DNA from: Xylophilus sp. GW821-FHT01B05
GTDB taxonomy: Bacteria > Pseudomonadota > Gammaproteobacteria > Burkholderiales > Burkholderiaceae_C
Direction of reading: 5' to 3'
Assembly: GCA_038961845.1 (NCBI GenBank)
Contig: CP152408.1
Span: 124,001 to 188,000, forward strand
Length of the DNA: 64,000 bases
Part shown: positions 1 through 64,000 of the stretch, one piece after another
Numbering within the stretch: position 1 is the first letter of the stretch
How the letters are laid out: each line of letters starts with the position of its first letter
The notes under the pieces: generated by a model
Told to the model about the DNA's origin: nothing
What the model saw: the letters and a program-made list of their open reading frames with translations, nothing else
The model's database searches: none
Position numbers and translations under genes: made by a program

Positions 1-98
1 TTGTGCACGGTGGCTGGTGGATGTGCCCAATCGATGGCGCTGGGTTTGGTGTCGCGCGCGGTCTTTCGGAGGGCTGCTTCGGGCCTAAAGCAGCCTTT
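1..98. other. Window edge, no assignable gene
   Basis: No gene can be assigned. More than one frame is open across these bases but none shows a recognisable protein. The only clear element is the hairpin at 72-99. This is the distal side of the cassette array that follows. Confidence 0.4.
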
Positions 99-99
99 T
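72..99 (+). terminator. Rho-independent terminator
   Basis: GGCTGCTT and AAGCAGCC form an 8-bp stem around an 8-nt loop, followed directly by TTTTC. The T run is on the plus strand, so it would end a plus-strand transcript entering from left of the window and would insulate it from the minus-strand cassettes. Confidence 0.6.
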
Positions 100-157
100 C
101 TCAACGTTTGACTTAAGCGGCATGCTGTTGTGTGTCCGCTCGATGGAAGGGTTAGGC
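99..157 (-). repeat. attC site 1
   Basis: Read on the minus strand it opens with GCCTAACCC (151-157), has arms GAGCGGAC and GCCGCTTAAGTC, and closes with GTTGAGA at the recombination core (99-105). The last base of that core departs from the GTTRRRY consensus. The arms are less perfectly paired than in sites 2 and 4. It overlaps the stop codon of the cassette gene at 152-646. Confidence 0.75.
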
Positions 158-646
158 GTCAGGTTGCCAACTGTGAACGGTCTTTCCATTGCATCGCAAG
201 AACGCAGAGCGCACGCGATTGAGTGCGCGAAGTTCCGCAAAGAGCTTGAAGTAGGCCTTCTCCATAGTGCTCCAATCCTCGAACTCTTCATAAGCTCCAC
301 CGTCCGCGCTGCACTCGATGTGGCCTTTGCGGCCGTGCGAAGGAACATCTTGCCAGATGGCTATCAAAGGAGCTCGCCAAGCTGACCTGCGGGAAGATTG
401 CAGCACTTGCTGGACTTCACCCTCTGGCACAAAGCAAACGAGTTGACTGTTCGGACCTTCGAGATATAGGCGTCCGCACGCCGAGCATTGATAGCAGGTG
501 CGAACGACAGAGTGGTCGAAGCGCCAGGGTTCCCTGTACGACTCGTGAAAGTCTTCCCAATCTTGATCTGCGATCAAGTGCCCCTTGTAGGGCAGGAAAT
601 CTGTCTGATCGGGAATAACGTTGTCGCACTGACAGCGGAACTTCAT
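152..646 (-). CDS. Cassette-encoded hypothetical protein with cysteine cluster
   Basis: Predicted 164-residue soluble protein. The N-terminus has a CxC pair (Cys5, Cys7) and residues 51-57 contain CYQCSACG, so four to five cysteines could bind zinc like a small ribbon. There is no signal peptide or membrane segment, and I recognise no named domain. The start codon is 6 nt from the attC2 core, and the TAA stop is part of the attC1 GCCTAAC motif, so the reading frame fits the cassette boundaries exactly. Expression would depend on a promoter outside the cassette or read-through from its neighbour. Confidence 0.75.
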   Translation of the reverse strand: MKFRCQCDNVIPDQTDFLPYKGHLIADQDWEDFHESYREPWRFDHSVVRTCYQCSACGRLYLEGPNSQLVCFVPEGEVQQVLQSSRRSAWRAPLIAIWQDVPSHGRKGHIECSADGGAYEEFEDWSTMEKAYFKLFAELRALNRVRSAFLRCNGKTVHSWQPDA

Positions 647-651
647 CTGAT

Positions 652-711
652 GCCTAACGTTTGACTTAAGCGGACCGCCGTAGGCGGGTCCGCTTGAAGG
701 AAGGGTTAGGC
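652..711 (-). repeat. attC site 2
   Basis: On the minus strand it begins GCCTAACCC and ends GTCAAACGTTAGGC. The inner arms TTCAAGCGGACCCGCC and GGCGGTCCGCTTAAGT pair almost fully, giving the folded single-strand structure used by integron integrases. It is 60 bp long and is the best-formed attC in the array. Confidence 0.88.
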
Positions 712-1203
712 GGTACTTTCGAAATGATTTGGTCCCAGGCGCCTGACGTACAACCAGAGATTGTCAGGGGGCTCGGGAAGTAGCTCAGTGATGGCGGTTT
801 GGCTCCAGAGGTCAGCTTCTTCATATCGCTCGTAGGAGAAATCAAAGTCGTGGCTTCTTGATACCGTATAGGTGGGACGATTGTCAGGAAATTTGAAATT
901 GATGGAGTAGGCGTCCAAACGTGGGCCCGGCTTACCACTGCTATCGTGGATCTTCCAGAACTCCGGCATGAGCGGCCTGGATAGTTGCTCCGCAAATGCC
1001 ACAGCGTTCTTGATGTCTCGCCATGCATCTTGTACCTGCAGTTGAGCAGCCTGGATGTATGTGATTGGCCGCTCATTCTTGGGGTATTGGACGTAGATTA
1101 TTCGCGAGCCAAACTGGTACTCGCACTGCGAGACCGAGTTGGTGACATCCCAATGCCCAAGCATGGGCTCACTGGTTAGATCAATGTTCATTGCCATCGA
1201 CAT
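706..1203 (-). CDS. Cassette-encoded hypothetical protein
   Basis: Predicted 165-residue acidic soluble protein without recognisable domain, signal or membrane segment. It is rich in aromatic residues (WRD, FWKI, YSINFKF, FDFSYERYEE), which suggests a compact fold rather than a spurious frame. Three in-frame ATG codons (1203, 1197, 1191) could serve as start; the first is listed. The stop codon lies within attC2. Function is unknown, as for most sedentary-integron cassette products. Confidence 0.7.
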   Translation of the reverse strand: MSMAMNIDLTSEPMLGHWDVTNSVSQCEYQFGSRIIYVQYPKNERPITYIQAAQLQVQDAWRDIKNAVAFAEQLSRPLMPEFWKIHDSSGKPGPRLDAYSINFKFPDNRPTYTVSRSHDFDFSYERYEEADLWSQTAITELLPEPPDNLWLYVRRLGPNHFESTA

Positions 1204-1216
1204 CCGTGATCGTGCC

Positions 1217-1259
1217 GCCTAACGTTTAACTTCAGCGGCCGCCGAAGGAAGGGTTAGAC
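1217..1259 (-). repeat. attC site 3, short form
   Basis: Only 43 bp: GTCTAACCC at one end and AAACGTTAGGC at the other, with arms CTTCGGCGGCC and GGCCGCTGAAG around a minimal apex. It has the same outer boxes as the 60-bp sites but lacks most of the variable terminal loop. Confidence 0.82.
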
Positions 1260-1652
1260 GTGGTTCTTGACATAGTGCTCGACCAGTTCCCTTAGGCCGT
1301 ATCTCTCAGCGGGCACGGGGGATATTTCGAAAGCAGTCTTTGTTTGCCAATGAATCAAACCACTCCGCTCATCTGGCTGACGAAAGTTGACGCTTCTCGA
1401 CCAAACGATTGTCGGCTTTAAGGCATGCCGTTCAAGGACTCTTCCCACGGCGTGAATCTTTGCCTGTTCACCAAAAAGCTCTGCAATTACAACTCCGTCA
1501 CCTGTGCGTAGGCGACCCAATATCTCTCGATCAGTGGTTTTCAATCCGGGAATTGGCACAACCACCATTGGAGCCTTCCGTTCGCGCATGCAGTTTTCAA
1601 CAGAATCCTCCCCAAGGTACTGAAACTTCCAGAATTTCATCCGAATTTCCAT
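1254..1652 (-). CDS. Cassette-encoded protein, possible PUA/EVE-like fold
   Basis: About 132 residues from the ATG at 1652 (an alternative ATG lies at 1640). It opens with a MKFWKFQY-type segment, then has RLRTGDGVVIAEL and KIHAVGRVLE around residues 50-75. Those spacings recall EVE/PUA-like domains, in which a barrel recognises modified bases, but the resemblance is weak and is inference only. The stop is inside attC3. The frame stays open upstream into the next cassette, but a start there would cross attC4, so the short form is preferred. Confidence 0.65.
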   Translation of the reverse strand: MEIRMKFWKFQYLGEDSVENCMRERKAPMVVVPIPGLKTTDREILGRLRTGDGVVIAELFGEQAKIHAVGRVLERHALKPTIVWSRSVNFRQPDERSGLIHWQTKTAFEISPVPAERYGLRELVEHYVKNHV

Positions 1653-1681
1653 TTCTGTGTTTGTGACCTTGCTGGTATGCG

Positions 1682-1741
1682 GCCTAGCGTTTGACTTAAG
1701 CGGACTGCCGAAGGCCAGTCCGCTTGAAGGACGGGTTAGGC
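1682..1741 (-). repeat. attC site 4
   Basis: 60-bp site: GCCTAACCC at 1733-1741 and GTCAAACGCTAGGC at 1682-1695 on the minus strand. Arms TTCAAGCGGACTGGCC and CAGTCCGCTTAAG pair well. The core reads GCTAGGC instead of GTTAGGC, one change from the consensus. Confidence 0.83.
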
Positions 1742-2236
1742 GACACGGCGAGTGACCAGACCGATGTTGGACGATGCACTGAAGGGCTGGGTGAAGCGGA
1801 CACCGTTGAATGTATGGGTGCAGCACTTGCACTGCGGCGCGAGACTTTCCGGCCCTAGTGATGGATTCACAACCTGTAGCCGACCATTCTCGTCTACTCG
1901 AAGACCGCTGAAATAGCTCGCCTCGCCCGTGCGGACAAGGTCTTGCTCATCCGCCGGATGAAGCGCGACGAGCCAAGAGATCGGCTCCGGCCGATCGAGC
2001 CGCGACACTGCCTCGGCGTGCACTTCGTTCCAGTTCGAGCCGACCTTCGAGAGAAGAAACTTGAACAGCGGTGTGTAGTCGAGCCCTCGACGCGCTTTGC
2101 CATGCATCGGCAGATGCGTGCCCTCATGCTTGCCGATTGCAGCACTGCTTCGCTCCTCTGAGAATGCGCCGCCAAAGCGATGGTGAACGCCATGTGCCGT
2201 TGTGTTTACTTTGCGAAAGAGCGGGTGCTTCTGCAT
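1736..2236 (-). CDS. Cassette-encoded hypothetical protein
   Basis: Predicted 166-residue protein beginning MQKHPLFRKVNTTAHGVHH. It has a CKCCTHTF cluster around residues 135-142 that could bind a metal. It is soluble and I do not recognise a named family. The start is 7 nt from the attC half-site at 2244-2250 and the stop is inside attC4, so it occupies the whole first remaining cassette. Being first, it is the cassette most likely to be transcribed by read-through from the upstream araC side. Confidence 0.7.
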   Translation of the reverse strand: MQKHPLFRKVNTTAHGVHHRFGGAFSEERSSAAIGKHEGTHLPMHGKARRGLDYTPLFKFLLSKVGSNWNEVHAEAVSRLDRPEPISWLVALHPADEQDLVRTGEASYFSGLRVDENGRLQVVNPSLGPESLAPQCKCCTHTFNGVRFTQPFSASSNIGLVTRRVA

Positions 2237-2243
2237 TTGTGTC

Positions 2244-2262
2244 GCCTAACGTGTGACCAAGG
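2244..2262 (-). repeat. Truncated attC half-site at array boundary
   Basis: Only the 3' half is present on the minus strand: TTGGTCACACGTTAGGC. The matching GCCTAAC-type 5' box and its arm are missing, and a few bases further on is the araC stop codon. This marks the breakpoint where an upstream cassette or attI/intI was lost, or where the array was joined to the chromosome. Confidence 0.6.
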
Positions 2263-2268
2263 GCGCCC

Positions 2269-3216
2269 CTAGCTCCCCCGCCGAAACTCCCCCGGACTCA
2301 TCCCCGTATGCGCCCTGAACGCCCGGCTGAAATGCGCGCTGCTGTTGAAGCCCCAGGCAAAGGCGATGTCGGTCACCGTGCGCTGCGCCTGCGCGGGGTG
2401 GCGCAGGTCGCGCATGCAGGCGTTCAGGCGCTGCTGCTGGATGTAGCCGGCGAGGGTGTCACTGCCGCCGGCAAAGGCCTGGTGCAGCAGGCGCTTGCTG
2501 CAGCCCAGCGCCTGGGCGATGTGGGCGATGCTCAGGCGCGGGTCGTGCAGCTGCTGCTGCACCAGGGCGCGCACGCGGTCTTGCAGGGCGGCGCGCTGGG
2601 CTTGCGGGTCGGGGCGGCCGGCCAGTTCTTCCAGCGTGAGGCGCACCAGTTGCAGGATCAGCTCGCCCGCGCCGCGCGCTGCGGCTTCGCCCATCTGGGG
2701 CAGCTCCTGGTAGGTGGTGCGCATGGTCTCCAGCGCCACGCGCGAGATGCCGGCGGCGCCGCCCGCGTGCTGCGCCATCAGCGCGCGTGTGGGCAGGCCG
2801 CCGCCGCAGAGGCGCGCCACGGGCAGCATGACGATCAGGTGATCCGAGCGGTCCGGGTTGGCCACGGTGTAGGGCTGCGTGGTGTCGTACAGGGTCCAGC
2901 CGCCGTCTTGCACCCAGGTCTCGCGGCCTTGTTGCACCACGCCGGCGCGGCCGCGCCAGGGCGCCACGATCTTGAGGTAGCCGGCCTCGCTGGTGCGCGC
3001 CATGTCGGCGCTGCGCAGCACGCGGTGGCGGTTGGCTTCGAGCCGGGTCAGCACCACTTCGCCGGCATGCGAGGCCTGCAGGTGGCCGTCGAATTCGGTG
3101 TCGCCGTAGAGGTCGGATTCGAGCCCGCCAAAGTGCTGCCAGACCCATTCGCGCCACAGCGGTGCCCGCTCGCGCGGGGCGACGAGGTCGGTGGAGAAGG
3201 CAGCAGCGCGGGCCAT
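2269..3216 (-). CDS. AraC-family transcriptional regulator
   Basis: Predicted 315-residue activator. Residues 1-190 match the AraC-binding-like sensor type found in regulators of aromatic catabolism. The C-terminal 100 residues hold two helix-turn-helix units, with LSIAHIAQALGCSKRLLHQ and then VTDIAFAWGFNSSAHFSRAF, the usual AraC signature. The ATG at 3216 was chosen because the sequence before it is low-complexity and not family-like. It is divergent from the Liv transporter/aldehyde dehydrogenase operon across a 185-bp gap, so it probably activates that operon. The inducer is unknown; an aromatic acid or aldehyde is a reasonable guess. Confidence 0.88.
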   Translation of the reverse strand: MARAAAFSTDLVAPRERAPLWREWVWQHFGGLESDLYGDTEFDGHLQASHAGEVVLTRLEANRHRVLRSADMARTSEAGYLKIVAPWRGRAGVVQQGRETWVQDGGWTLYDTTQPYTVANPDRSDHLIVMLPVARLCGGGLPTRALMAQHAGGAAGISRVALETMRTTYQELPQMGEAAARGAGELILQLVRLTLEELAGRPDPQAQRAALQDRVRALVQQQLHDPRLSIAHIAQALGCSKRLLHQAFAGGSDTLAGYIQQQRLNACMRDLRHPAQAQRTVTDIAFAWGFNSSAHFSRAFRAHTGMSPGEFRRGS

Positions 3217-3401
3217 GGTTCGCCGAATTATGGGTGGCCTGTTGCTGGCAGGGTCATGGGCGGCGTTGGGGGTTAACCCTGGGCAGGTTGCGCGCGGCGT
3301 CAAGCCGGGCTGCGCTGGCGGGCATGCGTGGTGCGGTGCCGTGGCCTAGCATGCTGCAGTGCCCTGGCACCCGCCGGCGGCCCCCGCAGAGGAGACATGC
3401 C

Positions 3402-4595
3402 ATGACCGAATCCACCCGCCGCCACTGGCTGCAGGGCGCTGCAGCACTGGGCGCCGCGGCCGCCGCGCCGCAGCTGCTTGCCCAGGGCGCGCCGATCCGC
3501 ATCGGCTACGCCATAGCCCGCACCGGCCCCTGGGCCGCAGGCGCGCAGGTGAGCCAGGAGCCCAACTACCTGCTGTGGGCCGAGCAGGTGAATGCCGCGG
3601 GCGGCCTGGTGGTCAAGGGCGGGGCGAAGCGGCCGGTGGAGCTGATCGGCTATGACGACCGCAGCGAGACCGAGACCTGCGTGCGCACCTACCAGAAGCT
3701 GATGGGCAGCGACAAGGTCGACCTGGTGCTGCCGCCCTGGGGCTCGGGCGCCAACTTTGCGATTGCGCCGCTGGCCAACCGCATGGGCTACCCGCTGCTG
3801 GCGCCGACCGCGCTGTCGCGCAAGCTGATCGATATGCACCTGCCGTATTTCTTCTCGCTGCTGCAGCAGCCCGACAAGATGATGGGCGCGCTGGTGGACC
3901 TGCTGGTGGCGCAGGGCGTGAAGTCGATTGCCGTCGTCTACATGGACGACCTGTTTGGCCTGGAGAACTTTGCGGCGCTCAACGCGGCGCTGAAGAAGAC
4001 CCAGATCCAGGTGCTGGAGCGCAAGAGCTACCCGCTGGGCGTGAAGGACCTGGCGCCGGTGTTGCGCGGCATCAAGGACCAGAACCCGGATGCGTTCATT
4101 GGCATCACCTACCCGCCCGACACCATCCTGGCCAGCCGCCAGGCGCGCGAGGTGGGCTTTAACCCCAAGTACTTCTACGCCTCGGTGGGCACGGCCTTCC
4201 AGCTCTACCGCAACGTGATGGCGGCGAATGCCGAGGGCGTGATCGGCATGGGCTCGTGGAACGCCAAGACCAGCGCGGGCGCCAAGGCCTACTTCGACGC
4301 GCACACGCAGAAGTTCGGCAAGGAGCCAGACCGCTGGGCCAGCGGCCACGCCTGGGCCGGGCTGGAGGTTTTGCAGCAGTCGGTGGCCAGCGTGGGCCTG
4401 GACCGCAAGGCGCTGCGCGAGCACATTGCGCGCAGCAGCTTCACGACCATCCTCGGCCCCATCCGCTTCGACGGCAGCGAGAACGCATCCATCCCCGGCA
4501 CGGTGGGCCAGTGGCAGAACGGCGAGTTCGAGGTGGTGTGGCCGCAGGACCGCGCGACAGCAAAACTGGTCGCGCCCAAACCGGCGTGGAAGTGA
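3402..4595 (+). CDS. Liv-type ABC transporter substrate-binding protein
   Basis: 397-residue periplasmic receptor. Residues 1-27 form an export signal with a Tat-like start (STRRHWLQGAAALG) ending at an ALLAQG-type cleavage region. The mature part starts PIRIGYAIARTGPWA, typical of the branched-chain amino acid/amide receptor family (Peripla_BP_6), two-lobed with the ligand in the cleft. Start ATG follows a GAGGAG ribosome site. First gene of a five-gene transporter set; LivH starts 4 nt after its stop. With an aromatic aldehyde dehydrogenase at the end, the ligand is more likely an aromatic acid than leucine. Confidence 0.92.
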   Translation: MTESTRRHWLQGAAALGAAAAAPQLLAQGAPIRIGYAIARTGPWAAGAQVSQEPNYLLWAEQVNAAGGLVVKGGAKRPVELIGYDDRSETETCVRTYQKLMGSDKVDLVLPPWGSGANFAIAPLANRMGYPLLAPTALSRKLIDMHLPYFFSLLQQPDKMMGALVDLLVAQGVKSIAVVYMDDLFGLENFAALNAALKKTQIQVLERKSYPLGVKDLAPVLRGIKDQNPDAFIGITYPPDTILASRQAREVGFNPKYFYASVGTAFQLYRNVMAANAEGVIGMGSWNAKTSAGAKAYFDAHTQKFGKEPDRWASGHAWAGLEVLQQSVASVGLDRKALREHIARSSFTTILGPIRFDGSENASIPGTVGQWQNGEFEVVWPQDRATAKLVAPKPAWK

Positions 4596-4599
4596 GCGC

Positions 4600-5475
4600 A
4601 TGTCCTTAATCGGTTGGGCCGAGCTGCTGGCGGGCGGACTCATCACCGGCGGCATCTATGCGCTGGTAGCCATTGGCCTGAACCTGCAGTACGGGCTGAT
4701 GCGCATCATGAACATCTCGCACGGCGAGTTTCTGATGCTGGGCGCCTTCCTGACCTGGTGGGCGCACACCACCTGGGGCTGGTCGCCGCTGGCCTTTTTG
4801 CCTGTGGCGTTTCTGGCGCTGCTGTTGCTGGGCGTGGCGGTGCACTGGCTGTGCTTTCGGCCGGTGGCGGCGCGTGCGCCCAATGTGGACGTGTTCGAGG
4901 CGCGCAGCCTGATGGTGGGCTTTGGCCTGATGTTCCTGGTGCAGAACGCGGCGCTGCTGGTCTGGGGCGGCGACCTGCGCGGCTATGACTACCTGGCCGA
5001 TCCTGTGCAATTGGCTGGCATGCGCTTCACGCCCAACAAGCTGCTGCTGTTTGGCGTGGCGCTGCTGCTGTCGTTGGCGCTGATCGTGCTGCTCAAGGCC
5101 ACCTTGCTGGGCAAGGCGGTGCGCGCGCTGATGCAGTCGCCCACGGGCGCGCAGCTGGTCGGCATCGACACCAAACGGCTGCATCCGCTGATGTTTGGCA
5201 TGGGCCTGGGGCTGTCGGGGGTGGCCGGCGGACTGCTGTCGATGGCCTATGAGATCTCGCCCTCGATGGGCGAGCCCTATACGGTGACGGCGCTGATCGT
5301 CATCACGCTGGGCGGCTTTGGCAGCATCGCGGGCAGCCTGGCCGGTGGCCTGCTGCTGGGCGTGGTCGAGGCGCTGGGCATGTACTTTGGCAGTCCCTCG
5401 CTCAAGATGCTGCTGTCGTATGCGGTGTTTATCGGCGTGCTGGTGTGGCGGCCCAACGGATTGTTTGCGCGATGA
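4600..5475 (+). CDS. livH: Liv-type ABC permease (LivH-like)
   Basis: 291-residue inner-membrane permease with about eight hydrophobic segments. It begins with LLAGGLITGGIYALVAIGLN, the standard LivH first helix, and has NISHGEFLMLGAF, a conserved family motif. A conserved cytoplasmic loop (KAVRALMQSPTGAQLVGID) contacts the ATPases. Its TGA overlaps the ATG of the next permease (ATGA), indicating translational coupling. Forms a heterodimer with LivM. Confidence 0.93.
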   Translation: MSLIGWAELLAGGLITGGIYALVAIGLNLQYGLMRIMNISHGEFLMLGAFLTWWAHTTWGWSPLAFLPVAFLALLLLGVAVHWLCFRPVAARAPNVDVFEARSLMVGFGLMFLVQNAALLVWGGDLRGYDYLADPVQLAGMRFTPNKLLLFGVALLLSLALIVLLKATLLGKAVRALMQSPTGAQLVGIDTKRLHPLMFGMGLGLSGVAGGLLSMAYEISPSMGEPYTVTALIVITLGGFGSIAGSLAGGLLLGVVEALGMYFGSPSLKMLLSYAVFIGVLVWRPNGLFAR

Positions 5476-6395
5476 ATGCTTCTGTCTTTTCCTCGCGGCC
5501 CTGGCTGTGGCTTGCGGCCGGCACGGTGCTGGCGGCGGCGGTGCCGTGGATTGCGTCCGAGTTCATCGCCTCGGTGGTGTTGAGCTGCCTGATGTACATC
5601 GCGCTGGCGGTGAGCTGGTCTACCTTCTGCGGCGCCACGCGCTATCTGTCGCTGGCCACCTCCGCCTTCTTTGGCCTGGGCGCCTATGCCACGGCCATGC
5701 TGGTCGAGGTGCTGCCCTGGCCGCTGGTAGTGCTGGCCGGCGCCGCCATTGCCACCGTGGTGGCAGTGGCCATGGGCGCGGCGGTGCTGCACCTGCGCGG
5801 CACCTACTTTGCGGTGCTGACCTTTGGCATGACCGAGCTGATCCGCCATGCCGTCACCTTTGTTGAAAAGCAGGTGTCGGGCACGGTCGGGCGGGTGCTG
5901 ATGGTGGTGCCGTCGGAGGCCACGGTGTACCTCACGGTGCTGCTGATCGCGGCCGCCGCTATTGGCTGCGCCTTGCTGGTGCGCAAGAGCCGCTTAGGCC
6001 TGGCGCTGGCCGGCATTGGCGCAGACGAGCAGCGCGCGCAGACGCTGGGTGTGCACACGCGCAATGCCAAGCTGGCGGGCTTTGCGTTGACTGCGGCCTT
6101 TGCCGGCGCCACCGGCGCGGCCATGGCGGTGCGCTGGACTTACATCGAGCCAGCGGCGGTGTTCAGCCCCTTCATTGGCTTCCAGACGGTGCTGATCGCG
6201 CTGATAGGCGGCGCGGCCAGCATTGGCGGGCCGGTGGCCGCGGCGGTGGTGTTCAGCCTGCTGGCAGAGACGCTGCGGCTGCAGCTGCCCTATGCCTACA
6301 TGATGGTGCTGGGCCTGTTGCTGATCGCCTGCGTGATCTGGCTGCCGGATGGGCTGGCCTCGCTGGCCAAACGCAAGGGGAGGGCGCGGCCATGA
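5472..6395 (+). CDS. livM: Liv-type ABC permease (LivM-like)
   Basis: 307-residue permease starting at the ATG that overlaps the LivH stop. The segment SLATSAFFGLGAYATAML corresponds to the family SLGHAAFFGIGAY motif, and the coupling loop LGLALAGIGADEQRAQTLGV is conserved. Several hydrophobic helices span the protein and it ends with the basic tail KRKGRARP. Partner of LivH in the same complex. Its last bases overlap the next start by 4 nt. Confidence 0.93.
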   Translation: MNASVFSSRPWLWLAAGTVLAAAVPWIASEFIASVVLSCLMYIALAVSWSTFCGATRYLSLATSAFFGLGAYATAMLVEVLPWPLVVLAGAAIATVVAVAMGAAVLHLRGTYFAVLTFGMTELIRHAVTFVEKQVSGTVGRVLMVVPSEATVYLTVLLIAAAAIGCALLVRKSRLGLALAGIGADEQRAQTLGVHTRNAKLAGFALTAAFAGATGAAMAVRWTYIEPAAVFSPFIGFQTVLIALIGGAASIGGPVAAAVVFSLLAETLRLQLPYAYMMVLGLLLIACVIWLPDGLASLAKRKGRARP

Positions 6396-7135
6396 GCGGG
6401 GCACTGCTGGAAGCCCGCGAGGTCACGGTGCGCTTTGGCGGGCTGACGGCGGTCGATGGCGTCAGCGCCACGCTGCACGCGGGCGAGTTGGTCGGCATCA
6501 TCGGCCCCAACGGCGCGGGAAAGACCACCTTCTTCAACGCGATATCGGGCGTGCAGCCGACCACCTCGGGCCGCATATTCGCGGGCGACGTGGAGCTGAC
6601 CGGCCGACTGCCGCAGCTCTTTGCCGCGCATGGCGTGGCCCGCACCTTCCAGACGCCGCGCGTGTTTGCCGGCATGACGGTGCGCGACAACGTGCGCTTT
6701 GGCATGGCCTTTGCCGGCCGGGGCCGCACGGGCGCGCCGGGCCTGGGCAGCGAGGCCGAGATCCTGGCCATGCTGGGCCTGCAAGGCCTGGCCGACCGGC
6801 TGGCGGCCGAGATCACGCCCTCGCAGCAGCGCCTGCTGGAGATCGGCATGGCGCTGGGCACGCGGCCGCGCGTGCTGCTGCTGGACGAGGTGGCGGCTGG
6901 CCTGACCGAAGCCGAGGTGGACGCCATGGCGCAGCGCATCCGCCGCCTGCGCGACGAGGCCGGCCTGACCGTCGTCTGGATCGAGCATGCCGTGACCACG
7001 CTGCTGCGCTACGTGGAGCGCGTGCTGGTGCTGCACCAGGGCCGCAAGATCGCCGACGGCACGCCGGCCGAGGTGGTGCGCGATGCCAGGGTGATAGAGG
7101 CCTATCTAGGCGATGAAATGGATGAGCCGGCATGA
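6392..7135 (+). CDS. livG: Liv-type ABC ATPase (LivG-like)
   Basis: 247-residue cytoplasmic ATPase. Walker A is GPNGAGKTT (residues 38-46) and Walker B is VLLLDEVAAGL. The signature region reads ITPSQQRLLEIG rather than LSGGQ; Liv-type LivG proteins often deviate here, so I do not read this as inactivation. Start and stop overlap both neighbours by 4 nt, so the five-gene set is tightly coupled. Confidence 0.92.
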   Translation: MSGALLEAREVTVRFGGLTAVDGVSATLHAGELVGIIGPNGAGKTTFFNAISGVQPTTSGRIFAGDVELTGRLPQLFAAHGVARTFQTPRVFAGMTVRDNVRFGMAFAGRGRTGAPGLGSEAEILAMLGLQGLADRLAAEITPSQQRLLEIGMALGTRPRVLLLDEVAAGLTEAEVDAMAQRIRRLRDEAGLTVVWIEHAVTTLLRYVERVLVLHQGRKIADGTPAEVVRDARVIEAYLGDEMDEPA

Positions 7136-7842
7136 CCCCCTCAAATCTTCAGATAAAGGCCTTGGCGGCCGGCTACGCCGGCTTCCAGGTGCTGCGTGAC
7201 CTTGACTTGGCGGTGGCACCCGGCCTGACCGTGATCGTCGGCCCCAACGGCGCGGGCAAGACCACGCTGCTCAAAGCCCTGGCTGGCCTGCTGCCGCGCC
7301 AGGGGCAGGTGCTGCTGGATGGCCATGAGTTGCCCTCGGGCAACGCCACCGCCTGCGTGCGCCAGGGCCTGGCGCTGGTGGCCGAGGGCCGGCAACTGTT
7401 CCCGCAGATGACGGTGCGCGAGAACCTCGAGCTTGGCGGCTGGCTGGTGCCGGCGGCCGAGCGCATGCGGCGGCTGCAGCAGGCCTTTGCCGACTTCCCG
7501 CGCCTGGCCGAGCGCACGGCGCAACTGGCCGGCACCATGAGCGGCGGCGAGCAACAGATGGTGGCCGTGGCGCGCGCCATGATGAGCGCGCCGCGCCTGC
7601 TGCTGCTGGACGAGCCTTCGCTGGGCCTGGCGCCGCGCATGGTGGCCGAGCTGCTGGCCATCGTGCGCCGCATTGCCGACCAGGGCACGACGGTGCTCAT
7701 GGTCGAGCAGAACGTGCGCAAGGCGCTGGCCGTGGCCGACCATGGCCATGTGCTGGAGCGCGGCCGCATCGTGGCGAGCGGAGCCGCAACCGAACTTCTT
7801 CAATCCGACGCGATCCGCAGTGCCTACCTGGGCGCTGTGTGA
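7132..7842 (+). CDS. livF: Liv-type ABC ATPase (LivF-like)
   Basis: 236-residue ATPase with GPNGAGKTTLLKALAGL (Walker A), MSGGEQQMVAVARAM (canonical signature) and LLLLDEPSLGL (Walker B). It ends QSDAIRSAYLGAV, the usual LivF tail. It pairs with LivG to drive the LivHM channel. The aldehyde dehydrogenase begins 32 nt downstream, with its own ribosome site, most likely on the same transcript. Confidence 0.93.
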   Translation: MTPSNLQIKALAAGYAGFQVLRDLDLAVAPGLTVIVGPNGAGKTTLLKALAGLLPRQGQVLLDGHELPSGNATACVRQGLALVAEGRQLFPQMTVRENLELGGWLVPAAERMRRLQQAFADFPRLAERTAQLAGTMSGGEQQMVAVARAMMSAPRLLLLDEPSLGLAPRMVAELLAIVRRIADQGTTVLMVEQNVRKALAVADHGHVLERGRIVASGAATELLQSDAIRSAYLGAV

Positions 7843-7874
7843 GCTTTTCATCCCACTTTTCTCAAGGAGCAACC

Positions 7875-9326
7875 ATGCCCACCATTTCCATGCTGATCGG
7901 CGGCCAGGCCCTGGCCGCGTCCAATGGCGCTACCTTCACGCGCAAGAACCCGCTCGACGGCCAGGTCGCCACCACCGCACCCGCCGCCACGGCCGATGAC
8001 GCGCGCGCCGCTGTCGATGCCGCCGCCAAGGCCTTCCCGGCCTGGGCCGCGCTGGGCCCCAATGCACGCCGCGCGCTGCTGATGAAGGCCGCCGCCGCGC
8101 TGGAGGCCAAGGGCGAGGCCATTGCCGCCGCCATGGCCGCGGAAACCGGCGCATCCGGCATGTGGGCCGGCTTTAACGTGCACCTGGCGGCAGGCATGCT
8201 GCTGGAGGCGGCAGCTATCACCACGCAAGTAAGTGGCGAGCAGATCCCCTCCGACGTGCCCGGCAGCCTGGCGCTGGCGGTGCGCCAGCCGGCCGGTGTG
8301 GTGCTGGGCATCGCGCCCTGGAATGCGCCGGTGATTCTGGGCGTGCGCGCCATCGCCACGCCGCTGGCCTGCGGCAATACCGTGGTGCTGAAGGGCTCCG
8401 AGCTGTGCCCGCAGACCCACGGCCTGATCATCGAGGCGCTGCAGGATGCCGGCTTGCCGCCGGGCGTGGTCAATTTCGTCACCAACGCCCCGGCCGATGC
8501 GGGCGCGGTGGTCGAGGCCATGGTGGCCCACCCGGCGGTGCGGCGCGTGAACTTCACCGGCTCGACCAAGGTCGGCCGCATCATTGCGCAGACCTGCGCC
8601 AGGTACCTGAAGCCCGTGGTGCTGGAGCTGGGCGGCAAGGCGCCGCTGCTGGTGCTGGACGACGCCGACCTGGACGCGGCGGTGAACGGCGCGGCCTTTG
8701 GTTCCTTCGCCAATTCAGGGCAGATCTGCATGTCGACCGAGCGCATCGTGGTCGATGCCAAGGTGGCCGATGCCTTTGTCGCCAAGTTCGTCGCCAAGGC
8801 CACCAGCCTGCCGCTGGGCGACCCGCGCAAGGGCCCGGCGGTGCTGGGCTCGGTGGTGGACATGGCCACGGTAGAGCGCTGCAACCGCCTGATCGACGAC
8901 GCGCTGGCCAAGGGCGCCAAGCTGCTGTGCGGCGGCAAGGCCGACAACACGCTGATGGCGGCCACGCTGCTGGACCACGTCACACGCGACATGGAGATCT
9001 ACCACGAGGAATCCTTTGGCCCGGTGAAACCCATCGTGCGCGTGGACGGGGTAGAGGCGGCCATTGCCTGCGCCAACGACAACCCCTTTGGCCTGTCGTC
9101 TGCCGTGTTTGGCCGCGACGTGGCGCGCGCCTGGCAGGTGGCGCAGCGCATAGAGGCCGGCATCTGCCACGTCAATGGCCCCACGGTGCACGACGAGGCG
9201 CAGATGCCCTTTGGCGGCGTGAAGGACTCAGGCTACGGGCGCTTTGGCGGCAAGGCGGGGATTGAGGCTTTTACCGAGTTGCGTTGGATCACCTTGCAGA
9301 TGGCTGAGCGCCACTATCCGTTCTAA
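7875..9326 (+). CDS. NAD(P)-dependent aromatic aldehyde dehydrogenase (vanillin/salicylaldehyde type)
   Basis: 483-residue aldehyde dehydrogenase oxidising an aldehyde to the acid with NAD(P). The general base is Glu251 in LELGGKAP and the nucleophile Cys285 in SGQICMSTER; the cofactor loop is FTGSTKVG. The segment MWAGFNV near residue 97 and the overall pattern resemble vanillin and salicylaldehyde dehydrogenases rather than betaine aldehyde types. ATG 7875 follows AAGGAG; an upstream GTG overlapping the livF stop is less likely. The link with an aromatic-type AraC regulator and a Liv uptake system suggests a catabolic role for an imported aromatic compound. Confidence 0.88.
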   Translation: MPTISMLIGGQALAASNGATFTRKNPLDGQVATTAPAATADDARAAVDAAAKAFPAWAALGPNARRALLMKAAAALEAKGEAIAAAMAAETGASGMWAGFNVHLAAGMLLEAAAITTQVSGEQIPSDVPGSLALAVRQPAGVVLGIAPWNAPVILGVRAIATPLACGNTVVLKGSELCPQTHGLIIEALQDAGLPPGVVNFVTNAPADAGAVVEAMVAHPAVRRVNFTGSTKVGRIIAQTCARYLKPVVLELGGKAPLLVLDDADLDAAVNGAAFGSFANSGQICMSTERIVVDAKVADAFVAKFVAKATSLPLGDPRKGPAVLGSVVDMATVERCNRLIDDALAKGAKLLCGGKADNTLMAATLLDHVTRDMEIYHEESFGPVKPIVRVDGVEAAIACANDNPFGLSSAVFGRDVARAWQVAQRIEAGICHVNGPTVHDEAQMPFGGVKDSGYGRFGGKAGIEAFTELRWITLQMAERHYPF

Positions 9327-9510
9327 ATGAAACACCCCCAGGCTGCGCGCTTCGCGTCTTCGCCAACCCCCTTGCAGGGGGCACATCCAGCGGCCCGGCA
9401 AAGCCGGTTCCGCGGATGTCCTGGCATGGCCTGCTCCGCGGCCTTTGGGGCCTTTTCGTTTCATGCCCTGCGGGCCGTGCGTGGCGCGGCCCGTAGCTAA
9501 GATGAGACTA
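9327..9510. repeat. Intergenic region with dispersed palindromic repeat
   Basis: No gene seen. It contains an inverted, GC-rich segment (CACCCCCAGGCTGCGCGCTT, then CCCCCTTGCAGGGGG) of a kind I associate with intergenic spacers of Acidovorax-like genomes. The several short palindromes could act as structured RNA or a weak terminator after the dehydrogenase gene. Family membership is from memory and would need a genome-wide count. Confidence 0.45.
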
Positions 9511-9569
9511 CAAAATAGATAGCTAATAGCCCAGGCTGCACCTGGGCTAGAGGCCTTTTTTACCCATAA
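9511..9569 (+). repeat. Dispersed repeat, copy 1
   Basis: GATAGCTAATAGCCCAGG, then CTGGGCTAGAGGC, centred on the hairpin GCCCAGG/CCTGGGC. The same element occurs in the opposite orientation at 22745-22803 with only scattered differences, so the two are members of one intergenic family. Confidence 0.7.
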
Positions 9570-9570
9570 A

Positions 9571-9604
9571 AGCCCCTGCGGCGCCGCGCGCGCCGCAGGG
9601 GCTT
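9571..9604 (+). terminator. Strong hairpin terminator
   Basis: Perfect 13-bp stem: AGCCCCTGCGGCG and CGCCGCAGGGGCT around a 7-nt loop, followed by TTGCC. It separates the aldehyde dehydrogenase from the toxin-antitoxin module. The trailing T run is short, so it may need help from Rho. Confidence 0.65.
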
Positions 9605-9639
9605 TGCCTTTGCCGCCCGCCCACCAAGCTTGCCGCACT

Positions 9640-9668
9640 TAAAATGTACAAAATTCTGAATTTGTACA
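9640..9668 (+). promoter_or_regulatory. Promoter and palindromic operator of antitoxin/PIN module
   Basis: TGTACAAA (9645-9652) and TTTGTACA (9661-9668) form an inverted repeat that ends two bases before the antitoxin ATG. A TAAAAT -10-like box (9640-9645) abuts its left arm. Autorepression by an antitoxin or toxin-antitoxin complex binding here is the usual arrangement; no good -35 box is visible. Confidence 0.6.
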
Positions 9669-9669
9669 T

Positions 9670-9921
9670 ATGCAAACCTTGCCCTTGAGTGAGTTCCGCG
9701 CCAATGCTTCCGCCATGCTCGACCTGGTGGAGAAGGGCGAGACCGTGCGCATCCTGCGCCACGGCAAGCCGGTGGCCGATCTGGTGCCGGTGCAGGCGAC
9801 CGAGGCCGAAGCCGAGCGGCAGCCGAGCTGGAAGCGGCCGGTCGAGCCGCTGCGCTATCTGCGGGCGCCCGAGAAGACCGGTGCGCAGCTGATCGTCGAA
9901 GAGCGCGACGGCGGGATGTGA
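9670..9921 (+). CDS. Phd/YefM-family antitoxin
   Basis: 83-residue protein that should bind and neutralise the downstream PIN nuclease and repress its own promoter. Residues 1-50 carry the Phd/YefM DNA-binding fold (LPLSEFRANASAMLDLVEKG, then HGKPVADLVPV). The C-terminal 30 residues are expected to wrap the toxin. No usual ribosome site is seen because the operator occupies the bases before the ATG; a very short leader is implied. The toxin starts 4 nt after its stop. Confidence 0.88.
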   Translation: MQTLPLSEFRANASAMLDLVEKGETVRILRHGKPVADLVPVQATEAEAERQPSWKRPVEPLRYLRAPEKTGAQLIVEERDGGM

Positions 9922-9925
9922 AGCC

Positions 9926-10350
9926 ATGAACATCCTCTTTGACAGCTCTGCGCTGTTCAAGCGCTACAGCGGTGAATCGGGCCTGGCCCAGGTGCAGCAG
10001 GCACAGCGCCGCGCCACCCGCATCACGGTGGCGGCGCATTGCCGCACCGAGCTGGTGTCGGCGCTTTCGCGGCAGTGGCGCGAAGGCCTGTTCACCCACG
10101 ACGAATACGACCGCGTGCTGAGCGACATCGACCGGGATTTCGAGGACTTTGCCGTCGTCCCCCTGACCGATGCCGTCGAGCGCCATGCCCTGGCCGCCAT
10201 GCGCCAGGCCCCGTTGCGGGCCATGGATGCGCTGCACGTGGGCACGGCCCAGGTGGCCGATGTAGACCTTTTTGTGACGGCCGACCGCCGTCAGGCAGAG
10301 GGCGCCCGCGTGCTGGGCGTCATCACCGATTTTGTGGAAGCGAGCGCAAC

Positions 10351-10354
<4 letters not shown>
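9926..10354 (+). CDS. PIN-domain ribonuclease toxin (VapC-like)
   Basis: 142-residue PIN nuclease. Acidic residues expected to hold the metal ion are visible as Asp6 (LFDSSAL), Glu42 (RTELVSAL), Asp101 (RAMDALH) and Asp120 (FVTADRRQ), so it looks intact. Family toxins cleave tRNA or rRNA. Its final codons overlap the mnmG start codon (ATGA), which couples this accessory module to an essential-type housekeeping operon. Confidence 0.88.
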
Positions 10355-12314
<1,960 letters not shown>

Positions 12315-12318
<4 letters not shown>

Positions 12319-13001
12319 GCGCCGCACCTGCCATCCTGGACGGGGCTGCCGCGCTGGGGCTGTCCCTCACCCCCGAGCAGGGCGAGAAGCTGGCCGCCTA
12401 CCTGGCCATGCTGCAGAAGTGGAACAAGGTCTACAACCTGACGGCGGTGCGCAACCCGGCCGACATGCTGACGCACCACCTGCTGGACAGCCTGGCCGTG
12501 ATCCCGCCGCTGCTGCGCCAGCGCGCCAGCGTGGGGGAGGGCGCTGCGCCCTTCAGCGTGCTGGACGTGGGCTCTGGTGCCGGCCTGCCGGGCGCGGTGA
12601 TCGCCATCTGCTGCCCGCAGGCCACGGTGACCTGCGTGGATACGGTGGCCAAGAAGGCAGCCTTCCAGCAGCAGGTGGCGCTGGAATTACGCCTGCCCAA
12701 TCTGCGCGGCCTGCATGCGCGGGTAGAGACGCTGACCCAGCCTTATGACGTAGTCTGCTCGCGCGCCTTTGCCTCGCTGCCGGATTTCACCCGCTGGTCA
12801 GGTGCCGCCGTGGCGGCCGATGGCCTCTGGATGGCCATGAAGGGCAAGCACCCGGCAGACGAGTTGGCCGCACTGGACGCAGACATCCGCGTGTTTCACG
12901 TGGAACAGTTGCAGGTGCCGGGCCTGGATGCCGAGCGCTGCCTGGTGTGGATGCGCAAGATCGCGCCAAAGGGTGGCAGCGCGGTGGGTGAGGGCGCTTA
13001 A
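12315..13001 (+). CDS. rsmG: 16S rRNA (guanine527-N7)-methyltransferase RsmG (GidB)
   Basis: 228-residue SAM-dependent methyltransferase acting on 16S rRNA G527. SAM motif I is [12 protein letters not shown] (residues 82-93); [20 protein letters not shown] is the family signature before it. The start is a TTG overlapping the mnmG TGA, consistent with coupling; no ATG nearby fits. A near-parS site (12892) is embedded near its 3' end. Confidence 0.96.
12892..12907. promoter_or_regulatory. Imperfect parS-like site 3
   Basis: TGTTTCACGTGGAACA differs from the palindrome at one position. It lies within rsmG (VFHVEQ). One-mismatch sites often bind ParB, more weakly. Confidence 0.7.
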
Positions 13002-13042
13002 ACTCGGTCTTCTCCCGCCCGCCTTTCCCTCAGGACTTCCCC

Positions 13043-13657
13043 ATGTTTGGCATCTCTGACTACGGTGCTTTTTGCGCCGCCGTACTGGTATTTCTCATGC
13101 TGCCAGGCCCGGGTACGTTCGCCTTGCTCAACTCCACCGGCAAGGGCGGTTTCCGCGCAGGGGTGGCGGCCATGGTGGGCCTGATCGTTGGTGACCAGGT
13201 GCTGCTGTGGCTGGCGGTGGCCGGCGTGGCCGCGCTGCTGGCGGCCAACCCGCTGGTCTTCCAGGCCGTGCAGTACGCCGGTGCCGCCTACCTGGGCTGG
13301 ATCGGCCTGCGCCTGCTCACCGCCAAGGATGGCGCGGCCAGCCCGGTGCATATCAAGCCAGGCCACTACACGCGCCAGGCCTTTTTCATCACCTTGCTCA
13401 ACCCCAAGGCCATCGTGTTCTACATGGCCTTCTTCCCGCTGTTCGTGAACCCGGCCACGCACCGTGGCATCCCGACCTTCGCCGCCATGGCCGTGACCAT
13501 TGCGGTCCTCAGCACGCTCTACTGCCTGACGCTGGTGCTGGTGGCCCGCGCGGTCAAGCAGCAGGTGCAGGCGCACCAGCGCTTTCTGCAGGTGCTGCAA
13601 CGGCTGACGGGTGTCTTCCTGATTGGCTTCGGCCTCCGACTCGCTTTTTCCAAATAA
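13043..13657 (+). CDS. LysE/RhtB-family exporter
   Basis: 204-residue inner-membrane protein with about six hydrophobic segments. FLMLPGPGTFALL near the N-terminus and FFITLLNPKAIVFYMAFFPLF in the middle are diagnostic for the LysE/RhtB amino acid exporter family. Substrate cannot be told; homoserine/threonine-type or other small metabolites are possible. It sits between rsmG and parA, 41 and 6 nt away, so it is probably co-transcribed with parA. Confidence 0.9.
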   Translation: MFGISDYGAFCAAVLVFLMLPGPGTFALLNSTGKGGFRAGVAAMVGLIVGDQVLLWLAVAGVAALLAANPLVFQAVQYAGAAYLGWIGLRLLTAKDGAASPVHIKPGHYTRQAFFITLLNPKAIVFYMAFFPLFVNPATHRGIPTFAAMAVTIAVLSTLYCLTLVLVARAVKQQVQAHQRFLQVLQRLTGVFLIGFGLRLAFSK

Positions 13658-13663
13658 GTCCAC

Positions 13664-14449
13664 ATGGCCAAAATCTTCTGCGTTGCCAACCAAAAAGGCG
13701 GCGTCGGCAAGACGACCACCTCCGTCAATCTTGCCGCCGGCCTGGCCAAGGTCGGCCAGCGCGTGCTGCTGGTGGATCTTGATCCGCAGGGCAATGCCAC
13801 CATGGGCTCGGGCGTGGACAAACGCGCGCTGGAGTCCTCGCTGTACGAGGTGCTGGTGGATGGCGTGTCCATTGCCGACGCCCGCGTGCGCGCCGATCGC
13901 CTGACCGAGAGCGGCTGCGCCTACGACGTGCTGGGCGCCAACCGCGAGCTGGCCGGCGCCGAGGTCGAGCTGGTCGACCTGGAGCAGCGCGAGCAGCGCC
14001 TCAAGACCGCGCTGGCTGCGGTCGCCTCAGACTACGACTTCGTGCTGATCGACTGCCCGCCCTCGCTGTCCATGCTCACGCTGAACGGCCTGTGCGCCGC
14101 ACATGGCGTGATCGTGCCCATGCAGTGCGAGTACTTCGCGCTCGAAGGCCTGACCGACCTGGTCAACACCATCAAGCAGGTGCACGCCAACCTCAACAAG
14201 GACCTGCAGATCATCGGCCTGCTGCGCGTCATGTTCGACCCGCGCATCACGCTGCAGCAGCAGGTCAGCGAGCAGCTCAAGGAACACTTTGGCGACAAGG
14301 TGTTCAACACCGTGATCCCGCGCAATGTGCGCCTGGCCGAAGCGCCCAGCTACGGCCTGCCCGGCGTGGTGTTCGACCCCCTGGCCAAGGGCAGCCAGGC
14401 GTTCGTGGAGTTCGCCAACGAGATGGTGCAGCGGGTCGGTCGGCGCTAG
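13664..14449 (+). CDS. parA: Chromosome partitioning ATPase ParA (Soj)
   Basis: 261-residue Walker-type ATPase that moves ParB-parS complexes over the nucleoid. The deviant Walker A KGGVGKTTT is at residues 11-19 and LVDLDPQGNAT and VLIDCPPSLS give the A' and B motifs. Starts 6 nt after the LysE gene. Its partner parB is more than 7 kb away because a large surface-protein gene lies between. Confidence 0.97.
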   Translation: MAKIFCVANQKGGVGKTTTSVNLAAGLAKVGQRVLLVDLDPQGNATMGSGVDKRALESSLYEVLVDGVSIADARVRADRLTESGCAYDVLGANRELAGAEVELVDLEQREQRLKTALAAVASDYDFVLIDCPPSLSMLTLNGLCAAHGVIVPMQCEYFALEGLTDLVNTIKQVHANLNKDLQIIGLLRVMFDPRITLQQQVSEQLKEHFGDKVFNTVIPRNVRLAEAPSYGLPGVVFDPLAKGSQAFVEFANEMVQRVGRR

Positions 14450-14984
14450 CACCGCGCCTGCCGGCACAGGTGGCCTGGCCCGCGCGGGCCACTTGCCGTC
14501 CCTTTCCCTTTCTGTCTGTGGCCTCGTCGGGGCATCGTGCCATGCCCCCCGCGCTGCGCCTCGGGTTCTTTCTTGGCCTGAGCGCGCCGCCCTGGCCAGA
14601 TCCCGCCATCAATAAGTGCTTGCGACAGTTCTCCCCAGCAAACGGATTGGCCGCTCCGGGAAAAGCGCCTTTCCTGGCCTCCGCTTAAATTTCTCTGAAC
14701 GTAATCGAGGTCACAAAGTAGCGACTTTGGCAACTAATTGTTGTCATTTCGCAGTGATTGTGCGTGGCGCTGTCTGCGCCGGGTGAGGCGGTTCCGACAG
14801 AACTGCAGCGCACCCGTTGCGAAAACCCGTTCATGAGCCAGCTCCCTCGCTTTCGTCGGTTGTAGCCAGTGGCGACGGCCCCTGCCTTTCAGCGGGGGCT
14901 TCGCAAGCTGCGCCTGTCTGGGTCATCCCGGCGGGCGACCTCGTCTTTTCGCCTTCCGCAAGCCCGCCAGGAGTGATTTTCACC
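14450..14984. other. Intergenic region between parA and the DUF11 gene
   Basis: 535 bp without a convincing gene. A GTGGCC/GGCCAC hairpin at about 14469-14492, with the palindrome TGGCCCGCGCGGGCCA inside it, may end the parA transcript, but lacks a T run. Around 14690-14760 the GC content drops and a TTGGCA-like -35 box occurs at 14727, without a good -10, so the promoter of the long downstream gene is probably here but is not resolved. Confidence 0.4.
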
Positions 14985-17900
14985 ATGCTGCAGCGCCTCT
15001 CGTCCCGTCTTCCGGCTGTCGCCGGTGCTTTGCGCACCGGCCTTGCGGCGGCCCTGTTGCTGCCCGGCATGGCGATGGCCACGGTCACCATCAACCACCA
15101 GTTCACACCGCAGGCCACCATTGCCCAAGGTGACGTGACGACCTATCGCATCACGATCGCGAACAGCTCAAACGTCCAGCTCACCAATGCCGCGGCTACC
15201 TCGCTGCTGGGTCCAGACATCACGATCGCCAGCCCCGGCGTGACCAGCACCACCTGTACCGGCGGAACCGTCACGGCGGTGGAGGGCTCCAGTACGGTGC
15301 AGTTGACCGGCGGCACCGTTCCGGCCCAGGTTGGCAATACAGCCGGCGAGTGCACCGTGGACGTTTCCGTGACCTCCACCGTGCCGGGCAACCACACCGT
15401 CACGATCCCGAAGGACACGGCACCAACACCCACCGTGGCGGGCTTCCAGGCCACAGAGAACGGCACCACGGTCTTCAACAGCACCGATGCCAACGTCACG
15501 CTGCTGGTCACGCTGCTGGCGCCACCCACCGGGAGCAAGAGCTACGCGCCCACGCCTGCCTATGTGGGCAAGCCGGTCACGCTGACGATCCAGCTGAGCA
15601 ACCCGGCCAGCAATACCGGCAAGACCATGCCGTTGACGAGCTTCACGGACAACCTGCCATCGGGGATGTTGGTGGCGCCGGTGCCGAACGCGTCGGCGGT
15701 GTGCGCGGGCAGCGGCTTTGCTGCCGGCACGCTGACGGCCACGGCGGGGGCCTCTTCCATCACGCTGGATGGCGGCACGATCGGCGTGGCTGGCACCTGC
15801 ACCATCACGGTCGACGTGGTGGTGAATTCCATCACAGGCACCAGCCAGACCTTCACCAACAGCCTTCCGGCCGGCGCCATCGGCAACAGCCGCGGCCTGA
15901 GCAGCCCCAGCTTTTCCCAGAACCTGGTGGTCAATGCGCCGGTCGCCCTCAACAAGTCGTTCAACCCCATCGTCATTCCGGTAGGCCAGCCCTCGGCCAT
16001 GACCATCGTGGTGACCAACAATGGCGCGACGGCACTGACCAACGCGGGATTCACCGACAGCTTCCCGGCAGGATTGAAGCTTGCCGCAGCGCCCAACGCC
16101 ACCGCGTCGTGTACCGGTGGCATCAACGGCACCGTGACCGCCACGGCCGGGGCCAGCAGCCTGCAGCTCTCCGGCGCGACCGTGCCGGCCGGCGGCACCT
16201 GCACGGTCACGGCCAACGTGACGGCGGATAGCGAAGGTGCGTACGCCAATGCCATTCCCGCCAATACGGTCACCAACGCCGAAGGCATTGGCAGCCCGGC
16301 GGCCAGCGCCACCCTGACGGCCTATGGCGAACTGCGTGTCTCCAAATCGGTGTCACCGACCAGCATCGGTCCTGGCCAGTGGGCGCAGTTCTCCATCACG
16401 GTGCAGAACTATTCCGGAGCGGCGGTGACCGGTGCCTCGCTGCGGGACGACTTGCCCCAGGTCCCAGGCAGCCAGATGGTGCTCGACTACTCCGCCGCCC
16501 CGAGCGGTTGCAGCTTCGCGTTCGGCAGCTCTTCTGCCTCGCAGAACCAGGACGGCGCGCCGTCGCTGGTGGGCACGGGAGGCACCATCCCTGCAGGCAC
16601 TGGCACCACGCCGGGCTCCTGTACCGTCACGTTCCGCGCCCGCGTACCGGAAAACACAGCAAAGGTGAATTTCATCAACAGCCTGCCTATCGGCGCTGTG
16701 GGCATCGGCCCGGGCATGCAGAACACCAACACAGCGAGCAGCACCGTGGCCATCGTGGATGCCGTGGTGCTTGGCAAGGCGTTCAACCCCAGCTCCATTG
16801 CGCAGGGCCAGACCTCGGTACTGACGCTGACCCTGGCCAACCGCTACGTGTCCGCGCTGGGCGTCAATTCCCTCACGGACAACCTGCCCGCCGGGGTGGT
16901 TCTGGCCGCCAACCCCGCCGCCACCAACACCTGCGGCGGCGCGCTGCAGGCCGCGCCCGGCGATAACAAGATCGTGCTGACCGGGGCCGCCGTGGCCGCC
17001 CGCCCGGACGCCGCGGTGGACAGCAGTTGCACGGTGACGGCCCGGGTCACGGGCAGCGCGCTGGGGACCTATACCAACACGATCACGCCGGCGCAGCTCG
17101 TGACCGCTTCTACCGCGCAGATCGCCGCCGACGTGAGCGCCAACCTGACGATCACCGCGGGCCTCAGTGCGACCAAGAGCTTCAACCCGACGTCTGCGGC
17201 GCAGGGCGGCCTCTCGCGAGCGACCGTGCGCGTCACCAACCAGACCAATGCACAGTTGACCGGCGTGTCGATCAACGACAGCGGCCTGGGCGGCGGCCTC
17301 TCGCTGGCCAACCCGGCCAATGCGGCCAGTTCCTGCGGTGGCGCCACGGTGCTGACGGCCAACCCGGGCAGCACAGGTGCGCGCCTTGATGGCGTGGTCC
17401 TGCCTGCGGGCGCGAGCTGCGACTTGTCGTTCGACGTGGTGGCCAACGGCGCAGGCCCCTGGACCAACACCATTCCCGTGAACCAGATCACCAGCGCGGA
17501 AGGGGCCTACAACAGCGTTGCGGTCACGGCCACCCTGGGCCAGCAGAGCGCCCAACTGGCGCTCAACAAGTCGTTCAACCCGGTGATCGTGACCGGCAAC
17601 CAGCCCTCGCTGCTGACCATCGACGTGGTCAATACCTCCTCCACGGCGATTGCGGGCACGTCCTTCACCGACGCGTTTCCGAAGGGGATCGTGGTGTATT
17701 CGGTGCCGGATGCGCAGACCACCTGCGTCGGCGGCACCGTGGCCGCTACGCCAGGCGGCGGCCTGGTTTCGCTGACAGGCGCCACGCTGGCGCCCAATGC
17801 CTCCTGCCAGGTCAAGGTCACGGTCACGTCCGTGGAATTCCTCAACCTGACCAACACCATTCCGGCCAGCGCTGTGAAGAGCCAGGGCGGCTACACGAAC

Positions 17901-20741
17901 GCCCAGCCTACGTCTGCCACGCTGTCCACGCTGGAAGGCTTGGGCGTGTCCAAGGGCTTCGAGCCGGCCTACATCACGCCGGGCCAGACCTCGCGCCTGA
18001 AGATCCGCCTGGCCAATACCTACAACCCCAATGTGAGCAGTGCGCTGACCGGGGTGAGCTTTACCGACGTACTGCCTGCGGGGCTGAACTTCGCCAACAA
18101 CCCCAACGCCACCACCACTTGCTCCAGCGGCACGATCACGGTGGCGGGGAATGCGCTGACCCTGTCGGGTGCAACGCTGGTGCCGAACGGCACTTGCGAG
18201 CTGTTGGCAGACGTCACCACCACCGTTCCCGGCTTCTACCTCAACCAGCTTGAGGCGGGCGCAGTGACCACCGACCAGAAGGTCACCAACCTGGTGCCGG
18301 CCGAGTCGACACTCAACGCCGTGACCGCGCCGACGATTGCCAAGCAGTTCGCGCCGACCACGGTGACCGTGGGCCAGTCGTCGCTGCTGACCGTGACCAT
18401 CACCAACCCTGCGTCGGTGGCGCTGACGGGCGTCTCGCTGACCGACAACCTGCCGCCCGGCCTGGCGGTGTTCAATCCCGCCAACACCAGCACAAGCTGT
18501 GTCGGCGGCGCGGTGACCGCCTTGCCTGGCAGCGCCAAGGTGACGCTCAACGGCGCCAGCGTGCCCGCCAATGGCAATTGCCAGTTCCGCGTAGCGGTGG
18601 TGGCCTCCGAGCCGGGCGTGCTGACCAATACCATTGCGGCGAACGCCATCCAGAGCAATGAAGGGCTCACCAACGGCAACCCGACCGATGCGCCGCTCAC
18701 CGTGCTGGCTCCGCCCACGGTCAGCAAGGCCTTCTCGCCTGCGCAGATCGCCGCCAATGGCACCAGCACGCTGCGCATCCGGCTGGAGAACAGCAATGCC
18801 GCAGCCATCACGCTGACGGCGGCGCTGGTCGACGCCCTGCCGGGCAATGTGCTGGTGGCCAGCCCGCCCAACATCAACGGGAGCGTGCCAGGCGGGGAAA
18901 CCGCTTGCACGGCGGCATCCATCACGGCCGTCGCCGAGGCGATCAACCTGGCCTATGCGAATGGCGCAGCGATCCCGCCGGGCGGTTGCACGATCACCGT
19001 GGACGTCACGTCGGCCATGAACGGCGCCTACCTGAACACCATTGCCGCAGGCCAGCTCAAGACCACCGCAGGCGACAACCCCGAGCCAGCCATCGCCACG
19101 CTGGGCGTCGGCCAGCCGGCTGCGCCGACGCTCGTGAAGTCGTTCAGCCCCACCACCATCGACGTCGGCGGCGCCTCGGTGCTGACCATCGTGCTGGGCA
19201 ACCCGAACGCGACCGCCGTGACGCTGACCAGCCCGCTGACAGACACGCTACCCGCCAACGTGCTGGTGGCGACGCCCGCCAACATCGGCGGCACCTGCAC
19301 CGTGGCCCAGGTCACGGCATCGGGCTCGGCCGTCACCTACGCCAGCGGTGCCACCATCCCGGCAAACGGCTGCAGCATCTCGGTCCGTGTGACCTCGGCC
19401 ACCGCGGGCTCCTACACCAACACGATCGCGGCCGGGGCCCTGGTGACGGATGCCGGCACCAATCCCACGCCAACCCAGGCCGCGCTGGTGGTCAAGGCTG
19501 CCACTGAGCCCTCGGTACTCAAGGCCTTTGCCCCGAGCACCATCAACCCCGGCAGCATCTCGCGCCTGACCATCACGCTGAGCAACGGCAACCCGGGCCC
19601 CGCGACCCTGACAGCGGCCCTGGTGGACACCTTGCCGGCCAACGTGCTGGTGGCGACGCCTGCCAACATCGGCGGCACCTGTACCGTGGCACAGGTCTCG
19701 GCAGCGGGCTCGGCCGTCACCTACGCCAGCGGCGCCACCATCCCGGCGAACGGTTGCACCATCCAGGTCGATGTCACCTCCAGCGTATCGGGCGGCCCGT
19801 ATGTCAACACCATCCCGGCCGGTGCCCTGCAGACCGACCTGGGCAACAACGGTGCACCCGCCGTGGCTGAGCTGCTGGTCAATCCTGGCCAGCCGCCCAG
19901 CGTCAGCAAGGCCTTCGTGCCGGCGTCCATTGCAGCCGGCGGTATCTCCACGCTGACGATTTCGCTGGGCAACGGCAACGCGGGTTCCGCGACCCTGACG
20001 GCGGCCCTGGTGGACAACCTGCCTGCGCCCGTGGTCGTGGCCCCGACGCCGATGCTGGTGGTGAGCGGCGGCTGCAGCGTGGCTGACGTGGTCGCCGTGG
20101 CGGGTGCAAGCTCGGTCACCGTCCGCTCGGGCACCATCATCCCCGCCGGCGGCTGCGCCATCTCGGTAAGGGTGACGGCCAGTACGGCCGGCACCTACAC
20201 CAACACCATTCCGGCGGGCAGCCTGCAAACTGACCTGGGCAACAACGCAACGCCTGCACAGGCCACGCTGACCGTACCCGGGGCTGGCGGTGTTGCGGCC
20301 CTGTCCGGCAACGTGTACCACGACCGCAATGACAACGGCGCCATCGACGCTGGCGAGGAAGGCATTGCTGGCGTGGAGCTGCGGCTGAGCCTGCTGACCG
20401 GCAACGGCCTGGTCGTGGTGGGCACGACGACGACGGACGCCAATGGCCACTACAGCTTCACCAACCTGGTGCCGGGCACCTATACCGTCACCGAAGTCCA
20501 GCCCGCTGGCTGGAACGATGGCAAGGACACAGCGGGCAGCAAGGGCGGCAGCACATCCGTGAACGACGTCATCAGCGGCATCGCGCTGGTGGCCGGTGAC
20601 AACGCGACGGACTACAACTTCGGCGAGCGGCGCCCCACGAACGTGGCAGGCATCCCGACGCTCAATCCCTGGGCCCTGCTGCTGCTTTCCCTGGCGCTGG
20701 GCTGGATGGCAGTGCGGACCCGCGGAGTCCGCCTGCGCTGA
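14985..20741 (+). CDS. Giant DUF11-repeat surface protein with IPTL-CTERM sorting signal
   Basis: 1918 residues. A signal peptide (MLQRLSSRLPAVAGALRTG..., cleaved near AMA) is followed by thirteen DUF11-like Ig-fold repeats of about 127-150 residues, beginning near nucleotides 15078, 15527, 15949, 16330, 16765, 17161, 17561, 17940, 18333, 18717, 19129, 19510 and 19900. Each starts with a KSFxPxxI-type strand and has DNLP, paired Cys and NTIPA motifs. A SdrD-B-like domain (20287-20630) has NVYHDRNDNGAIDAGEEG. The tail IPTLNPWAL, a hydrophobic helix and Arg-rich end is an IPTL-CTERM signal, processed in other bacteria by an exosortase (XrtH type). The ATG 14985 follows AGGAG; an upstream frame extension lacks a signal. 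Likely cell-surface or matrix adhesin; no exosortase gene is in the window. Confidence 0.9.
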   Translation: MLQRLSSRLPAVAGALRTGLAAALLLPGMAMATVTINHQFTPQATIAQGDVTTYRITIANSSNVQLTNAAATSLLGPDITIASPGVTSTTCTGGTVTAVEGSSTVQLTGGTVPAQVGNTAGECTVDVSVTSTVPGNHTVTIPKDTAPTPTVAGFQATENGTTVFNSTDANVTLLVTLLAPPTGSKSYAPTPAYVGKPVTLTIQLSNPASNTGKTMPLTSFTDNLPSGMLVAPVPNASAVCAGSGFAAGTLTATAGASSITLDGGTIGVAGTCTITVDVVVNSITGTSQTFTNSLPAGAIGNSRGLSSPSFSQNLVVNAPVALNKSFNPIVIPVGQPSAMTIVVTNNGATALTNAGFTDSFPAGLKLAAAPNATASCTGGINGTVTATAGASSLQLSGATVPAGGTCTVTANVTADSEGAYANAIPANTVTNAEGIGSPAASATLTAYGELRVSKSVSPTSIGPGQWAQFSITVQNYSGAAVTGASLRDDLPQVPGSQMVLDYSAAPSGCSFAFGSSSASQNQDGAPSLVGTGGTIPAGTGTTPGSCTVTFRARVPENTAKVNFINSLPIGAVGIGPGMQNTNTASSTVAIVDAVVLGKAFNPSSIAQGQTSVLTLTLANRYVSALGVNSLTDNLPAGVVLAANPAATNTCGGALQAAPGDNKIVLTGAAVAARPDAAVDSSCTVTARVTGSALGTYTNTITPAQLVTASTAQIAADVSANLTITAGLSATKSFNPTSAAQGGLSRATVRVTNQTNAQLTGVSINDSGLGGGLSLANPANAASSCGGATVLTANPGSTGARLDGVVLPAGASCDLSFDVVANGAGPWTNTIPVNQITSAEGAYNSVAVTATLGQQSAQLALNKSFNPVIVTGNQPSLLTIDVVNTSSTAIAGTSFTDAFPKGIVVYSVPDAQTTCVGGTVAATPGGGLVSLTGATLAPNASCQVKVTVTSVEFLNLTNTIPASAVKSQGGYTNAQPTSATLSTLEGLGVSKGFEPAYITPGQTSRLKIRLANTYNPNVSSALTGVSFTDVLPAGLNFANNPNATTTCSSGTITVAGNALTLSGATLVPNGTCELLADVTTTVPGFYLNQLEAGAVTTDQKVTNLVPAESTLNAVTAPTIAKQFAPTTVTVGQSSLLTVTITNPASVALTGVSLTDNLPPGLAVFNPANTSTSCVGGAVTALPGSAKVTLNGASVPANGNCQFRVAVVASEPGVLTNTIAANAIQSNEGLTNGNPTDAPLTVLAPPTVSKAFSPAQIAANGTSTLRIRLENSNAAAITLTAALVDALPGNVLVASPPNINGSVPGGETACTAASITAVAEAINLAYANGAAIPPGGCTITVDVTSAMNGAYLNTIAAGQLKTTAGDNPEPAIATLGVGQPAAPTLVKSFSPTTIDVGGASVLTIVLGNPNATAVTLTSPLTDTLPANVLVATPANIGGTCTVAQVTASGSAVTYASGATIPANGCSISVRVTSATAGSYTNTIAAGALVTDAGTNPTPTQAALVVKAATEPSVLKAFAPSTINPGSISRLTITLSNGNPGPATLTAALVDTLPANVLVATPANIGGTCTVAQVSAAGSAVTYASGATIPANGCTIQVDVTSSVSGGPYVNTIPAGALQTDLGNNGAPAVAELLVNPGQPPSVSKAFVPASIAAGGISTLTISLGNGNAGSATLTAALVDNLPAPVVVAPTPMLVVSGGCSVADVVAVAGASSVTVRSGTIIPAGGCAISVRVTASTAGTYTNTIPAGSLQTDLGNNATPAQATLTVPGAGGVAALSGNVYHDRNDNGAIDAGEEGIAGVELRLSLLTGNGLVVVGTTTTDANGHYSFTNLVPGTYTVTEVQPAGWNDGKDTAGSKGGSTSVNDVISGIALVAGDNATDYNFGERRPTNVAGIPTLNPWALLLLSLALGWMAVRTRGVRLR
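19254..19758 (+). repeat. Recent direct duplication inside the DUF11 gene
   Basis: Bases 19254-19374 and 19638-19758 are about 93 percent identical (eight differences counted by eye), offset by exactly 384 bp (128 codons). Other repeat pairs in the gene are much more divergent in DNA, so this pair reflects recent duplication or gene conversion and keeps the frame. Confidence 0.8.
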
Positions 20742-20747
20742 ACCCAC

Positions 20748-20819
20748 AGCCGCCGGAAAACCGGCGGCTGGTTTCCCCGGCAACCCGCTGGCGCCTTGCG
20801 CCAGCGGGTTGCTTGCTTT
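20748..20819 (+). terminator. Tandem hairpin terminators after the DUF11 gene
   Basis: First hairpin AGCCGCCGG-aaaa-CCGGCGGCT (20748-20769) followed by TGGTTT; second hairpin is a perfect 15-bp stem with a 3-nt loop (20780-20812) followed by TTGCTTT. They end the long transcript and isolate the par-side genes downstream. Confidence 0.8.
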
Positions 20820-20924
20820 GGGCGGATGCGTCGGCCCTGTGCGCCAAGGTAGTATCGCTGCCACATCTACCACCCCGGGGCGCCCAGTGCCTTGCGGCGG
20901 CATGGGCACCCCATCATTTGCAGC

Positions 20925-21470
20925 GTGAAACAAATCTCCATCCTCACCCTTCCCGGCTGGCAAGGCAGCGGCCCCGATCACTGGCAGAGCCGCTGGGAGG
21001 CGCTGCACGGCTACCAGCGCGTGGAGCAGCACGACTGGCAGCGCCCGCTGCGCGGCGACTGGAGCGCACGCCTGGAAGAAGTTCTGCTGGGCTGCAGCGG
21101 CCCGGTCGTGCTGGCCGCCCATAGCCTGGGCTGCCTGCTGGTGGCGGCCTGGGCCGCGCACTCGCGCAACACCGACCGCGTGCAGGGCGCGCTGCTGGTG
21201 GCCCCGCCCGACATCGAACGCGAAGACATCCGCCCGCTGCTGCCCGGCTGGGCGCCCGCCGTGCGCCAGCCGTTGCCCTTTGCCAGCGTGCTGGTGGCCA
21301 GCGAAAACGATCCCTACGGCAGCGCCGCATCGGCCCAGGCGCTTGCCCAGGCCTGGGGCTCCCGCTATGTGAGCGCTGGCTCCGTGGGCCACATCAATGC
21401 GGAATCCGGCCTGGGCGACTGGCCCGCGGGGCTGGCACTGCTGCAGGGCCTTGGCCGTCCGGCCGCATGA
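20925..21470 (+). CDS. RBBP9/YdeN-like serine hydrolase
   Basis: 181-residue small alpha/beta hydrolase. It starts KQISILTLPGWQGSGPDHWQ, close to the RBBP9/YdeN family start. A nucleophile serine is visible in AAHSLGC, an acid in ASENDPYGS, and a histidine in VGHINAESGLGDW, so the triad appears complete. Natural substrates of the family are poorly known. GTG 20925 was chosen because conservation begins there; an upstream ATG at 20892 would add unlike residues. It overlaps the cupin gene by 4 nt and probably belongs to the parB transcript. Confidence 0.85.
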   Translation: MKQISILTLPGWQGSGPDHWQSRWEALHGYQRVEQHDWQRPLRGDWSARLEEVLLGCSGPVVLAAHSLGCLLVAAWAAHSRNTDRVQGALLVAPPDIEREDIRPLLPGWAPAVRQPLPFASVLVASENDPYGSAASAQALAQAWGSRYVSAGSVGHINAESGLGDWPAGLALLQGLGRPAA

Positions 21471-21772
21471 CCATGTCACACACCAATCTGCTGGCGCTTG
21501 CGCAAGCCAACCCCCAGGCCTGGACATCGCGCATCTGCGGCCAGGCCGCGGGCGCCAACCTCAAGGTGCTGCGCATGGACGCAGCGGCCTACCCCGACGA
21601 ATCCCACGACTTTGACGAGGCCCTGCTGGTGCTCGACGGCTGCATGAACCTGGATATCCACGGCGAAGTCGTGGCGGTCCGATCGGGCGAAGTCTTCATC
21701 GTGCCTGCCGGGGTGCCGCACGCGGTGGCGCCCGGCAGCCACGGCACCCTCGTCATCATCGATCAGTCATAA
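21467..21772 (+). CDS. Small cupin-domain protein
   Basis: 101-residue single-cupin protein. The barrel is visible from HDFDEALLVLDGCMNLDI to GEVFIVPAGVPHAVAPGSHG, with a metal-type histidine in the second cupin motif. Only one or two ligands are seen, so it may be a sensor or small-molecule binder rather than an enzyme. Starts with an ATGA overlap from the hydrolase gene, 12 nt before parB. Confidence 0.82.
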   Translation: MTMSHTNLLALAQANPQAWTSRICGQAAGANLKVLRMDAAAYPDESHDFDEALLVLDGCMNLDIHGEVVAVRSGEVFIVPAGVPHAVAPGSHGTLVIIDQS

Positions 21773-21784
21773 GAAAGTATTTCC

Positions 21785-22711
21785 ATGGCCACCAAGAAAC
21801 CCAAGGGCCTGGGCCGCGGCCTGGAGGCCCTGCTCGGCCCCAAGGCCAGCGAAGCCCCGGCCGACACCGCCGCCGCAGAAACCGGCGTGCCCAGCACCCT
21901 GGCCCTGGCCGAGATGGTGCCCGGCATCTACCAGCCGCGCACCCGCATGGACGAAGGCGCGCTCTACGAGCTGGCCGAGTCGATCAAGGCCCAGGGCATC
22001 ATGCAGCCGATCCTGGTGCGCCGGCTGCAGAGCGGCGACCACGCCGGCAAGTACGAAATCATCGCCGGCGAGCGCCGCTTCCGTGCCGCCCGCCTGGCCG
22101 GCCTGGACAGCGTGCCGGTGCTGGTGCGCGACGTGCCGGACGAGTCGGCCGCCGCCATGGCGCTGATCGAGAACATGCAGCGCGAAGACCTCAACCCGCT
22201 GGAAGAGGCGCAGGGCCTGCAGCGGCTGGTGAAGGAATTCGGTCACACGCACGAGCAGGCGGCCCAGGCCGTGGGCCGCTCGCGCAGCGCCGCCAGCAAC
22301 CTGCTGCGCCTGCTGAACCTGGCCGACCCGGTGCAGACCATGCTCATGGCCGGCGACCTGGACATGGGCCACGCCCGCGCCCTGCTGTCGCTGGACCGCG
22401 CCGCCCAGATCACCGCCGCCCACCAGATCGCCGCGCGCAAGCTATCGGTGCGCGAGGCCGAAGGCCTGGTGAAGAAGATCGGCGCCGAGTTCAGCCTGGC
22501 CGGCCAAAAACCGCCGGCTTCGCGCAAGGAGAAATCCAGCGACCTGCGCCAGGTGGAAGAAGAGCTGGCCGACCTGCTCATGGCCGAGGTCGAGGTGCGC
22601 GTGAAGAAGCGCGTCAAGCGCCACGGCCGCACAGAAGAAATAGGCGAGCTGGCAATACAGTTCGGCTCCCTGGAGGCGCTGAACGGGCTGATCGAGCGGC
22701 TGCGGGGTTAA
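21785..22711 (+). CDS. parB: Chromosome partitioning protein ParB (Spo0J)
   Basis: 308-residue CTP-dependent DNA clamp that loads at parS. Box II of the CTPase fold is GERRFR (residues 95-100) and box III is ENMQREDLNPLEEA (from about 128). The helix-turn-helix follows (HEQAAQAVGRSRSAASNLLRL). The C-terminal 40 residues form the dimer domain (KRHGRTEEIGELAIQFGS). Its three candidate parS sites are in mnmG and rsmG about 9 kb upstream. Confidence 0.97.
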   Translation: MATKKPKGLGRGLEALLGPKASEAPADTAAAETGVPSTLALAEMVPGIYQPRTRMDEGALYELAESIKAQGIMQPILVRRLQSGDHAGKYEIIAGERRFRAARLAGLDSVPVLVRDVPDESAAAMALIENMQREDLNPLEEAQGLQRLVKEFGHTHEQAAQAVGRSRSAASNLLRLLNLADPVQTMLMAGDLDMGHARALLSLDRAAQITAAHQIAARKLSVREAEGLVKKIGAEFSLAGQKPPASRKEKSSDLRQVEEELADLLMAEVEVRVKKRVKRHGRTEEIGELAIQFGSLEALNGLIERLRG

Positions 22712-22744
22712 GCAGGCGCCCCTGCGCGCGATTAAGCGTGCCTA

Positions 22745-22803
22745 TTCATAGTCAAATATGCCTCTAGCCCAGGCACCACCTGGGCTGTTAGCTATCAATT
22801 TGA
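22745..22803 (-). repeat. Dispersed repeat, copy 2
   Basis: Reverse-orientation copy of the element at 9511-9569: on the minus strand GATAGCTAACAGCCCAGG then CCTGGGCTAGAGGC. The GCCCAGG/CCTGGGC hairpin could end transcription from either side. The last six or so codons and stop of the membrane gene to the right lie inside it. Confidence 0.7.
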
Positions 22804-23732
22804 TATGGCTTTGCGGCCCGCTCCAGTGCCGCAGCGGCCACGAAGCCGCACAGCACGGCAAACCACAGCGTGGCCACGCGGATGCCCACCGCTGCCAAGG
22901 CGGCCAACCCCAAGGGCACGGCGTGCAGCGCCAGCAGGGCGACGATGGTGGCCTCGGTGGTGCCGATGCCCGCCGGCAGCATGGACGCAGCCCCCGCCAG
23001 CATGGCTGTGGGGTAGATGGCGGCGGCATCGCGCCATGGCAGCGCAATGCCCAGGCCGTCCAGTAGCCACGCGAAGGACAGGGCGACGACGCCCCAGGCC
23101 GCCAGCCCCAGTCCCAGCGACGCCAGCAGGTCCGCAGGGCGCAGCCAGGCCCTGCAACCCGCCAGTCCGAGCGCGAGCGTTCGCCCTGCGCGCGCCAGGC
23201 GCGGCCATCCCTGGCGGCGCAGCCAGGCAGCGCTGCGCAACAGCCAACCGGGCCGCGCTGCGGTCAGCGCCACCATGCCGGTCATTCCCGCCACGAAGGC
23301 CAGCAGCAGGGCAAACAGCGGCCGCGCCGGAATGGCCAGCGCCGCCAGCAGCACGACCGACAGCAGATCGAACGCGCGCTCGTAGATGAAGGCCGAGATG
23401 GTGCGCGCCGCCGGCACACCAAGGCGCGCAAAGTAGCGCACGCGCACCAGTTCGCCCACCTTGCCGGGCGTGGCGGTGAAGGCAAAGCCCGCGAGATAGC
23501 AGAGAAAGCCCGTGCCCCAGGGCGTGCGGTACCCGGCGCGGCCCAGCAGCCAGCGCCAGCGCGTGTAGCGCAGCACATAAGAGGCAAAGGCCAGCGTGAG
23601 CATGGCCGGCATCCAGGCGAGCACCTGCGGCAGCTGCTGGAAGACCTGGTTGCGCGCGTCGGCCCAGACCAGCGCGGCCACGTAGGCCGCGGTGCAGGCC
23701 CCGGCCGCAGCGACGGCGTGGGCCGGCTTCAT
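22788..23732 (-). CDS. Lysylphosphatidylglycerol synthase-TM-like membrane protein (UPF0104)
   Basis: 314-residue integral membrane protein with about eight hydrophobic segments, of the LPG_synthase_TM family (AglD/MprF membrane domain, without a catalytic domain). Conserved features include FAFTATPGKVGELVR and SMLPAGIGTTEATIV. Family members are thought to move polyprenyl- or phospholipid-linked groups across the membrane. Last gene of the eight-gene operon, overlapping gtrA by 4 nt. The final residues (PYQIDS) are encoded by the dispersed repeat, so the natural C-terminus has probably been replaced. Confidence 0.82.
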   Translation of the reverse strand: MKPAHAVAAAGACTAAYVAALVWADARNQVFQQLPQVLAWMPAMLTLAFASYVLRYTRWRWLLGRAGYRTPWGTGFLCYLAGFAFTATPGKVGELVRVRYFARLGVPAARTISAFIYERAFDLLSVVLLAALAIPARPLFALLLAFVAGMTGMVALTAARPGWLLRSAAWLRRQGWPRLARAGRTLALGLAGCRAWLRPADLLASLGLGLAAWGVVALSFAWLLDGLGIALPWRDAAAIYPTAMLAGAASMLPAGIGTTEATIVALLALHAVPLGLAALAAVGIRVATLWFAVLCGFVAAAALERAAKPYQIDS

Positions 23733-24139
23733 GGCCGGTCGGCGAAGGACCAGCGCTTGTGGCCCAGATAGCTGGTGAACACCGGCACCGCCACGCCCAC
23801 GGCATGGGCGATCTCGGGCACGAGATGCGTCACGCCCAGGGCCGGCAGCACCAGGCGCGCCAGCAGCATGCTCACGGCCCAGGTCTGCACCACGGCGACG
23901 AGGTTGACCAGCACGAAGAAGCCGGCGGATTTATGCGCCGACTGCTGGCTGCTCTTGAACACGAAGGCGCGCGCCAGCACAAAGGCCGTGACCATGCCCA
24001 CGCCGTAGGCCAGCACCACGGCATACGAGAACGGCATCCACTGGTTGAGCACGATGCGCGCGATGAAATTGGCGAGCGCGGCCACGCCGCCTGTGACCAG
24101 GAAGGCCACGAACTGCCGGGAGCGGAACTGCGCAAGCAT
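23729..24139 (-). CDS. GtrA-family membrane protein (putative polyprenyl-P-sugar flippase)
   Basis: 136-residue protein with four hydrophobic helices; RQFVAFLVTGGVAALANFI is the GtrA start and FTSYLGHKRWSF the conserved tail. GtrA proteins flip undecaprenyl- or decaprenyl-phosphate sugars to the periplasmic side. In actinobacteria a GtrA-like protein accompanies the DprE genes, so its presence here supports a lipid-linked pentose pathway. Confidence 0.88.
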   Translation of the reverse strand: MLAQFRSRQFVAFLVTGGVAALANFIARIVLNQWMPFSYAVVLAYGVGMVTAFVLARAFVFKSSQQSAHKSAGFFVLVNLVAVVQTWAVSMLLARLVLPALGVTHLVPEIAHAVGVAVPVFTSYLGHKRWSFADRP

Positions 24140-24146
24140 GGCGCGC

Positions 24147-25472
24147 CTACGACCGCGCCGCGGCGGCCTGCCGGGCCATCTGGCGGCCGAAGCCGATGCT
24201 CTCGGAAATGCCCCGGTCCTCGGGGTAGTAATACGAGGTGTCGGCTACCCACAGGCCCTGCACGGGCAACTGCACGGGCGGCAGGCTGTCCAGGTAGTTG
24301 GGCGGGCAGATGGGCTGGGCGTAGCGGTAGCGGCTGGCGCGCAGGGCCAGAAAGTCGCTGTCCTGCAGTTGCGGGTTGATGGTCTTCAGGTAGCTGCGCA
24401 CCTTGTCGAGGAAGGCGGAATCGGGCTCGGCGAACTTCGGGTGCTCGCCCGGCATGTAGAAGGGCACGTAGACCACCGACTGCTCCAGCGGGCGCAGGTT
24501 GCTGTATTCGACCAGGCCCGGGATGTCCATGTCCGGGTCGTTCACGTTGAGCCAGAAGTTGCCGGTGACGGGCCGGCGCAGCTTGGCGATCACGCAGACC
24601 ACGGCGATGTTCTTCAGCGCGCCGTACTGCGCCAGCAGCGCGGGCGGCAGGTCGGGCATGGTGCGCGGCACATAGGGCAGGGGAATGGTGCTCACCACCT
24701 TGTCGAAGGCCTCGAACCCCTGCGCGGTCTCCACCCCTTGCACGCGCGCTTCGTCCATGCGCACGCGCGTGACGGGGGTAGACAGGCGGATCTCGCCGCC
24801 GTGCTGGCGGATGTCGGCGGCCATGCCGTCGAGCAGCGTGGCCGAGCCGCCCTCCAGGTGGCCCAGCTTTTCGCGCATGAGGCTGTAGCGCGAGCGGCCG
24901 ATGCGGCGGATGCGGCTCCAGATCCACGCGGCCGAGAGGTTGCTGGAATAGTCGTAGAACTTGTAGTCGAACAGGCGGCGCCAGAGCACCTCGTAGGCCT
25001 CCTTGCCCACCCAGCGGCGGATCCAGCCCGTGGCCTCTTCGCCATCCAGTGGCTGCCAGTTGGTGCGCTTGGTCGACAGGAAGGCGTGCAGGCCGTAGCG
25101 GAACTTGGCGACCAGGCCCAACCCTTGAAAGCGCAGCAGTGCCATCGGGTTGCCCCAGGGCTGCAGGCGCTTCTGGAACCAGTAGCCCATGCGCGTCTCG
25201 CGCCAGCGCATCTGCCCCGCCAGGCCCAGCTCGTCCAGCACCTGGAGAAAGGCATGGTCGGAGGTGCAATGGAAGTGGTAATAGCGCTCGATGGGCAGGC
25301 CATCAAAGTCGAACATCGCGGTCATGCCGCCCACGCGATCGTCGGCCTCGAAGACCACGGGCCGGTGGCCGTCGCGGGCCAACTGGTAGGCCACGGCCAG
25401 GCCCATCGGGCCGGCGCCGAGCACGGCGATGCGCTGGCCCGGCATGGCGGGGGAGCTTGCGGGTGCGCTCAT
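24147..25472 (-). CDS. FAD-dependent oxidoreductase of the amine-oxidase/UDP-galactopyranose-mutase-like fold
   Basis: 441-residue flavoprotein. The FAD-binding start is IAVLGAGPMGLAVAYQLARDG (motif GxGxxG) followed by VVFEADDRVGGM; the C-terminal segment GLWVADTSYYYPEDRGISES closes the FAD site. Similar proteins occur in polysaccharide clusters, acting on sugars or carotenoid-like substrates. Role inside this operon is unknown; it overlaps the epimerase stop. No signal peptide. Confidence 0.82.
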   Translation of the reverse strand: MSAPASSPAMPGQRIAVLGAGPMGLAVAYQLARDGHRPVVFEADDRVGGMTAMFDFDGLPIERYYHFHCTSDHAFLQVLDELGLAGQMRWRETRMGYWFQKRLQPWGNPMALLRFQGLGLVAKFRYGLHAFLSTKRTNWQPLDGEEATGWIRRWVGKEAYEVLWRRLFDYKFYDYSSNLSAAWIWSRIRRIGRSRYSLMREKLGHLEGGSATLLDGMAADIRQHGGEIRLSTPVTRVRMDEARVQGVETAQGFEAFDKVVSTIPLPYVPRTMPDLPPALLAQYGALKNIAVVCVIAKLRRPVTGNFWLNVNDPDMDIPGLVEYSNLRPLEQSVVYVPFYMPGEHPKFAEPDSAFLDKVRSYLKTINPQLQDSDFLALRASRYRYAQPICPPNYLDSLPPVQLPVQGLWVADTSYYYPEDRGISESIGFGRQMARQAAAARS

Positions 25473-26410
25473 CAGAACTCCAGCACCACGCGGCTGTACT
25501 CCGGGTGGTTGAAGGTTTCGTGGATGGCCTCGGCGAAGGGCGTGGCGCGCACGCCAAAGATGCCGGGCCAGTCGATCACCTCGAACTCGTCATGCGCCAC
25601 CAGCGCCTTGAGCTGGTCGGCGGTGAAGGGCGGGTCTTTGTCGAACAGCGCCCACAGTTTGAGCAGCAGGTAGAAGAGGCCGTAGGGAATCTTCACGATC
25701 CACGCGCCTGCGCCCGTGGCGGACTTGATCTGGCGAATGATGTCGATGTAATCCACCTTCTCCAGGCCCGTGATGTTGAACACGCCGCCCACGCGGCGCT
25801 CCTTGATGCAGCGCACGATGATGCGGCTGAAGTCCGCCGCATAGAGCGGCTGGCGCATGTAGCGGCCATTGCCGGGAATGGGGAACACCGGCACCTTGCG
25901 CATGAAGCGCGACAGCCAGCCCAGGTGCTTGCGGTCGAACCAGCCGAACATCAGTGTGGGCCGCAGCACGACGCAGGGGATGCCGCTGGCGAGCACCATC
26001 TCTTCCTGCCTGCGCTTGGTGTCGGTGTAATGGTCCTTGGCGACCGACTCGACCACGGAGGAGCTGATGTGCACGGTGTAGGGCACCTGGTGGCGCTGGA
26101 TCAGCGCGAGGATGCGCTCGGTGGAGGTGAGGTTGTTGCGCACGAAGGGCTCGGCCTGCGGCGCGCCGATCTGCGCCTGCAGCATCACCACCGCGTCGGC
26201 GCCCTCGAAGTGGCGCTCCCAGTCGCCGGGCTCGGCGAGGTCGGCGTATTCGGCCGTGATGTCCGGGTGCATCTGCCGCAGGATGGCCAGGTTCGCGGCG
26301 TGCTTGTCGAGCACCACGAGGTTGCGGTAGCCCTGCAGCTTGAAGTGCGCGACGAGGTTCTGGCCCACGAGGCCGGCGCCTCCTGGCAGGATGATCCTGG
26401 AGTTCTTCAT
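25472..26410 (-). CDS. NAD-dependent epimerase/dehydratase family protein
   Basis: 312-residue extended SDR. NAD-binding start RIILPGGAGLVGQNLVAH, and the YxxxK pair is visible in HYTDTKRRQEEMV after the HISSSVV strand. The C-terminal half has FPIPGNGRYMRQPLYAADFSR, typical of sugar-nucleotide epimerases. Substrate cannot be told; modification of the sugar or its lipid carrier is likely from context. Its stop overlaps the following start, and the membrane gene before it is 25 nt away. Confidence 0.85.
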   Translation of the reverse strand: MKNSRIILPGGAGLVGQNLVAHFKLQGYRNLVVLDKHAANLAILRQMHPDITAEYADLAEPGDWERHFEGADAVVMLQAQIGAPQAEPFVRNNLTSTERILALIQRHQVPYTVHISSSVVESVAKDHYTDTKRRQEEMVLASGIPCVVLRPTLMFGWFDRKHLGWLSRFMRKVPVFPIPGNGRYMRQPLYAADFSRIIVRCIKERRVGGVFNITGLEKVDYIDIIRQIKSATGAGAWIVKIPYGLFYLLLKLWALFDKDPPFTADQLKALVAHDEFEVIDWPGIFGVRATPFAEAIHETFNHPEYSRVVLEF

Positions 26411-26435
26411 GGAGTGTTCAGAAGGTGTGTAGGCA

Positions 26436-28139
26436 TCACTGGGTCGCCGATACGGAAACGGGGACCGAGCAGGCCGTCCCGGGCGCGATGAGCGTTACGG
26501 TCGTGGACATTGCCTCGGAGCGCAGGTAGGCCGTGAAAGTCAGCTTGTGCGCCGGTGCCTGGTCCTTGTCTGTGGCGGCGACCTTTCGCCAGCGATCCGG
26601 AATTCCGTATCCCACGATGGTCCCGTCGGGCGCAGCCAGACGCACCGATGGTGGCTCGGTTTGCGAATCGGGGAACAGGGTCCCTGAAACGGCCACGAAC
26701 CGAGGGTCCTCGGGCAGCGTGCGTACTGCATCGATCGATCCGGCGCATCGGGCCGGCAAGGGTTCGGCGTGCGAGCCCAGGGCGCCAACGGCATCCACCA
26801 GCATGGGCTGGCCAAATACTCCTGCGCCATCCCGCAGTCCCTTGTCCACCAGGTTTTTTGCGTAGTTGAAGTCCCACACCAGCATGCCGACGCGCTGGCC
26901 GTCCTTCACGCCCAGTGTCAGCGCGAGCGCGCCAGTCAGGCGCAGGTGCCCGATGTTGTTGCGCTTCAAGTCGGATGCCTGGACGGCAAGCATGGCCGCC
27001 AGCAGCCCAATGAGCACTGCCGCTGCCACGGCCTTCCCACGCGAGCGCAAAGCCAGAAGCTGAGGTGTGTACAGCACGCCCAGTGCAGCCCAGGCCATGA
27101 GCGTGGGTGTGGTGTATCTGCTTGCCAGGGCGGTGCCCATTCCAAGGGGCAGGCGCCCCCCGCTCGTGGCGAATGCGATGCCAGCGATGTAGATGATGAA
27201 GGCAAGCAACGAGAGGTCCAGCGCATGGGAGCGAGGGGCCCTCAGCGCCGGCACCAGCTTGACCAGGAACAGCGCCACGAACAGCACTCCGAAGCACTGG
27301 CCGATCCACAAATGCGCATACAGCTGCTGCGTGAAGAACTGAAATGGCCCGCCCAGGTACTGCAGCGTGTACTGCACCATGCCCAATGGCTGCTGCCGCA
27401 GCGTGTCGAGCATGCGGGGATGGCCGGGCGGGGTGGCATAGCCCTGCATATAGACGGTGACGCAAACAGCCGCCAGCACAGCCAGCATGGCCACGCGGCG
27501 CCAGCCCATGCGCATCACGGCGGCGTAGAGCACCATCATCGGCAGCGCCATGACGCCGTTGATCATGGTGCCCACGCTCAGAACCCCTAGTGCACAGGCG
27601 GCAGCAAACCAGCGACCGATACCGTCCTCGCTGGTTGCGCGAAACAGGCAGTACAGCCCAAGCAGCGGCAGCAGTTGGGAAAGGAAGAACTGGCTCTGGA
27701 AGGGCCACGACAGGTTCTCCTTCTGCACCCAGGACAACAGCCAGATACAAAGGCAGGCCGTCGCACCAAGGAGTTGTGCCCGGGAAAGGGGCTCCGCACG
27801 CGCCTTCAGAAAAGCCCAGAACGCGGCAACGTTGCACAGCGCGAGCAGGTAGTTCACCACGAGCAGGAAGGCGAACTTGCCACCGAACCAGACGTAGTCC
27901 ATCCAGAACAATGCCCGGGAGAGCACGATGCGGTGTTCATTGCTCTGCTGCCACCAGGCAGACCAACCGGCCCCCTCGTGCAAAGCGGTGTAGAAATCGA
28001 GCGATCCCCACATGTCCCATACGGGAACGGAGGTGTGGGCGCGCCACCCGGCCACTGCGCCCAGCAGCACAAAGAGAGCCGCCAGACCGATCAGGCCATG
28101 GGTGACAAGGGAGCGGGGAGGCGTTGCCATTCGTTGCAT
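26436..28139 (-). CDS. Multi-pass membrane protein, candidate lipid-linked sugar glycosyltransferase (GT-C like)
   Basis: 567 residues (or 564 from ATG 28130). A first helix is followed by an acidic loop with VPVWDMWGSLDFY, where DxW-type acids sit just after TM1 as in GT-C enzymes that use polyprenyl-P sugars. About ten more hydrophobic segments follow, and the last 150 residues form a soluble, presumably periplasmic, domain. No named family is recognised. Its place between the DprE-like genes and the flippases suggests it transfers the pentose to a surface acceptor. Assignment is inference. Confidence 0.6.
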   Translation of the reverse strand: MQRMATPPRSLVTHGLIGLAALFVLLGAVAGWRAHTSVPVWDMWGSLDFYTALHEGAGWSAWWQQSNEHRIVLSRALFWMDYVWFGGKFAFLLVVNYLLALCNVAAFWAFLKARAEPLSRAQLLGATACLCIWLLSWVQKENLSWPFQSQFFLSQLLPLLGLYCLFRATSEDGIGRWFAAACALGVLSVGTMINGVMALPMMVLYAAVMRMGWRRVAMLAVLAAVCVTVYMQGYATPPGHPRMLDTLRQQPLGMVQYTLQYLGGPFQFFTQQLYAHLWIGQCFGVLFVALFLVKLVPALRAPRSHALDLSLLAFIIYIAGIAFATSGGRLPLGMGTALASRYTTPTLMAWAALGVLYTPQLLALRSRGKAVAAAVLIGLLAAMLAVQASDLKRNNIGHLRLTGALALTLGVKDGQRVGMLVWDFNYAKNLVDKGLRDGAGVFGQPMLVDAVGALGSHAEPLPARCAGSIDAVRTLPEDPRFVAVSGTLFPDSQTEPPSVRLAAPDGTIVGYGIPDRWRKVAATDKDQAPAHKLTFTAYLRSEAMSTTVTLIAPGTACSVPVSVSATQ

Positions 28140-28142
28140 CGC

Positions 28143-28910
28143 TCAGATATCCATCTTGTGAAAAACCACGCGCGGCAGGTTGCGGATCACCGCCATGATC
28201 AATGCCCATTTCGCGGGCGCATACACCACCGGCGTGCCGCGCGCCATGCCGCGCACCACGGCCTGGGCAACCTGCTCCACGCTGGCCAGCTTGGCGCCGC
28301 GTGCCTTCAGGTGCGCCGTCATGGGCGTGTCCGTGGGGCCGGGCTTGACCAGTACCACCTGCACGCCCGTGCCCGCGAGCCGGTGCTGCAGGCCTTCGGC
28401 GTAGCGCTCCACCAGCCCCTTGGCGGCACCGTAGACATAGTTGGATTTGCGCCCTCGGTCGCCGGCCACGGAGCCGATGATGCCGATCGTGCCGCGCCCG
28501 AGCGGCTGCATCAGGCCCGCGAAGGCTTCGGCGCACAGCGCAGGCGACAGGCCGTTGACGGCCATGGCCTCTTCGGCGCTGGCCAGGTCGGTCTGGCACT
28601 GCGGCTGGTCGGGCAGGCTGCCGTGGGCGATCAGCACCACGTCGGGCACGCCTTGTGCGGCCAGGCGCTGCACCAGTGCGGCGATGGAAGCGGCCTGCGT
28701 GACGTCGCCGGCCAGCACCTCGACGCGGGCCTGGGGCTGGCGCACCTGCAGGTCGTCGGCCACGCCCTGCAGCCGGGCCGCGTCGCGGCCCACGAGCACC
28801 ATGCGGCCAATGCCGCCAACGGCCAGCCATTGCCGCGCGCAGTGCTGCGCTATCAGCGAGGTGGCGCCCACGATGACGACCGTCTTGGATTGGTTGAGTG
28901 TGTCTTGCAT
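28143..28910 (-). CDS. SDR reductase, DprE2-like (polyprenylphospho-2-keto-pentose reductase)
   Basis: 255-residue short-chain dehydrogenase. NAD(P) motif VVIVGATSLIAQHCARQW (the TSxIA variant is typical for DprE2), catalytic YGAAK in SNYVYGAAKGLVERY, and a conserved tail. DprE2 reduces the 2-keto intermediate made by DprE1 to decaprenylphosphoryl-arabinose. It lies 21 nt after the DprE1-like gene, the same order as in mycobacteria. The exact sugar and lipid length here are inference. Confidence 0.85.
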   Translation of the reverse strand: MQDTLNQSKTVVIVGATSLIAQHCARQWLAVGGIGRMVLVGRDAARLQGVADDLQVRQPQARVEVLAGDVTQAASIAALVQRLAAQGVPDVVLIAHGSLPDQPQCQTDLASAEEAMAVNGLSPALCAEAFAGLMQPLGRGTIGIIGSVAGDRGRKSNYVYGAAKGLVERYAEGLQHRLAGTGVQVVLVKPGPTDTPMTAHLKARGAKLASVEQVAQAVVRGMARGTPVVYAPAKWALIMAVIRNLPRVVFHKMDI

Positions 28911-28931
28911 TCTGGTTGGATTCGCGGGATG

Positions 28932-30245
28932 TCAGTCGCCCATCAGGCGCAGCGACATGGCTGAGCGGATGTTCGGGTCGCGGTAGGGAAGGAACTGCGC
29001 CAGGCGCGGGTAGCCGGCCTCGAACAGCGCGCGCGGCATGCGGGCGTCCTTGGCGGGGTACAGGCGCCCGCCGGCTTCGGCCACCACGGCATCGAGCTGC
29101 TCGAACAGCCGCAGCGTGCGCTCGCCCAGGTTGGGAAAGTCCAGCGCCAGCGTGACGCCCGGTTGCGGAAAGCTCAGCAGGCCCACGGACTCGCGGTTGC
29201 CGAAGGTCTTGAGCACGCCGAGGAAAGAGCCCTGGCCCGAGGCGGTGATCTGGTGCAGCAGCGCAGCCACCGCGTCCGGGCCATGCGGGCGCGGCACCAC
29301 GCACTGGTACTGGTAGAAGCCGCGGCGGCCATAGATGCGGTTCCACTCCTGCAGGTTGTCCAGCGGGTAGGAAAAGGGTTCGTAGTGCTGCAGCGCGCGC
29401 CCGGCGCGGCGCCGGTTCAGGTGGTAGTAGGCCGCGTTGAAGGGGCGCAGGCTCAGGCGGTTGACCAGCGACACCGGTGGCGCGAACGGCACGGTACGCT
29501 GGTGATCGCGGGGCGGCTGCGCGCCGGGCGGGGCATCGGGGGCCGCGTTGGCACGCAGAAAGATGCCACGCGTGCGGCCTGGGTCGCCGCCCGAGAGGCA
29601 GTCGATCCATGAGACCGTGTGTTCCCACCCGGCCTCGGAGGCATCGGCCAGCGCGAAGAATTCGTTCAGCGATCCGTAGGGAAGGGTCTCCGTGTCCAGC
29701 CAGGCGCTGGGCACGGGCCGCAGCCGCAATGTGGCCTGCGTGACCACGCCCGTCAGGCCCAGGCCGCCCACGGTGGCGGCGAACCAATCCGGGTGTAGCT
29801 GCGGGCCGCAGCGGATCAGGGTCCCGTCGGTGCGCAGCAGCCGCAGCTCTTGCACATGGTCGCCAAAGGAGCCGTGCACGTGGTGGTTCTTGCCGTGCAC
29901 GTCGTTGGCGATGGCGCCGCCCACGGTAGCCAGTTGGGTGCCGGGCGTCACGGGCAGCATCCAGCCGCGCGGCGCAAAGCTGCGCTGGATGTCGCGCAGC
30001 AGCATGCCGCCTTCGCAGGTCAGCTCGCCGGTAGCCTCGTCCCAGGCAATGAAGCGGTCCAGGCCGCGCATGGACCACAGCGCGCCGCCGGGGTTCAGGC
30101 ACACGTCGCCGTAGCTGCGTCCCATGCCGAAGGCCAGGCCGTGCTGGCCCGGATCGCGCGGCAGGTGCGTCAGCGGCCTTTCCGAGAGGACGCGCAGGTC
30201 GTGGTCCTCGGCCGAAAGCCGGCCCCAGGAGCGCACGGCTACCAC
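28932..30245 (-). CDS. FAD-linked oxidase, DprE1-like (polyprenylphosphoryl-ribose 2-oxidase)
   Basis: 437-residue FAD oxidoreductase of the VAO type. FAD-binding segments GRSYGDVCLN and VGGAIANDVHGKNHH match the DprE1 family closely, as does GSFGDHVQELRLL. The catalytic Lys is visible in LYPAKDAR (Lys399). At the position I align with mycobacterial Cys387 (NICVDFP, target of benzothiazinones) this protein has Ala367 (LALDFP). It should oxidise the 2-hydroxyl of a polyprenylphosphoryl ribose. Overlaps the UbiA-HAD gene end by 7 nt. Confidence 0.87.
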   Translation of the reverse strand: MVAVRSWGRLSAEDHDLRVLSERPLTHLPRDPGQHGLAFGMGRSYGDVCLNPGGALWSMRGLDRFIAWDEATGELTCEGGMLLRDIQRSFAPRGWMLPVTPGTQLATVGGAIANDVHGKNHHVHGSFGDHVQELRLLRTDGTLIRCGPQLHPDWFAATVGGLGLTGVVTQATLRLRPVPSAWLDTETLPYGSLNEFFALADASEAGWEHTVSWIDCLSGGDPGRTRGIFLRANAAPDAPPGAQPPRDHQRTVPFAPPVSLVNRLSLRPFNAAYYHLNRRRAGRALQHYEPFSYPLDNLQEWNRIYGRRGFYQYQCVVPRPHGPDAVAALLHQITASGQGSFLGVLKTFGNRESVGLLSFPQPGVTLALDFPNLGERTLRLFEQLDAVVAEAGGRLYPAKDARMPRALFEAGYPRLAQFLPYRDPNIRSAMSLRLMGD

Positions 30246-31750
30246 GGGTATCCCACGCTTGCCGCGACCAGGGTCAGGCCGAAGAGCAGGCCCGTTGCGA
30301 GGCTGGCCTTGTCCTTGAAGGCAAATACCAGCGGGTCGTCATGCATCTCTCCGCGCACCGTACGCAGCCACATCCAGCTGACCCAGAACACCATGAGGGG
30401 AACGGTGGCCCAGATCAGCTCGGGCGTGCTGTACATCACCAGCACGGCTTCGCTGTTGAGGTACAGCGCCAGCACCACGACGGCCGTGTAGCCCGCCGTG
30501 ATGCCCAGGTTCTGCACGATGGGCGCGTCCGACGTGAGGTAGCCACGCCCGTGGGCCTGCGTCTTGCCGGCAGCCTGCTGCACCATCAGCTCGGCATAGC
30601 GCTTGACGAAGGCCAGCGACAGGAAGAGAAAGCCCGAGAACGCCAGCAGCCAGAACGACATGGGCAGTGCGATGGCGGCCGCTCCGGCGACGATGCGCAG
30701 CGTGTAGAGCACCGCCAGCGCAATGCAATCCACCAGCACCAAGCGCTTGAGCGCCAGCGAATAGGCCCAGGTGATCGTGAAATACACCAGCAGCCACGCG
30801 AAGAAACCCGCGCCCACCTGCCAGGCCAATGCAAGGCTGGCCACCGTGAGCACCGGGACCACAGCCACGCCCTGCCACGCTGCGAGCGCACCCGAGGCAA
30901 AGGGGCGCCGGCGCTTGCGCGGGTGCCGCCGGTCGCTTTCCAGGTCGAGCAGGTCGTTGGCCACATAAACCGACGAGGCGCACAGGCTGAACGCCAGGAA
31001 CGCCACCAGCAGATCGCCCCAGGCTGCCCCGTCCGCAATGCGGTGCGCGGCCAGCAGCGGCACGAACAACAACAGGTTCTTGAGCCACTGGTGCAGGCGC
31101 AGTGCCTTGCGCCAGGGCGTGAGTCCGGCCGGCGCGCGCGCGAAGCGGTCGGCCACGTTGCCCAGGGACTCGGCGCGGCGGGTGACGGCGTCCGAGGCGT
31201 TGACCACAATGGCCGAGCGCGCGGCCTGCCACACCGCCACATCCGCCTGCGAATTGCCGGCGTAGTCGAAGCCGCGCTCGCCGAACGCCTGCACCAGCGC
31301 GGCCGCCTTGGCTGACCCGGCGAGGTTGGTACTGCCGTCGCTGGCCATTACCTGGTCGAAGCACCCGAGGTGGCGTGCGATGGCGTCTGCAACCGTGCGG
31401 TCCGAGGCCGTGCACAACACGATCTGCCGCCCGCCCGCGTGCTGCGCGCGCAGCCACTGCAGGAAGGGCTCGTTGTAAGGCAGTGTGGCGGCGTCCATCT
31501 GCACGCGCTGCCCGATCTCTTGCTTGAGCACGGCCTTGCCCCGGGAGAGCCACAGCGGCATGGCCAGCACACGCCACGGCGCATCCCGCAGCAGCTGCAG
31601 CGACGACTCGTGCAGCATGTCCGTCAGGATGAGCGTGCCGTCCAGATCAACCACCAGGGGGAGCGCTGGCAACGGATCGTGGGCAGAAAGCGGCGGACCG
31701 GACGGTGAGAGCAAAAGAGGCCTTTTTGAAACGGAAAGACGCAGCGACAC
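30239..31750 (-). CDS. HAD phosphatase-UbiA prenyltransferase fusion
   Basis: 503 residues in two domains. Residues 30-220 are a HAD phosphatase (VVDLDGTLI nucleophile, VLCTASDR, GYAGNSQADVAV-like third motif). Residues 225-503 are a UbiA membrane transferase with NDLLDLESDRRHPRKRRRP, the Asp-rich site for a polyprenyl phosphate, and eight or so helices. The architecture fits transfer of phosphoribose from PRPP to a polyprenyl phosphate, then removal of the 5-phosphate; in mycobacteria these are separate proteins (UbiA Rv3806c and PAP2 phosphatase). GTG start. First gene of the operon. Confidence 0.87.
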   Translation of the reverse strand: MSLRLSVSKRPLLLSPSGPPLSAHDPLPALPLVVDLDGTLILTDMLHESSLQLLRDAPWRVLAMPLWLSRGKAVLKQEIGQRVQMDAATLPYNEPFLQWLRAQHAGGRQIVLCTASDRTVADAIARHLGCFDQVMASDGSTNLAGSAKAAALVQAFGERGFDYAGNSQADVAVWQAARSAIVVNASDAVTRRAESLGNVADRFARAPAGLTPWRKALRLHQWLKNLLLFVPLLAAHRIADGAAWGDLLVAFLAFSLCASSVYVANDLLDLESDRRHPRKRRRPFASGALAAWQGVAVVPVLTVASLALAWQVGAGFFAWLLVYFTITWAYSLALKRLVLVDCIALAVLYTLRIVAGAAAIALPMSFWLLAFSGFLFLSLAFVKRYAELMVQQAAGKTQAHGRGYLTSDAPIVQNLGITAGYTAVVVLALYLNSEAVLVMYSTPELIWATVPLMVFWVSWMWLRTVRGEMHDDPLVFAFKDKASLATGLLFGLTLVAASVGYPW

Positions 31751-31845
31751 GGATGATCAGTAGCGCTGTGGGGTGAGGGCGCAGGGCAGGGGCGCATTGT
31801 AGAAGCGGTGATGGCGCGACACTAGGCACTTTGGACCCGTCTCCC

Positions 31846-32583
31846 ATGATGTCGCGCCTGCCCTGGCCCTTGCCTGCCCTGATCGTCTGGTCCCTGGCGT
31901 GGCTGGTATTCGTCGGCCTGCAGCAGCAGGCTTCGCCGCTCGTGGCGCTGGTCGCCGGCTGTGCGGTGGGCACTGCAGCCAGCCTGCTCGGCGCCAGTTG
32001 GTGGCGGCGCATGCTGATTGCGGCGGGCTTCCCGCTCTCGGTGGCCCTGGCCGGTGCCGCCGTCTTGCCCGCATGGGCCTGGCTGCTGCCACTGTCGCTG
32101 CTGTTGCTGGTCTACCCGCTCAACGCCTGGCGTGATGCGCCGGTGTTCCCCACGCCGCGCAAGGCGCTGGACGGACTGATGGCGGCTGCGCCGCTGCCTG
32201 CTGGCGCGGCCGTGCTGGACGCCGGCTGCGGCCTGGGCGACGGCCTGCGCGCGCTGCGCCGGGCTTATCCACAGGCCCAGCTGCATGGCATCGAATGGAG
32301 CTGGCTGCTGCGGCTGGTGTGCGCGCTGCGTTGCCCCTGGGCGCGCGTGCGGCGCGGCGACATCTGGCGCGCCGACTGGAGCGGCTACGCGCTGGTCTAC
32401 CTGTTCCAGCGGCCCGAGAGCATGCCCCGCGCCTGGGCCAAGGCCTGCGCCGAGCTGCCGGCGGGCGCCTGGGTGGTCAGCCTGGACTTTGAGGTGCCGG
32501 GGGTGGCCGCTAACAACTGCTTGCATCTATCAACCGGCCGGCTGCTCTACTTGTACCGCCTGTCGAAAAAAGCCGCTTGCTGA
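31846..32583 (+). CDS. Membrane-anchored class I SAM methyltransferase-like protein
   Basis: 245 residues. The first 100 residues hold three to four hydrophobic helices; the soluble part carries AVLDAGCGLGDGLRALRRA (SAM motif I) and WARVRRGDIWRADW (acidic loop). It ends with CLHLSTGRLLYLYRLSKKAAC. Substrate unknown. ATG 31846 is listed; ATG 31849 is equally possible. It is divergent from the pentose operon across 95 bp and could share its control. Confidence 0.75.
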   Translation: MMSRLPWPLPALIVWSLAWLVFVGLQQQASPLVALVAGCAVGTAASLLGASWWRRMLIAAGFPLSVALAGAAVLPAWAWLLPLSLLLLVYPLNAWRDAPVFPTPRKALDGLMAAAPLPAGAAVLDAGCGLGDGLRALRRAYPQAQLHGIEWSWLLRLVCALRCPWARVRRGDIWRADWSGYALVYLFQRPESMPRAWAKACAELPAGAWVVSLDFEVPGVAANNCLHLSTGRLLYLYRLSKKAAC

Positions 32584-32690
32584 GAAAAATTACCGGCGCC
32601 ACCGGTTGCCAGCGGCTTGGCGTGCCACTTATCCTCGCCGCTTCGCTTTTTTACAGGCCCGTAACATGGGCCGCGTTTTCGGGGACCTCC

Positions 32691-33758
32691 ATGCACTCCA
32701 TCCAGAAATTGCCCTTGGCCTGCGTGGCCGCCGCCGCCCTCCTGTTGACGGGCTGTGAAACCACCGACATGAAGATGGGCAGCGCCGACGCCAAGACCAT
32801 GGCCACCGGCTCTGCCGCTGGTGGTGCCACCGACGGCGCCAGCAGCCAGCTCGAGCGCTGCGAGTCGCCCCTGGGCACCGTGTCGCTGAACGAGAACCAG
32901 AGTGCCGGCTGGTACACCATCCTGCGCAACGAATACAAGCTGCCGCCCACGGCCAACCTGCTGCGTCTGCTGGTGCAGCAGTCCAACTGCTTCGTCGTGG
33001 TCGAGCGCAGCGCCGCCGGCATGAACGCCATGAGCCGCGAGCGTGCACTGATGCAGTCCGGCGAAATGCGCCAGGGCAGCAATATGGGCGCTGGCCAACT
33101 GGTTGCCTCCGACTACGCGTTGACGCCAGAAGTTGTCTTCAACAACAACAACGCCGGCGGCGTTGGCGCCAACCTGAGCAGCGCCATCGGCGGTCGCTAC
33201 AGCGGCCTGGTCGGCGCGCTCAGCGGCAGCTTGAACACCAAGGAAGCCAGCACCATGCTGACCCTGGTCGACAACCGCTCGGGCGTGCAGGTGGCGGCCT
33301 CGGAAGGCAGCGCCTCCAAGACCGACTTTGGTGCCATGGGCCGGCTGCTTGGCAACTCCGGCGGTGCCGGACTGAGCGGCTACAGCAACACCGCCGAAGG
33401 CAAGGTGATCTCTGCCGCCTTCATGGACGCCTTCAACCAGATGGTGCGCGCGCTGCGCAACTACAAGGCGCAAAGCGTGCGCGGCCAGGGCCTGGGCGGC
33501 GGCGGCCGACTGGGCGTGGACGGCGCGGCAGCCCCGTCGCAAACCTCGGCACCGCGCGCCGGTGCTGGCGGCGGCGGTGTCGGCATGTCGGTGCGCGACG
33601 CGCAGGCCAAGCTCAACGAGCTGGGCTACAACACCGGCACGCCCGACGGCGGCATGGGCCCACGCACCGCAAACGCGCTGCGCGCCTTCCAGAAGGACCG
33701 CGGCATTGCGCAGACGGGCCGCCTGGATGCGGCTACGGCCGGTGAGTTGTCCAAGTAA
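32691..33758 (+). CDS. Outer-membrane lipoprotein, CsgG-like with peptidoglycan-binding domain
   Basis: 355 residues. Signal peptide ends in the lipobox LLLTGC (Cys near residue 21). Residues 45-270 resemble CsgG/curli-type secretion lipoproteins (SNCFVVVERSAAGMNAMSRERA; DYALTPEVVFNNNNAGG; AFMDAFNQMVRALRNY). A Gly-rich linker is followed by a C-terminal PG_binding_1 domain (AQAKLNELGYNTGTPDGGMG...LRAFQKDRG). The pairing suggests a periplasmic lipoprotein that assembles near the cell wall. No curli genes are nearby. Confidence 0.85.
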   Translation: MHSIQKLPLACVAAAALLLTGCETTDMKMGSADAKTMATGSAAGGATDGASSQLERCESPLGTVSLNENQSAGWYTILRNEYKLPPTANLLRLLVQQSNCFVVVERSAAGMNAMSRERALMQSGEMRQGSNMGAGQLVASDYALTPEVVFNNNNAGGVGANLSSAIGGRYSGLVGALSGSLNTKEASTMLTLVDNRSGVQVAASEGSASKTDFGAMGRLLGNSGGAGLSGYSNTAEGKVISAAFMDAFNQMVRALRNYKAQSVRGQGLGGGGRLGVDGAAAPSQTSAPRAGAGGGGVGMSVRDAQAKLNELGYNTGTPDGGMGPRTANALRAFQKDRGIAQTGRLDAATAGELSK

Positions 33759-33773
33759 ATTCCGGCTCTCGTG

Positions 33774-33808
33774 AAAAAGGCGCTGCCAGTGATGGCAGCG
33801 CCTTTTTT
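33774..33808. terminator. Bidirectional terminator
   Basis: AAAAAGGCGCTGCC (33774-33787) and GGCAGCGCCTTTTTT (33794-33808) form a stem with A and T tracts on both sides. It serves the lipoprotein gene on the plus strand and the LysR gene on the minus strand, which converge here. Confidence 0.92.
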
Positions 33809-33823
33809 CATGGGCCAGGCTGC

Positions 33824-34786
33824 TCAGCCCGCACCCGTCAGGTGTTGCAGATGGGACTTGGTGTACGCCTCCTGAAAAATCTGGTGGATGAGTTCCCGGA
33901 ACCATCGGTGACCCGCATCGTGGTCATTGCGCGGATGCCAGACGGCATCAATGGACAGTCCCAATTCGGGCAGAGGCATGGGAAGCGCCACGCAATCCGA
34001 GCCGGAGAGGACGCTGTCCATCCAGTGCGCGGGCATGGCGGCAATCAGGTCTGTGGATTCGATCACGGGAATCATCCCGAGCCAGGTCGGGACCTGGATC
34101 ATGACCCGCCGTGCCAGCCCGCGCTCGGCCAGAAGTTCATCGAGGATGCTGCTTCCCACGCCTGAGACCTTCAGGTGTCCAAGCTCCAGGTATTTCTCCA
34201 GGGTCAGGGGGCCTGATGCCGCCGGGTGGCCCTTTCGCATCAGCACCATCCATTGGTCATCCAGTATGCGGCGGGAGGCGGAGAGAACCGACTGCCCCCG
34301 CGAGACGGACAGCCTGATCTCCACGCCTTCGTATTCCACGCGATCCAAAGGCTGGCGTACGTCGAAGGACTGGACGGACAGGCTGATGCCGGGCGCCACG
34401 GCACGCAGGTGAATGCACAGCTGGGGGAGCAGCAGAACGCCCACGTAGTCGGACAGCCGCAGAAGAAAGCTGCGCCGGGCCTTGGCGGGATCAAACTCGC
34501 CGCTGACTTCTATGGCTTTCTCGATTTCGCTGAAGGCCTTGCGGAAGCTCATGGCCAGGCGGGCGGCTTCGGGCGTGGGGGCCATGCCTTCTGCGGTTCG
34601 AAGCAGCAGCGGATCCTTGAACTGGGTTCTCAGGCGCCGCAGTGCATGGCTGACGGCAGAAGGTGTGAGGTCTAGCCTTGCGGCGGCCTTGGCCACGCTG
34701 CGCTCTTCGAAGAGTGCTTCAAAGATGACCAGGAGGTTGAGGTCGATGTTGCGGAGGTTCACGGACGCCTGATGAATGCGATTCAC
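33824..34786 (-). CDS. LysR-family regulator, NodD/LinR-like
   Basis: 320 residues. N-terminal winged helix LNLLVIFEALFEERSVAKAAARLDLTPSAVSHALRRLR, with the NodD-subfamily start NIDLNLL. The sensor domain (residues 95-300) is complete. Codon use is less GC-rich than that of flanking genes. It is divergent from the amidohydrolase gene across 77 bp, so it probably regulates the amidohydrolase-Bug pair, with an aromatic or carboxylic inducer likely but unproven. Confidence 0.88.
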   Translation of the reverse strand: MNRIHQASVNLRNIDLNLLVIFEALFEERSVAKAAARLDLTPSAVSHALRRLRTQFKDPLLLRTAEGMAPTPEAARLAMSFRKAFSEIEKAIEVSGEFDPAKARRSFLLRLSDYVGVLLLPQLCIHLRAVAPGISLSVQSFDVRQPLDRVEYEGVEIRLSVSRGQSVLSASRRILDDQWMVLMRKGHPAASGPLTLEKYLELGHLKVSGVGSSILDELLAERGLARRVMIQVPTWLGMIPVIESTDLIAAMPAHWMDSVLSGSDCVALPMPLPELGLSIDAVWHPRNDHDAGHRWFRELIHQIFQEAYTKSHLQHLTGAG

Positions 34787-34863
34787 TATGAAGATGACAA
34801 AGATGATCTTGACTAAGGTCTGGCCATCTTAAAACAATAGGTTCGGCTTTCAAATAACTCCAA

Positions 34864-35748
34864 ATGGAACCGCTTCAAATGAATGGCCGGATCGACACCG
34901 CTGAAAAATCGGCGGGCGGATGCAAGGAAAGAATATTTCCGCAGGGTTCTTGCGATACGCATTTCCATGTTTTTGGGCATCCGCATGAATTCCCATTCAT
35001 CACGGAGCGCTCTTATACGCCGGCCCCGGCATCTATTGCCGATTATTGGGCGTCTTTTCGACCGGTGGGCGTGGATAGATGCATTCTGGTGCAGCCCAGC
35101 GTATATGGCCGTAACCATGAATTGCTCAAGCTGACGCTCAAAAATGCCGTCCCCGGCAGCATGCGGGGCGTGGCGGTGATTTTTGAAGACACGCCGGACA
35201 GTGAAATCGAAAGCCTGCACCGGCTGGGCGTGCGGGGCGCCAGGTGCAACGCGCTGTTCTCGGGTGGTGTTTCGGTATCCAGCCTGCAATCCATTGCGGA
35301 TCGCATCAAGAGCCTGGGGTGGCATATCCAGTTGCTGGTGGACGTAGACTGGGCTCCTGATCTGCCAAAGCTAGTAGCCGAAATGGGTTTGCCGGTAGTG
35401 GTCGATCACTTCGGGCATCCGTCGGTCCATAAGAACGTGGGTGGCCGCGGCCTCCGGAATCTTCACAGCCTGCTCGAAGAGGGGCGCGCATGGGTCAAGT
35501 TTTCTGGCGCCTATCGGCTGTCGGAAACAGCGTCGGCCGTCGACCCTTCCCTGATTCCGCTCGCTCACTCACTCGTCCAAGCCAATCCGGATCGTATTTT
35601 GTGGGGGTCGGACTGGCCACATCCCGGGATCAATGCGCATTCGACTTCCAGTAGCGAGCTGGCGGGAGCCGTATTTGACTGGTTGCCTGCCGGGAATATT
35701 CAAAAAGTCATGGTGGATAACCCCACGCAGCTGTACTGGAATAACTAA
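34864..35748 (+). CDS. LigI-like amidohydrolase (2-pyrone-4,6-dicarboxylate hydrolase family)
   Basis: 294-residue TIM-barrel hydrolase of the Amidohydro_2 group. CDTHFHVFG gives the metal/substrate HxH motif, VVDHFGHP follows around residue 180, and WGSDWPHPG supplies the catalytic Asp. The closest known function is opening of a lactone such as 2-pyrone-4,6-dicarboxylate, but the family is broad. It is divergent from LysR and followed after 21 nt by a Bug receptor. Base composition is lower in GC than most of the window, hinting at transfer. Confidence 0.85.
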   Translation: MEPLQMNGRIDTAEKSAGGCKERIFPQGSCDTHFHVFGHPHEFPFITERSYTPAPASIADYWASFRPVGVDRCILVQPSVYGRNHELLKLTLKNAVPGSMRGVAVIFEDTPDSEIESLHRLGVRGARCNALFSGGVSVSSLQSIADRIKSLGWHIQLLVDVDWAPDLPKLVAEMGLPVVVDHFGHPSVHKNVGGRGLRNLHSLLEEGRAWVKFSGAYRLSETASAVDPSLIPLAHSLVQANPDRILWGSDWPHPGINAHSTSSSELAGAVFDWLPAGNIQKVMVDNPTQLYWNN

Positions 35749-35769
35749 TCCATCACGAGGAGGCATCAA

Positions 35770-36762
35770 TTGTCAAAGAAAAAAATCGGCCGCAGAGGCT
35801 TTATTCAAAGAGGCGTGTCGGTCGCTGCGTTTGCGGCGGCTTTCCCCGCCATATCACAGACCCGCGTCTTTCCGTCGAAGCCGATTACCCTGATCGTGCC
35901 TTTTGCGCCAGGGGGGAATGTGGATATCGTGGCCCGCACGCTGGGCCTGCCTCTGGCCCGGTATGCCGGGCAGCCCGTGGTTGTCGACAACCGGGCGGGC
36001 GGTGGCGGCGCCGTGGGGACGGGCTGGGCGGCGCGGGCCGAGCCCGAAGGGCATTCGCTGCTGGTGGCCACGCCAGGTCAGCTGGGAACGCTGCCGGAGA
36101 TGATCAAAGTCCCCTACCGGGCCGACAGCTTCGTGCCGGTTGCCGTGGTCAGCCGTACGCCGGTGGTCGTGGTGGTGCGCGCCAACGATCCGCGCTTCAA
36201 GACCGCGGCGGACTTCCTCAAGGCGATCAAGGCCCAGGGCGAGAACGTGACGGTGGGGCATGCCGGCCCGGGATCGCCGAACCACCTCGCGCTGCTGCAG
36301 CTGGAGGACGCCGCCAAGACCCGCGTCAACACCGTGCCCTACAAGGGTTCGGGGCCGGCCCTGCTTGACCTGATTGGCGGCCAGATCGACGCGGTGGTGG
36401 ACCAGATCACCAGCTCCACGCCGCACATCAAGGGCGGCGCTCTGCGCGCGCTGTTCGTGCTGGGCCCCCAGGCCGGCGGCATGCTTGCCAACGTGCCGAA
36501 CCTGGCCCAGCTCGGTCTGCCGACCTTCGACGCCACCACCTTCGTGGGGGTGTTCGCCCCGAAGGGCGCGCCGCCTGCCAACGTGAAAAGCCTCTACGGC
36601 TGGATATCGAAGTCGGTGGCCGAGCCGGAGTTTTCCAATGTGATCCGCGAACTGGGAAGCGAGCCCTTCCTTGAAGGCGCGGGCGTCCTGCAGCGCCTGG
36701 TCAATGAAGAGGCGGTGCTGGCGGCTGGCCTGGTCAAGCAGGGCCGCCTCAAGGTGGAGTAG
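35770..36762 (+). CDS. Bug-family (TTT) periplasmic substrate-binding protein
   Basis: 330-residue receptor. The TTG start is chosen because AGGAGG sits 8 bases before it and the frame gives a Tat-like signal (KKKIGRRGFIQRGVSVAAF). The mature part has the Bug pattern FPSKPITLIVPFAPGGNVDI and VVDNRAGGGGAVGTGW, then GHAGPGSPNHLA and VPYKGSGPALLDLIGGQID. Bug proteins bind carboxylates or related acids for TctAB-type carriers. No membrane subunits are next to it, so it may share a carrier elsewhere or act as a sensor. Confidence 0.92.
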   Translation: MSKKKIGRRGFIQRGVSVAAFAAAFPAISQTRVFPSKPITLIVPFAPGGNVDIVARTLGLPLARYAGQPVVVDNRAGGGGAVGTGWAARAEPEGHSLLVATPGQLGTLPEMIKVPYRADSFVPVAVVSRTPVVVVVRANDPRFKTAADFLKAIKAQGENVTVGHAGPGSPNHLALLQLEDAAKTRVNTVPYKGSGPALLDLIGGQIDAVVDQITSSTPHIKGGALRALFVLGPQAGGMLANVPNLAQLGLPTFDATTFVGVFAPKGAPPANVKSLYGWISKSVAEPEFSNVIRELGSEPFLEGAGVLQRLVNEEAVLAAGLVKQGRLKVE

Positions 36763-36811
36763 CGGCGCCTGTCACCGCGCCCGCCACCGCGCCCATGTGC
36801 GCATCAGCGGC

Positions 36812-37933
36812 TCAGCGCACAAACGTCCCCTCGCGCGTGACCTGCACCAGCTCCACAAAGTTGGAGCCGGTGTGGCCGCCGCTGCTGAAGTCGATGTCCA
36901 TGCCGCCGATGCGGAACTTCAGGGCGCGCATGGTGGCCGCCAGGCGGGCGCGGGTGGGGTCGCGGCCGGTGCGCTTCAGGGCTTCGATCAGCATCTGGCC
37001 GGTGAGGTAGCCCTCGAAGCTGTAGTAGTCGACCGGCGCCTGGGCCTGCTTGGCCAGCTCGCGGAACTCTTTGGCCGTGGTGTCGACCTGGCTCCAGGGG
37101 TAGGGCACGACCTGGGCGATGACCAGGCCGCGTGCCTTGTCGCCGGCGATCTTGGCGGTGAGCTCACCCGCCACGATGGACATGCCGTAGAACATCGGGC
37201 GGCTGTCGGTGCTGCTGGTGGCCTTGATGAACTCACCGGGCAGCGGGCCGCCCAGGTACATGATGACCACCTGGGGCGGCGTGGCGGCCAGCGCCTTGGC
37301 GGCTTCGCCCACGTTGCTGCCGTCGCCCTTGACGGCGGCAATCGCCACCGGTTTGAGCTGGCGCGCGTCCATCGCGGCCTTGAGCAGGTTCAGCGCCTCC
37401 ACGCCGCCCGGGTTGTCCAGATAGGCGATGGAGATGCGCGTGGTGCCGACGGTGGCCAGGTGCTGCACCAGCACCTCGGCCTCGCGCTTGCCGGTGGCGC
37501 GCAGAAAGTAGGCCGATCCGGTGACCTTGTCGCGCGCGCCGTCGGCCACGGCAAAGCCGCCGACCAGGGGCGCGCCGCTGCGCTGCAGGATGTCGGCCGC
37601 TGCCGCCGTGGTGGCCGAGCCGCCGCAGCCAAAGAAGCCAATCACGCCATCGTTCAGCAGCCGCTCGTAGTTGGCCAGCGCGCGCTCGGGCTTGAGCTCA
37701 TCGTCGATCGACTGGATGCGGATGTTGCGGCCATAGATGCCGCCCTGGCGCCGCGCCTGCGCAAAGGCCAGCTCGGCGCCGACCATGCGGCCCTTTACCG
37801 GCACGCCCAGCGGGCCGCTGAGGATGGCGGTCTGGCCGAAGACGATTTCCTTGTCGGTCACACCGGGCTCGGCCCGGGCGGCGCCCGCCAGGCACAGGCC
37901 TGCGGTCGCCAGCATCATGCTTCTGCGCTGCAT
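36812..37933 (-). CDS. Liv-type ABC substrate-binding protein
   Basis: 373-residue periplasmic receptor with a signal peptide (MQRRSMMLATAGLCLAGAARA, cleaved near ARA). The mature start VTDKEIVFGQTAILSGPLGV and the body follow the branched-chain amino acid receptor family (Peripla_BP_6). No permease or ATPase is adjacent; it follows a secreted hydrolase gene by 56 nt. This pairing is seen repeatedly for orphan receptors that may borrow a Liv core. Confidence 0.9.
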   Translation of the reverse strand: MQRRSMMLATAGLCLAGAARAEPGVTDKEIVFGQTAILSGPLGVPVKGRMVGAELAFAQARRQGGIYGRNIRIQSIDDELKPERALANYERLLNDGVIGFFGCGGSATTAAAADILQRSGAPLVGGFAVADGARDKVTGSAYFLRATGKREAEVLVQHLATVGTTRISIAYLDNPGGVEALNLLKAAMDARQLKPVAIAAVKGDGSNVGEAAKALAATPPQVVIMYLGGPLPGEFIKATSSTDSRPMFYGMSIVAGELTAKIAGDKARGLVIAQVVPYPWSQVDTTAKEFRELAKQAQAPVDYYSFEGYLTGQMLIEALKRTGRDPTRARLAATMRALKFRIGGMDIDFSSGGHTGSNFVELVQVTREGTFVR

Positions 37934-37989
37934 ACGAGGGTTTCTTTCAGGGGAAGGCCCGGCGCGCGCGGCGCCGGGCTGGGGGCGTT

Positions 37990-39069
37990 TTACGGAGCAG
38001 GCGCGCGCGCGGGCACCGTGGCCAGGAAGTCCTGCAGCTGCTGGCGCCAGAGCTTGGCGATCACGGCGGTGCCGTGGCCGCGCGTGTCTTCGCTGCCCGG
38101 GATCATGTACAGGCGCGCGTTCTTCACCTGCTTCAGGTCGCGCTCCATGGTGCCCAGCTCGGGCGGGTTGCGCTCGTCGTCCAGCGCGTTAATGGCCAGC
38201 ACCGGCGCGGCGATGGCGGCCAGGGCCGGCACCGCGTTGTAGTCGCGCGAGGATTCCCATTGGTAGAGCACGTCGTTGGCGTCGGCGGTGTAGGGCGCGG
38301 CCAGGCGCTCGGCCAGCAATTGGTCGGCCTTTTCGCGCGTGGGCGCGGCCTTGTAGAAGGCCTGCGAGCCGCCAGTGGTGGCGATGTTGAAGTAGACGTT
38401 GGCGGCCTTCATGCCGCGTGGCTGGGCCGTGTAGTTGCCGCCGTTCCAGTCGGGGTCGTTGCGGATCGCGTCGATCAGGAAGCGGCGCATCAGCCAGTTG
38501 CGGCCCGACATCTCGCTGGGCTGCGAGGCCAGCGGCACCAGTGCATCCATGAAGCCGGGGTACTTCTCGCCCCACAGCCAGGTGTGCATGCCGCCCATCG
38601 AGTAGCCCAGCACCACGCGCAGGTGGCGGATGCCCAGGCCTTCGGTCAGCAGGCGGTACTGCGCCTGCACCATGTCGTCGTAGTTGTAGGCCGGGAACTT
38701 GGTGCGCAGGCCGTCGGAGGGCTTGGCGGATTTACCGGCGCCGATCGAGTCCGGCAGGATGATGAAGTACTTGCTGGCGTCCAGCGGCTGGCCGGGGCCG
38801 AACAGCTCGCCGGCGAAGGCCGGGGTCAGCATGCCCGCGCCTGACGCGGTAGTGCCATGCAGCACCAGCACCGGCTCGCCGGTGGGTGCGCCCACGGTGC
38901 GGTAGTGCAGGCGCAGTTCGGGCATGACTTCGCCGGTGTGGAAGCGGAAGTCACGCGCCGTCCAACTGGCCTCTTTGGCGGCCGGATAGTCGGCTGCCCA
39001 GGACGTTGCGGCCAGCAGGCCAAGAGCCGCGCCCGTTAGCGCGGAGAACAGTCGACTAGGGGTTTTCAT
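37990..39069 (-). CDS. Secreted alpha/beta hydrolase, MetX-like
   Basis: 359 residues. Signal peptide ends at SWAAD. The core has VLVLHGTTASGAG and LGYSMGGMHTWLWGEKYPG (nucleophile Ser in GYSMGG), INALDDERNPPE (acid) and SEDTRGHGTAV (His). It resembles homoserine O-acetyltransferase-fold hydrolases but is exported, so an esterase or amidase in the periplasm is more likely than MetX. It lies between the binding protein and the isochorismatase-like gene, all on the minus strand. Confidence 0.85.
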   Translation of the reverse strand: MKTPSRLFSALTGAALGLLAATSWAADYPAAKEASWTARDFRFHTGEVMPELRLHYRTVGAPTGEPVLVLHGTTASGAGMLTPAFAGELFGPGQPLDASKYFIILPDSIGAGKSAKPSDGLRTKFPAYNYDDMVQAQYRLLTEGLGIRHLRVVLGYSMGGMHTWLWGEKYPGFMDALVPLASQPSEMSGRNWLMRRFLIDAIRNDPDWNGGNYTAQPRGMKAANVYFNIATTGGSQAFYKAAPTREKADQLLAERLAAPYTADANDVLYQWESSRDYNAVPALAAIAAPVLAINALDDERNPPELGTMERDLKQVKNARLYMIPGSEDTRGHGTAVIAKLWRQQLQDFLATVPARAPAP

Positions 39070-39141
39070 ACTGGCTCTTTGATGTAACGAGGCGTAGTAT
39101 GCCGCGCTCTTTTTTCAAGAGCCATGGCGGCAGCGGCAGAT

Positions 39142-39819
39142 TCAGCGTTGGCGCCACACCCGCAGCAGCTCCTGCGAATCCATCACCAGCCCCAGGTGCA
39201 GCGACACCATGCTGAGCGCCGCCGCCTCCAGCTGCGGATCGGTGCCGCGCACCAGGTCGCGCAGCACGATCACGCGGTAGTTGTGGTTGTTGGCATCGAA
39301 CGCGGTGCTGAGCACGCAGCAATCGGTAAAGCCGCCGTCCAGCACCACGGTCTCGATGCGCTGGTTGCGCAGCAGAAAGTCCAGGTCGCTGGGGTAGAAG
39401 GCGGAGAGGCGCCGTTTGGTATCCACGCGCATGTCGCCGGGCTCCACGCGGGTGCACCACTCGGTCCAGCGGCTGCCTTCTATGGCGTGCGCATCGGCAT
39501 TCGGTATGGGGCCCACATGCAGCGGGAAGGTGCGCCGCCACGCGGCCGGGATGCCGCGCGTGTCGTCTTCGCCGCCGGGGCGCAGCGTGGAGCGCACATG
39601 GATCAGGCGCACGCCTTGCGCGCGCACCTGGTCGTGGAAGCTATCGAGCGGCGCCACCAGATCGCGCGCACGCGGCGCCGGGCAGGGGCAGTCGGGCGAG
39701 TCGTCCAGGTGGCCGCGGTGCATGTCGATAGAGATGACGGCGGTGGTGGCGGGGTTCAGGTAGTCGGCGAACTCGGCATCGTCGAGTTGGCGCGGCTGCT
39801 CGTAGACATAGGCTTGCAT
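39142..39819 (-). CDS. Isochorismatase-family cysteine hydrolase
   Basis: 225 residues. The catalytic triad of the family is visible: Asp in VISIDMHRGH, Lys in VDTKRRLSAFYPSDLD, and Cys in GGFTDCCVLSTAFDA. Members hydrolyse amides or vinyl ethers (nicotinamide, N-carbamoyl compounds). ATG 39819 is chosen because upstream frame continuation runs through the toxin-antitoxin promoter. First gene of a likely three-gene operon with the secreted hydrolase and binding protein. Confidence 0.88.
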   Translation of the reverse strand: MQAYVYEQPRQLDDAEFADYLNPATTAVISIDMHRGHLDDSPDCPCPAPRARDLVAPLDSFHDQVRAQGVRLIHVRSTLRPGGEDDTRGIPAAWRRTFPLHVGPIPNADAHAIEGSRWTEWCTRVEPGDMRVDTKRRLSAFYPSDLDFLLRNQRIETVVLDGGFTDCCVLSTAFDANNHNYRVIVLRDLVRGTDPQLEAAALSMVSLHLGLVMDSQELLRVWRQR

Positions 39820-39886
39820 GGGTTCGGGGCAGAAAGCAGGGACGTAGGTGAGCCCCAGCAACGCATGCTTCGTGCCCGCGCACGCC

Positions 39887-39907
39887 TGTACGGTAAAATG
39901 CCGTACA
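39887..39907 (+). promoter_or_regulatory. Operator and -10 box of DUF1778/GNAT module
   Basis: TGTACGG-taaaatg-CCGTACA, a perfect 7-bp inverted repeat whose spacer carries TAAAAT, a good -10 box. The repeat ends two bases before the ATG at 39910. A repressor bound here would block RNA polymerase directly. The outer TGTAC arms resemble those of the operator at 9645-9668. Confidence 0.75.
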
Positions 39908-39909
39908 AA

Positions 39910-40194
39910 ATGGAGCCCGCCATGACGACCACTACCGCCCGCCTCGACCTGCGCCTGGAATCCCGCGACAAGGAGCGCATTGCCAAGGCCGCTGCGCTGC
40001 GGGGCATGGCGGTGTCGGCCTTTGTGCGTGATGCGGTGCTGCGCGAAGCCGATACCGCGATTGCGGCGGATGCCGTTGTCACGCTGTCTGAGCAGGAGTC
40101 GCGCCGCTTCCTGGCCGCGCTGGACGAGCCCTTCCAGCCCAATGCGCGCCTGAAGAAGGCCATGGCCGCCGCCGCTCGCTTGGCTCAACGCTGA
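39910..40194 (+). CDS. DUF1778 (TacA-like) antitoxin
   Basis: 94 residues (90 from ATG 39922). Ribbon-helix-helix N-terminus ARLDLRLESRDKERIAKAAALRGMAVSAFVRDAVL binds the operator; the C-terminal tail (FQPNARLKKAMAA) is expected to cover the acetyltransferase toxin. In the family TacA represses its own operon. It lies 4 nt before the toxin gene. Confidence 0.9.
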   Translation: MEPAMTTTTARLDLRLESRDKERIAKAAALRGMAVSAFVRDAVLREADTAIAADAVVTLSEQESRRFLAALDEPFQPNARLKKAMAAAARLAQR

Positions 40195-40198
40195 AGGA

Positions 40199-40690
40199 AT
40201 GGCGCTCGCCTTCACCGTCCTCGACGGCCGGCATCACGACCGCGATGGTTTCAGCTGCGGTGTCGCCGCGCTGGACGACTACCTGCGCCAGCGCGCCGGG
40301 CAGCACCAGCGCGAGGGCATTGCCACCACCCATGTGCTGATAGACGACGCGCAGCCGGCGCGCATCCTGGGCTATTGCTCGCTGTCTGCGGCGCAGCTCT
40401 ACCTGCACGATCTGCGCGAGCAAGACCGCAAGCGCCTGCCCGCCTACCCCGTGCCCGCGATACGCGTAGGGCGGCTGGCGGTCTCTCAGGCCGAGCGGGG
40501 CAAAGGCCATGGCCCCTTGCTGCTGGGCCATGCCGTCAATTTGGCGCTGTCTGTGCGGCAATCGATGGGCGTGCGCGTGCTGGTGGTGGATGCCAAGGAC
40601 GCGCAGGCGGCTGCCTTCTACGAAGGCTTTGGCTTTCGCCGCACGGCCAGTGCCGCGCTGACGCTGTATCTGCCGATTGCAGGGGCGTGA
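40199..40690 (+). CDS. GNAT acetyltransferase toxin (TacT/AtaT-like)
   Basis: 163 residues. The GNAT fold is seen from the conserved start DGFSCGVAALDDYLRQRAGQ to the acetyl-CoA loop AERGKGHGPLLL and the end segment AAAFYEGFGFRRT. Family toxins acetylate the amino group of charged tRNAs and stop translation. The catalytic Tyr in AFYEGFGF is present, so it looks active. Confidence 0.9.
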   Translation: MALAFTVLDGRHHDRDGFSCGVAALDDYLRQRAGQHQREGIATTHVLIDDAQPARILGYCSLSAAQLYLHDLREQDRKRLPAYPVPAIRVGRLAVSQAERGKGHGPLLLGHAVNLALSVRQSMGVRVLVVDAKDAQAAAFYEGFGFRRTASAALTLYLPIAGA

Positions 40691-40752
40691 CGGCTGCTGC
40701 CTTGGACGGGCATCCGGTTTAGCGCCAATGTTGCTCGGTTGAATGAATATCT

Positions 40753-40776
40753 CCGTTCGGGCTGAGCTTGTCGAAG
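40753..40776 (-). repeat. Dispersed REP-like repeat, left flank
   Basis: On the minus strand: CTTCGACAAGCTCAGCCCGAA, the widely seen CCTTCGACAAGCTCAG element of proteobacterial intergenic regions. A second copy in opposite orientation lies at 42994-43020, so the mobile block separates two copies. Confidence 0.65.
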
Positions 40777-40792
40777 CCTGGGCCCGCAGCTA

Positions 40793-40813
40793 GTGTTCTG
40801 ATCGAGAAGTTCG
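40793..40813 (+). repeat. IS630-type terminal inverted repeat, left
   Basis: Begins GTGTTCTGATCGAGAAGTTC directly after the TA at 40791-40792. It is the exact inverse of the copies at 41182 and 42969. Confidence 0.85.
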
Positions 40814-40871
40814 CGGAACTATCGCGTGCACTACGAGTCCAGTCGTGTACCTTGGACATGATGAGACTGGT

Positions 40872-41207
40872 ATGCGCGGAAGACCCAAAGCAGAGCTGGT
40901 GTTGACCGATGCCGAGCGCGGCGATCTGCAGGCGCTGGCTGCTCGCACGACCTCGTTTTCATGTGCACTTCACACCCACATCGGCGTCTTGGCTCAACCA
41001 GGTCGAGCGCTGGTTCGCCACGCTCACCGAGCGCTGTATCCGCCGCGGCACGTATCACTCCACGCGAGCGCTGGAGAAGGCCATCCGCACTTATGTCGAT
41101 CTGAACAACCAAGAGCCGCGTCCGTTCTGCTGGGCCAAAACCGCTGACGAGATCCTCGCCAGCATCGAACGCTTTTGTCTCCGAACTTCTCGATCAGAAC
41201 ACTAGTA
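40872..41207 (+). pseudogene. IS630-family transposase, internally deleted
   Basis: The first 27 codons give an intact IS630 transposase N-terminus (MRGRPKAELVLTDAERGDLQ). After LAART the sequence jumps, in another reading frame, to the C-terminal catalytic end (RFHVHFTPTSASWLNQVERW, with the final Glu region FATLTERCIRRGTY and FCWAKTADEI). Most of the middle, including the first two DDE acids, is lost by an internal deletion, so no active protein is made. The end reads into the inverted repeat before a stop at the TA duplication. Confidence 0.82.
41182..41202 (-). repeat. IS630-type terminal inverted repeat, middle
   Basis: CGAACTTCTCGATCAGAACA..., the inverse of the left repeat, followed by TA. 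With the left repeat it bounds a roughly 410-bp miniature element that carries the deleted transposase. Confidence 0.85.
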
Positions 41208-41265
41208 TTTGTACGCCCTGTACTTTTTGAAGCGCGCGGCAAGGCCGCTTTCGAAGGAGAATCCG

Positions 41266-42282
41266 ATGAGTCTTGAAAACTCGATGCGTCGTGTCGCCCA
41301 CTACAGCTTCGGCAGCCCCCAGGAGGTTCTGCGGGCTGAAAAGGATATTCCGCTGCCGCCACTCGCGGCCGACAAGGTGCGGGTGCGGCTGACGCGCAGC
41401 ATGATCCATCCCGCTGATCTCCAGGTCGTGGCCGCGCATTATGTCTCGAGCCACGACGACATTCCCGAGGGACGCGTCCCCGGCATGGAAGGGGTCGGCA
41501 TCGTCGAGGAAGCCAGTCCAGAGGCATTGGTCGGAACAGGCATCACCATCGGCACGCGGGTGGCCTTCATGGGCGACGGCACCTGGCAGACATCGGTCGA
41601 TCTCCCGGCCCGCTCGCTGGTCGCGGTTCCTGACGACATCACCGATGATGTGGCAACTCAGATGCTGCTCAACACGATCACCGCGCTTCATGTGCTCCGC
41701 GTCGCAAAGCAGACCGTTGGCAAGCGTCCTACGCGTATCGTGCTGACAGCCGCCTCATCGCATGTAGGTAAGCTCATTGCGGTGCTGGCGCTACGGGAAG
41801 GCCTCCCCTTGATTTGTCTTGTCCGTTCGGAGGACAGCGCGAGGCGGCTCGCCGAACTGCTCCCGGGCGGCGAGATTGTCGCGACCGAAACCGATGGTTG
41901 GCAGGATGCCGTTCGCAAGGCGGCAAGTGACGATGTCCCGCTCATTATCGACGGCGTTGGCGGCAAGATGGTCACCGAAAGCGGTTGGCTGCTCAACGAG
42001 GGCGGCACGCTGGTCTCGTTCGGTCTGCTCGCCAAAGGCCCATCCGACATGACCATGTTCCTGCCGAAGGCATTGACGCTGCGCGGTGCGACCATCGGCA
42101 CGTGGCATTCGGAAACCAGTGCGCAAGACCAGGCGCGCGATTACGACACCGCGATCGATATCGCGCGCACCTCACCCAAGCTTTTCGACAGTGGTTCGAC
42201 CTTCGACCTATCCGACATCACCGCCGCGGTCGACGCCGCCACATCGCCGAAGAAGCAGGGCAACGTTCTCATATCGTTCTGA
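41266..42282 (+). CDS. MDR-superfamily oxidoreductase (quinone reductase/enoyl reductase-like)
   Basis: 338 residues. GroES-like N-terminal domain (VRVRLTRSMIHPADLQVV; GRVPGMEGVGIVEE) and a Rossmann domain with VLTAASSHVGKLIAVLA. Catalytic zinc ligands are not seen, so it is of the zinc-free quinone/enoyl reductase type, using NADPH. It starts after GAAGGAGA and begins about 60 bp inside the middle IS repeat, with codon use unlike the chromosome around it. It is the only intact gene in the mobile block, so it is cargo. Role unknown; detoxification of quinones or enals is plausible. Confidence 0.85.
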   Translation: MSLENSMRRVAHYSFGSPQEVLRAEKDIPLPPLAADKVRVRLTRSMIHPADLQVVAAHYVSSHDDIPEGRVPGMEGVGIVEEASPEALVGTGITIGTRVAFMGDGTWQTSVDLPARSLVAVPDDITDDVATQMLLNTITALHVLRVAKQTVGKRPTRIVLTAASSHVGKLIAVLALREGLPLICLVRSEDSARRLAELLPGGEIVATETDGWQDAVRKAASDDVPLIIDGVGGKMVTESGWLLNEGGTLVSFGLLAKGPSDMTMFLPKALTLRGATIGTWHSETSAQDQARDYDTAIDIARTSPKLFDSGSTFDLSDITAAVDAATSPKKQGNVLISF

Positions 42283-42289
42283 GCAAACA

Positions 42290-42528
42290 CCATCCCTCAG
42301 CGCGCCGTTAGTGTGATCCGCCCGTAGGCACCCACCGTGCGGGCGGGTCAGATGGATCGTCGCACTCAGGAGGACGATTCGCTCCTGCTGGATCGGCAGG
42401 TAGTCGACGCAGGACTAAACCGCTCGCGCGGTAGGCGCTCCGCGCGGCACTTCGGCGTCTGATCCCCGCGTTGGTGCCACCGTCGATGGCGAGGCAATCC
42501 CGCCTCGCTCATCGACGGAGCTGCAACC
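42290..42528. other. Non-coding segment before recombinase fragment
   Basis: No gene seen. It has a hairpin-forming stretch (CCGCCCG...CGGGCGG at about 42318-42347) and CTCGCGCGGTAGGCGCTCCG nearby, resembling the end of an IS91-like or recombinase-based element, but no exact boundaries are clear. Confidence 0.35.
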
Positions 42529-42857
42529 ATGGACACGATCATCCCGGCGGTCACGCCACTGCGTCAGCGCATGCTCGAAGACATGCGCATGCGCAAACTG
42601 GAGCCACGCACGCAGGTAGCCCACATCCGCGCAGTGCGCAAGCTGGCCGCCTATCTGCACCGCTCGCCGGACACAGCCAGCGTGGAGGACCTGCGCAACT
42701 TCCAGCTCCACCTGGTCGATACGGGCGTCTCGCCCATAACGCTGAACGCCACGTTGACCGGCCTGCGGTTCTTCTTCGACGTGACGCTGCAGCGCCTGGA
42801 CCTGATTGCCCGAATGCATCCGGTCAAGCTGCCGCACAAGGTACCGGTAGTTCTCAG
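42529..42857 (+). pseudogene. Tyrosine recombinase N-terminal fragment (IS91-associated type)
   Basis: About 109 residues that match the SAM-like DNA-binding domain of tyrosine recombinases accompanying IS91-type elements: PLRQRMLEDMRMRKLEPRTQ, then VSPITLNATLTGLRFFFDVT. The homology stops at VPVVLSP, exactly where the catalytic domain should begin; after that the reading is unrelated. The fragment has no catalytic Arg or Tyr and cannot recombine DNA. Confidence 0.78.
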
Positions 42858-42968
42858 CCCGCCAGTGACCGCTCTCGGGTCGCCTACCTGTCAGCGCTTC
42901 ACGAACCGATAGGCAAAGCGATCCGTCTCGCCCTTGATCGAGTGCGGATCGGCACTTCTTGCTTACTA

Positions 42969-42989
42969 CGAACTTCTCGATCAGAACAC
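42969..42989 (-). repeat. IS630-type terminal inverted repeat, right
   Basis: Same sequence as the middle repeat, followed by TA and then G. It closes the block against the chromosome; the bases just before it differ from those at the middle copy, so it is not simply a copy of the whole miniature element. Confidence 0.85.
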
Positions 42990-42993
42990 TAGC

Positions 42994-43020
42994 AGCCCTT
43001 CGACAAGCTCAGGGCGAACG
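42994..43020 (+). repeat. Dispersed REP-like repeat, right flank
   Basis: CAGCCCTTCGACAAGCTCAG followed by GGCGAAC, opposite in orientation to the copy at 40753-40776. The insertion may have landed between two arms of an inverted REP pair. Confidence 0.65.
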
Positions 43021-43043
43021 GGGCTAACTGAGCAGCATTCGAC

Positions 43044-43970
43044 TCAGCGGCGTTCCTCGCGCAGGTAGGGCTCGCCCAGCGCGCCAGGCGTTTCATCACT
43101 GCCGCGCCTTGCCAGCGCCACCCAGACCATCACGCCCAGGGTGACGACGTAGGGCGTCATCAGCACGAAGTACTGCGGCAGGCTGATGCCGGCGGCGGCC
43201 AGTTGGGGAATCAGGGCTTCGATGCCGCCGAACAGCAGGGCGCCGACCAAGGCGCGCCAGGGCGACCAGCGCGCGAAGATCACCAGGCCCACGGCGATCC
43301 AGCCGCGCCCGCCGGTCATGCCGGCGATCCACAGCTTGGTGCTGAGCACGGCGATGTAGCCGCCGGCCAAACCGATCAGCGCCGAGCCGGCCAGGATCGC
43401 CAGGAAGCGCGTGCGCAGCACCGGGATGCCGGCGGCGTCTGCGGCCTGCGGGTTCTCGCCCACGGCGCGCAGGCGCAGGCCGGACACGGTGCGGTTCAGG
43501 TACCAGACCACCAGCGCAAAGATGAGCGGCGTGAGGTAGACGACCACGTTCTGCCGGAACAGCCCGCCGATCAGCGGCAGCTGCGCCAGCGGGCCCAGCG
43601 GCAGCACGTCCAGGCCGGTGACCGGCTGATTCGTCCAGCCCAGCACCGTGCCCAGCAGGCCCGTGAGGCCCTGGCAGAAGAACACCAGCGCCAGCCCGGC
43701 GATGACCTGGTTCACGCGCAGCCAGACCACCATCACCGCGAACAGGATGGAGACGGTGGCGGCCGCCAGCATGGAGCCGAGCAGCGCAATGCCGGGCTCG
43801 TGCACGGCGAGCTGCACGCCCACGCCGGCCAGCGCGCCGACCAGCATCAGGCCTTCGGCGCCGAGCGAGAGCACGCCCGCGCGCTCGCTGATGATGAGCC
43901 CGAGCGCGGCCAGCGCAAAGGGCACGGCAAAGTCCGGCATGTTGCCAAGCCAGTGGGTGATCAGGTCCAT
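43044..43970 (-). CDS. BMP-type ABC permease (YufQ/NupQ-like)
   Basis: 308-residue inner-membrane protein with about eight to nine helices. SERAGVLSLGAEGLMLVGAL is the standard motif for the second permease of nucleoside/BMP-family importers, and LRAVGENPQAADAAGIPVLR the conserved loop. It lies 3 nt after the other permease, and the pair forms a heterodimeric channel. Last gene of the RutR-linked operon. Confidence 0.92.
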   Translation of the reverse strand: MDLITHWLGNMPDFAVPFALAALGLIISERAGVLSLGAEGLMLVGALAGVGVQLAVHEPGIALLGSMLAAATVSILFAVMVVWLRVNQVIAGLALVFFCQGLTGLLGTVLGWTNQPVTGLDVLPLGPLAQLPLIGGLFRQNVVVYLTPLIFALVVWYLNRTVSGLRLRAVGENPQAADAAGIPVLRTRFLAILAGSALIGLAGGYIAVLSTKLWIAGMTGGRGWIAVGLVIFARWSPWRALVGALLFGGIEALIPQLAAAGISLPQYFVLMTPYVVTLGVMVWVALARRGSDETPGALGEPYLREERR

Positions 43971-43973
43971 GGC

Positions 43974-45152
43974 TCAGGCGCCTTTCTGGCCGACGGCACG
44001 AATGCGGTGGCGGATGAAGAAATCGGAAGACGCCACGCACACCACCAGAATCGCCTGGATCAGCTGCACCATCGAGAACGGGATTTGGTAGAACACCTGC
44101 AGGCTGCGGCCGGCGACGAAGAGCGTGGCCACCAGCACCGCGACCACGCTGGCGGCCAGCGGGTTGTTGCGCGCCAGGAAGGCGATCAGGATGCCCGAGA
44201 AGCCATAGCCGTTGTAGAAGGCCTGGGTCAGCCGCCCCTCTTGCCCGGCGGCCACCATGAAGCCCGCCAGCCCGGCCAGCGCACCCGATAGCAGCACAGA
44301 GCCCAGCACCAGCCGGCGCACCGGCACGCCCACGGCATCGGCCACGCGCGTGCTGGCGTGCACAAAGCGCAGGTACAGGCCGGCGCGGCTCTTGTCCACA
44401 AACCACCAGGCCGCAACCGCCACCACAGCCGCCAGCACGATGGCGCTGCTGAAGCCGCCGGCAATGTCGGGCAGGCGCTCGAAGGCCTGGAACTTGGGGC
44501 TGTAGGGGAAGGAATCCTTAGGGTCCTTCCAGCTGCCGTAGAGCAGGTGCAGCAGGAAGTTGGCGGCCACGTAGTTGAGCATCAGGCTGGAGATGATTTC
44601 GTTGATGCCCAGCCGCATCTTGAACAGCGCCGGCAGTACCACCCAGGCCAGGCCGCACAGCAGCGCGGCGGCGGCCATCAGCCACAGGCGCAGCGCGGGT
44701 GGGCCGACTTCATGGATGGAGACAAAGGTGGCGCCAATCGCGCCCCACACCATCTGGCCTTCGAGCCCCAGGTTCCAGAAGCGCGCCCGAAAAGCCATGG
44801 CCGCGGCCAGGCCCACCATGACCATAGGCGCAGCCTGGAACAGCACGGCGCGCAGGTTCTGCGGGTCGGTGAAGGTCTGCACCACGAACTCGTTGAGCAG
44901 GTCTTCTGGCGACACCCCGGCCGCCACCAGGATGGCGCCGCAGATGAACAAGCCCAGCGCAACGGCCAGTGCCAGGATGGCGGCCTGCTTGGGCCAGCTG
45001 AGTTGCTGGCGCAGCTCCAGCGTGTAGCGGCGCTCCAGCAGGGGGACAAAGCGGCGGCGCGGCGGTGGTGCTGCAGGTGCAGTGGGTTCAGTCATGGGCG
45101 TTGCGGCGGGGGCCTGTGCATGGCCGGAAAGGGGAAGAGTGAGTTCAGCCAT
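43974..45152 (-). CDS. BMP-type ABC permease (YufP/NupP-like)
   Basis: 392 residues from ATG 45152, which overlaps the ATPase stop by 8 nt. The N-terminal 50 residues are Pro- and Ala-rich and cytoplasmic; then come about eight helices with FWNLGLEGQMVWGAIGATF, the family signature, and VRRLVLGSVLLSGALAG. Longer-frame starts lie inside the ATPase gene and are less likely. Pairs with the neighbouring permease. Confidence 0.9.
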   Translation of the reverse strand: MAELTLPLSGHAQAPAATPMTEPTAPAAPPPRRRFVPLLERRYTLELRQQLSWPKQAAILALAVALGLFICGAILVAAGVSPEDLLNEFVVQTFTDPQNLRAVLFQAAPMVMVGLAAAMAFRARFWNLGLEGQMVWGAIGATFVSIHEVGPPALRLWLMAAAALLCGLAWVVLPALFKMRLGINEIISSLMLNYVAANFLLHLLYGSWKDPKDSFPYSPKFQAFERLPDIAGGFSSAIVLAAVVAVAAWWFVDKSRAGLYLRFVHASTRVADAVGVPVRRLVLGSVLLSGALAGLAGFMVAAGQEGRLTQAFYNGYGFSGILIAFLARNNPLAASVVAVLVATLFVAGRSLQVFYQIPFSMVQLIQAILVVCVASSDFFIRHRIRAVGQKGA

Positions 45153-46665
45153 GCGCGACCATCGCTTGTCCAACGGCTTGGCGATCCACCGGGGTGTTGA
45201 ATTCACCGACGATGCGCCCGCGCACGATCACGCCCACGCGGTCGGCCAGCGCCAGCACCTCGTCCAGGTCTTCGCTGATCAGCAGCACGGCGGCGCCGGC
45301 ATCGCGGGCGGCGCGCAGGCGCTCGTGCACTTGGGCGCCGGCGCGCACGTCCAGGCCACGGCTGGGGCTGTGCGCCAGCACCAGGCGCGGGTTGCGACTG
45401 AACTCGCGCGCGATCACCAGCTTTTGCGCATTGCCGCCCGACAGCAGCGCGGCCTTTTGCCGGATTGAGCGCACGCCCAATACGTCGAAGGCCTTCACCG
45501 CAGCCGTGGCCTCGGCCTCCATGCGGCGGCGGTCCAGGCGCGCCGCGCGGCCATAGCGGCCGGCGTGCACCTGGCCGATGCCAAAGTTCTCTGCCACCGA
45601 CAAAGCACCGGCCAGCGCCAGCCCATAACGGTCGGCCGGTATCGCGGCAATGCCCAGCTCGCGGCGCTGCACCGTGGTGGCGGCGCGCAGGTCGCCAAAG
45701 CCTTCCAGCGTCATGCTGCCGCCCTGCGTGGCGAGCAGGCCCATGATGGCCTGGGCCAGCTCGCTCTGGCCGTTGCCACCGACGCCGGCCAGGCCATAGA
45801 TCTCGCCCGCGTGCACGGTGAGGCTGATGCCGTCGAGCGCGGGCGGGCCGCCTGCGTTGGCGCTGTACAGATCCTTCAACACCAGCCGCGCGGCGCCGCG
45901 TGTGGTCTGTGCGCGCGCGGGTGGCGGCAGTGCCTCGCCCACGGTCAGGCGCACCAGCTCGGCCTCGGGCGTTTCGCGTGGGTCCAGCGTGGCGATGGTG
46001 CGGCCGCCGCGCATCACGGTGACGCGGTCGGCGTAGCGTTTTACGTCCGCCATCTTGTGCGTGACCAGCACCACGGCCGTGCCCTGGCGCCGGGCCAGCG
46101 CCTGCACGGTTTGCAGCAGGCGCGCGGCCTCGGTGTCGGTGAGTACGGCAGTGGGCTCGTCCAGGATCAGGATGCGCGCGCCGGCCAGCAGCACCTTGAG
46201 GATTTCCACGCGCTGCTGCTCGGCGACAGACAGCCGGTCTACACGCTGATCGGGGTCGATCTCAAAGCCCAGCGCATGCGCCTGCGTGAGGATGGCCGCG
46301 CGTATGCGCGCCAGGCGCTGGCGGTAGCTGCTCACGTCCTCGTCGTCCACCGGCACGCTGAGCAGAATGTTTTCGGCCACGCTGAAGGGCGCGACCAGTT
46401 TGAAGTGCTGGTGCACCATGCCGATGCGGTGGCGCGCCGCATCGCTGGGGCCGGCCAGGCGCACCGGGTTGTCGTCTACCAGCAGCGTGCCGGCCTCGGG
46501 CGCGTAGAGGCCGGCCGCGATGTTCATCAGCGAGGACTTGCCCGCGCCGTTCTCGCCCAGCAGCGCATGCACCTCGCCCCAGCGCGCGGCAAAGTGCGCG
46601 TCGGCCAGCGCCACGAAGCCGTCAAAGGATTTGTGGATGCCTTGAAGCAGCAGCGCATCGGTCAT
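45145..46665 (-). CDS. BMP-type ABC dual ATPase (YufO/NupO-like)
   Basis: 506 residues with two ATPase domains. The first has Walker A GENGAGKSSL and Walker B ILILDEPTAVL; the second has the degenerate pattern of sugar/nucleoside importers (LAGVGGNGQSELAQ; LLSGGNAQKLVIAREF). The two halves drive the paired permeases. Its gap from the receptor gene contains a hairpin that may lower expression relative to the receptor. Confidence 0.93.
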   Translation of the reverse strand: MTDALLLQGIHKSFDGFVALADAHFAARWGEVHALLGENGAGKSSLMNIAAGLYAPEAGTLLVDDNPVRLAGPSDAARHRIGMVHQHFKLVAPFSVAENILLSVPVDDEDVSSYRQRLARIRAAILTQAHALGFEIDPDQRVDRLSVAEQQRVEILKVLLAGARILILDEPTAVLTDTEAARLLQTVQALARRQGTAVVLVTHKMADVKRYADRVTVMRGGRTIATLDPRETPEAELVRLTVGEALPPPARAQTTRGAARLVLKDLYSANAGGPPALDGISLTVHAGEIYGLAGVGGNGQSELAQAIMGLLATQGGSMTLEGFGDLRAATTVQRRELGIAAIPADRYGLALAGALSVAENFGIGQVHAGRYGRAARLDRRRMEAEATAAVKAFDVLGVRSIRQKAALLSGGNAQKLVIAREFSRNPRLVLAHSPSRGLDVRAGAQVHERLRAARDAGAAVLLISEDLDEVLALADRVGVIVRGRIVGEFNTPVDRQAVGQAMVAHG

Positions 46666-46714
46666 GGCGAAAATGGTCTGAAATTGATGGGTAAATTTGC
46701 GGCATGGGCTTGAT

Positions 46715-46733
46715 GCCCAGGGGCTGCCTGGGC
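46715..46733 (-). terminator. Attenuating hairpin between receptor and ATPase genes
   Basis: GCCCAGG-ggctg-CCTGGGC lies in the 124-bp gap, within a segment related to the dispersed repeats at 9511 and 22745. Partial termination or RNA processing here would give more receptor than membrane subunits. No strong T run follows on the minus strand. Confidence 0.45.
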
Positions 46734-46789
46734 AAGATCATTCAGATAAAAAAGTAAAAACGTCCCAAAATGATCTTCCCCAGTGCCGG

Positions 46790-47878
46790 CTACTTCTGCG
46801 TGACCACGCCCTTGACGTACCAGTCCATCTTCCACAGGTCGGCGTCCGACAGCACGGCGCCGGCGGCCACGCGCTCCTTGCCGTCGCGGTCTTTCAGCGG
46901 GCCGGCGTAGATCTGCTTGCCCTTCAGCAATGCGTCGCGCTCGGCCATGATGGCGGTGGCCTTGTCCTTGGGCACGGCCGGGCCAAAGCCGGCGATGTCG
47001 GTGCCGCCGTCCTTCATTTCGATAAAGGCGCCGTAGGGCGCGGGCTTCCAGTTGCCGGCCTCGATCTTCTTCAGCTCGGGGATCAGGAACTTGTCCCAGA
47101 TCCACACCGATGAGCACAGCGTGGCCTTGGGCGCGAACTGGCGCAGATCCCGGTGGTGGCCGGTGCCGTACACGCCGCGCTCTTGCGCCACCAGTTGCGG
47201 CGTGGGGCTGTCCACGTGCTGGCCAATCACGTCAGCACCCTGGTCGATCAGGGCGACGGCGGCGGCGCGTTCTTTGACCGGGTCGTTCCAGGCGCCGGTG
47301 TAGATCACGGTGACGGTGGCGTTGGGGTTCATCTTCTGCGCGCCCAGCGCAAAGGCGTTGACCGTCCAGTTCACCACGCCAAAGGGGTTGGCCGCGACAA
47401 AGCCGAGCTTGCCGCTTTTGCTGGCCGCGCCGGCCGCCATGCCGCACAGGTACTGGCTCTCATAAGTGCGGCCGTAGAAGGATTCAAGGTTGGCGCCGTT
47501 GGTGGTGCCCGAGCCGTTCAGGAAGGCCACGTTGGGGTATTTGTCGGCCAGCTCCTTGAACGCATCAGAGTAGCCAAAGGCGGTGCCGATGACGATGTTG
47601 GCGCCGCGCTGGATAAAGCGCTCTACCGCCGGCTTGATGGCCGAGGCGTCTTCCGGCACGCCTTCCACGAACTGGATCTTCTGGCCCAGCGCGGCCTCGA
47701 TCTTCACGCGCGCCTCATCAAAGGCCTGGGTCCAGCCGCCGTCGTTCTTGGGGCCGAAATAGATCATGGCGATCTTGGGCTTGTCCTTGAGGGTGAAGCC
47801 ATCGGCCAGCGCGGGGCCCGACAGCACCGCACAGAACACCAGCGCCGCAGCGGCGCCCAGCATGGATTTACGCAACAT
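46790..47878 (-). CDS. BMP-family periplasmic nucleoside/nucleobase-binding protein
   Basis: 362 residues. Signal peptide ending at ALADG. The mature protein follows the BMP/PnrA family: YFGPKNDGGWTQAFDEAR, then GTAFGYSDAFKELADKYPNV and VGQHVDSPT-like regions. PnrA proteins bind purine nucleosides; related ones bind nucleobases. It is encoded after the AllA-like gene, suggesting it supplies a purine-derived or pyrimidine substrate for the catabolic enzymes. Confidence 0.92.
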   Translation of the reverse strand: MLRKSMLGAAAALVFCAVLSGPALADGFTLKDKPKIAMIYFGPKNDGGWTQAFDEARVKIEAALGQKIQFVEGVPEDASAIKPAVERFIQRGANIVIGTAFGYSDAFKELADKYPNVAFLNGSGTTNGANLESFYGRTYESQYLCGMAAGAASKSGKLGFVAANPFGVVNWTVNAFALGAQKMNPNATVTVIYTGAWNDPVKERAAAVALIDQGADVIGQHVDSPTPQLVAQERGVYGTGHHRDLRQFAPKATLCSSVWIWDKFLIPELKKIEAGNWKPAPYGAFIEMKDGGTDIAGFGPAVPKDKATAIMAERDALLKGKQIYAGPLKDRDGKERVAAGAVLSDADLWKMDWYVKGVVTQK

Positions 47879-47934
47879 GGGAAGACCTTTCGTTGAAGAG
47901 GAGAGAGATGCGGGGATGCGGAAAACAGAGCGGC

Positions 47935-48456
47935 TCAGCCCACCAGCCGCAGCGTCGCGCCATAGCGCGGGCCCAGCTCGCAGCTGTGGTGGTCGACCTG
48001 GTTGGTGTCGGCCAGCTCAAGGTTGAAGAAGCAGGCCTCGGGCGTATCGAACAGCGGGCCGGCATGCCAGGTGCCACGGTGCAGCATCACCGCCACGTCA
48101 CCCGGAATGCGAAAGGCGCGGATGTCGGCCAGCGCCGGCTCGGCGTCCGGCACATCGACCTGCAGCGGCGGTGCCACCGCCATCACCCAGTCATGCCCGC
48201 CGGCCGAGGCCAGCGCCTGCGTGACTGCGCGGTGGCGCGTGATGCGGCGCACCGTCATGTCGGCATCGGTGTGGCGCCTGTGCAGGCGCATGGTGTAGAA
48301 GCGCGGCGTGCCGCGCGACAGCTCCAGCTGCGCGTCCTGCGGGCCAAAGGCGATGCCGTCTTCCAGCGCGGCCATCACCGTGCCAAAGGGGGCAAAGGCC
48401 TGCGGCGTGAGCGGCTGGATCGGCAGGTCTATCAGGGCAAAGCTTGTGGACTTCAT
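47935..48456 (-). CDS. allA: Ureidoglycolate lyase (AllA-like)
   Basis: 173 residues. AllA converts ureidoglycolate to glyoxylate and urea, the last step of allantoin breakdown. The family pattern is visible: LTPQAFAPFGTVM at the start, then HRRHTDADMTVRRITRH and MLHRGTWHAGPLF. Overlaps the flavin monooxygenase stop by 4 nt. It ties this operon to a purine- or ureide-degrading route, though nothing else of the allantoin pathway is here. Confidence 0.87.
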   Translation of the reverse strand: MKSTSFALIDLPIQPLTPQAFAPFGTVMAALEDGIAFGPQDAQLELSRGTPRFYTMRLHRRHTDADMTVRRITRHRAVTQALASAGGHDWVMAVAPPLQVDVPDAEPALADIRAFRIPGDVAVMLHRGTWHAGPLFDTPEACFFNLELADTNQVDHHSCELGPRYGATLRLVG

Positions 48457-49967
48457 GCGGGTTCCCGCAGCGGCGCGGCAGGTTCGGTTGGGGCGGAATG
48501 TGCGGCTTCGAAGTCGTCGGGCAGCTCCAGCTCCACCTCGGCGTAGCGCCGCAGGCCTTCCAGCAGCGTGCCTTCCTGGTCCAGGAACAGGCGCTGCGTC
48601 AGGCCGCGCACCAGGCGCGGCAGCGCGTGCTTGTGGCCGCTGATGGAGGTCGAGTGCGGCCCGTGGCTGACGTAGCTCGCGCTGTTGAAGGCGAACACGC
48701 GCGTGACCCAGTCGTCTGCCGCCTGCTGCGGCAGAAACTCGTAGTGCTCGCCCAGGTAGGGGTGTGCGCCCAGCGTCTCGCTGGCCTGCGCCGGCGGCGG
48801 CGCATAGCGCTGGTGCCAGCGCGCCACGCGCGGCGCCAGCGTCTGCAGCTCGGGCCGGGCCGACAGGTCAAAGGCCTGGCCGGTGGCGCAGATCACGTGG
48901 TCAAAGCGCAGCTCGCCCTGCGGCGTGTCGATGGCGATGTCCTGCCCCGACCAGCGCACCTGCTGCCAGCCGCAGGCCGCGCGCAGCCGCAAGCCGGGCA
49001 GCGCCAGCGCACGCCGGAAGCTGCCGCGCGGCGGCGGCTGGTCCACGCTGCGGAAGTGCTGCGCCACCTGCCAGCGCGTGGCGTCGCCCAGCCGCGCGTA
49101 GTGCGTCATCAGGCCGGCGGTTTCGATGTGGCGGTGCGGGTTGATGCGCGGCAGGCGGTCGCGCCGGAAGCACAGGTCCACCGACTGCGCGCCCGCCTCC
49201 AGCGCCGCCACCGCGTTGTCGAAGGCCGATGCGCCGTGGCCCAGCACGCCCACGCGCTGGCCGCGCAGCGCGCTGAAGTCGATCGCATCGCTGGAGTGGT
49301 GGCAGCGCCCGGCCGGCAAGGGCGCGGCGATGAAGGCCGGCACGCGCCAGGCGCCGGCGCCATCGCTGCCGGTGGCCAGCACCACCAGGCGCGCCAGGCG
49401 GGTGCGCGTGTGGCCGTGGCTGCGGGTGTCCACCGCCAGCAGGCCGGGCTGCGGCGCGGGGCGCAGGTCCAGCACCTCGACCTCGTTCTCTACCGGCAGC
49501 GCCAGCGTGGCGCGGTACCAGCGCAGGTAGTCCATCCACAGCGTGCGCGGGATGCGGTCCATGCCCTGCCAGGCCGCAGCGCCAAAGCGGGTGGCGTACC
49601 AGCGCTGCACACCCAGCGCGGGCAGGCCCAGCTCCATGCCGTTGAGCTGCTTGGGCGTGCGCAGCTCGGGCATGCGGGCAAAGCTTTCCCACACGCCTTC
49701 GCTGCCGGCGCGTGCGCGGTCCAGCACCACCACGTTGGCCACGCCCTGCGCCCGCAGCATGGCGCAGGCGGTCAGCCCGCTCTGGCCGCCGCCGACGATC
49801 AGCACGTCATGCACGTGCGCGCCGTCGGCACGGGCCGGTTGCACCCAGGCGCGCTCCGGGTAGGCCAGGGCGGCCAGCTCCGCGCGCGCCTGCGCCGCCA
49901 AGGCCGCCAGCGCCTGCTCGGCGCCGTGTACTTCGGTGGGCAGCAAGGTGGGTGGATGGCCCATCAC
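48453..49967 (-). CDS. Flavin-containing monooxygenase-like protein
   Basis: 504 residues. An FAD motif near residue 55 (VLIVGGGQSGLTACAML) and an NADP motif later (VGVLGHGASAFDNAV) give the two-domain flavoprotein monooxygenase arrangement. GRCHHSSDA fits the FMO region before the second motif. The first 50 residues are unlike known members. No known substrate; placement between a VOC protein and AllA suggests oxidation of a nitrogen heterocycle. Overlaps both neighbours by 4 nt. Confidence 0.82.
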   Translation of the reverse strand: MMGHPPTLLPTEVHGAEQALAALAAQARAELAALAYPERAWVQPARADGAHVHDVLIVGGGQSGLTACAMLRAQGVANVVVLDRARAGSEGVWESFARMPELRTPKQLNGMELGLPALGVQRWYATRFGAAAWQGMDRIPRTLWMDYLRWYRATLALPVENEVEVLDLRPAPQPGLLAVDTRSHGHTRTRLARLVVLATGSDGAGAWRVPAFIAAPLPAGRCHHSSDAIDFSALRGQRVGVLGHGASAFDNAVAALEAGAQSVDLCFRRDRLPRINPHRHIETAGLMTHYARLGDATRWQVAQHFRSVDQPPPRGSFRRALALPGLRLRAACGWQQVRWSGQDIAIDTPQGELRFDHVICATGQAFDLSARPELQTLAPRVARWHQRYAPPPAQASETLGAHPYLGEHYEFLPQQAADDWVTRVFAFNSASYVSHGPHSTSISGHKHALPRLVRGLTQRLFLDQEGTLLEGLRRYAEVELELPDDFEAAHSAPTEPAAPLREPA

Positions 49968-50350
49968 ATCATGAAGTTGATGCGGAACACGTTGCCTTCC
50001 GGGTCCAGCAGCACCGCCTGGTACCAGTGGTAGTAGGTCTCGTAGGGCGCCTTCACCAGCGTGGCACCGGCCGCCAGCGCCACCGGCACCATGCGGTCGA
50101 CATCGGCCTGGCTGTCGACGTCAATGTTGAGCAGAAACTTCACGCCGCGCGTGTCTGAGTGCTCGGATAAATGCAGCAGCTCGTAGGCCTCGAGCGCGTT
50201 GAAGCCAAGGCTTGATTTGCCGGTATCCAGGCCGCGGAAGATGGGCGAGCGGATCGCCTCTATCTCTGCAAATCCAAATACCCGTTGGTAGAAGCCGCTG
50301 AGTGCGACTACGTCTTTGGCGAAGACGTTGACGTAGGAGAGGTGGGGCAT
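49964..50350 (-). CDS. VOC-family (glyoxalase-like) protein
   Basis: 128 residues from ATG 50350. Two VOC beta-alpha units: LSYVNVFAKDVVALSGFYQR at the start and LLDPEGNVFRINFM at the end. Potential metal ligands His and Glu are visible, so it may be an isomerase, lyase or dioxygenase. It is 173 bp downstream of the dioxygenase gene and overlaps the monooxygenase by 4 nt. Confidence 0.85.
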   Translation of the reverse strand: MPHLSYVNVFAKDVVALSGFYQRVFGFAEIEAIRSPIFRGLDTGKSSLGFNALEAYELLHLSEHSDTRGVKFLLNIDVDSQADVDRMVPVALAAGATLVKAPYETYYHWYQAVLLDPEGNVFRINFMM

Positions 50351-50394
50351 GTCGGGTGTCTGTTTGCGGGTTTTTTCAGTACGTGTGCCCAGGC

Positions 50395-50510
50395 CACCGG
50401 GTACTCCCCTCCGCGAATGTCCCCCGGCCTGCGGCCTCCTCCTTGATTTCGCTGCGGGGAGCACCCGGCGCCCTGTGCACAGGGCACGCTGTGCTTTTGC
50501 GGCCCAAACA
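50395..50510 (-). repeat. Intergenic dispersed repeat
   Basis: The spacer between the VOC and dioxygenase genes contains CCGCGAATGTCCCCCGGCCT followed by CTTGATTTCGCTGCGGGGAG, and the palindromic GCCCTGTGCACAGGGC. I recognise this from spacers of related genomes. It may be an RNA processing or termination point within the operon. Confidence 0.5.
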
Positions 50511-50523
50511 ACAAACTGCCATC

Positions 50524-51525
50524 TCAAGCCACAACCTTCGTCCCACCAAAAGTCGTCTGCTTGACGAACTTCGACGTGAGGTGGTCGCCCGATGTCACAG
50601 GCGCGTACTTCGGCTGCTCACCCGGCGCCAGGCAGCTTGGCAAACACTCCACCATCGCGTCGTAATTGGGCTGGTGGAAAAACACCAGCGACTGCCGCCG
50701 GTTGGTGCTGGCCACCTCGAACGGCGGGTTGCTTACGCGGTGCAGGGTGGACACCCACTGGTCGTTGGTCCACTGCATCATCAGGTCGGCGATGTTCACC
50801 ACCAGCCCGCCTTCCACCATGGGCACGTCCACCCACTGGCCGGCCTTGTTGAACACCTGCAGGCCCTTGTCGTCGGGCAGCACGATGGTCAGGCTGCCGT
50901 AGTCGCTGTGCGCACCGGCGCGCAACTGGCCGGGCAGCGGCGCCTCTTTCTGGGGCGGGTAGCTCAGCACGCGGAACATGCTGATGTGCTGGTCGATCTT
51001 GTCGTCGAAGTAGTGCTCATCCAACTTCAACGCCAGCGCAAAGATGCGCATCAGCGAGCGCGACAGCGCGCTCATGGCATCGAAGTACTCGGTGTACGCC
51101 TCTTGAAAGCCCGCGATGCTGGGCCAGCTGTTGGGCTCGAAGTGCGCGCCCGCCGCGGGGCCGCGGTGGTAGTCGTCATTGGGCACATTGCTGGGCCCGA
51201 TCGAGAAGGACTCCTTCAGGTCGCCCGGCGCCTGCTCTTCCAGGCTGTACGACAAGCCTTCTTCGCCCACCGCGCTGAAGCCGCGCACGGCATCGTCGCG
51301 CGGGCGGTCTACCCGGCGCTTGTCGGCCAGCGGCAGCGCAAAGAAGGCGCGCGACGCGGCCGATACGCGGGCAATCAGCCCGGGCGCAATGCCGTGGTGC
51401 GTGATCACCAGAAAGCCGATGCTGCGGCAGGCCTCGTCCACCTCGCGCGCCACGGCGGCCTTGCCCTCAGGCGTGCCGGCGAAGTAGGGCGCCAGATCGA
51501 TGATCGGTACGGACAACAGAGTCAT
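50524..51525 (-). CDS. 2-oxoglutarate/Fe(II)-type dioxygenase (isopenicillin N synthase-like)
   Basis: 333 residues. IPNS fold with the iron site HSDYGSLTIV (His and Asp) and a distal His in LHRVSNPP followed by Arg. The start PIIDLAPYFAG is typical of the DIOX_N domain. ATG 51525 was chosen because conservation starts there. It is divergent from the RutR-type regulator and begins the operon ending with the BMP transporter. Substrate unknown. Confidence 0.88.
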   Translation of the reverse strand: MTLLSVPIIDLAPYFAGTPEGKAAVAREVDEACRSIGFLVITHHGIAPGLIARVSAASRAFFALPLADKRRVDRPRDDAVRGFSAVGEEGLSYSLEEQAPGDLKESFSIGPSNVPNDDYHRGPAAGAHFEPNSWPSIAGFQEAYTEYFDAMSALSRSLMRIFALALKLDEHYFDDKIDQHISMFRVLSYPPQKEAPLPGQLRAGAHSDYGSLTIVLPDDKGLQVFNKAGQWVDVPMVEGGLVVNIADLMMQWTNDQWVSTLHRVSNPPFEVASTNRRQSLVFFHQPNYDAMVECLPSCLAPGEQPKYAPVTSGDHLTSKFVKQTTFGGTKVVA

Positions 51526-51608
51526 GACTCGAATCTCCACGCACGCCGCGTGCACGGGGAATCCGTGGCGGGCTGCATGGGCAGGGCGGTATGCAACGTC
51601 CATGCCAG

Positions 51609-51625
51609 TTGGACCAAATGGACAA
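51609..51625. promoter_or_regulatory. RutR-like operator
   Basis: The minus-strand reading TTGTCCATTTGGTCCAA is close to the E. coli RutR site TTGACCAnnTGGTCAA as I recall it. It lies in the 212-bp region between the dioxygenase and TetR genes, where a RutR-type repressor would act on both. Confidence 0.7.
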
Positions 51626-51737
51626 ACCGCTTCGCTTGGTGGCCGTGGGCTTTACAGTGGTGCGCCGCGCCGGGTACGGCCTGTGCAAGGCAAGCTGGGC
51701 AGAGCACACATCAACGAATTCAAGGAGGCGGGCACAC

Positions 51738-52469
51738 ATGCCAAAGACCAAAGGACTGGCGCTGGCCGAAGCCAAGAGCGCACGCGGCACCGCGCCCGCC
51801 AAGCGAGTTGTGGCCAAACGCGCACCCGCCGCGCGCAGCCCCACCGCCGTGAACCGCCGCCAGCGCCAGATCGAGGACAAGCGCAGCACCATCCTGAGCG
51901 CCGCCTTGGGGCTTTTCTCGCGTTTTGGCTTGCATGGCACCAGCGTGGATCAGGTCGCTGCACGCGCGGATGTGTCCAAAAGCAACCTGCTCTACTACTT
52001 CGCCAACAAGGAAGAGCTGTACGTCTCGGTGCTGCGCAACCTGCTGGACGTATGGCTGGAGCCCCTGCGCGGCTTCAGCGCAGAGCAGGACCCGCGCCAG
52101 GCCATTGGCGACTACATCCGCCGCAAGCTCGCCGTATCGCGCGACAGCCCCGAGGCCTCACGCCTGTACTGCCTGGAGATGGTGCAGGGCGCACCGCTGC
52201 TGCGCGACGAACTGGGGCGCGAGCTGCGCGACCTGGTCGAGCGCAAGTCAGAGGTGATCCGCAGCTGGGTCGCCGACGGCAAGCTTGCCCCGGTCGATCC
52301 GCACCACCTGATCTTCGCGCTATGGGCCACCACACAGCACTACGCCGACTTTGGCGTGCAGGTGCAGGCGCTGACCGGGCGCACGCTGGATGATCCGGAG
52401 TTTTTTGAGGAAGCCGTCACGAACGTGACGCGCATCGTGCTTGAAGGCATTGCACCGGTGGCCCGCTGA
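51738..52469 (+). CDS. TetR-family regulator, RutR-like
   Basis: 243 residues from ATG 51738 after AAGGAGG. After a basic tail of about 50 residues comes the TetR helix-turn-helix: ILSAALGLFSRFGLHGTSVD and ADVSKSNLLYYFANKEELY. The C-terminal part (LYCLEMVQGAPLLRDEL; LIFALWATTQHYADF) matches the RutR sensor domain. In E. coli RutR responds to uracil and thymine and controls pyrimidine and purine genes. The extended Lys/Ala N-terminus is unusual. Confidence 0.88.
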   Translation: MPKTKGLALAEAKSARGTAPAKRVVAKRAPAARSPTAVNRRQRQIEDKRSTILSAALGLFSRFGLHGTSVDQVAARADVSKSNLLYYFANKEELYVSVLRNLLDVWLEPLRGFSAEQDPRQAIGDYIRRKLAVSRDSPEASRLYCLEMVQGAPLLRDELGRELRDLVERKSEVIRSWVADGKLAPVDPHHLIFALWATTQHYADFGVQVQALTGRTLDDPEFFEEAVTNVTRIVLEGIAPVAR

Positions 52470-54582
<2,113 letters not shown>

Positions 54583-54749
54583 AAAGTGGCCGGGTGAGAA
54601 TCACCCGCTCCCCGCGTCGCGTGATGGAGAAGCTGGGCATGTCGCATGACCCGGCGGATGATTTTGATCATCCCTTGGTGCCCGTGAATAGCCCGCTGCG
54701 CAGGCCTGCGCCCTTGCTACATTCACCCAAAGACTTTGGAGAAACCACC

Positions 54750-55022
54750 TTGCCTGGACATGTATACGCCGTGCTTGTCTTCATCGCCGTCGCCGTGCTC
54801 GTCGGCAACCTGATCGCAAGCTTTGTGGTGCTGCGCAGCGACTTCTATTCGCCGCTGCAGCGTGGGTTGCAACTGCTGCTGGTGTGGCTGGTCCCGGTGA
54901 TCGGGGCGGTCTGCTGCGCCAGCTTCGCGTCCATCCACAGGCGCGAAATCCCCAGGCCCGGCGAAGGATTCCCGGGGGCCGACTCTGCCCATCTGCCCGG
55001 CGGGGAAGCCAACAGTCTTTGA
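54750..55022 (+). CDS. Small two-helix membrane protein
   Basis: 90 residues from a TTG start with GGAGA eight bases before. Two hydrophobic segments: VYAVLVFIAVAVLVGNLIAS and GLQLLLVWLVPVIGAVCCAS, followed by a polar tail. The frame can also start at GTG 54594 or ATG 54624, which would add a non-hydrophobic leader. Function unknown. Confidence 0.6.
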   Translation: MPGHVYAVLVFIAVAVLVGNLIASFVVLRSDFYSPLQRGLQLLLVWLVPVIGAVCCASFASIHRREIPRPGEGFPGADSAHLPGGEANSL

Positions 55023-55138
55023 CGCGGGCGGTGCGCGGCGAGGGCCAGCGCGCACCGACAGATCAAACCGGCCTGGTGCCGACCAATATGGGCTGGTAGT
55101 ACGGGCTCTTGGCTTGCTTCGCGTTCTTGAAGCCCCCC

Positions 55139-58100
55139 TCATGCGTTGCTGGCATTGGCTGCCCGGTCTGAGTGCTCAAGTGCCAGCGGTGTCGCGGATT
55201 GTCTGCCGAACCAGCGATGCAGCAAGTTCTCCAGGTCATCTACGTAAGTGAACGCCACGGGGACGACCAGCAGGCTCAGCGCGGTTGACGTGATGAGTCC
55301 ACCGATAACGGCGATGGCCATGGGCTGGCGGAAGCTGGCATCCGCGCCCAGGCCCAGTGCGATGGGCAGCATGCCGGCGATCATTGCCAGGGTGGTCATG
55401 ACGATGGGGCGCACGCGCATATGGCACGCGTTGATCAAGGACTGGCCGACGGATAGGCCTTGTTGCTTGATCCCCATCACGGCGTACTCCACGAGCAGGA
55501 TGGAGTTTTTGGTGACGATGCCCATCAGCATCACGAGGCCGATCATCGACGGCAGGCTCAGCATGCCGCGGCTGACGAGCAAAGCGACGAAGGCGCCCCC
55601 GACCGACAACGGGATGGCGGACAGGATGGTCAGCGGCTGGAAGAAGTCCTGGAACAGCAGCACCAAGACGCAGTAGACGCACAGCACGCCGATGACGATG
55701 GCCATGCCGAAGCCCTGCTGCAGTTCCGTCATGACTTCTGCGTCGCCGGTTTCGATCAGCTTGACGCTGGAGGGCATGGCCTGGATCGCCGGCAAGGCCT
55801 TGGCGATGGCCAGGGCCTGGCCCAGGGGCATGCCGCCGAGGTCGGCGGAGACGTTGACATATCTGCGCCGGTCGAAGCGGTCGATCTGGCTGGGGCCGCT
55901 CTCCACCGTCAAGGTCGCGACGCTCGACAAGGGAATCAGGCCGTTGCGGCCATGGATCCGCAGGTTCGACACCGTCTCCAGGTCCTGCCGTGCAAGGTCC
56001 GGGATTCGAACCTGGATCGCGACCTGGCGGTTGTCGAGATTGAGCTTGGCCATCTGCGCGGCGAAATCGCCGTTGGTGGCGATGCGCACCATCTCTCCGA
56101 TGGCAGACGTTGCGACGCCTTGTTCCGCCGCTTGCTGCGCGTCGGGGCGCACGGTGATCTCGGGACGTTCCAGACTCGCGGTCGACGTGATGTTGGCCAG
56201 GCCGGGGACATCGCGCAACTGCCGCTCCAGTGCCTGCGCTGAGGCCTTCAGCGCGACCTTGTCGTCGCTAGCGAGAATCAGGGATACCTTCTCTCCCAGG
56301 CCACCGCTCCCCATGGAGAACCGTGCCCCCGGCACTTCGCGCAACACACCACGCACCTGGTTTTCGATGCTGATTTGGCTAGGCCGGGCGCCGCGCTCTG
56401 AGAAGACCAGCGTCATCGTGGCGCGGCGCACCTCTGCCGCCTGGGACTGTCCGCGGCCCGCCGGCTGGGACACGCCCACCGTGGTCATGACATGTTCAAT
56501 ACCCGCAATCTTCTGGATGGCGCGGCTCACCGCCTCAGCGGATGCCCGGGTCGACTCCAGGCTGCTGCCCGGGGGCAACTCGATGTTGATGTTGCTGTAG
56601 CCCTTGTCGGAGGCGGGTATCAGGCCCGTCTCGAGAAGCGGCACCGCCGCCACGGAAGCAGCGAAGACCAGTATCGTGCCGATCAACGTGATCTTGCGAT
56701 GGCTGAGGCACCAGCGTACCCAACCCAGGTAGCGGGTCATCAGTACGCCGTCCTTGGTCTCCACGTGGGTGGTGTGGGTCTTGAGCAGGTACGCGGCCAT
56801 CATCGGTGTCAGTACCCGCGCCACGAGTAACGAGGAAAGCACCGCGACCACGGCCGTCCAGCCGAACTGCTTGAAGAACAGGCCTGGTACGCCACTCATC
56901 ATGGCCGTCGGCAGGAACACCACCACCAGGGCCATGGTGGTGGCGAGGACTGCGAGCGCGATCTCGTTGACCGCGTCGCCAGCGGCCTGCTTGATGGGCT
57001 TGCCCATGCGGCTGTGGCGCTCGATGTTCTCGATCTCGACAATCGCATCATCGACCAAGATCCCCACGATCACGGCCAGTGCCAGCAGCGTCAGGGTGTT
57101 GAGCGAGTAGCCGAGCCAGTTCATGACGGCGAACGTCGGGAGGATCGACAGCGGCAAGGCCGAGGCGGAGATCAGGGTGGCGCGCCAGTCGCGCAGGAAC
57201 CACCAGACGACGATGACCGCCAGCAATGCTCCCTCGTAGAGCATGTGCATGGAGCCCTCGTACTGCTCGCGCGTGTAGTCGACCGTGCCCGACACCTTGG
57301 TGAAGCTCAGGCTCGCATCTGCGGCGTGCAGCTTCCCAAGCGCGTCCATAACGCTCGCGGCGACGCGCGTCTCGTCGAACCCCTTCGCCCGCGTGATTCG
57401 GAAGCCAACGACGGGCTTGCCGTCCAACGTGGCGAGCTGGGTGCGGTCTGCGTAGGTGTCCCTGACGGTGGCGACCTGGTCCAGATTGATGCGTCGCCCG
57501 TTGTCCAGGACGACCGGGAGGCTGTTGAGTTCATTGGCCTGGCGCACGGTGGCGATGGTGCGCACCGCTTGCTCGTTGCCGTCTAACTGCCCGCGGCCGC
57601 CCGACGATTCCTGCTCCACGCTCTTCAATGCGCGGGAAACGTCGGCGGCCGTTGCCCCCTGCGCGGCCAGCCGCGACGGATCCACTTCCACCCGCACCTG
57701 CCGCTGGACGCCTCCGACGCGTTCGAACTTTCCGATGCCGGGCACGCCCAGGATGGTCTTGTTGACGATGTCGTCCACGAACCAGGACAGGGCCTCTTCG
57801 TTCATTCGCGAGGACGCCACCGCGTAGACCAGGGTTGCCTCACCGCTGCCGACCCGGACTGCGCTGATGGAGGGCTGCTGCAGGTCCGTGGGCAAATCGG
57901 AACGGACCTTGTCGACGGCATCCTTTGTCTCGATCAACGCGTCGGACAGCTTCTTCTCGAGGATGAACTCGACGTTGATCGTGACCTGGCCATCGACGAT
58001 GGAAGTGCTGATGTGCTTGATGCCGGACAGCGTGGCCAGCGAGTCCTCCACCTTGCGGGCCACCTCCGTCTCCATCTGGGCCGGAGCGGCACCGGGCTGG

Positions 58101-58249
58101 GTCAGCATGACCACCACCGTTGGCAGATCGAGATCGGGCATGTCGGCGATCGGCAGAGCACGAAAGCCGAGGATGCCAGCGAGAGAAAGCAGGATGAAAA
58201 GCAGTACCGCGGGGATCGGGTTGCGGATTGACCAGGTTGCAAAGTTCAT
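55139..58249 (-). CDS. RND efflux permease
   Basis: 1036 residues, full length for the HAE-1/AcrB-MdtB family. It has twelve helices with the proton relay Asp400-Asp401 in TM4 (GILVDDAIVEIENIERH) and two large periplasmic loops (first with VQRQVRVEVDPSRLAAQGA). With the adaptor and outer-membrane genes it forms a tripartite pump. Family pumps export drugs, detergents or aromatic compounds. Starts 3 nt after the adaptor stop. Confidence 0.95.
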   Translation of the reverse strand: MNFATWSIRNPIPAVLLFILLSLAGILGFRALPIADMPDLDLPTVVVMLTQPGAAPAQMETEVARKVEDSLATLSGIKHISTSIVDGQVTINVEFILEKKLSDALIETKDAVDKVRSDLPTDLQQPSISAVRVGSGEATLVYAVASSRMNEEALSWFVDDIVNKTILGVPGIGKFERVGGVQRQVRVEVDPSRLAAQGATAADVSRALKSVEQESSGGRGQLDGNEQAVRTIATVRQANELNSLPVVLDNGRRINLDQVATVRDTYADRTQLATLDGKPVVGFRITRAKGFDETRVAASVMDALGKLHAADASLSFTKVSGTVDYTREQYEGSMHMLYEGALLAVIVVWWFLRDWRATLISASALPLSILPTFAVMNWLGYSLNTLTLLALAVIVGILVDDAIVEIENIERHSRMGKPIKQAAGDAVNEIALAVLATTMALVVVFLPTAMMSGVPGLFFKQFGWTAVVAVLSSLLVARVLTPMMAAYLLKTHTTHVETKDGVLMTRYLGWVRWCLSHRKITLIGTILVFAASVAAVPLLETGLIPASDKGYSNINIELPPGSSLESTRASAEAVSRAIQKIAGIEHVMTTVGVSQPAGRGQSQAAEVRRATMTLVFSERGARPSQISIENQVRGVLREVPGARFSMGSGGLGEKVSLILASDDKVALKASAQALERQLRDVPGLANITSTASLERPEITVRPDAQQAAEQGVATSAIGEMVRIATNGDFAAQMAKLNLDNRQVAIQVRIPDLARQDLETVSNLRIHGRNGLIPLSSVATLTVESGPSQIDRFDRRRYVNVSADLGGMPLGQALAIAKALPAIQAMPSSVKLIETGDAEVMTELQQGFGMAIVIGVLCVYCVLVLLFQDFFQPLTILSAIPLSVGGAFVALLVSRGMLSLPSMIGLVMLMGIVTKNSILLVEYAVMGIKQQGLSVGQSLINACHMRVRPIVMTTLAMIAGMLPIALGLGADASFRQPMAIAVIGGLITSTALSLLVVPVAFTYVDDLENLLHRWFGRQSATPLALEHSDRAANASNA

Positions 58250-58252
58250 GGG

Positions 58253-59353
58253 CTACTCCTTCGCGGAAAGAGGCGCCGTAGCAACGTGCACCAGGTCGCC
58301 ATCATTGAGGAACCCAGCTCCTTGCACGGCAACCTTCTCCCCAACGCGAAGGCCGGAGACGATCTCCAGCCGGTCTTTCTGGCGGCGGCCCACGGTCACG
58401 GCCTGCAGGCCGATTCGGTCGCCATCCAGCAGTTTGGGCACGTAGCTGCGGCCGTCGCGGATCACCACGCTGGCGGCGGGCACGAAGACGGCGCGGCTGT
58501 CAGGCAGCGCAACCTGGCCCCTGACGTACATGCCGGCGCGAGCCGCGCTGCCTGGGCCGATGTCGGCATAGGCAATCCCGAGCCGCGTCTGGCCGTCCAG
58601 GCTGGGCGCTATCTGGCGCACCTTGGCGATGGCGGAGCTGCCATCGGGTAGAGCGAGCTCGACGCGCTGGCCAGGTTGGACCTGGGCCAGTTGCACGGCG
58701 GTCATCTCGCCGCGCCATTCCAGGCGACTTTGGCGAATCATGCGGAACAACTCCTGGCCCGTGCCATAGACGGCTCCGACGGTGGCCGTGCGCGCGCTGA
58801 TGACTCCGTCGTCCATGGCCGTCACCTCGGCATAGCGCAGTTGCAACCGGGTGCTCTGGAGCTGTGCCTTGGCCACGTCGGCTTGGGTCGTGTACTGGAG
58901 CACTTCCTGCTCGCTGATGCCCCCCGAGCCCTTGAGTTGCAGGGCGCGCTTGCCGTTGGCCTCCGCCTGCTGGGAGAGCGCCTGGAGGCGGGCCTCATCG
59001 GCGCGCAGCAGATCGACGTCGAACACCGCCAACACCTGCCCACGCTTGACATGGTCGCCCACGTTCACTCGAATGTCGGTCAGCCGCAGGCCCGACACCT
59101 GCGAGCCGATCACCGCGTCCTGCCAAGGCGCAATGGACCCGCTGGCTTCGAGGGTGGTCGGCCATCGGGCCTCGGTCGTCGCCGTGACGGTGACCGTCAA
59201 GGCGGTTGACGGTTGAGCGGGAACTTGCGGGCTGGCGGCGGAGCGAGCGGTCAGGAGCAGCATGCCCCCGACAAGCAGGAGGGAACACGCGGCGACAGCG
59301 ATCATTGGCTTGCTGCTGAACATTGCTGGCACACGAGATGGCGTCTTATTCAT
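58253..59353 (-). CDS. RND periplasmic adaptor (membrane fusion protein)
   Basis: 366 residues from ATG 59353. Signal/anchor helix (MIAVAACSLLLVGGMLLL), a lipoyl-like domain (TLEASGSIAPWQDAVIGSQV), a coiled hairpin around ADEARLQALSQQAEANGKRA, and a beta-barrel end. It links the RND permease to the outer-membrane channel. It overlaps the outer-membrane gene end by 8 nt. Confidence 0.92.
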   Translation of the reverse strand: MNKTPSRVPAMFSSKPMIAVAACSLLLVGGMLLLTARSAASPQVPAQPSTALTVTVTATTEARWPTTLEASGSIAPWQDAVIGSQVSGLRLTDIRVNVGDHVKRGQVLAVFDVDLLRADEARLQALSQQAEANGKRALQLKGSGGISEQEVLQYTTQADVAKAQLQSTRLQLRYAEVTAMDDGVISARTATVGAVYGTGQELFRMIRQSRLEWRGEMTAVQLAQVQPGQRVELALPDGSSAIAKVRQIAPSLDGQTRLGIAYADIGPGSAARAGMYVRGQVALPDSRAVFVPAASVVIRDGRSYVPKLLDGDRIGLQAVTVGRRQKDRLEIVSGLRVGEKVAVQGAGFLNDGDLVHVATAPLSAKE

Positions 59354-60854
59354 GGGAAATGGTCTCCGGATGGGAGGCGATGGCACCCCCCGTGGCTTTG
59401 ACGAGGGCGACCCATGCTTGAGCCTGGTCGCGGCGAGCGGATATCTCGGCGTCTTGTGCCGAGGCGAACAGGCGGCGGCTGTCCTCGAGTTCGAACAGGC
59501 TGGTGGCACCGGCCCGCCATTGCGCTTCGGTGGCCTCGAACGTGGTGCGCGCGGCGACGGTTCCCTCCGCCGTGGACGCGACCCGGGACTTGGCCGAGGC
59601 TTGCGCGGCAAGTGCGTTTTCCACGTCCTGGACGGTAGTGCGCAGCGTGGCTTGGAGGGTCGCCACAGCGCGGCGATAGCGGGCATCCGCGATTCGCACG
59701 TTGGCCGCGCCGGCGCCGCCGTCGAAGAGCGTGCCCGCCAGGCTGGGGCCGAGGGACCACGTGGTGAAATCCAGGCTCGAGCCGGCGGCGCGGATCCACT
59801 GGCCCGCCAAGGCGGAGGCCAGGTCCAGGCGTGGGAGGCGATTGGCCCGGGCGACAGCGATCTCCGCCCAGGCGGCCGCGGCTTCCCGTTCGGCCGAAAT
59901 CACGTCGGGGTGGCCCGCCAGCACCGCGGCCGGCAACTCGGGCGCGGCGTCCGGCGCCTGCGGCATGAACACCGGGCCCGGCTCGGATCCTCGCTGGACG
60001 ATGCCGACGAGTGAACGAACCGTGTTGGCATCCTTGCCGGTCAAGGCCACCAGCGCATTCACCTGTCGCGCACACTGCTCGCCCTCGGATGCGAGATTGG
60101 TGCGCGAAGTGGCGATGCCCGAGACGGCGCGCGCTTCGTCGACCGGGGCCGAGAACCCCGACGCCAGGCGCAAACGGGTCAAGTCGAGCGTCTTCTGCCT
60201 GGACTCAATGTCCTCTGCGTAAACCCGCCGCGTGTTCTCGCAGCCACGCAGTGTCAGCACGCCGTTCGCAACCCCGGCGGCCAGCGCCAGACGTGTCGAC
60301 ACGGCGTCCGCAGTGCGGGCATCGACACGGCTTTGGGCGGCGTCCACCGATTGGCGCACTCGGCCGAAGAGGTCGAACTCCCAGCTGAAACTGGGTCCCA
60401 CCGATGCCGACGTGCTCCGCATGGTGGTTGGAGATGGAGTCGACGTATTGCGACTTTGCGCGCGCGCCAGGCTCGCATCGACGCCGACAGTGGGCAGCAT
60501 GGATGCGGAATTCACACCCAGGGTCGCGTTGGCTTCGTCGATGCGCGTCAAAGCTTCGAGCAAGGTCGGGTTGTCGGCCAATGCGGCTTCGGTCAGGCGG
60601 TCGATGGCGGGGTCGCCCAAAGGGCGCCACCACGCGTCCACCACGGCGAGAGGCGGCGCCTTCACACCCTCCGAAGGGACAGACCAGGCTATTGCTGAGG
60701 CCATGTTCGGTTTGACATACGCGGGCTGCAATGCACACCCACCCAGCGCAAGTACGGCGACAGCCAAAGCGTGCGCCTCCAGGAATCGGCGCGACACAGC
60801 AGGCTGGGCGTCGCGTTGACCGCCGCTATCGCGCGTCTTGATCATTGAAGTCAT
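59346..60854 (-). CDS. Outer-membrane efflux lipoprotein (NodT/OprM-like)
   Basis: 502 residues. Lipobox LALGGC places the N-terminal Cys in the outer membrane. Two TolC-like halves with long helices follow: ALTRIDEANATLGVNSASML and FSWEFDLFGRVRQSVDAAQ, then LDLASALAGQWIRAAG. Trimeric exit duct for the pump. ATG 60845 is an alternative start. First gene of the operon, transcribed toward the adaptor and permease. Confidence 0.92.
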   Translation of the reverse strand: MTSMIKTRDSGGQRDAQPAVSRRFLEAHALAVAVLALGGCALQPAYVKPNMASAIAWSVPSEGVKAPPLAVVDAWWRPLGDPAIDRLTEAALADNPTLLEALTRIDEANATLGVNSASMLPTVGVDASLARAQSRNTSTPSPTTMRSTSASVGPSFSWEFDLFGRVRQSVDAAQSRVDARTADAVSTRLALAAGVANGVLTLRGCENTRRVYAEDIESRQKTLDLTRLRLASGFSAPVDEARAVSGIATSRTNLASEGEQCARQVNALVALTGKDANTVRSLVGIVQRGSEPGPVFMPQAPDAAPELPAAVLAGHPDVISAEREAAAAWAEIAVARANRLPRLDLASALAGQWIRAAGSSLDFTTWSLGPSLAGTLFDGGAGAANVRIADARYRRAVATLQATLRTTVQDVENALAAQASAKSRVASTAEGTVAARTTFEATEAQWRAGATSLFELEDSRRLFASAQDAEISARRDQAQAWVALVKATGGAIASHPETISHE

Positions 60855-61051
60855 TTCGGTGAGCCGGGAAAATTGCAGGTTGAGCCGCTGTCAGCGGCAA
60901 GAGCGGTCATGGCGACCACAGGCCAGCGCCCTTCGCGGTGGCGCATCGAGAAGCTGTGTGCGCTGGCGGGTGACGATTGCTGCCTCGAGCCTCACGCCGG
61001 TGCCTTCAGCCGAGACGCATTGGTCTAGCGTCCGTTCGTCGGAGTTGTTGA

Positions 61052-61780
61052 CTAGTGCGAAACGACGATGTCCGTCATCGGCCGACGCCACCGCTCTTCG
61101 ATCCGCGCATCTTCGGCGCGGTAGCCCAGCGCGACGACAAGCGGAATCACGGTGCCGCGCGGCAGCGCCAGCAGCTTGGCAACCTGGGGTGCCGAGAAGC
61201 CTTCCATGGGACACGAGTCGATGCCCTTGGCCGCGGCACCCAGCATGAGCGTCTGAGCGGCAAAGATGGCGTTGCGTGCAGCCCACTGTCGGCTGCCGAT
61301 GTGACCGATCGGAAGCAGGGACAACGTGGGGCGGATCAGGGCCGCGAGCAAGATGATGGGCGACCAGAACGCGGAGGACCCGACGCCGAGAATCTTCTGG
61401 AACATACCCAGGTGCTTGCGGTGATAGGCCTTGGATGCAGAGCCCATCGCGGCGGACTCCTCCACATGGATGAGCTGTGCGAGTGCTGTGTGGCGCCCAA
61501 GTGCGGGGCTGGCGGCAACGACGATGAACTCGGCGGCCGTCTCGGCCGCCCGCTGTCCATTGCAGGCCAGTGCGACGCTGGCTTTCAGGGCTGGCGTGCG
61601 GATCCAGTGGAACTCGTACGGCTGCAGATTCCCGCTTGAGGGCGCGAATGCCGCCTCGGCCAGCAATTCGCGGACATCGTCCTCCGGGATGGGCGTCGGG
61701 TTGAATTTACGAATCGCCCGGCGAAAGCGGTTCGCGGCTTGGAAGGCGTCCCAGGGACGCAAGAGGTCTTGTGTTTTCAT
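61052..61780 (-). CDS. Nitroreductase-family protein
   Basis: 242 residues. FMN-binding features RFRRAIRKFNPTPIPEDDV at the start, AFAPSSGNLQPYEFHWI, and GIDSCPMEGFSAPQVAKLL near the end are typical of NfsB/NfnB-like nitroreductases acting on nitroaromatics or quinones. Divergent from a TetR gene. Family regulators often control nitroreductase and efflux genes together. Confidence 0.9.
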   Translation of the reverse strand: MKTQDLLRPWDAFQAANRFRRAIRKFNPTPIPEDDVRELLAEAAFAPSSGNLQPYEFHWIRTPALKASVALACNGQRAAETAAEFIVVAASPALGRHTALAQLIHVEESAAMGSASKAYHRKHLGMFQKILGVGSSAFWSPIILLAALIRPTLSLLPIGHIGSRQWAARNAIFAAQTLMLGAAAKGIDSCPMEGFSAPQVAKLLALPRGTVIPLVVALGYRAEDARIEERWRRPMTDIVVSH

Positions 61781-61791
61781 GGCTCAAATCG

Positions 61792-61805
61792 TAAGCTAAT
61801 GCTTA
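61792..61805. promoter_or_regulatory. Operator palindrome between nitroreductase and TetR genes
   Basis: TAAGCTAATGCTTA: 5-bp arms around TAAT, within the 57-bp divergent gap. Size and place fit a TetR operator that overlaps both promoters. Confidence 0.6.
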
Positions 61806-61837
61806 AATCTTAGAAACTCACATTCCTCCAGCGATCC

Positions 61838-62452
61838 ATGCCAAGAAGCCGTACCGCCTCCAGCCCTCGGAAACTCCCGTCTCAAGCGCGCTCCCGCGCG
61901 ACGGTTGACGCCATTATTCAAGCAGCAACTTACATTTTGACCAAGGTCGGATGGGAAGGCCTGACGACCAACGCAATCGCAGAGCGCGCGGGCGTCAACA
62001 TCGGATCGCTGTATCAGTTCTTCCCGAACAAGGAGGCGGTCGTCGCCGAGCTGCAGCGCCGGCACGCCGCCGATTCACGAGGCTATTTGCGGAGCGCGCT
62101 GCAGGTTCTACCGGACCAGCCATCACTCCGGCAGGCGCTGACCCTGATCGTGGAGATGATCGTCAAGGAACACCGCGTCGCGCCCGCCGTACACAAGGCC
62201 ATCTATGAGGAGCTGCCAGGCACGGTGCGCCATGATGACGACGATCGGGAGCAGCTTCGCGGACAGTTCGCAACCGCGCTGAGGCCTTTCATGAGAGGCG
62301 TGCCCGACGCGGACCTGGCGATCTACATGATGGCGGTGGCCGCGCACGGCATCATCCACACTGTCACCGCCGAACGGCCCAAGCTGCTCGATCATCCGAG
62401 CTTTGTCGCGGAACTCGTCACGTTGCTCGAACGCTATCTCTGCAGAGACTGA
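61838..62452 (+). CDS. TetR-family regulator
   Basis: 204 residues. Helix-turn-helix: AATYILTKVGWEGLTTNAIA and AGVNIGSLYQFFPNKEAVVA. The ligand domain is typical length. It is likely to repress itself and the divergent nitroreductase, and could also reach the RND operon whose first gene starts just beyond. Confidence 0.9.
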   Translation: MPRSRTASSPRKLPSQARSRATVDAIIQAATYILTKVGWEGLTTNAIAERAGVNIGSLYQFFPNKEAVVAELQRRHAADSRGYLRSALQVLPDQPSLRQALTLIVEMIVKEHRVAPAVHKAIYEELPGTVRHDDDDREQLRGQFATALRPFMRGVPDADLAIYMMAVAAHGIIHTVTAERPKLLDHPSFVAELVTLLERYLCRD

Positions 62453-62553
62453 CCGACCATCTTCCGCAGTCTGTTCCAGATCGCTCGCAAACCGCGTTAG
62501 CAGGCGCGCCAACGATGCCACATCACGCTCGCTCTGCTCTTCGAGAATGACGC

Positions 62554-62986
62554 GCCCGATCCGTGCGCCCCTGGCGCGACAGCGATCGCGCGCCCTTCGC
62601 CGCCATGTCTGCAGATGCCGAGGTCATGGCTCATCTGCCTGCCCTGGCCTCGCCCGAGGCTGGCGTTTGGTGCCGCGTCAAGCGTGATCTGCCGGCGTGC
62701 ACTTGCCCTCGCCGCGCATCGCTGCGTTGCAGCCCTTGCCCAGGCGTAAAGCCTGGGCGGCGGCCCGCGCCTTGCGCTACACGCCGATGGCTGCGCGCAC
62801 TTCCGTCACCTCACACTTGGCGCGGCACTGGCCCGCTCGTTCTGGGGCCAGGGCTACGCGCCGGAGGCCGCAGGCGCGGCGCTGCGTTTTCGCTTTGAGC
62901 AACTGGGGCTGCAAGAGATCGTGGCCAACACCGTGCCGGCCAACCGCAACTCGCGCTGCGTGATGGAGAAGACTCTGCGAGGGTAG
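62554..62986 (+). pseudogene. RimJ/RimL-type GNAT acetyltransferase, broken
   Basis: The start region encodes RPWRDSDRAPFAAMSADAEV, matching RimJ-type GNATs. The far end, in another frame, encodes ARSFWGQGYAPEAAGAALRF with the acetyl-CoA loop, then GLQEIVANTVPANRNSRCVM and a stop. The middle is replaced or deleted and has an unrelated hairpin (GCCCAGGC-gtaaa-GCCTGGGC, 62738-62758). No stretch encodes a whole protein. Confidence 0.8.
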
Positions 62987-63066
62987 GTGCTGCATCGGCT
63001 GTCATTGCACGCGCTTGACCAAGAGCTCAACCGTAGCTATGAATGGCTCCAAATACGGAGCTATTG

Positions 63067-63318
63067 ATGAAAGCCATCCTTGCCGAAGTCACCGTGAGCA
63101 TGTCCAAGTTCAAGAAGAACCCGGCCGCTGTGCTCAGGGAGGCCAACAATCGTCCCGTGGCGGTGCTCAATCACCAGCGCGCCGTGTTCTACATGGTCGA
63201 GCCGCGCCTCTTCGAGGCCATGATGGAAGAGCTGGCCGACCAGGACCTGTACGGCAGGGCCGTAGCCCGCTTGACTGAGAAGTCGCGCGCCGTCGAGGTG
63301 GATATTGGCGAGCTCTAA
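63067..63318 (+). CDS. YefM/StbD-like antitoxin
   Basis: 83 residues from ATG 63067 (an ATG at 63043 is also in frame). Phd/YefM-type DNA-binding start ILAEVTVSMSKFKKNPAAVL, then NRPVAVLNHQRAVFYMVEP; the tail LTEKSRAVEVDIGEL binds the toxin. The toxin gene starts inside its last codons, overlapping by 14 nt. Confidence 0.9.
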   Translation: MKAILAEVTVSMSKFKKNPAAVLREANNRPVAVLNHQRAVFYMVEPRLFEAMMEELADQDLYGRAVARLTEKSRAVEVDIGEL

Positions 63319-63676
63319 AGGCAAGACTAAGCAGCAGCACAAGTACAAGCTGCGCTTCATGCCAGAGGCGCTGGACGAGTGGCGCAAGCTCGATGGCTCC
63401 GTCCAGGCCAACCTCAAGAAGCTGCTCGCCAAGCGACTCGACAATCCCCATGTGCCCGGCAGGCAACTGCATGGAGCGCTTGCGGGCTGCTACAAGATCA
63501 AGCCGCGGCAGCAAGGCGTGCGCCTGGTCTATTCGGTCGAGGATGACCACCTGCTGGTCACCGTCATAGCCGTCGACAAACGGGAAGACGGCGTGGTCTA
63601 CGAGTCCGCGCTTGCGCGACTTTCTGTTGCCGCAGCGGCGCTGTCGCAGGCGCTGCGGGACAAGCTGAAGAAGTAG
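63305..63676 (+). CDS. RelE/ParE-family toxin
   Basis: 123 residues from a TTG start within the antitoxin gene. RelE-type core: LRFMPEALDEWRKLDGSVQ, LAGCYKIKPRQQGVRLVYSV, VTVIAVDKREDGVVYESALA. Basic residues in the core fit an mRNA-cutting toxin acting at the ribosome. An alternative in-frame start would remove only the variable first residues. Confidence 0.88.
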   Translation: MASSKGKTKQQHKYKLRFMPEALDEWRKLDGSVQANLKKLLAKRLDNPHVPGRQLHGALAGCYKIKPRQQGVRLVYSVEDDHLLVTVIAVDKREDGVVYESALARLSVAAAALSQALRDKLKK

Positions 63677-63700
63677 CTGGCAAGCATGCTCACCTTCACG

Positions 63701-64000
63701 CTACTTGGCCCCGGCGGGCTTGAAGCGCACGGTCACCTGATGGCCGTTGCTGTTGGGGCGCCAGTCGGTGCGCTTGACCTCGATAGCCCAGGTCTTCACC
63801 CGCCATCGACGCGTTCCGCCGTTCGTGACCGCCGTCTCTAGGTCAGCGGGAACGGCATTCTTCCCCAGCAACTTGGCCGCGAGTTCCGATGCGGCGTGTT
63901 GCAGGTGCGGATAGGCCGTCTTCGCCTCGCTCGGCGTATTCACGTTGAGCATCAGCGTGATGTCGTCGAGACGCTCAGGCTTATCGAAATTGCCCAGAGC
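63701..64000 (-). CDS. Hypothetical protein, cut by window edge
   Basis: The open frame runs off the right edge; 99 residues are seen, the C-terminal part of a longer protein. It has NVNTPSEAKTAYPHLQHAAS and a basic end WRPNSNGHQVTVRFKPAGAK. No family recognised. It is convergent with the RelE gene across a 24-bp gap. Its true start lies outside the window. Confidence 0.65.
   Translation of the reverse strand, partial: ALGNFDKPERLDDITLMLNVNTPSEAKTAYPHLQHAASELAAKLLGKNAVPADLETAVTNGGTRRWRVKTWAIEVKRTDWRPNSNGHQVTVRFKPAGAK

Follow-up and report, generated by a model that had tools for sequence, protein, structure and literature searches.

Genes at the locus

The window, by which we mean the whole 64,000-nt stretch of DNA analysed, contains eight intact open reading frames that are tightly packed on the minus strand between positions 22788 and 31750 (A to H; Table 1). 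A and B overlap by 7 bp, E and F by 1 bp and G and H by 4 bp, and the other neighbours are separated by 21 bp (B–C), 3 bp (C–D), 25 bp (D–E) and 7 bp (F–G). A sequence-only reading had described eight adjacent minus-strand genes, mostly overlapping or a few bases apart, and had assigned a domain to each. All eight frames lie intact as described, and the assignments agree with Pfam and NCBIfam profile searches and, for D, with a predicted model.

Table 1 Genes of the operon, with coordinates in the window
Gene	Predicted product	Coordinates	Strand	Basis
A	HAD phosphatase–UbiA fusion, predicted polyprenyl-P phosphoribosyltransferase and 5'-phosphatase	30239..31750	-	NF006088; PF12710 and PF01040; PDB 8j8j
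B	DprE1-like FAD oxidase	28932..30245	-	PDB 4aut; NF053785 below cut-off
C	DprE2-like SDR reductase	28143..28910	-	PDB 21gq_C; NF053786 below cut-off
D	Membrane glycosyltransferase of GT-C fold; beta-rich domain at the C terminus, possibly carbohydrate-binding	26436..28139	-	predicted model
E	Extended SDR (epimerase/reductase), partner of F	25472..26410	-	PF01370; conserved motifs; genome co-occurrence
F	FAD-dependent oxidoreductase of NF005560 (PRK07233), phytoene-desaturase/PPO-like fold	24147..25472	-	NF005560
G	GtrA-type small membrane protein, predicted lipid-linked-sugar flippase	23729..24139	-	PF04138; E–F association
H	LPG_synthase_TM/flippase-like membrane protein	22788..23732	-	PF03706

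The operon sits between parB and a methyltransferase gene. In two genomes of the same genus, which have no A protein above the NF006088 cut-off, parB and this methyltransferase gene are adjacent with nothing between them. The distribution of the operon is patchy: among 150 genomes of the window's family, with the window counted, 20 have a protein above the NF006088 cut-off and 4 have D, which rules out a cluster typical of the family. The whole window has no tRNA gene that could mark the operon boundary, base composition does not change clearly at its edges, and A-type genes on phages came to a single partial match (46% of the query, 31.6% identity). No pilin genes were found among the eight flanking window genes scanned.

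A predicted lipid-linked pentose core

A scores 680 bits against NF006088 (NCBIfam cut-off 351), has both HAD and UbiA domains in Pfam, and matches the DPPRS structure with an E value of 6.5e-30. Its motifs VDLDGTL and N265-D266-xx-D269-xxx-D273, together with R384 and E387, are invariant in nine sequences and have the same spacing as the ORF15 residues named in PMC11127046. A is thus predicted, at the level of sequence, to be a UbiA-type PPPRS with NDxxDxxxD joined to a HAD phosphoribose phosphatase domain. Its GTG start is uncertain, the NF006088 family match beginning at residue 28.

B is a FAD_binding_4 protein whose top NCBIfam model is DprE1 (330.7 bits, under the cut-off of 500), and it aligns with the DprE1 structure over 22–422 (E 1.4e-70). 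C is an SDR that scores 245 bits against NF005489 (cut-off 267) and 156.7 bits against the DprE2 model (cut-off 250), and matches the DprE2 structure with an E value of 2.6e-26. Both are therefore homologous over most of their length to solved enzymes but, being under the equivalog cut-offs, are homologues rather than equivalogs, with substrate and carbon not proven. B retains HGKNHH and YPAKD and C retains YxxxK, motifs that we take to be catalytic.

The A-B-C order repeats in alpha-, beta- and gammaproteobacteria, a Corallococcus (locus L083), a Chlorobiaceae genome (L103) and others, and its recurrence across such lineages indicates that the arrangement is more than chance. Homology and gene context support the earlier proposals that the fused transferase and phosphatase would make a polyprenyl-P pentose from PRPP and that the DprE1/E2-like enzymes would epimerize it. 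That reading of the pathway was mostly right, and the core pathway was already known. The fusion itself stands but is not peculiar to this operon, as NF006088 is an NCBI equivalog family with a member characterized biochemically in 2024: the Citrobacter fusion ORF15, which was assayed and makes polyprenyl-P-ribofuranose (PMC11127046). The same study links DprE1/E2 homologues to arabinofuranose, and this earlier literature rules out either the fusion or the DprE pair as new for Gram-negatives. It also reports that the fused HAD phosphatase is unrelated to the mycobacterial phosphatase Rv3807c, a correction to the mycobacterial parallel drawn earlier.

E and F form a co-inherited pair tied to GtrA

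E scores 67 bits against PF01370, and its motifs GxAGLVG and Y128xxxK132 are invariant in 15 sequences. F is an amine-oxidase-type flavoprotein that scores 568.7 bits against NF005560 (cut-off 252), a model whose name is hypothetical protein. Its fold class is shared with UDP-galactopyranose mutase (UGM), which raises the idea that F is a UGM-like flavin mutase turning a lipid-linked furanose into a pyranose while E has a separate role. We consider this the most doubtful of the readings weighed here: phytoene desaturase and protoporphyrinogen oxidase, the top fold matches of F, rank above UGM, no UGM Pfam family matches F at E 0.001, and a mutase leaves the constant company of E with F orthologues unexplained.

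Across 398 genomes of the phylum, E (at least 59% identity) occurs in exactly the 8 that have F orthologues, the next E match being at 30%; this identical distribution rules out chance neighbours. Seven of the eight have the full A-B-C-E-F-G set (the window, L037, L143–L146 and L204), and in the eighth (L142) E-F-G is visible in a locus broken by a contig end. On plasmids, 7 of 8 F matches sit in A-B-C-E-F-G, with Rhizobium tumorigenes counted twice. Among loci centred on A-type genes, E-F is found in 15 of 63 with enough flank (first set) and in 5 of 40 (second set, drawn from 55 listed matches, of which G000, G301 and G114 were already sampled and 12 were omitted), and B is present every time. 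The two sets share at least one contig (L106/L165, an A-only locus).

DprE1/E2 without E-F is also common (32 of the 63 loci and 19 of the 40), which suggests that A-B-C suffices for a working system, and the known DprE1/E2 product is arabinofuranose (PMC11127046). The product here could then be ordinary polyprenyl-P-D-arabinofuranose, with E and F acting on something else, for instance the acceptor glycan or a nucleotide sugar. We find this improbable, since in the 398 genomes no E-F orthologues were found without A-B-C, bar the one locus broken by a contig end, and this linkage holds even as different clusters place different membrane proteins in the GT-C position.

The pair is further tied to GtrA. 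In the first set, 13 of 15 E-F loci have a GtrA gene no more than 9.5 kb away, versus 1 of the 32 loci with DprE alone (Fisher p 1e-8, not corrected for kinship); the former count becomes 15 of 15 if L056 and L063, with G just past 9.5 kb, are included. The second set gives 4 of 5 versus 0 of 19, where some contigs are short and some absences may reflect contig ends. Clusters with DprE1/E2 alone mostly carry flippase candidates other than GtrA, and H-type genes adjoin 13 of the 32 and 6 of the 19. The exceptions are L180, with E-F and no GtrA in a 20-kb stretch, and L104, with GtrA but not E-F. Because GtrA accompanies E-F whereas other flippases accompany DprE alone, it is probable that E-F turn the lipid-linked pentose into a different sugar that has an exporter of its own. 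Homology and gene context also support the earlier suggestion that these two additional enzymes could diversify the sugar. Of the D-arabinose-like product once proposed, the lipid-linked pentose is supported in the same way, while the end product is probably something other than unmodified D-arabinose.

A strict rule of one flippase type per sugar was rejected in favour of a tendency, given L104 and L170 (A-B-C with c9). The window does not obey it either, as it holds both G and H, as do L055, L081, L144 and L041 (the last with G on the opposite strand). The two NF005560 members encountered outside such clusters (L147, L152) adjoin, or lie one gene away from, a GT2 protein resembling ArnC/PgfS, both GT2 proteins being under the ArnC and PgfS cut-offs. 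ArnC and PgfS are polyprenyl-P sugar synthases, and we count this neighbourhood in favour of the pathway proposed below.

In Citrobacter, a single SDR, ORF13, sets xylo- instead of ribofuranose (PMC11127046), and phytoene desaturase, an enzyme acting on an isoprenoid, comes closest to F by both fold and profile. E alone might therefore invert C3, with F saturating or desaturating the polyprenyl chain rather than editing the sugar. This seems to us very unlikely: prenyl editing should serve DprE-only clusters too, and those 32 and 19 loci are by definition without the module; F orthologues are never found without E; and a stand-in for ORF13, the SDR adjoining A in L167 (a candidate epimerase), shares 23% identity with E.

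Candidate transferase and flippases

At E 0.001, D matches nothing in Pfam or NCBIfam. The structure predicted for it does match GT-C enzymes, in agreement with its earlier description as GT-C-like, and D is likely to be the transferase. G scores 55 bits against GtrA and H 127.7 bits against its Pfam family. No match to the MATE family was found at E 0.001 among the eight proteins, which instead include these GtrA and LPG_synthase_TM proteins. Homology and gene context favour the proposed flippase candidates and GT-C transferase.

A proposed pathway

We propose, with a probability of roughly two in three, that this is a horizontally gained operon for extracytoplasmic glycosylation. A would carry out the polyprenyl-P phosphoribosyltransferase and 5'-phosphatase steps from PRPP, and B with C would invert C2 to give polyprenyl-P-D-arabinofuranose. 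F and E would next modify this same lipid-linked pentose in a further redox step, the chemistry and step order being our suggestion; in its simplest form this would be another oxidation/reduction epimerization. G, perhaps with H, may flip the lipid-linked sugar, and D would pass it to a putative surface acceptor, for which pilin, LPS and a glycolipid are candidates. Our analysis contributes the domain make-up, motifs, predicted folds, co-inheritance and empty site, and the literature contributes the chemistry of the A-type fusion and of DprE1/E2 and the three-component logic. The closest folds of F act on isoprenoid and porphyrin rather than sugars, which counts against this pathway. The surface sugar may be previously undescribed; a second inversion by E-F giving D-lyxofuranose is a specific but unlikely outcome.

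Relation to known systems

What is new here is the coupling of the E-F pair and its tie to GtrA, not the core pathway. The operon would not amount to a new kind of system but could extend bacterial glycan chemistry by a new sugar, and it provides a rule by which the type of pentofuranose may be guessed from gene content. With E-F coupling, the GtrA tie and first steps that have a characterized model, the question posed by PMC11127046, why several candidate epimerases are found in some pentofuranose clusters, becomes testable.

With the mycobacterial decaprenyl-P-arabinose pathway (Rv3806c, Rv3807c, DprE1, DprE2 and the exporter Rv3789), the operon shares a UbiA-type phosphoribosyltransferase, DprE1/DprE2 homologues and a small exporter, with GT-C arabinosyltransferases on the mycobacterial side. 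It differs in the fused HAD phosphatase and the extra E-F, and at the benzothiazinone position B, unlike mycobacterial DprE1, has no cysteine. Pseudomonas paraeruginosa PA7/Pa5196, according to PMC12369383, glycosylates pilin with D-arabinofuranose and is likewise a Gram-negative with genes for D-Araf biosynthesis; the title of a reference in that paper calls TfpW a GT-C arabinosyltransferase. Its PPPRS, unlike A, has no fused phosphatase domain (PMC11127046).

Closer still in make-up are the three-component systems of Citrobacter youngae O1/O2 (PMC11127046), which have in common with the operon the HAD-UbiA fusion, an auxiliary epimerase gene and a GT-C transferase. That prototype, whose transferase is of family GT136, relies on a MATE flippase and on ORF13, a single SDR epimerase, for xylofuranose, whereas the operon has GtrA and LPG_TM proteins, DprE1/E2-like enzymes and the further E-F pair. 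E and ORF13, the latter by its published description, are both SDRs with a glycine motif and YxxxK. On an E-F-type pair, the listings and passages of openly accessible papers that were covered offer one sentence in PMC11127046, which mentions 'more elaborate systems' in Xanthomonas and a Bacillus that contain multiple candidate epimerases or GT-Cs, and gives no function; PMC10412643 and PMC12826051 did not bear on the question. The Xanthomonas albilineans locus L081 reads H-A-B-C-E-F-G and, like the operon, is probably of this more elaborate kind.

Operon architecture and gene identities

The operon is a polyprenyl-phosphate pentofuranose glycosylation system, in a variant with two oxidase/reductase pairs; its sugar, flipping and acceptor we infer. 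The sequence-only reading described eight packed minus-strand genes, and indeed all eight ORFs are intact, neighbours either overlapping slightly or lying no more than 25 bp apart (Table). Across an alignment of nine fusions of the A type, VDLDGTL is invariant in the HAD part, as are N265, D266, D269, D273, R384 and E387 in the UbiA part, with the same spacing as the residues that PMC11127046 tested in ORF15, the Citrobacter fusion. Among solved structures, A matches DPPRS (8j8j, E 6.5e-30), B matches DprE1 (E 1.4e-70) and C matches DprE2 (E 2.6e-26); B and C score below the curated DprE1 and DprE2 equivalog cut-offs.

Residue 367 of B aligns as alanine with the benzothiazinone-binding cysteine of mycobacterial DprE1, C387. 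In a pattern check of 73 DprE1-like ORFs, 64 carried alanine here and one carried threonine; the other 8 did not match the pattern. B and the DprE1-like ORFs of this sample should lack the covalent benzothiazinone target.

Features of the operon, its surroundings and comparison loci
Feature	Position	Identity	Transcription order	Basis
Operon A-H	window 22788-31750, minus strand	eight ORFs		
A		HAD-UbiA fusion	first	domain and family profile searches
B	window 28932-30245	DprE1-like	second	domain and family profile searches
C		DprE2-like	third	domain and family profile searches
D		membrane protein	fourth	
E		SDR	fifth	domain and family profile searches
F		FAD enzyme	sixth	domain and family profile searches
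G		GtrA	seventh	domain and family profile searches
H		LPG_synthase_TM	eighth	domain and family profile searches
Small cupin gene	window 21467-21772	between serine hydrolase and parB		
1974-aa protein	window 14817-20741	12 DUF7933 and 2 DUF11 stretches, SdrD-B domain, C-terminal IPTL-CTERM motif		
E-like ORF, locus L161	6507-6887	126 aa, 98 bits to E		
Cluster, locus L188	6213-10479	A-type gene, then GMC-family flavin oxidoreductase and extended SDR		
A-type pair, locus L046	G056:C1:1254092-1257188	tandem copies		

Genomic site and spread

The operon sits between parB and a methyltransferase gene, the matches of which are separated by only 25 and 28 bp in two same-genus genomes with conserved neighbours. 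This site alone fits gain or loss; the patchy spread favours gain in the window rather than loss in the same-genus genomes. The operon's G+C resembles that of its flanks. In the window's family, 20 of 150 genomes have a match above the cut-off of NF006088, the family of A; for the class the figure is 45 of 369. D is present in 4 of the 150 family genomes (window included throughout). A scan of named genomes confirmed at least 571 relatives. In the tandem pair of L046, the first copy matched as two pieces in different frames and looks broken.

The cupin gene was not found in 7-kb stretches of the two same-genus genomes, where the hydrolase adjoins parB. Three genes from the operon lies the 1974-aa DUF7933 protein, a conceivable surface acceptor, although position aside nothing connects the two.

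E and F as a module

A protein search with F (E 1e-40) gave matches in 8 of 299 genomes of the phylum, and family NF005560 gave them in 9 of 398. Seven of these nine carry F within A-B-C-E-F-G (the window, L037, L143, L144, L145, L146 and L204); in L142 the contig ends just upstream of E, and in L147 a protein 32% identical to F is located elsewhere. All 8 genomes carrying F orthologues, and no others, have an E match of at least 59% identity; the next-best E match is 30% identical. On plasmids, seven of eight F matches lie within A-B-C-E-F-G, the eighth being an Embleya protein (29.6% identity).

E-F looks like an exchangeable cassette, for three reasons. Across 136 pairs from 17 E-F clusters, identity correlates modestly between B and E (0.41) and B and F (0.30), with median identities of 50% (B), 66% (E) and 71% (F). 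The trees conflict: the E tree joins the window and L054 to clusters of the Burkholderia group and to L103 of the Chlorobiaceae (support 0.91), whereas a split of support 1.00 in the B tree parts the window and L054 from them. Finally, L174 has the order A-E-F-G-B-C.

In L067 (A-B-C-E-D-F-G), F clusters with L078, whereas B and E cluster with L081 and L093; F seems to have been replaced independently. The E-like ORF of L161, in an A-B-C cluster where an F match is absent, is perhaps a remnant of a decayed module. The L188 cluster has no match to DprE1/E2 and perhaps represents another, non-homologous oxidase/SDR pair beside a polyprenyl-phosphate ribose synthase.

Flippase candidates

The first A-centred set comprised 80 loci kept from the confirmed relatives, 63 with enough flank; genes were counted when they lay on the strand of A and no more than 9.5 kb from it. 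GtrA accompanied 13 of 15 DprE1 clusters with E-F (15 of 15 if two just past 9.5 kb are included) versus 1 of 32 without. The counts were 2/15 versus 13/32 for H, 0/15 versus 9/32 for c10, another GtrA-like family, and 2/15 versus 9/32 for clusters with none of the three. Fisher tests gave 1e-8 for GtrA, 0.09 for H and 0.04 for c10, although the loci are related and these are not clean probabilities. A second set of 40 loci from across the class, chosen regardless of E-F, held 5 clusters with E-F, 19 without, 3 with B but not C and 13 with neither; here, where short contigs make some absences uncertain, the counts were 4/5 versus 0/19 (GtrA), 0/5 versus 6/19 (H) and 0/5 versus 5/19 (c10). The window operon has both G and H. 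Clusters with A alone frequently contain c9, a 120-aa membrane protein with a sub-threshold EamA match (6/16 and 5/13 in the two sets).

NF005560 beyond E-F clusters, and known systems

Two NF005560 members above cut-off lie outside E-F clusters. A GT2 gene immediately precedes F in L152, and GT2, LPG_synthase_TM and F genes are consecutive in L147. Both GT2 proteins match PgfS (277 and 218 bits, cut-off 500) and ArnC (176 and 129 bits, cut-off 529) at sub-threshold scores and perhaps offer another route to polyprenyl-phosphate sugars; in just two cases, this adjacency suggests that the F family acts on such sugars generally. Members above cut-off also occur in Haloferax volcanii and Methanosarcina acetivorans, which served as controls, and the gene neighbourhoods there could reveal an older role of the family.

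According to PMC11127046, a HAD-UbiA fusion makes farnesyl-phosphate-ribofuranose (in vitro assay and NMR), the SDR ORF13 selects xylo- over ribofuranose (gene deletion and NMR), and DprE1/E2 homologues are present in candidate systems of arabinofuranose-containing glycans. PMC12369383 reports that P. paraeruginosa has D-Araf genes serving to glycosylate pilin. Because of these results, the core of the operon finding is already known.
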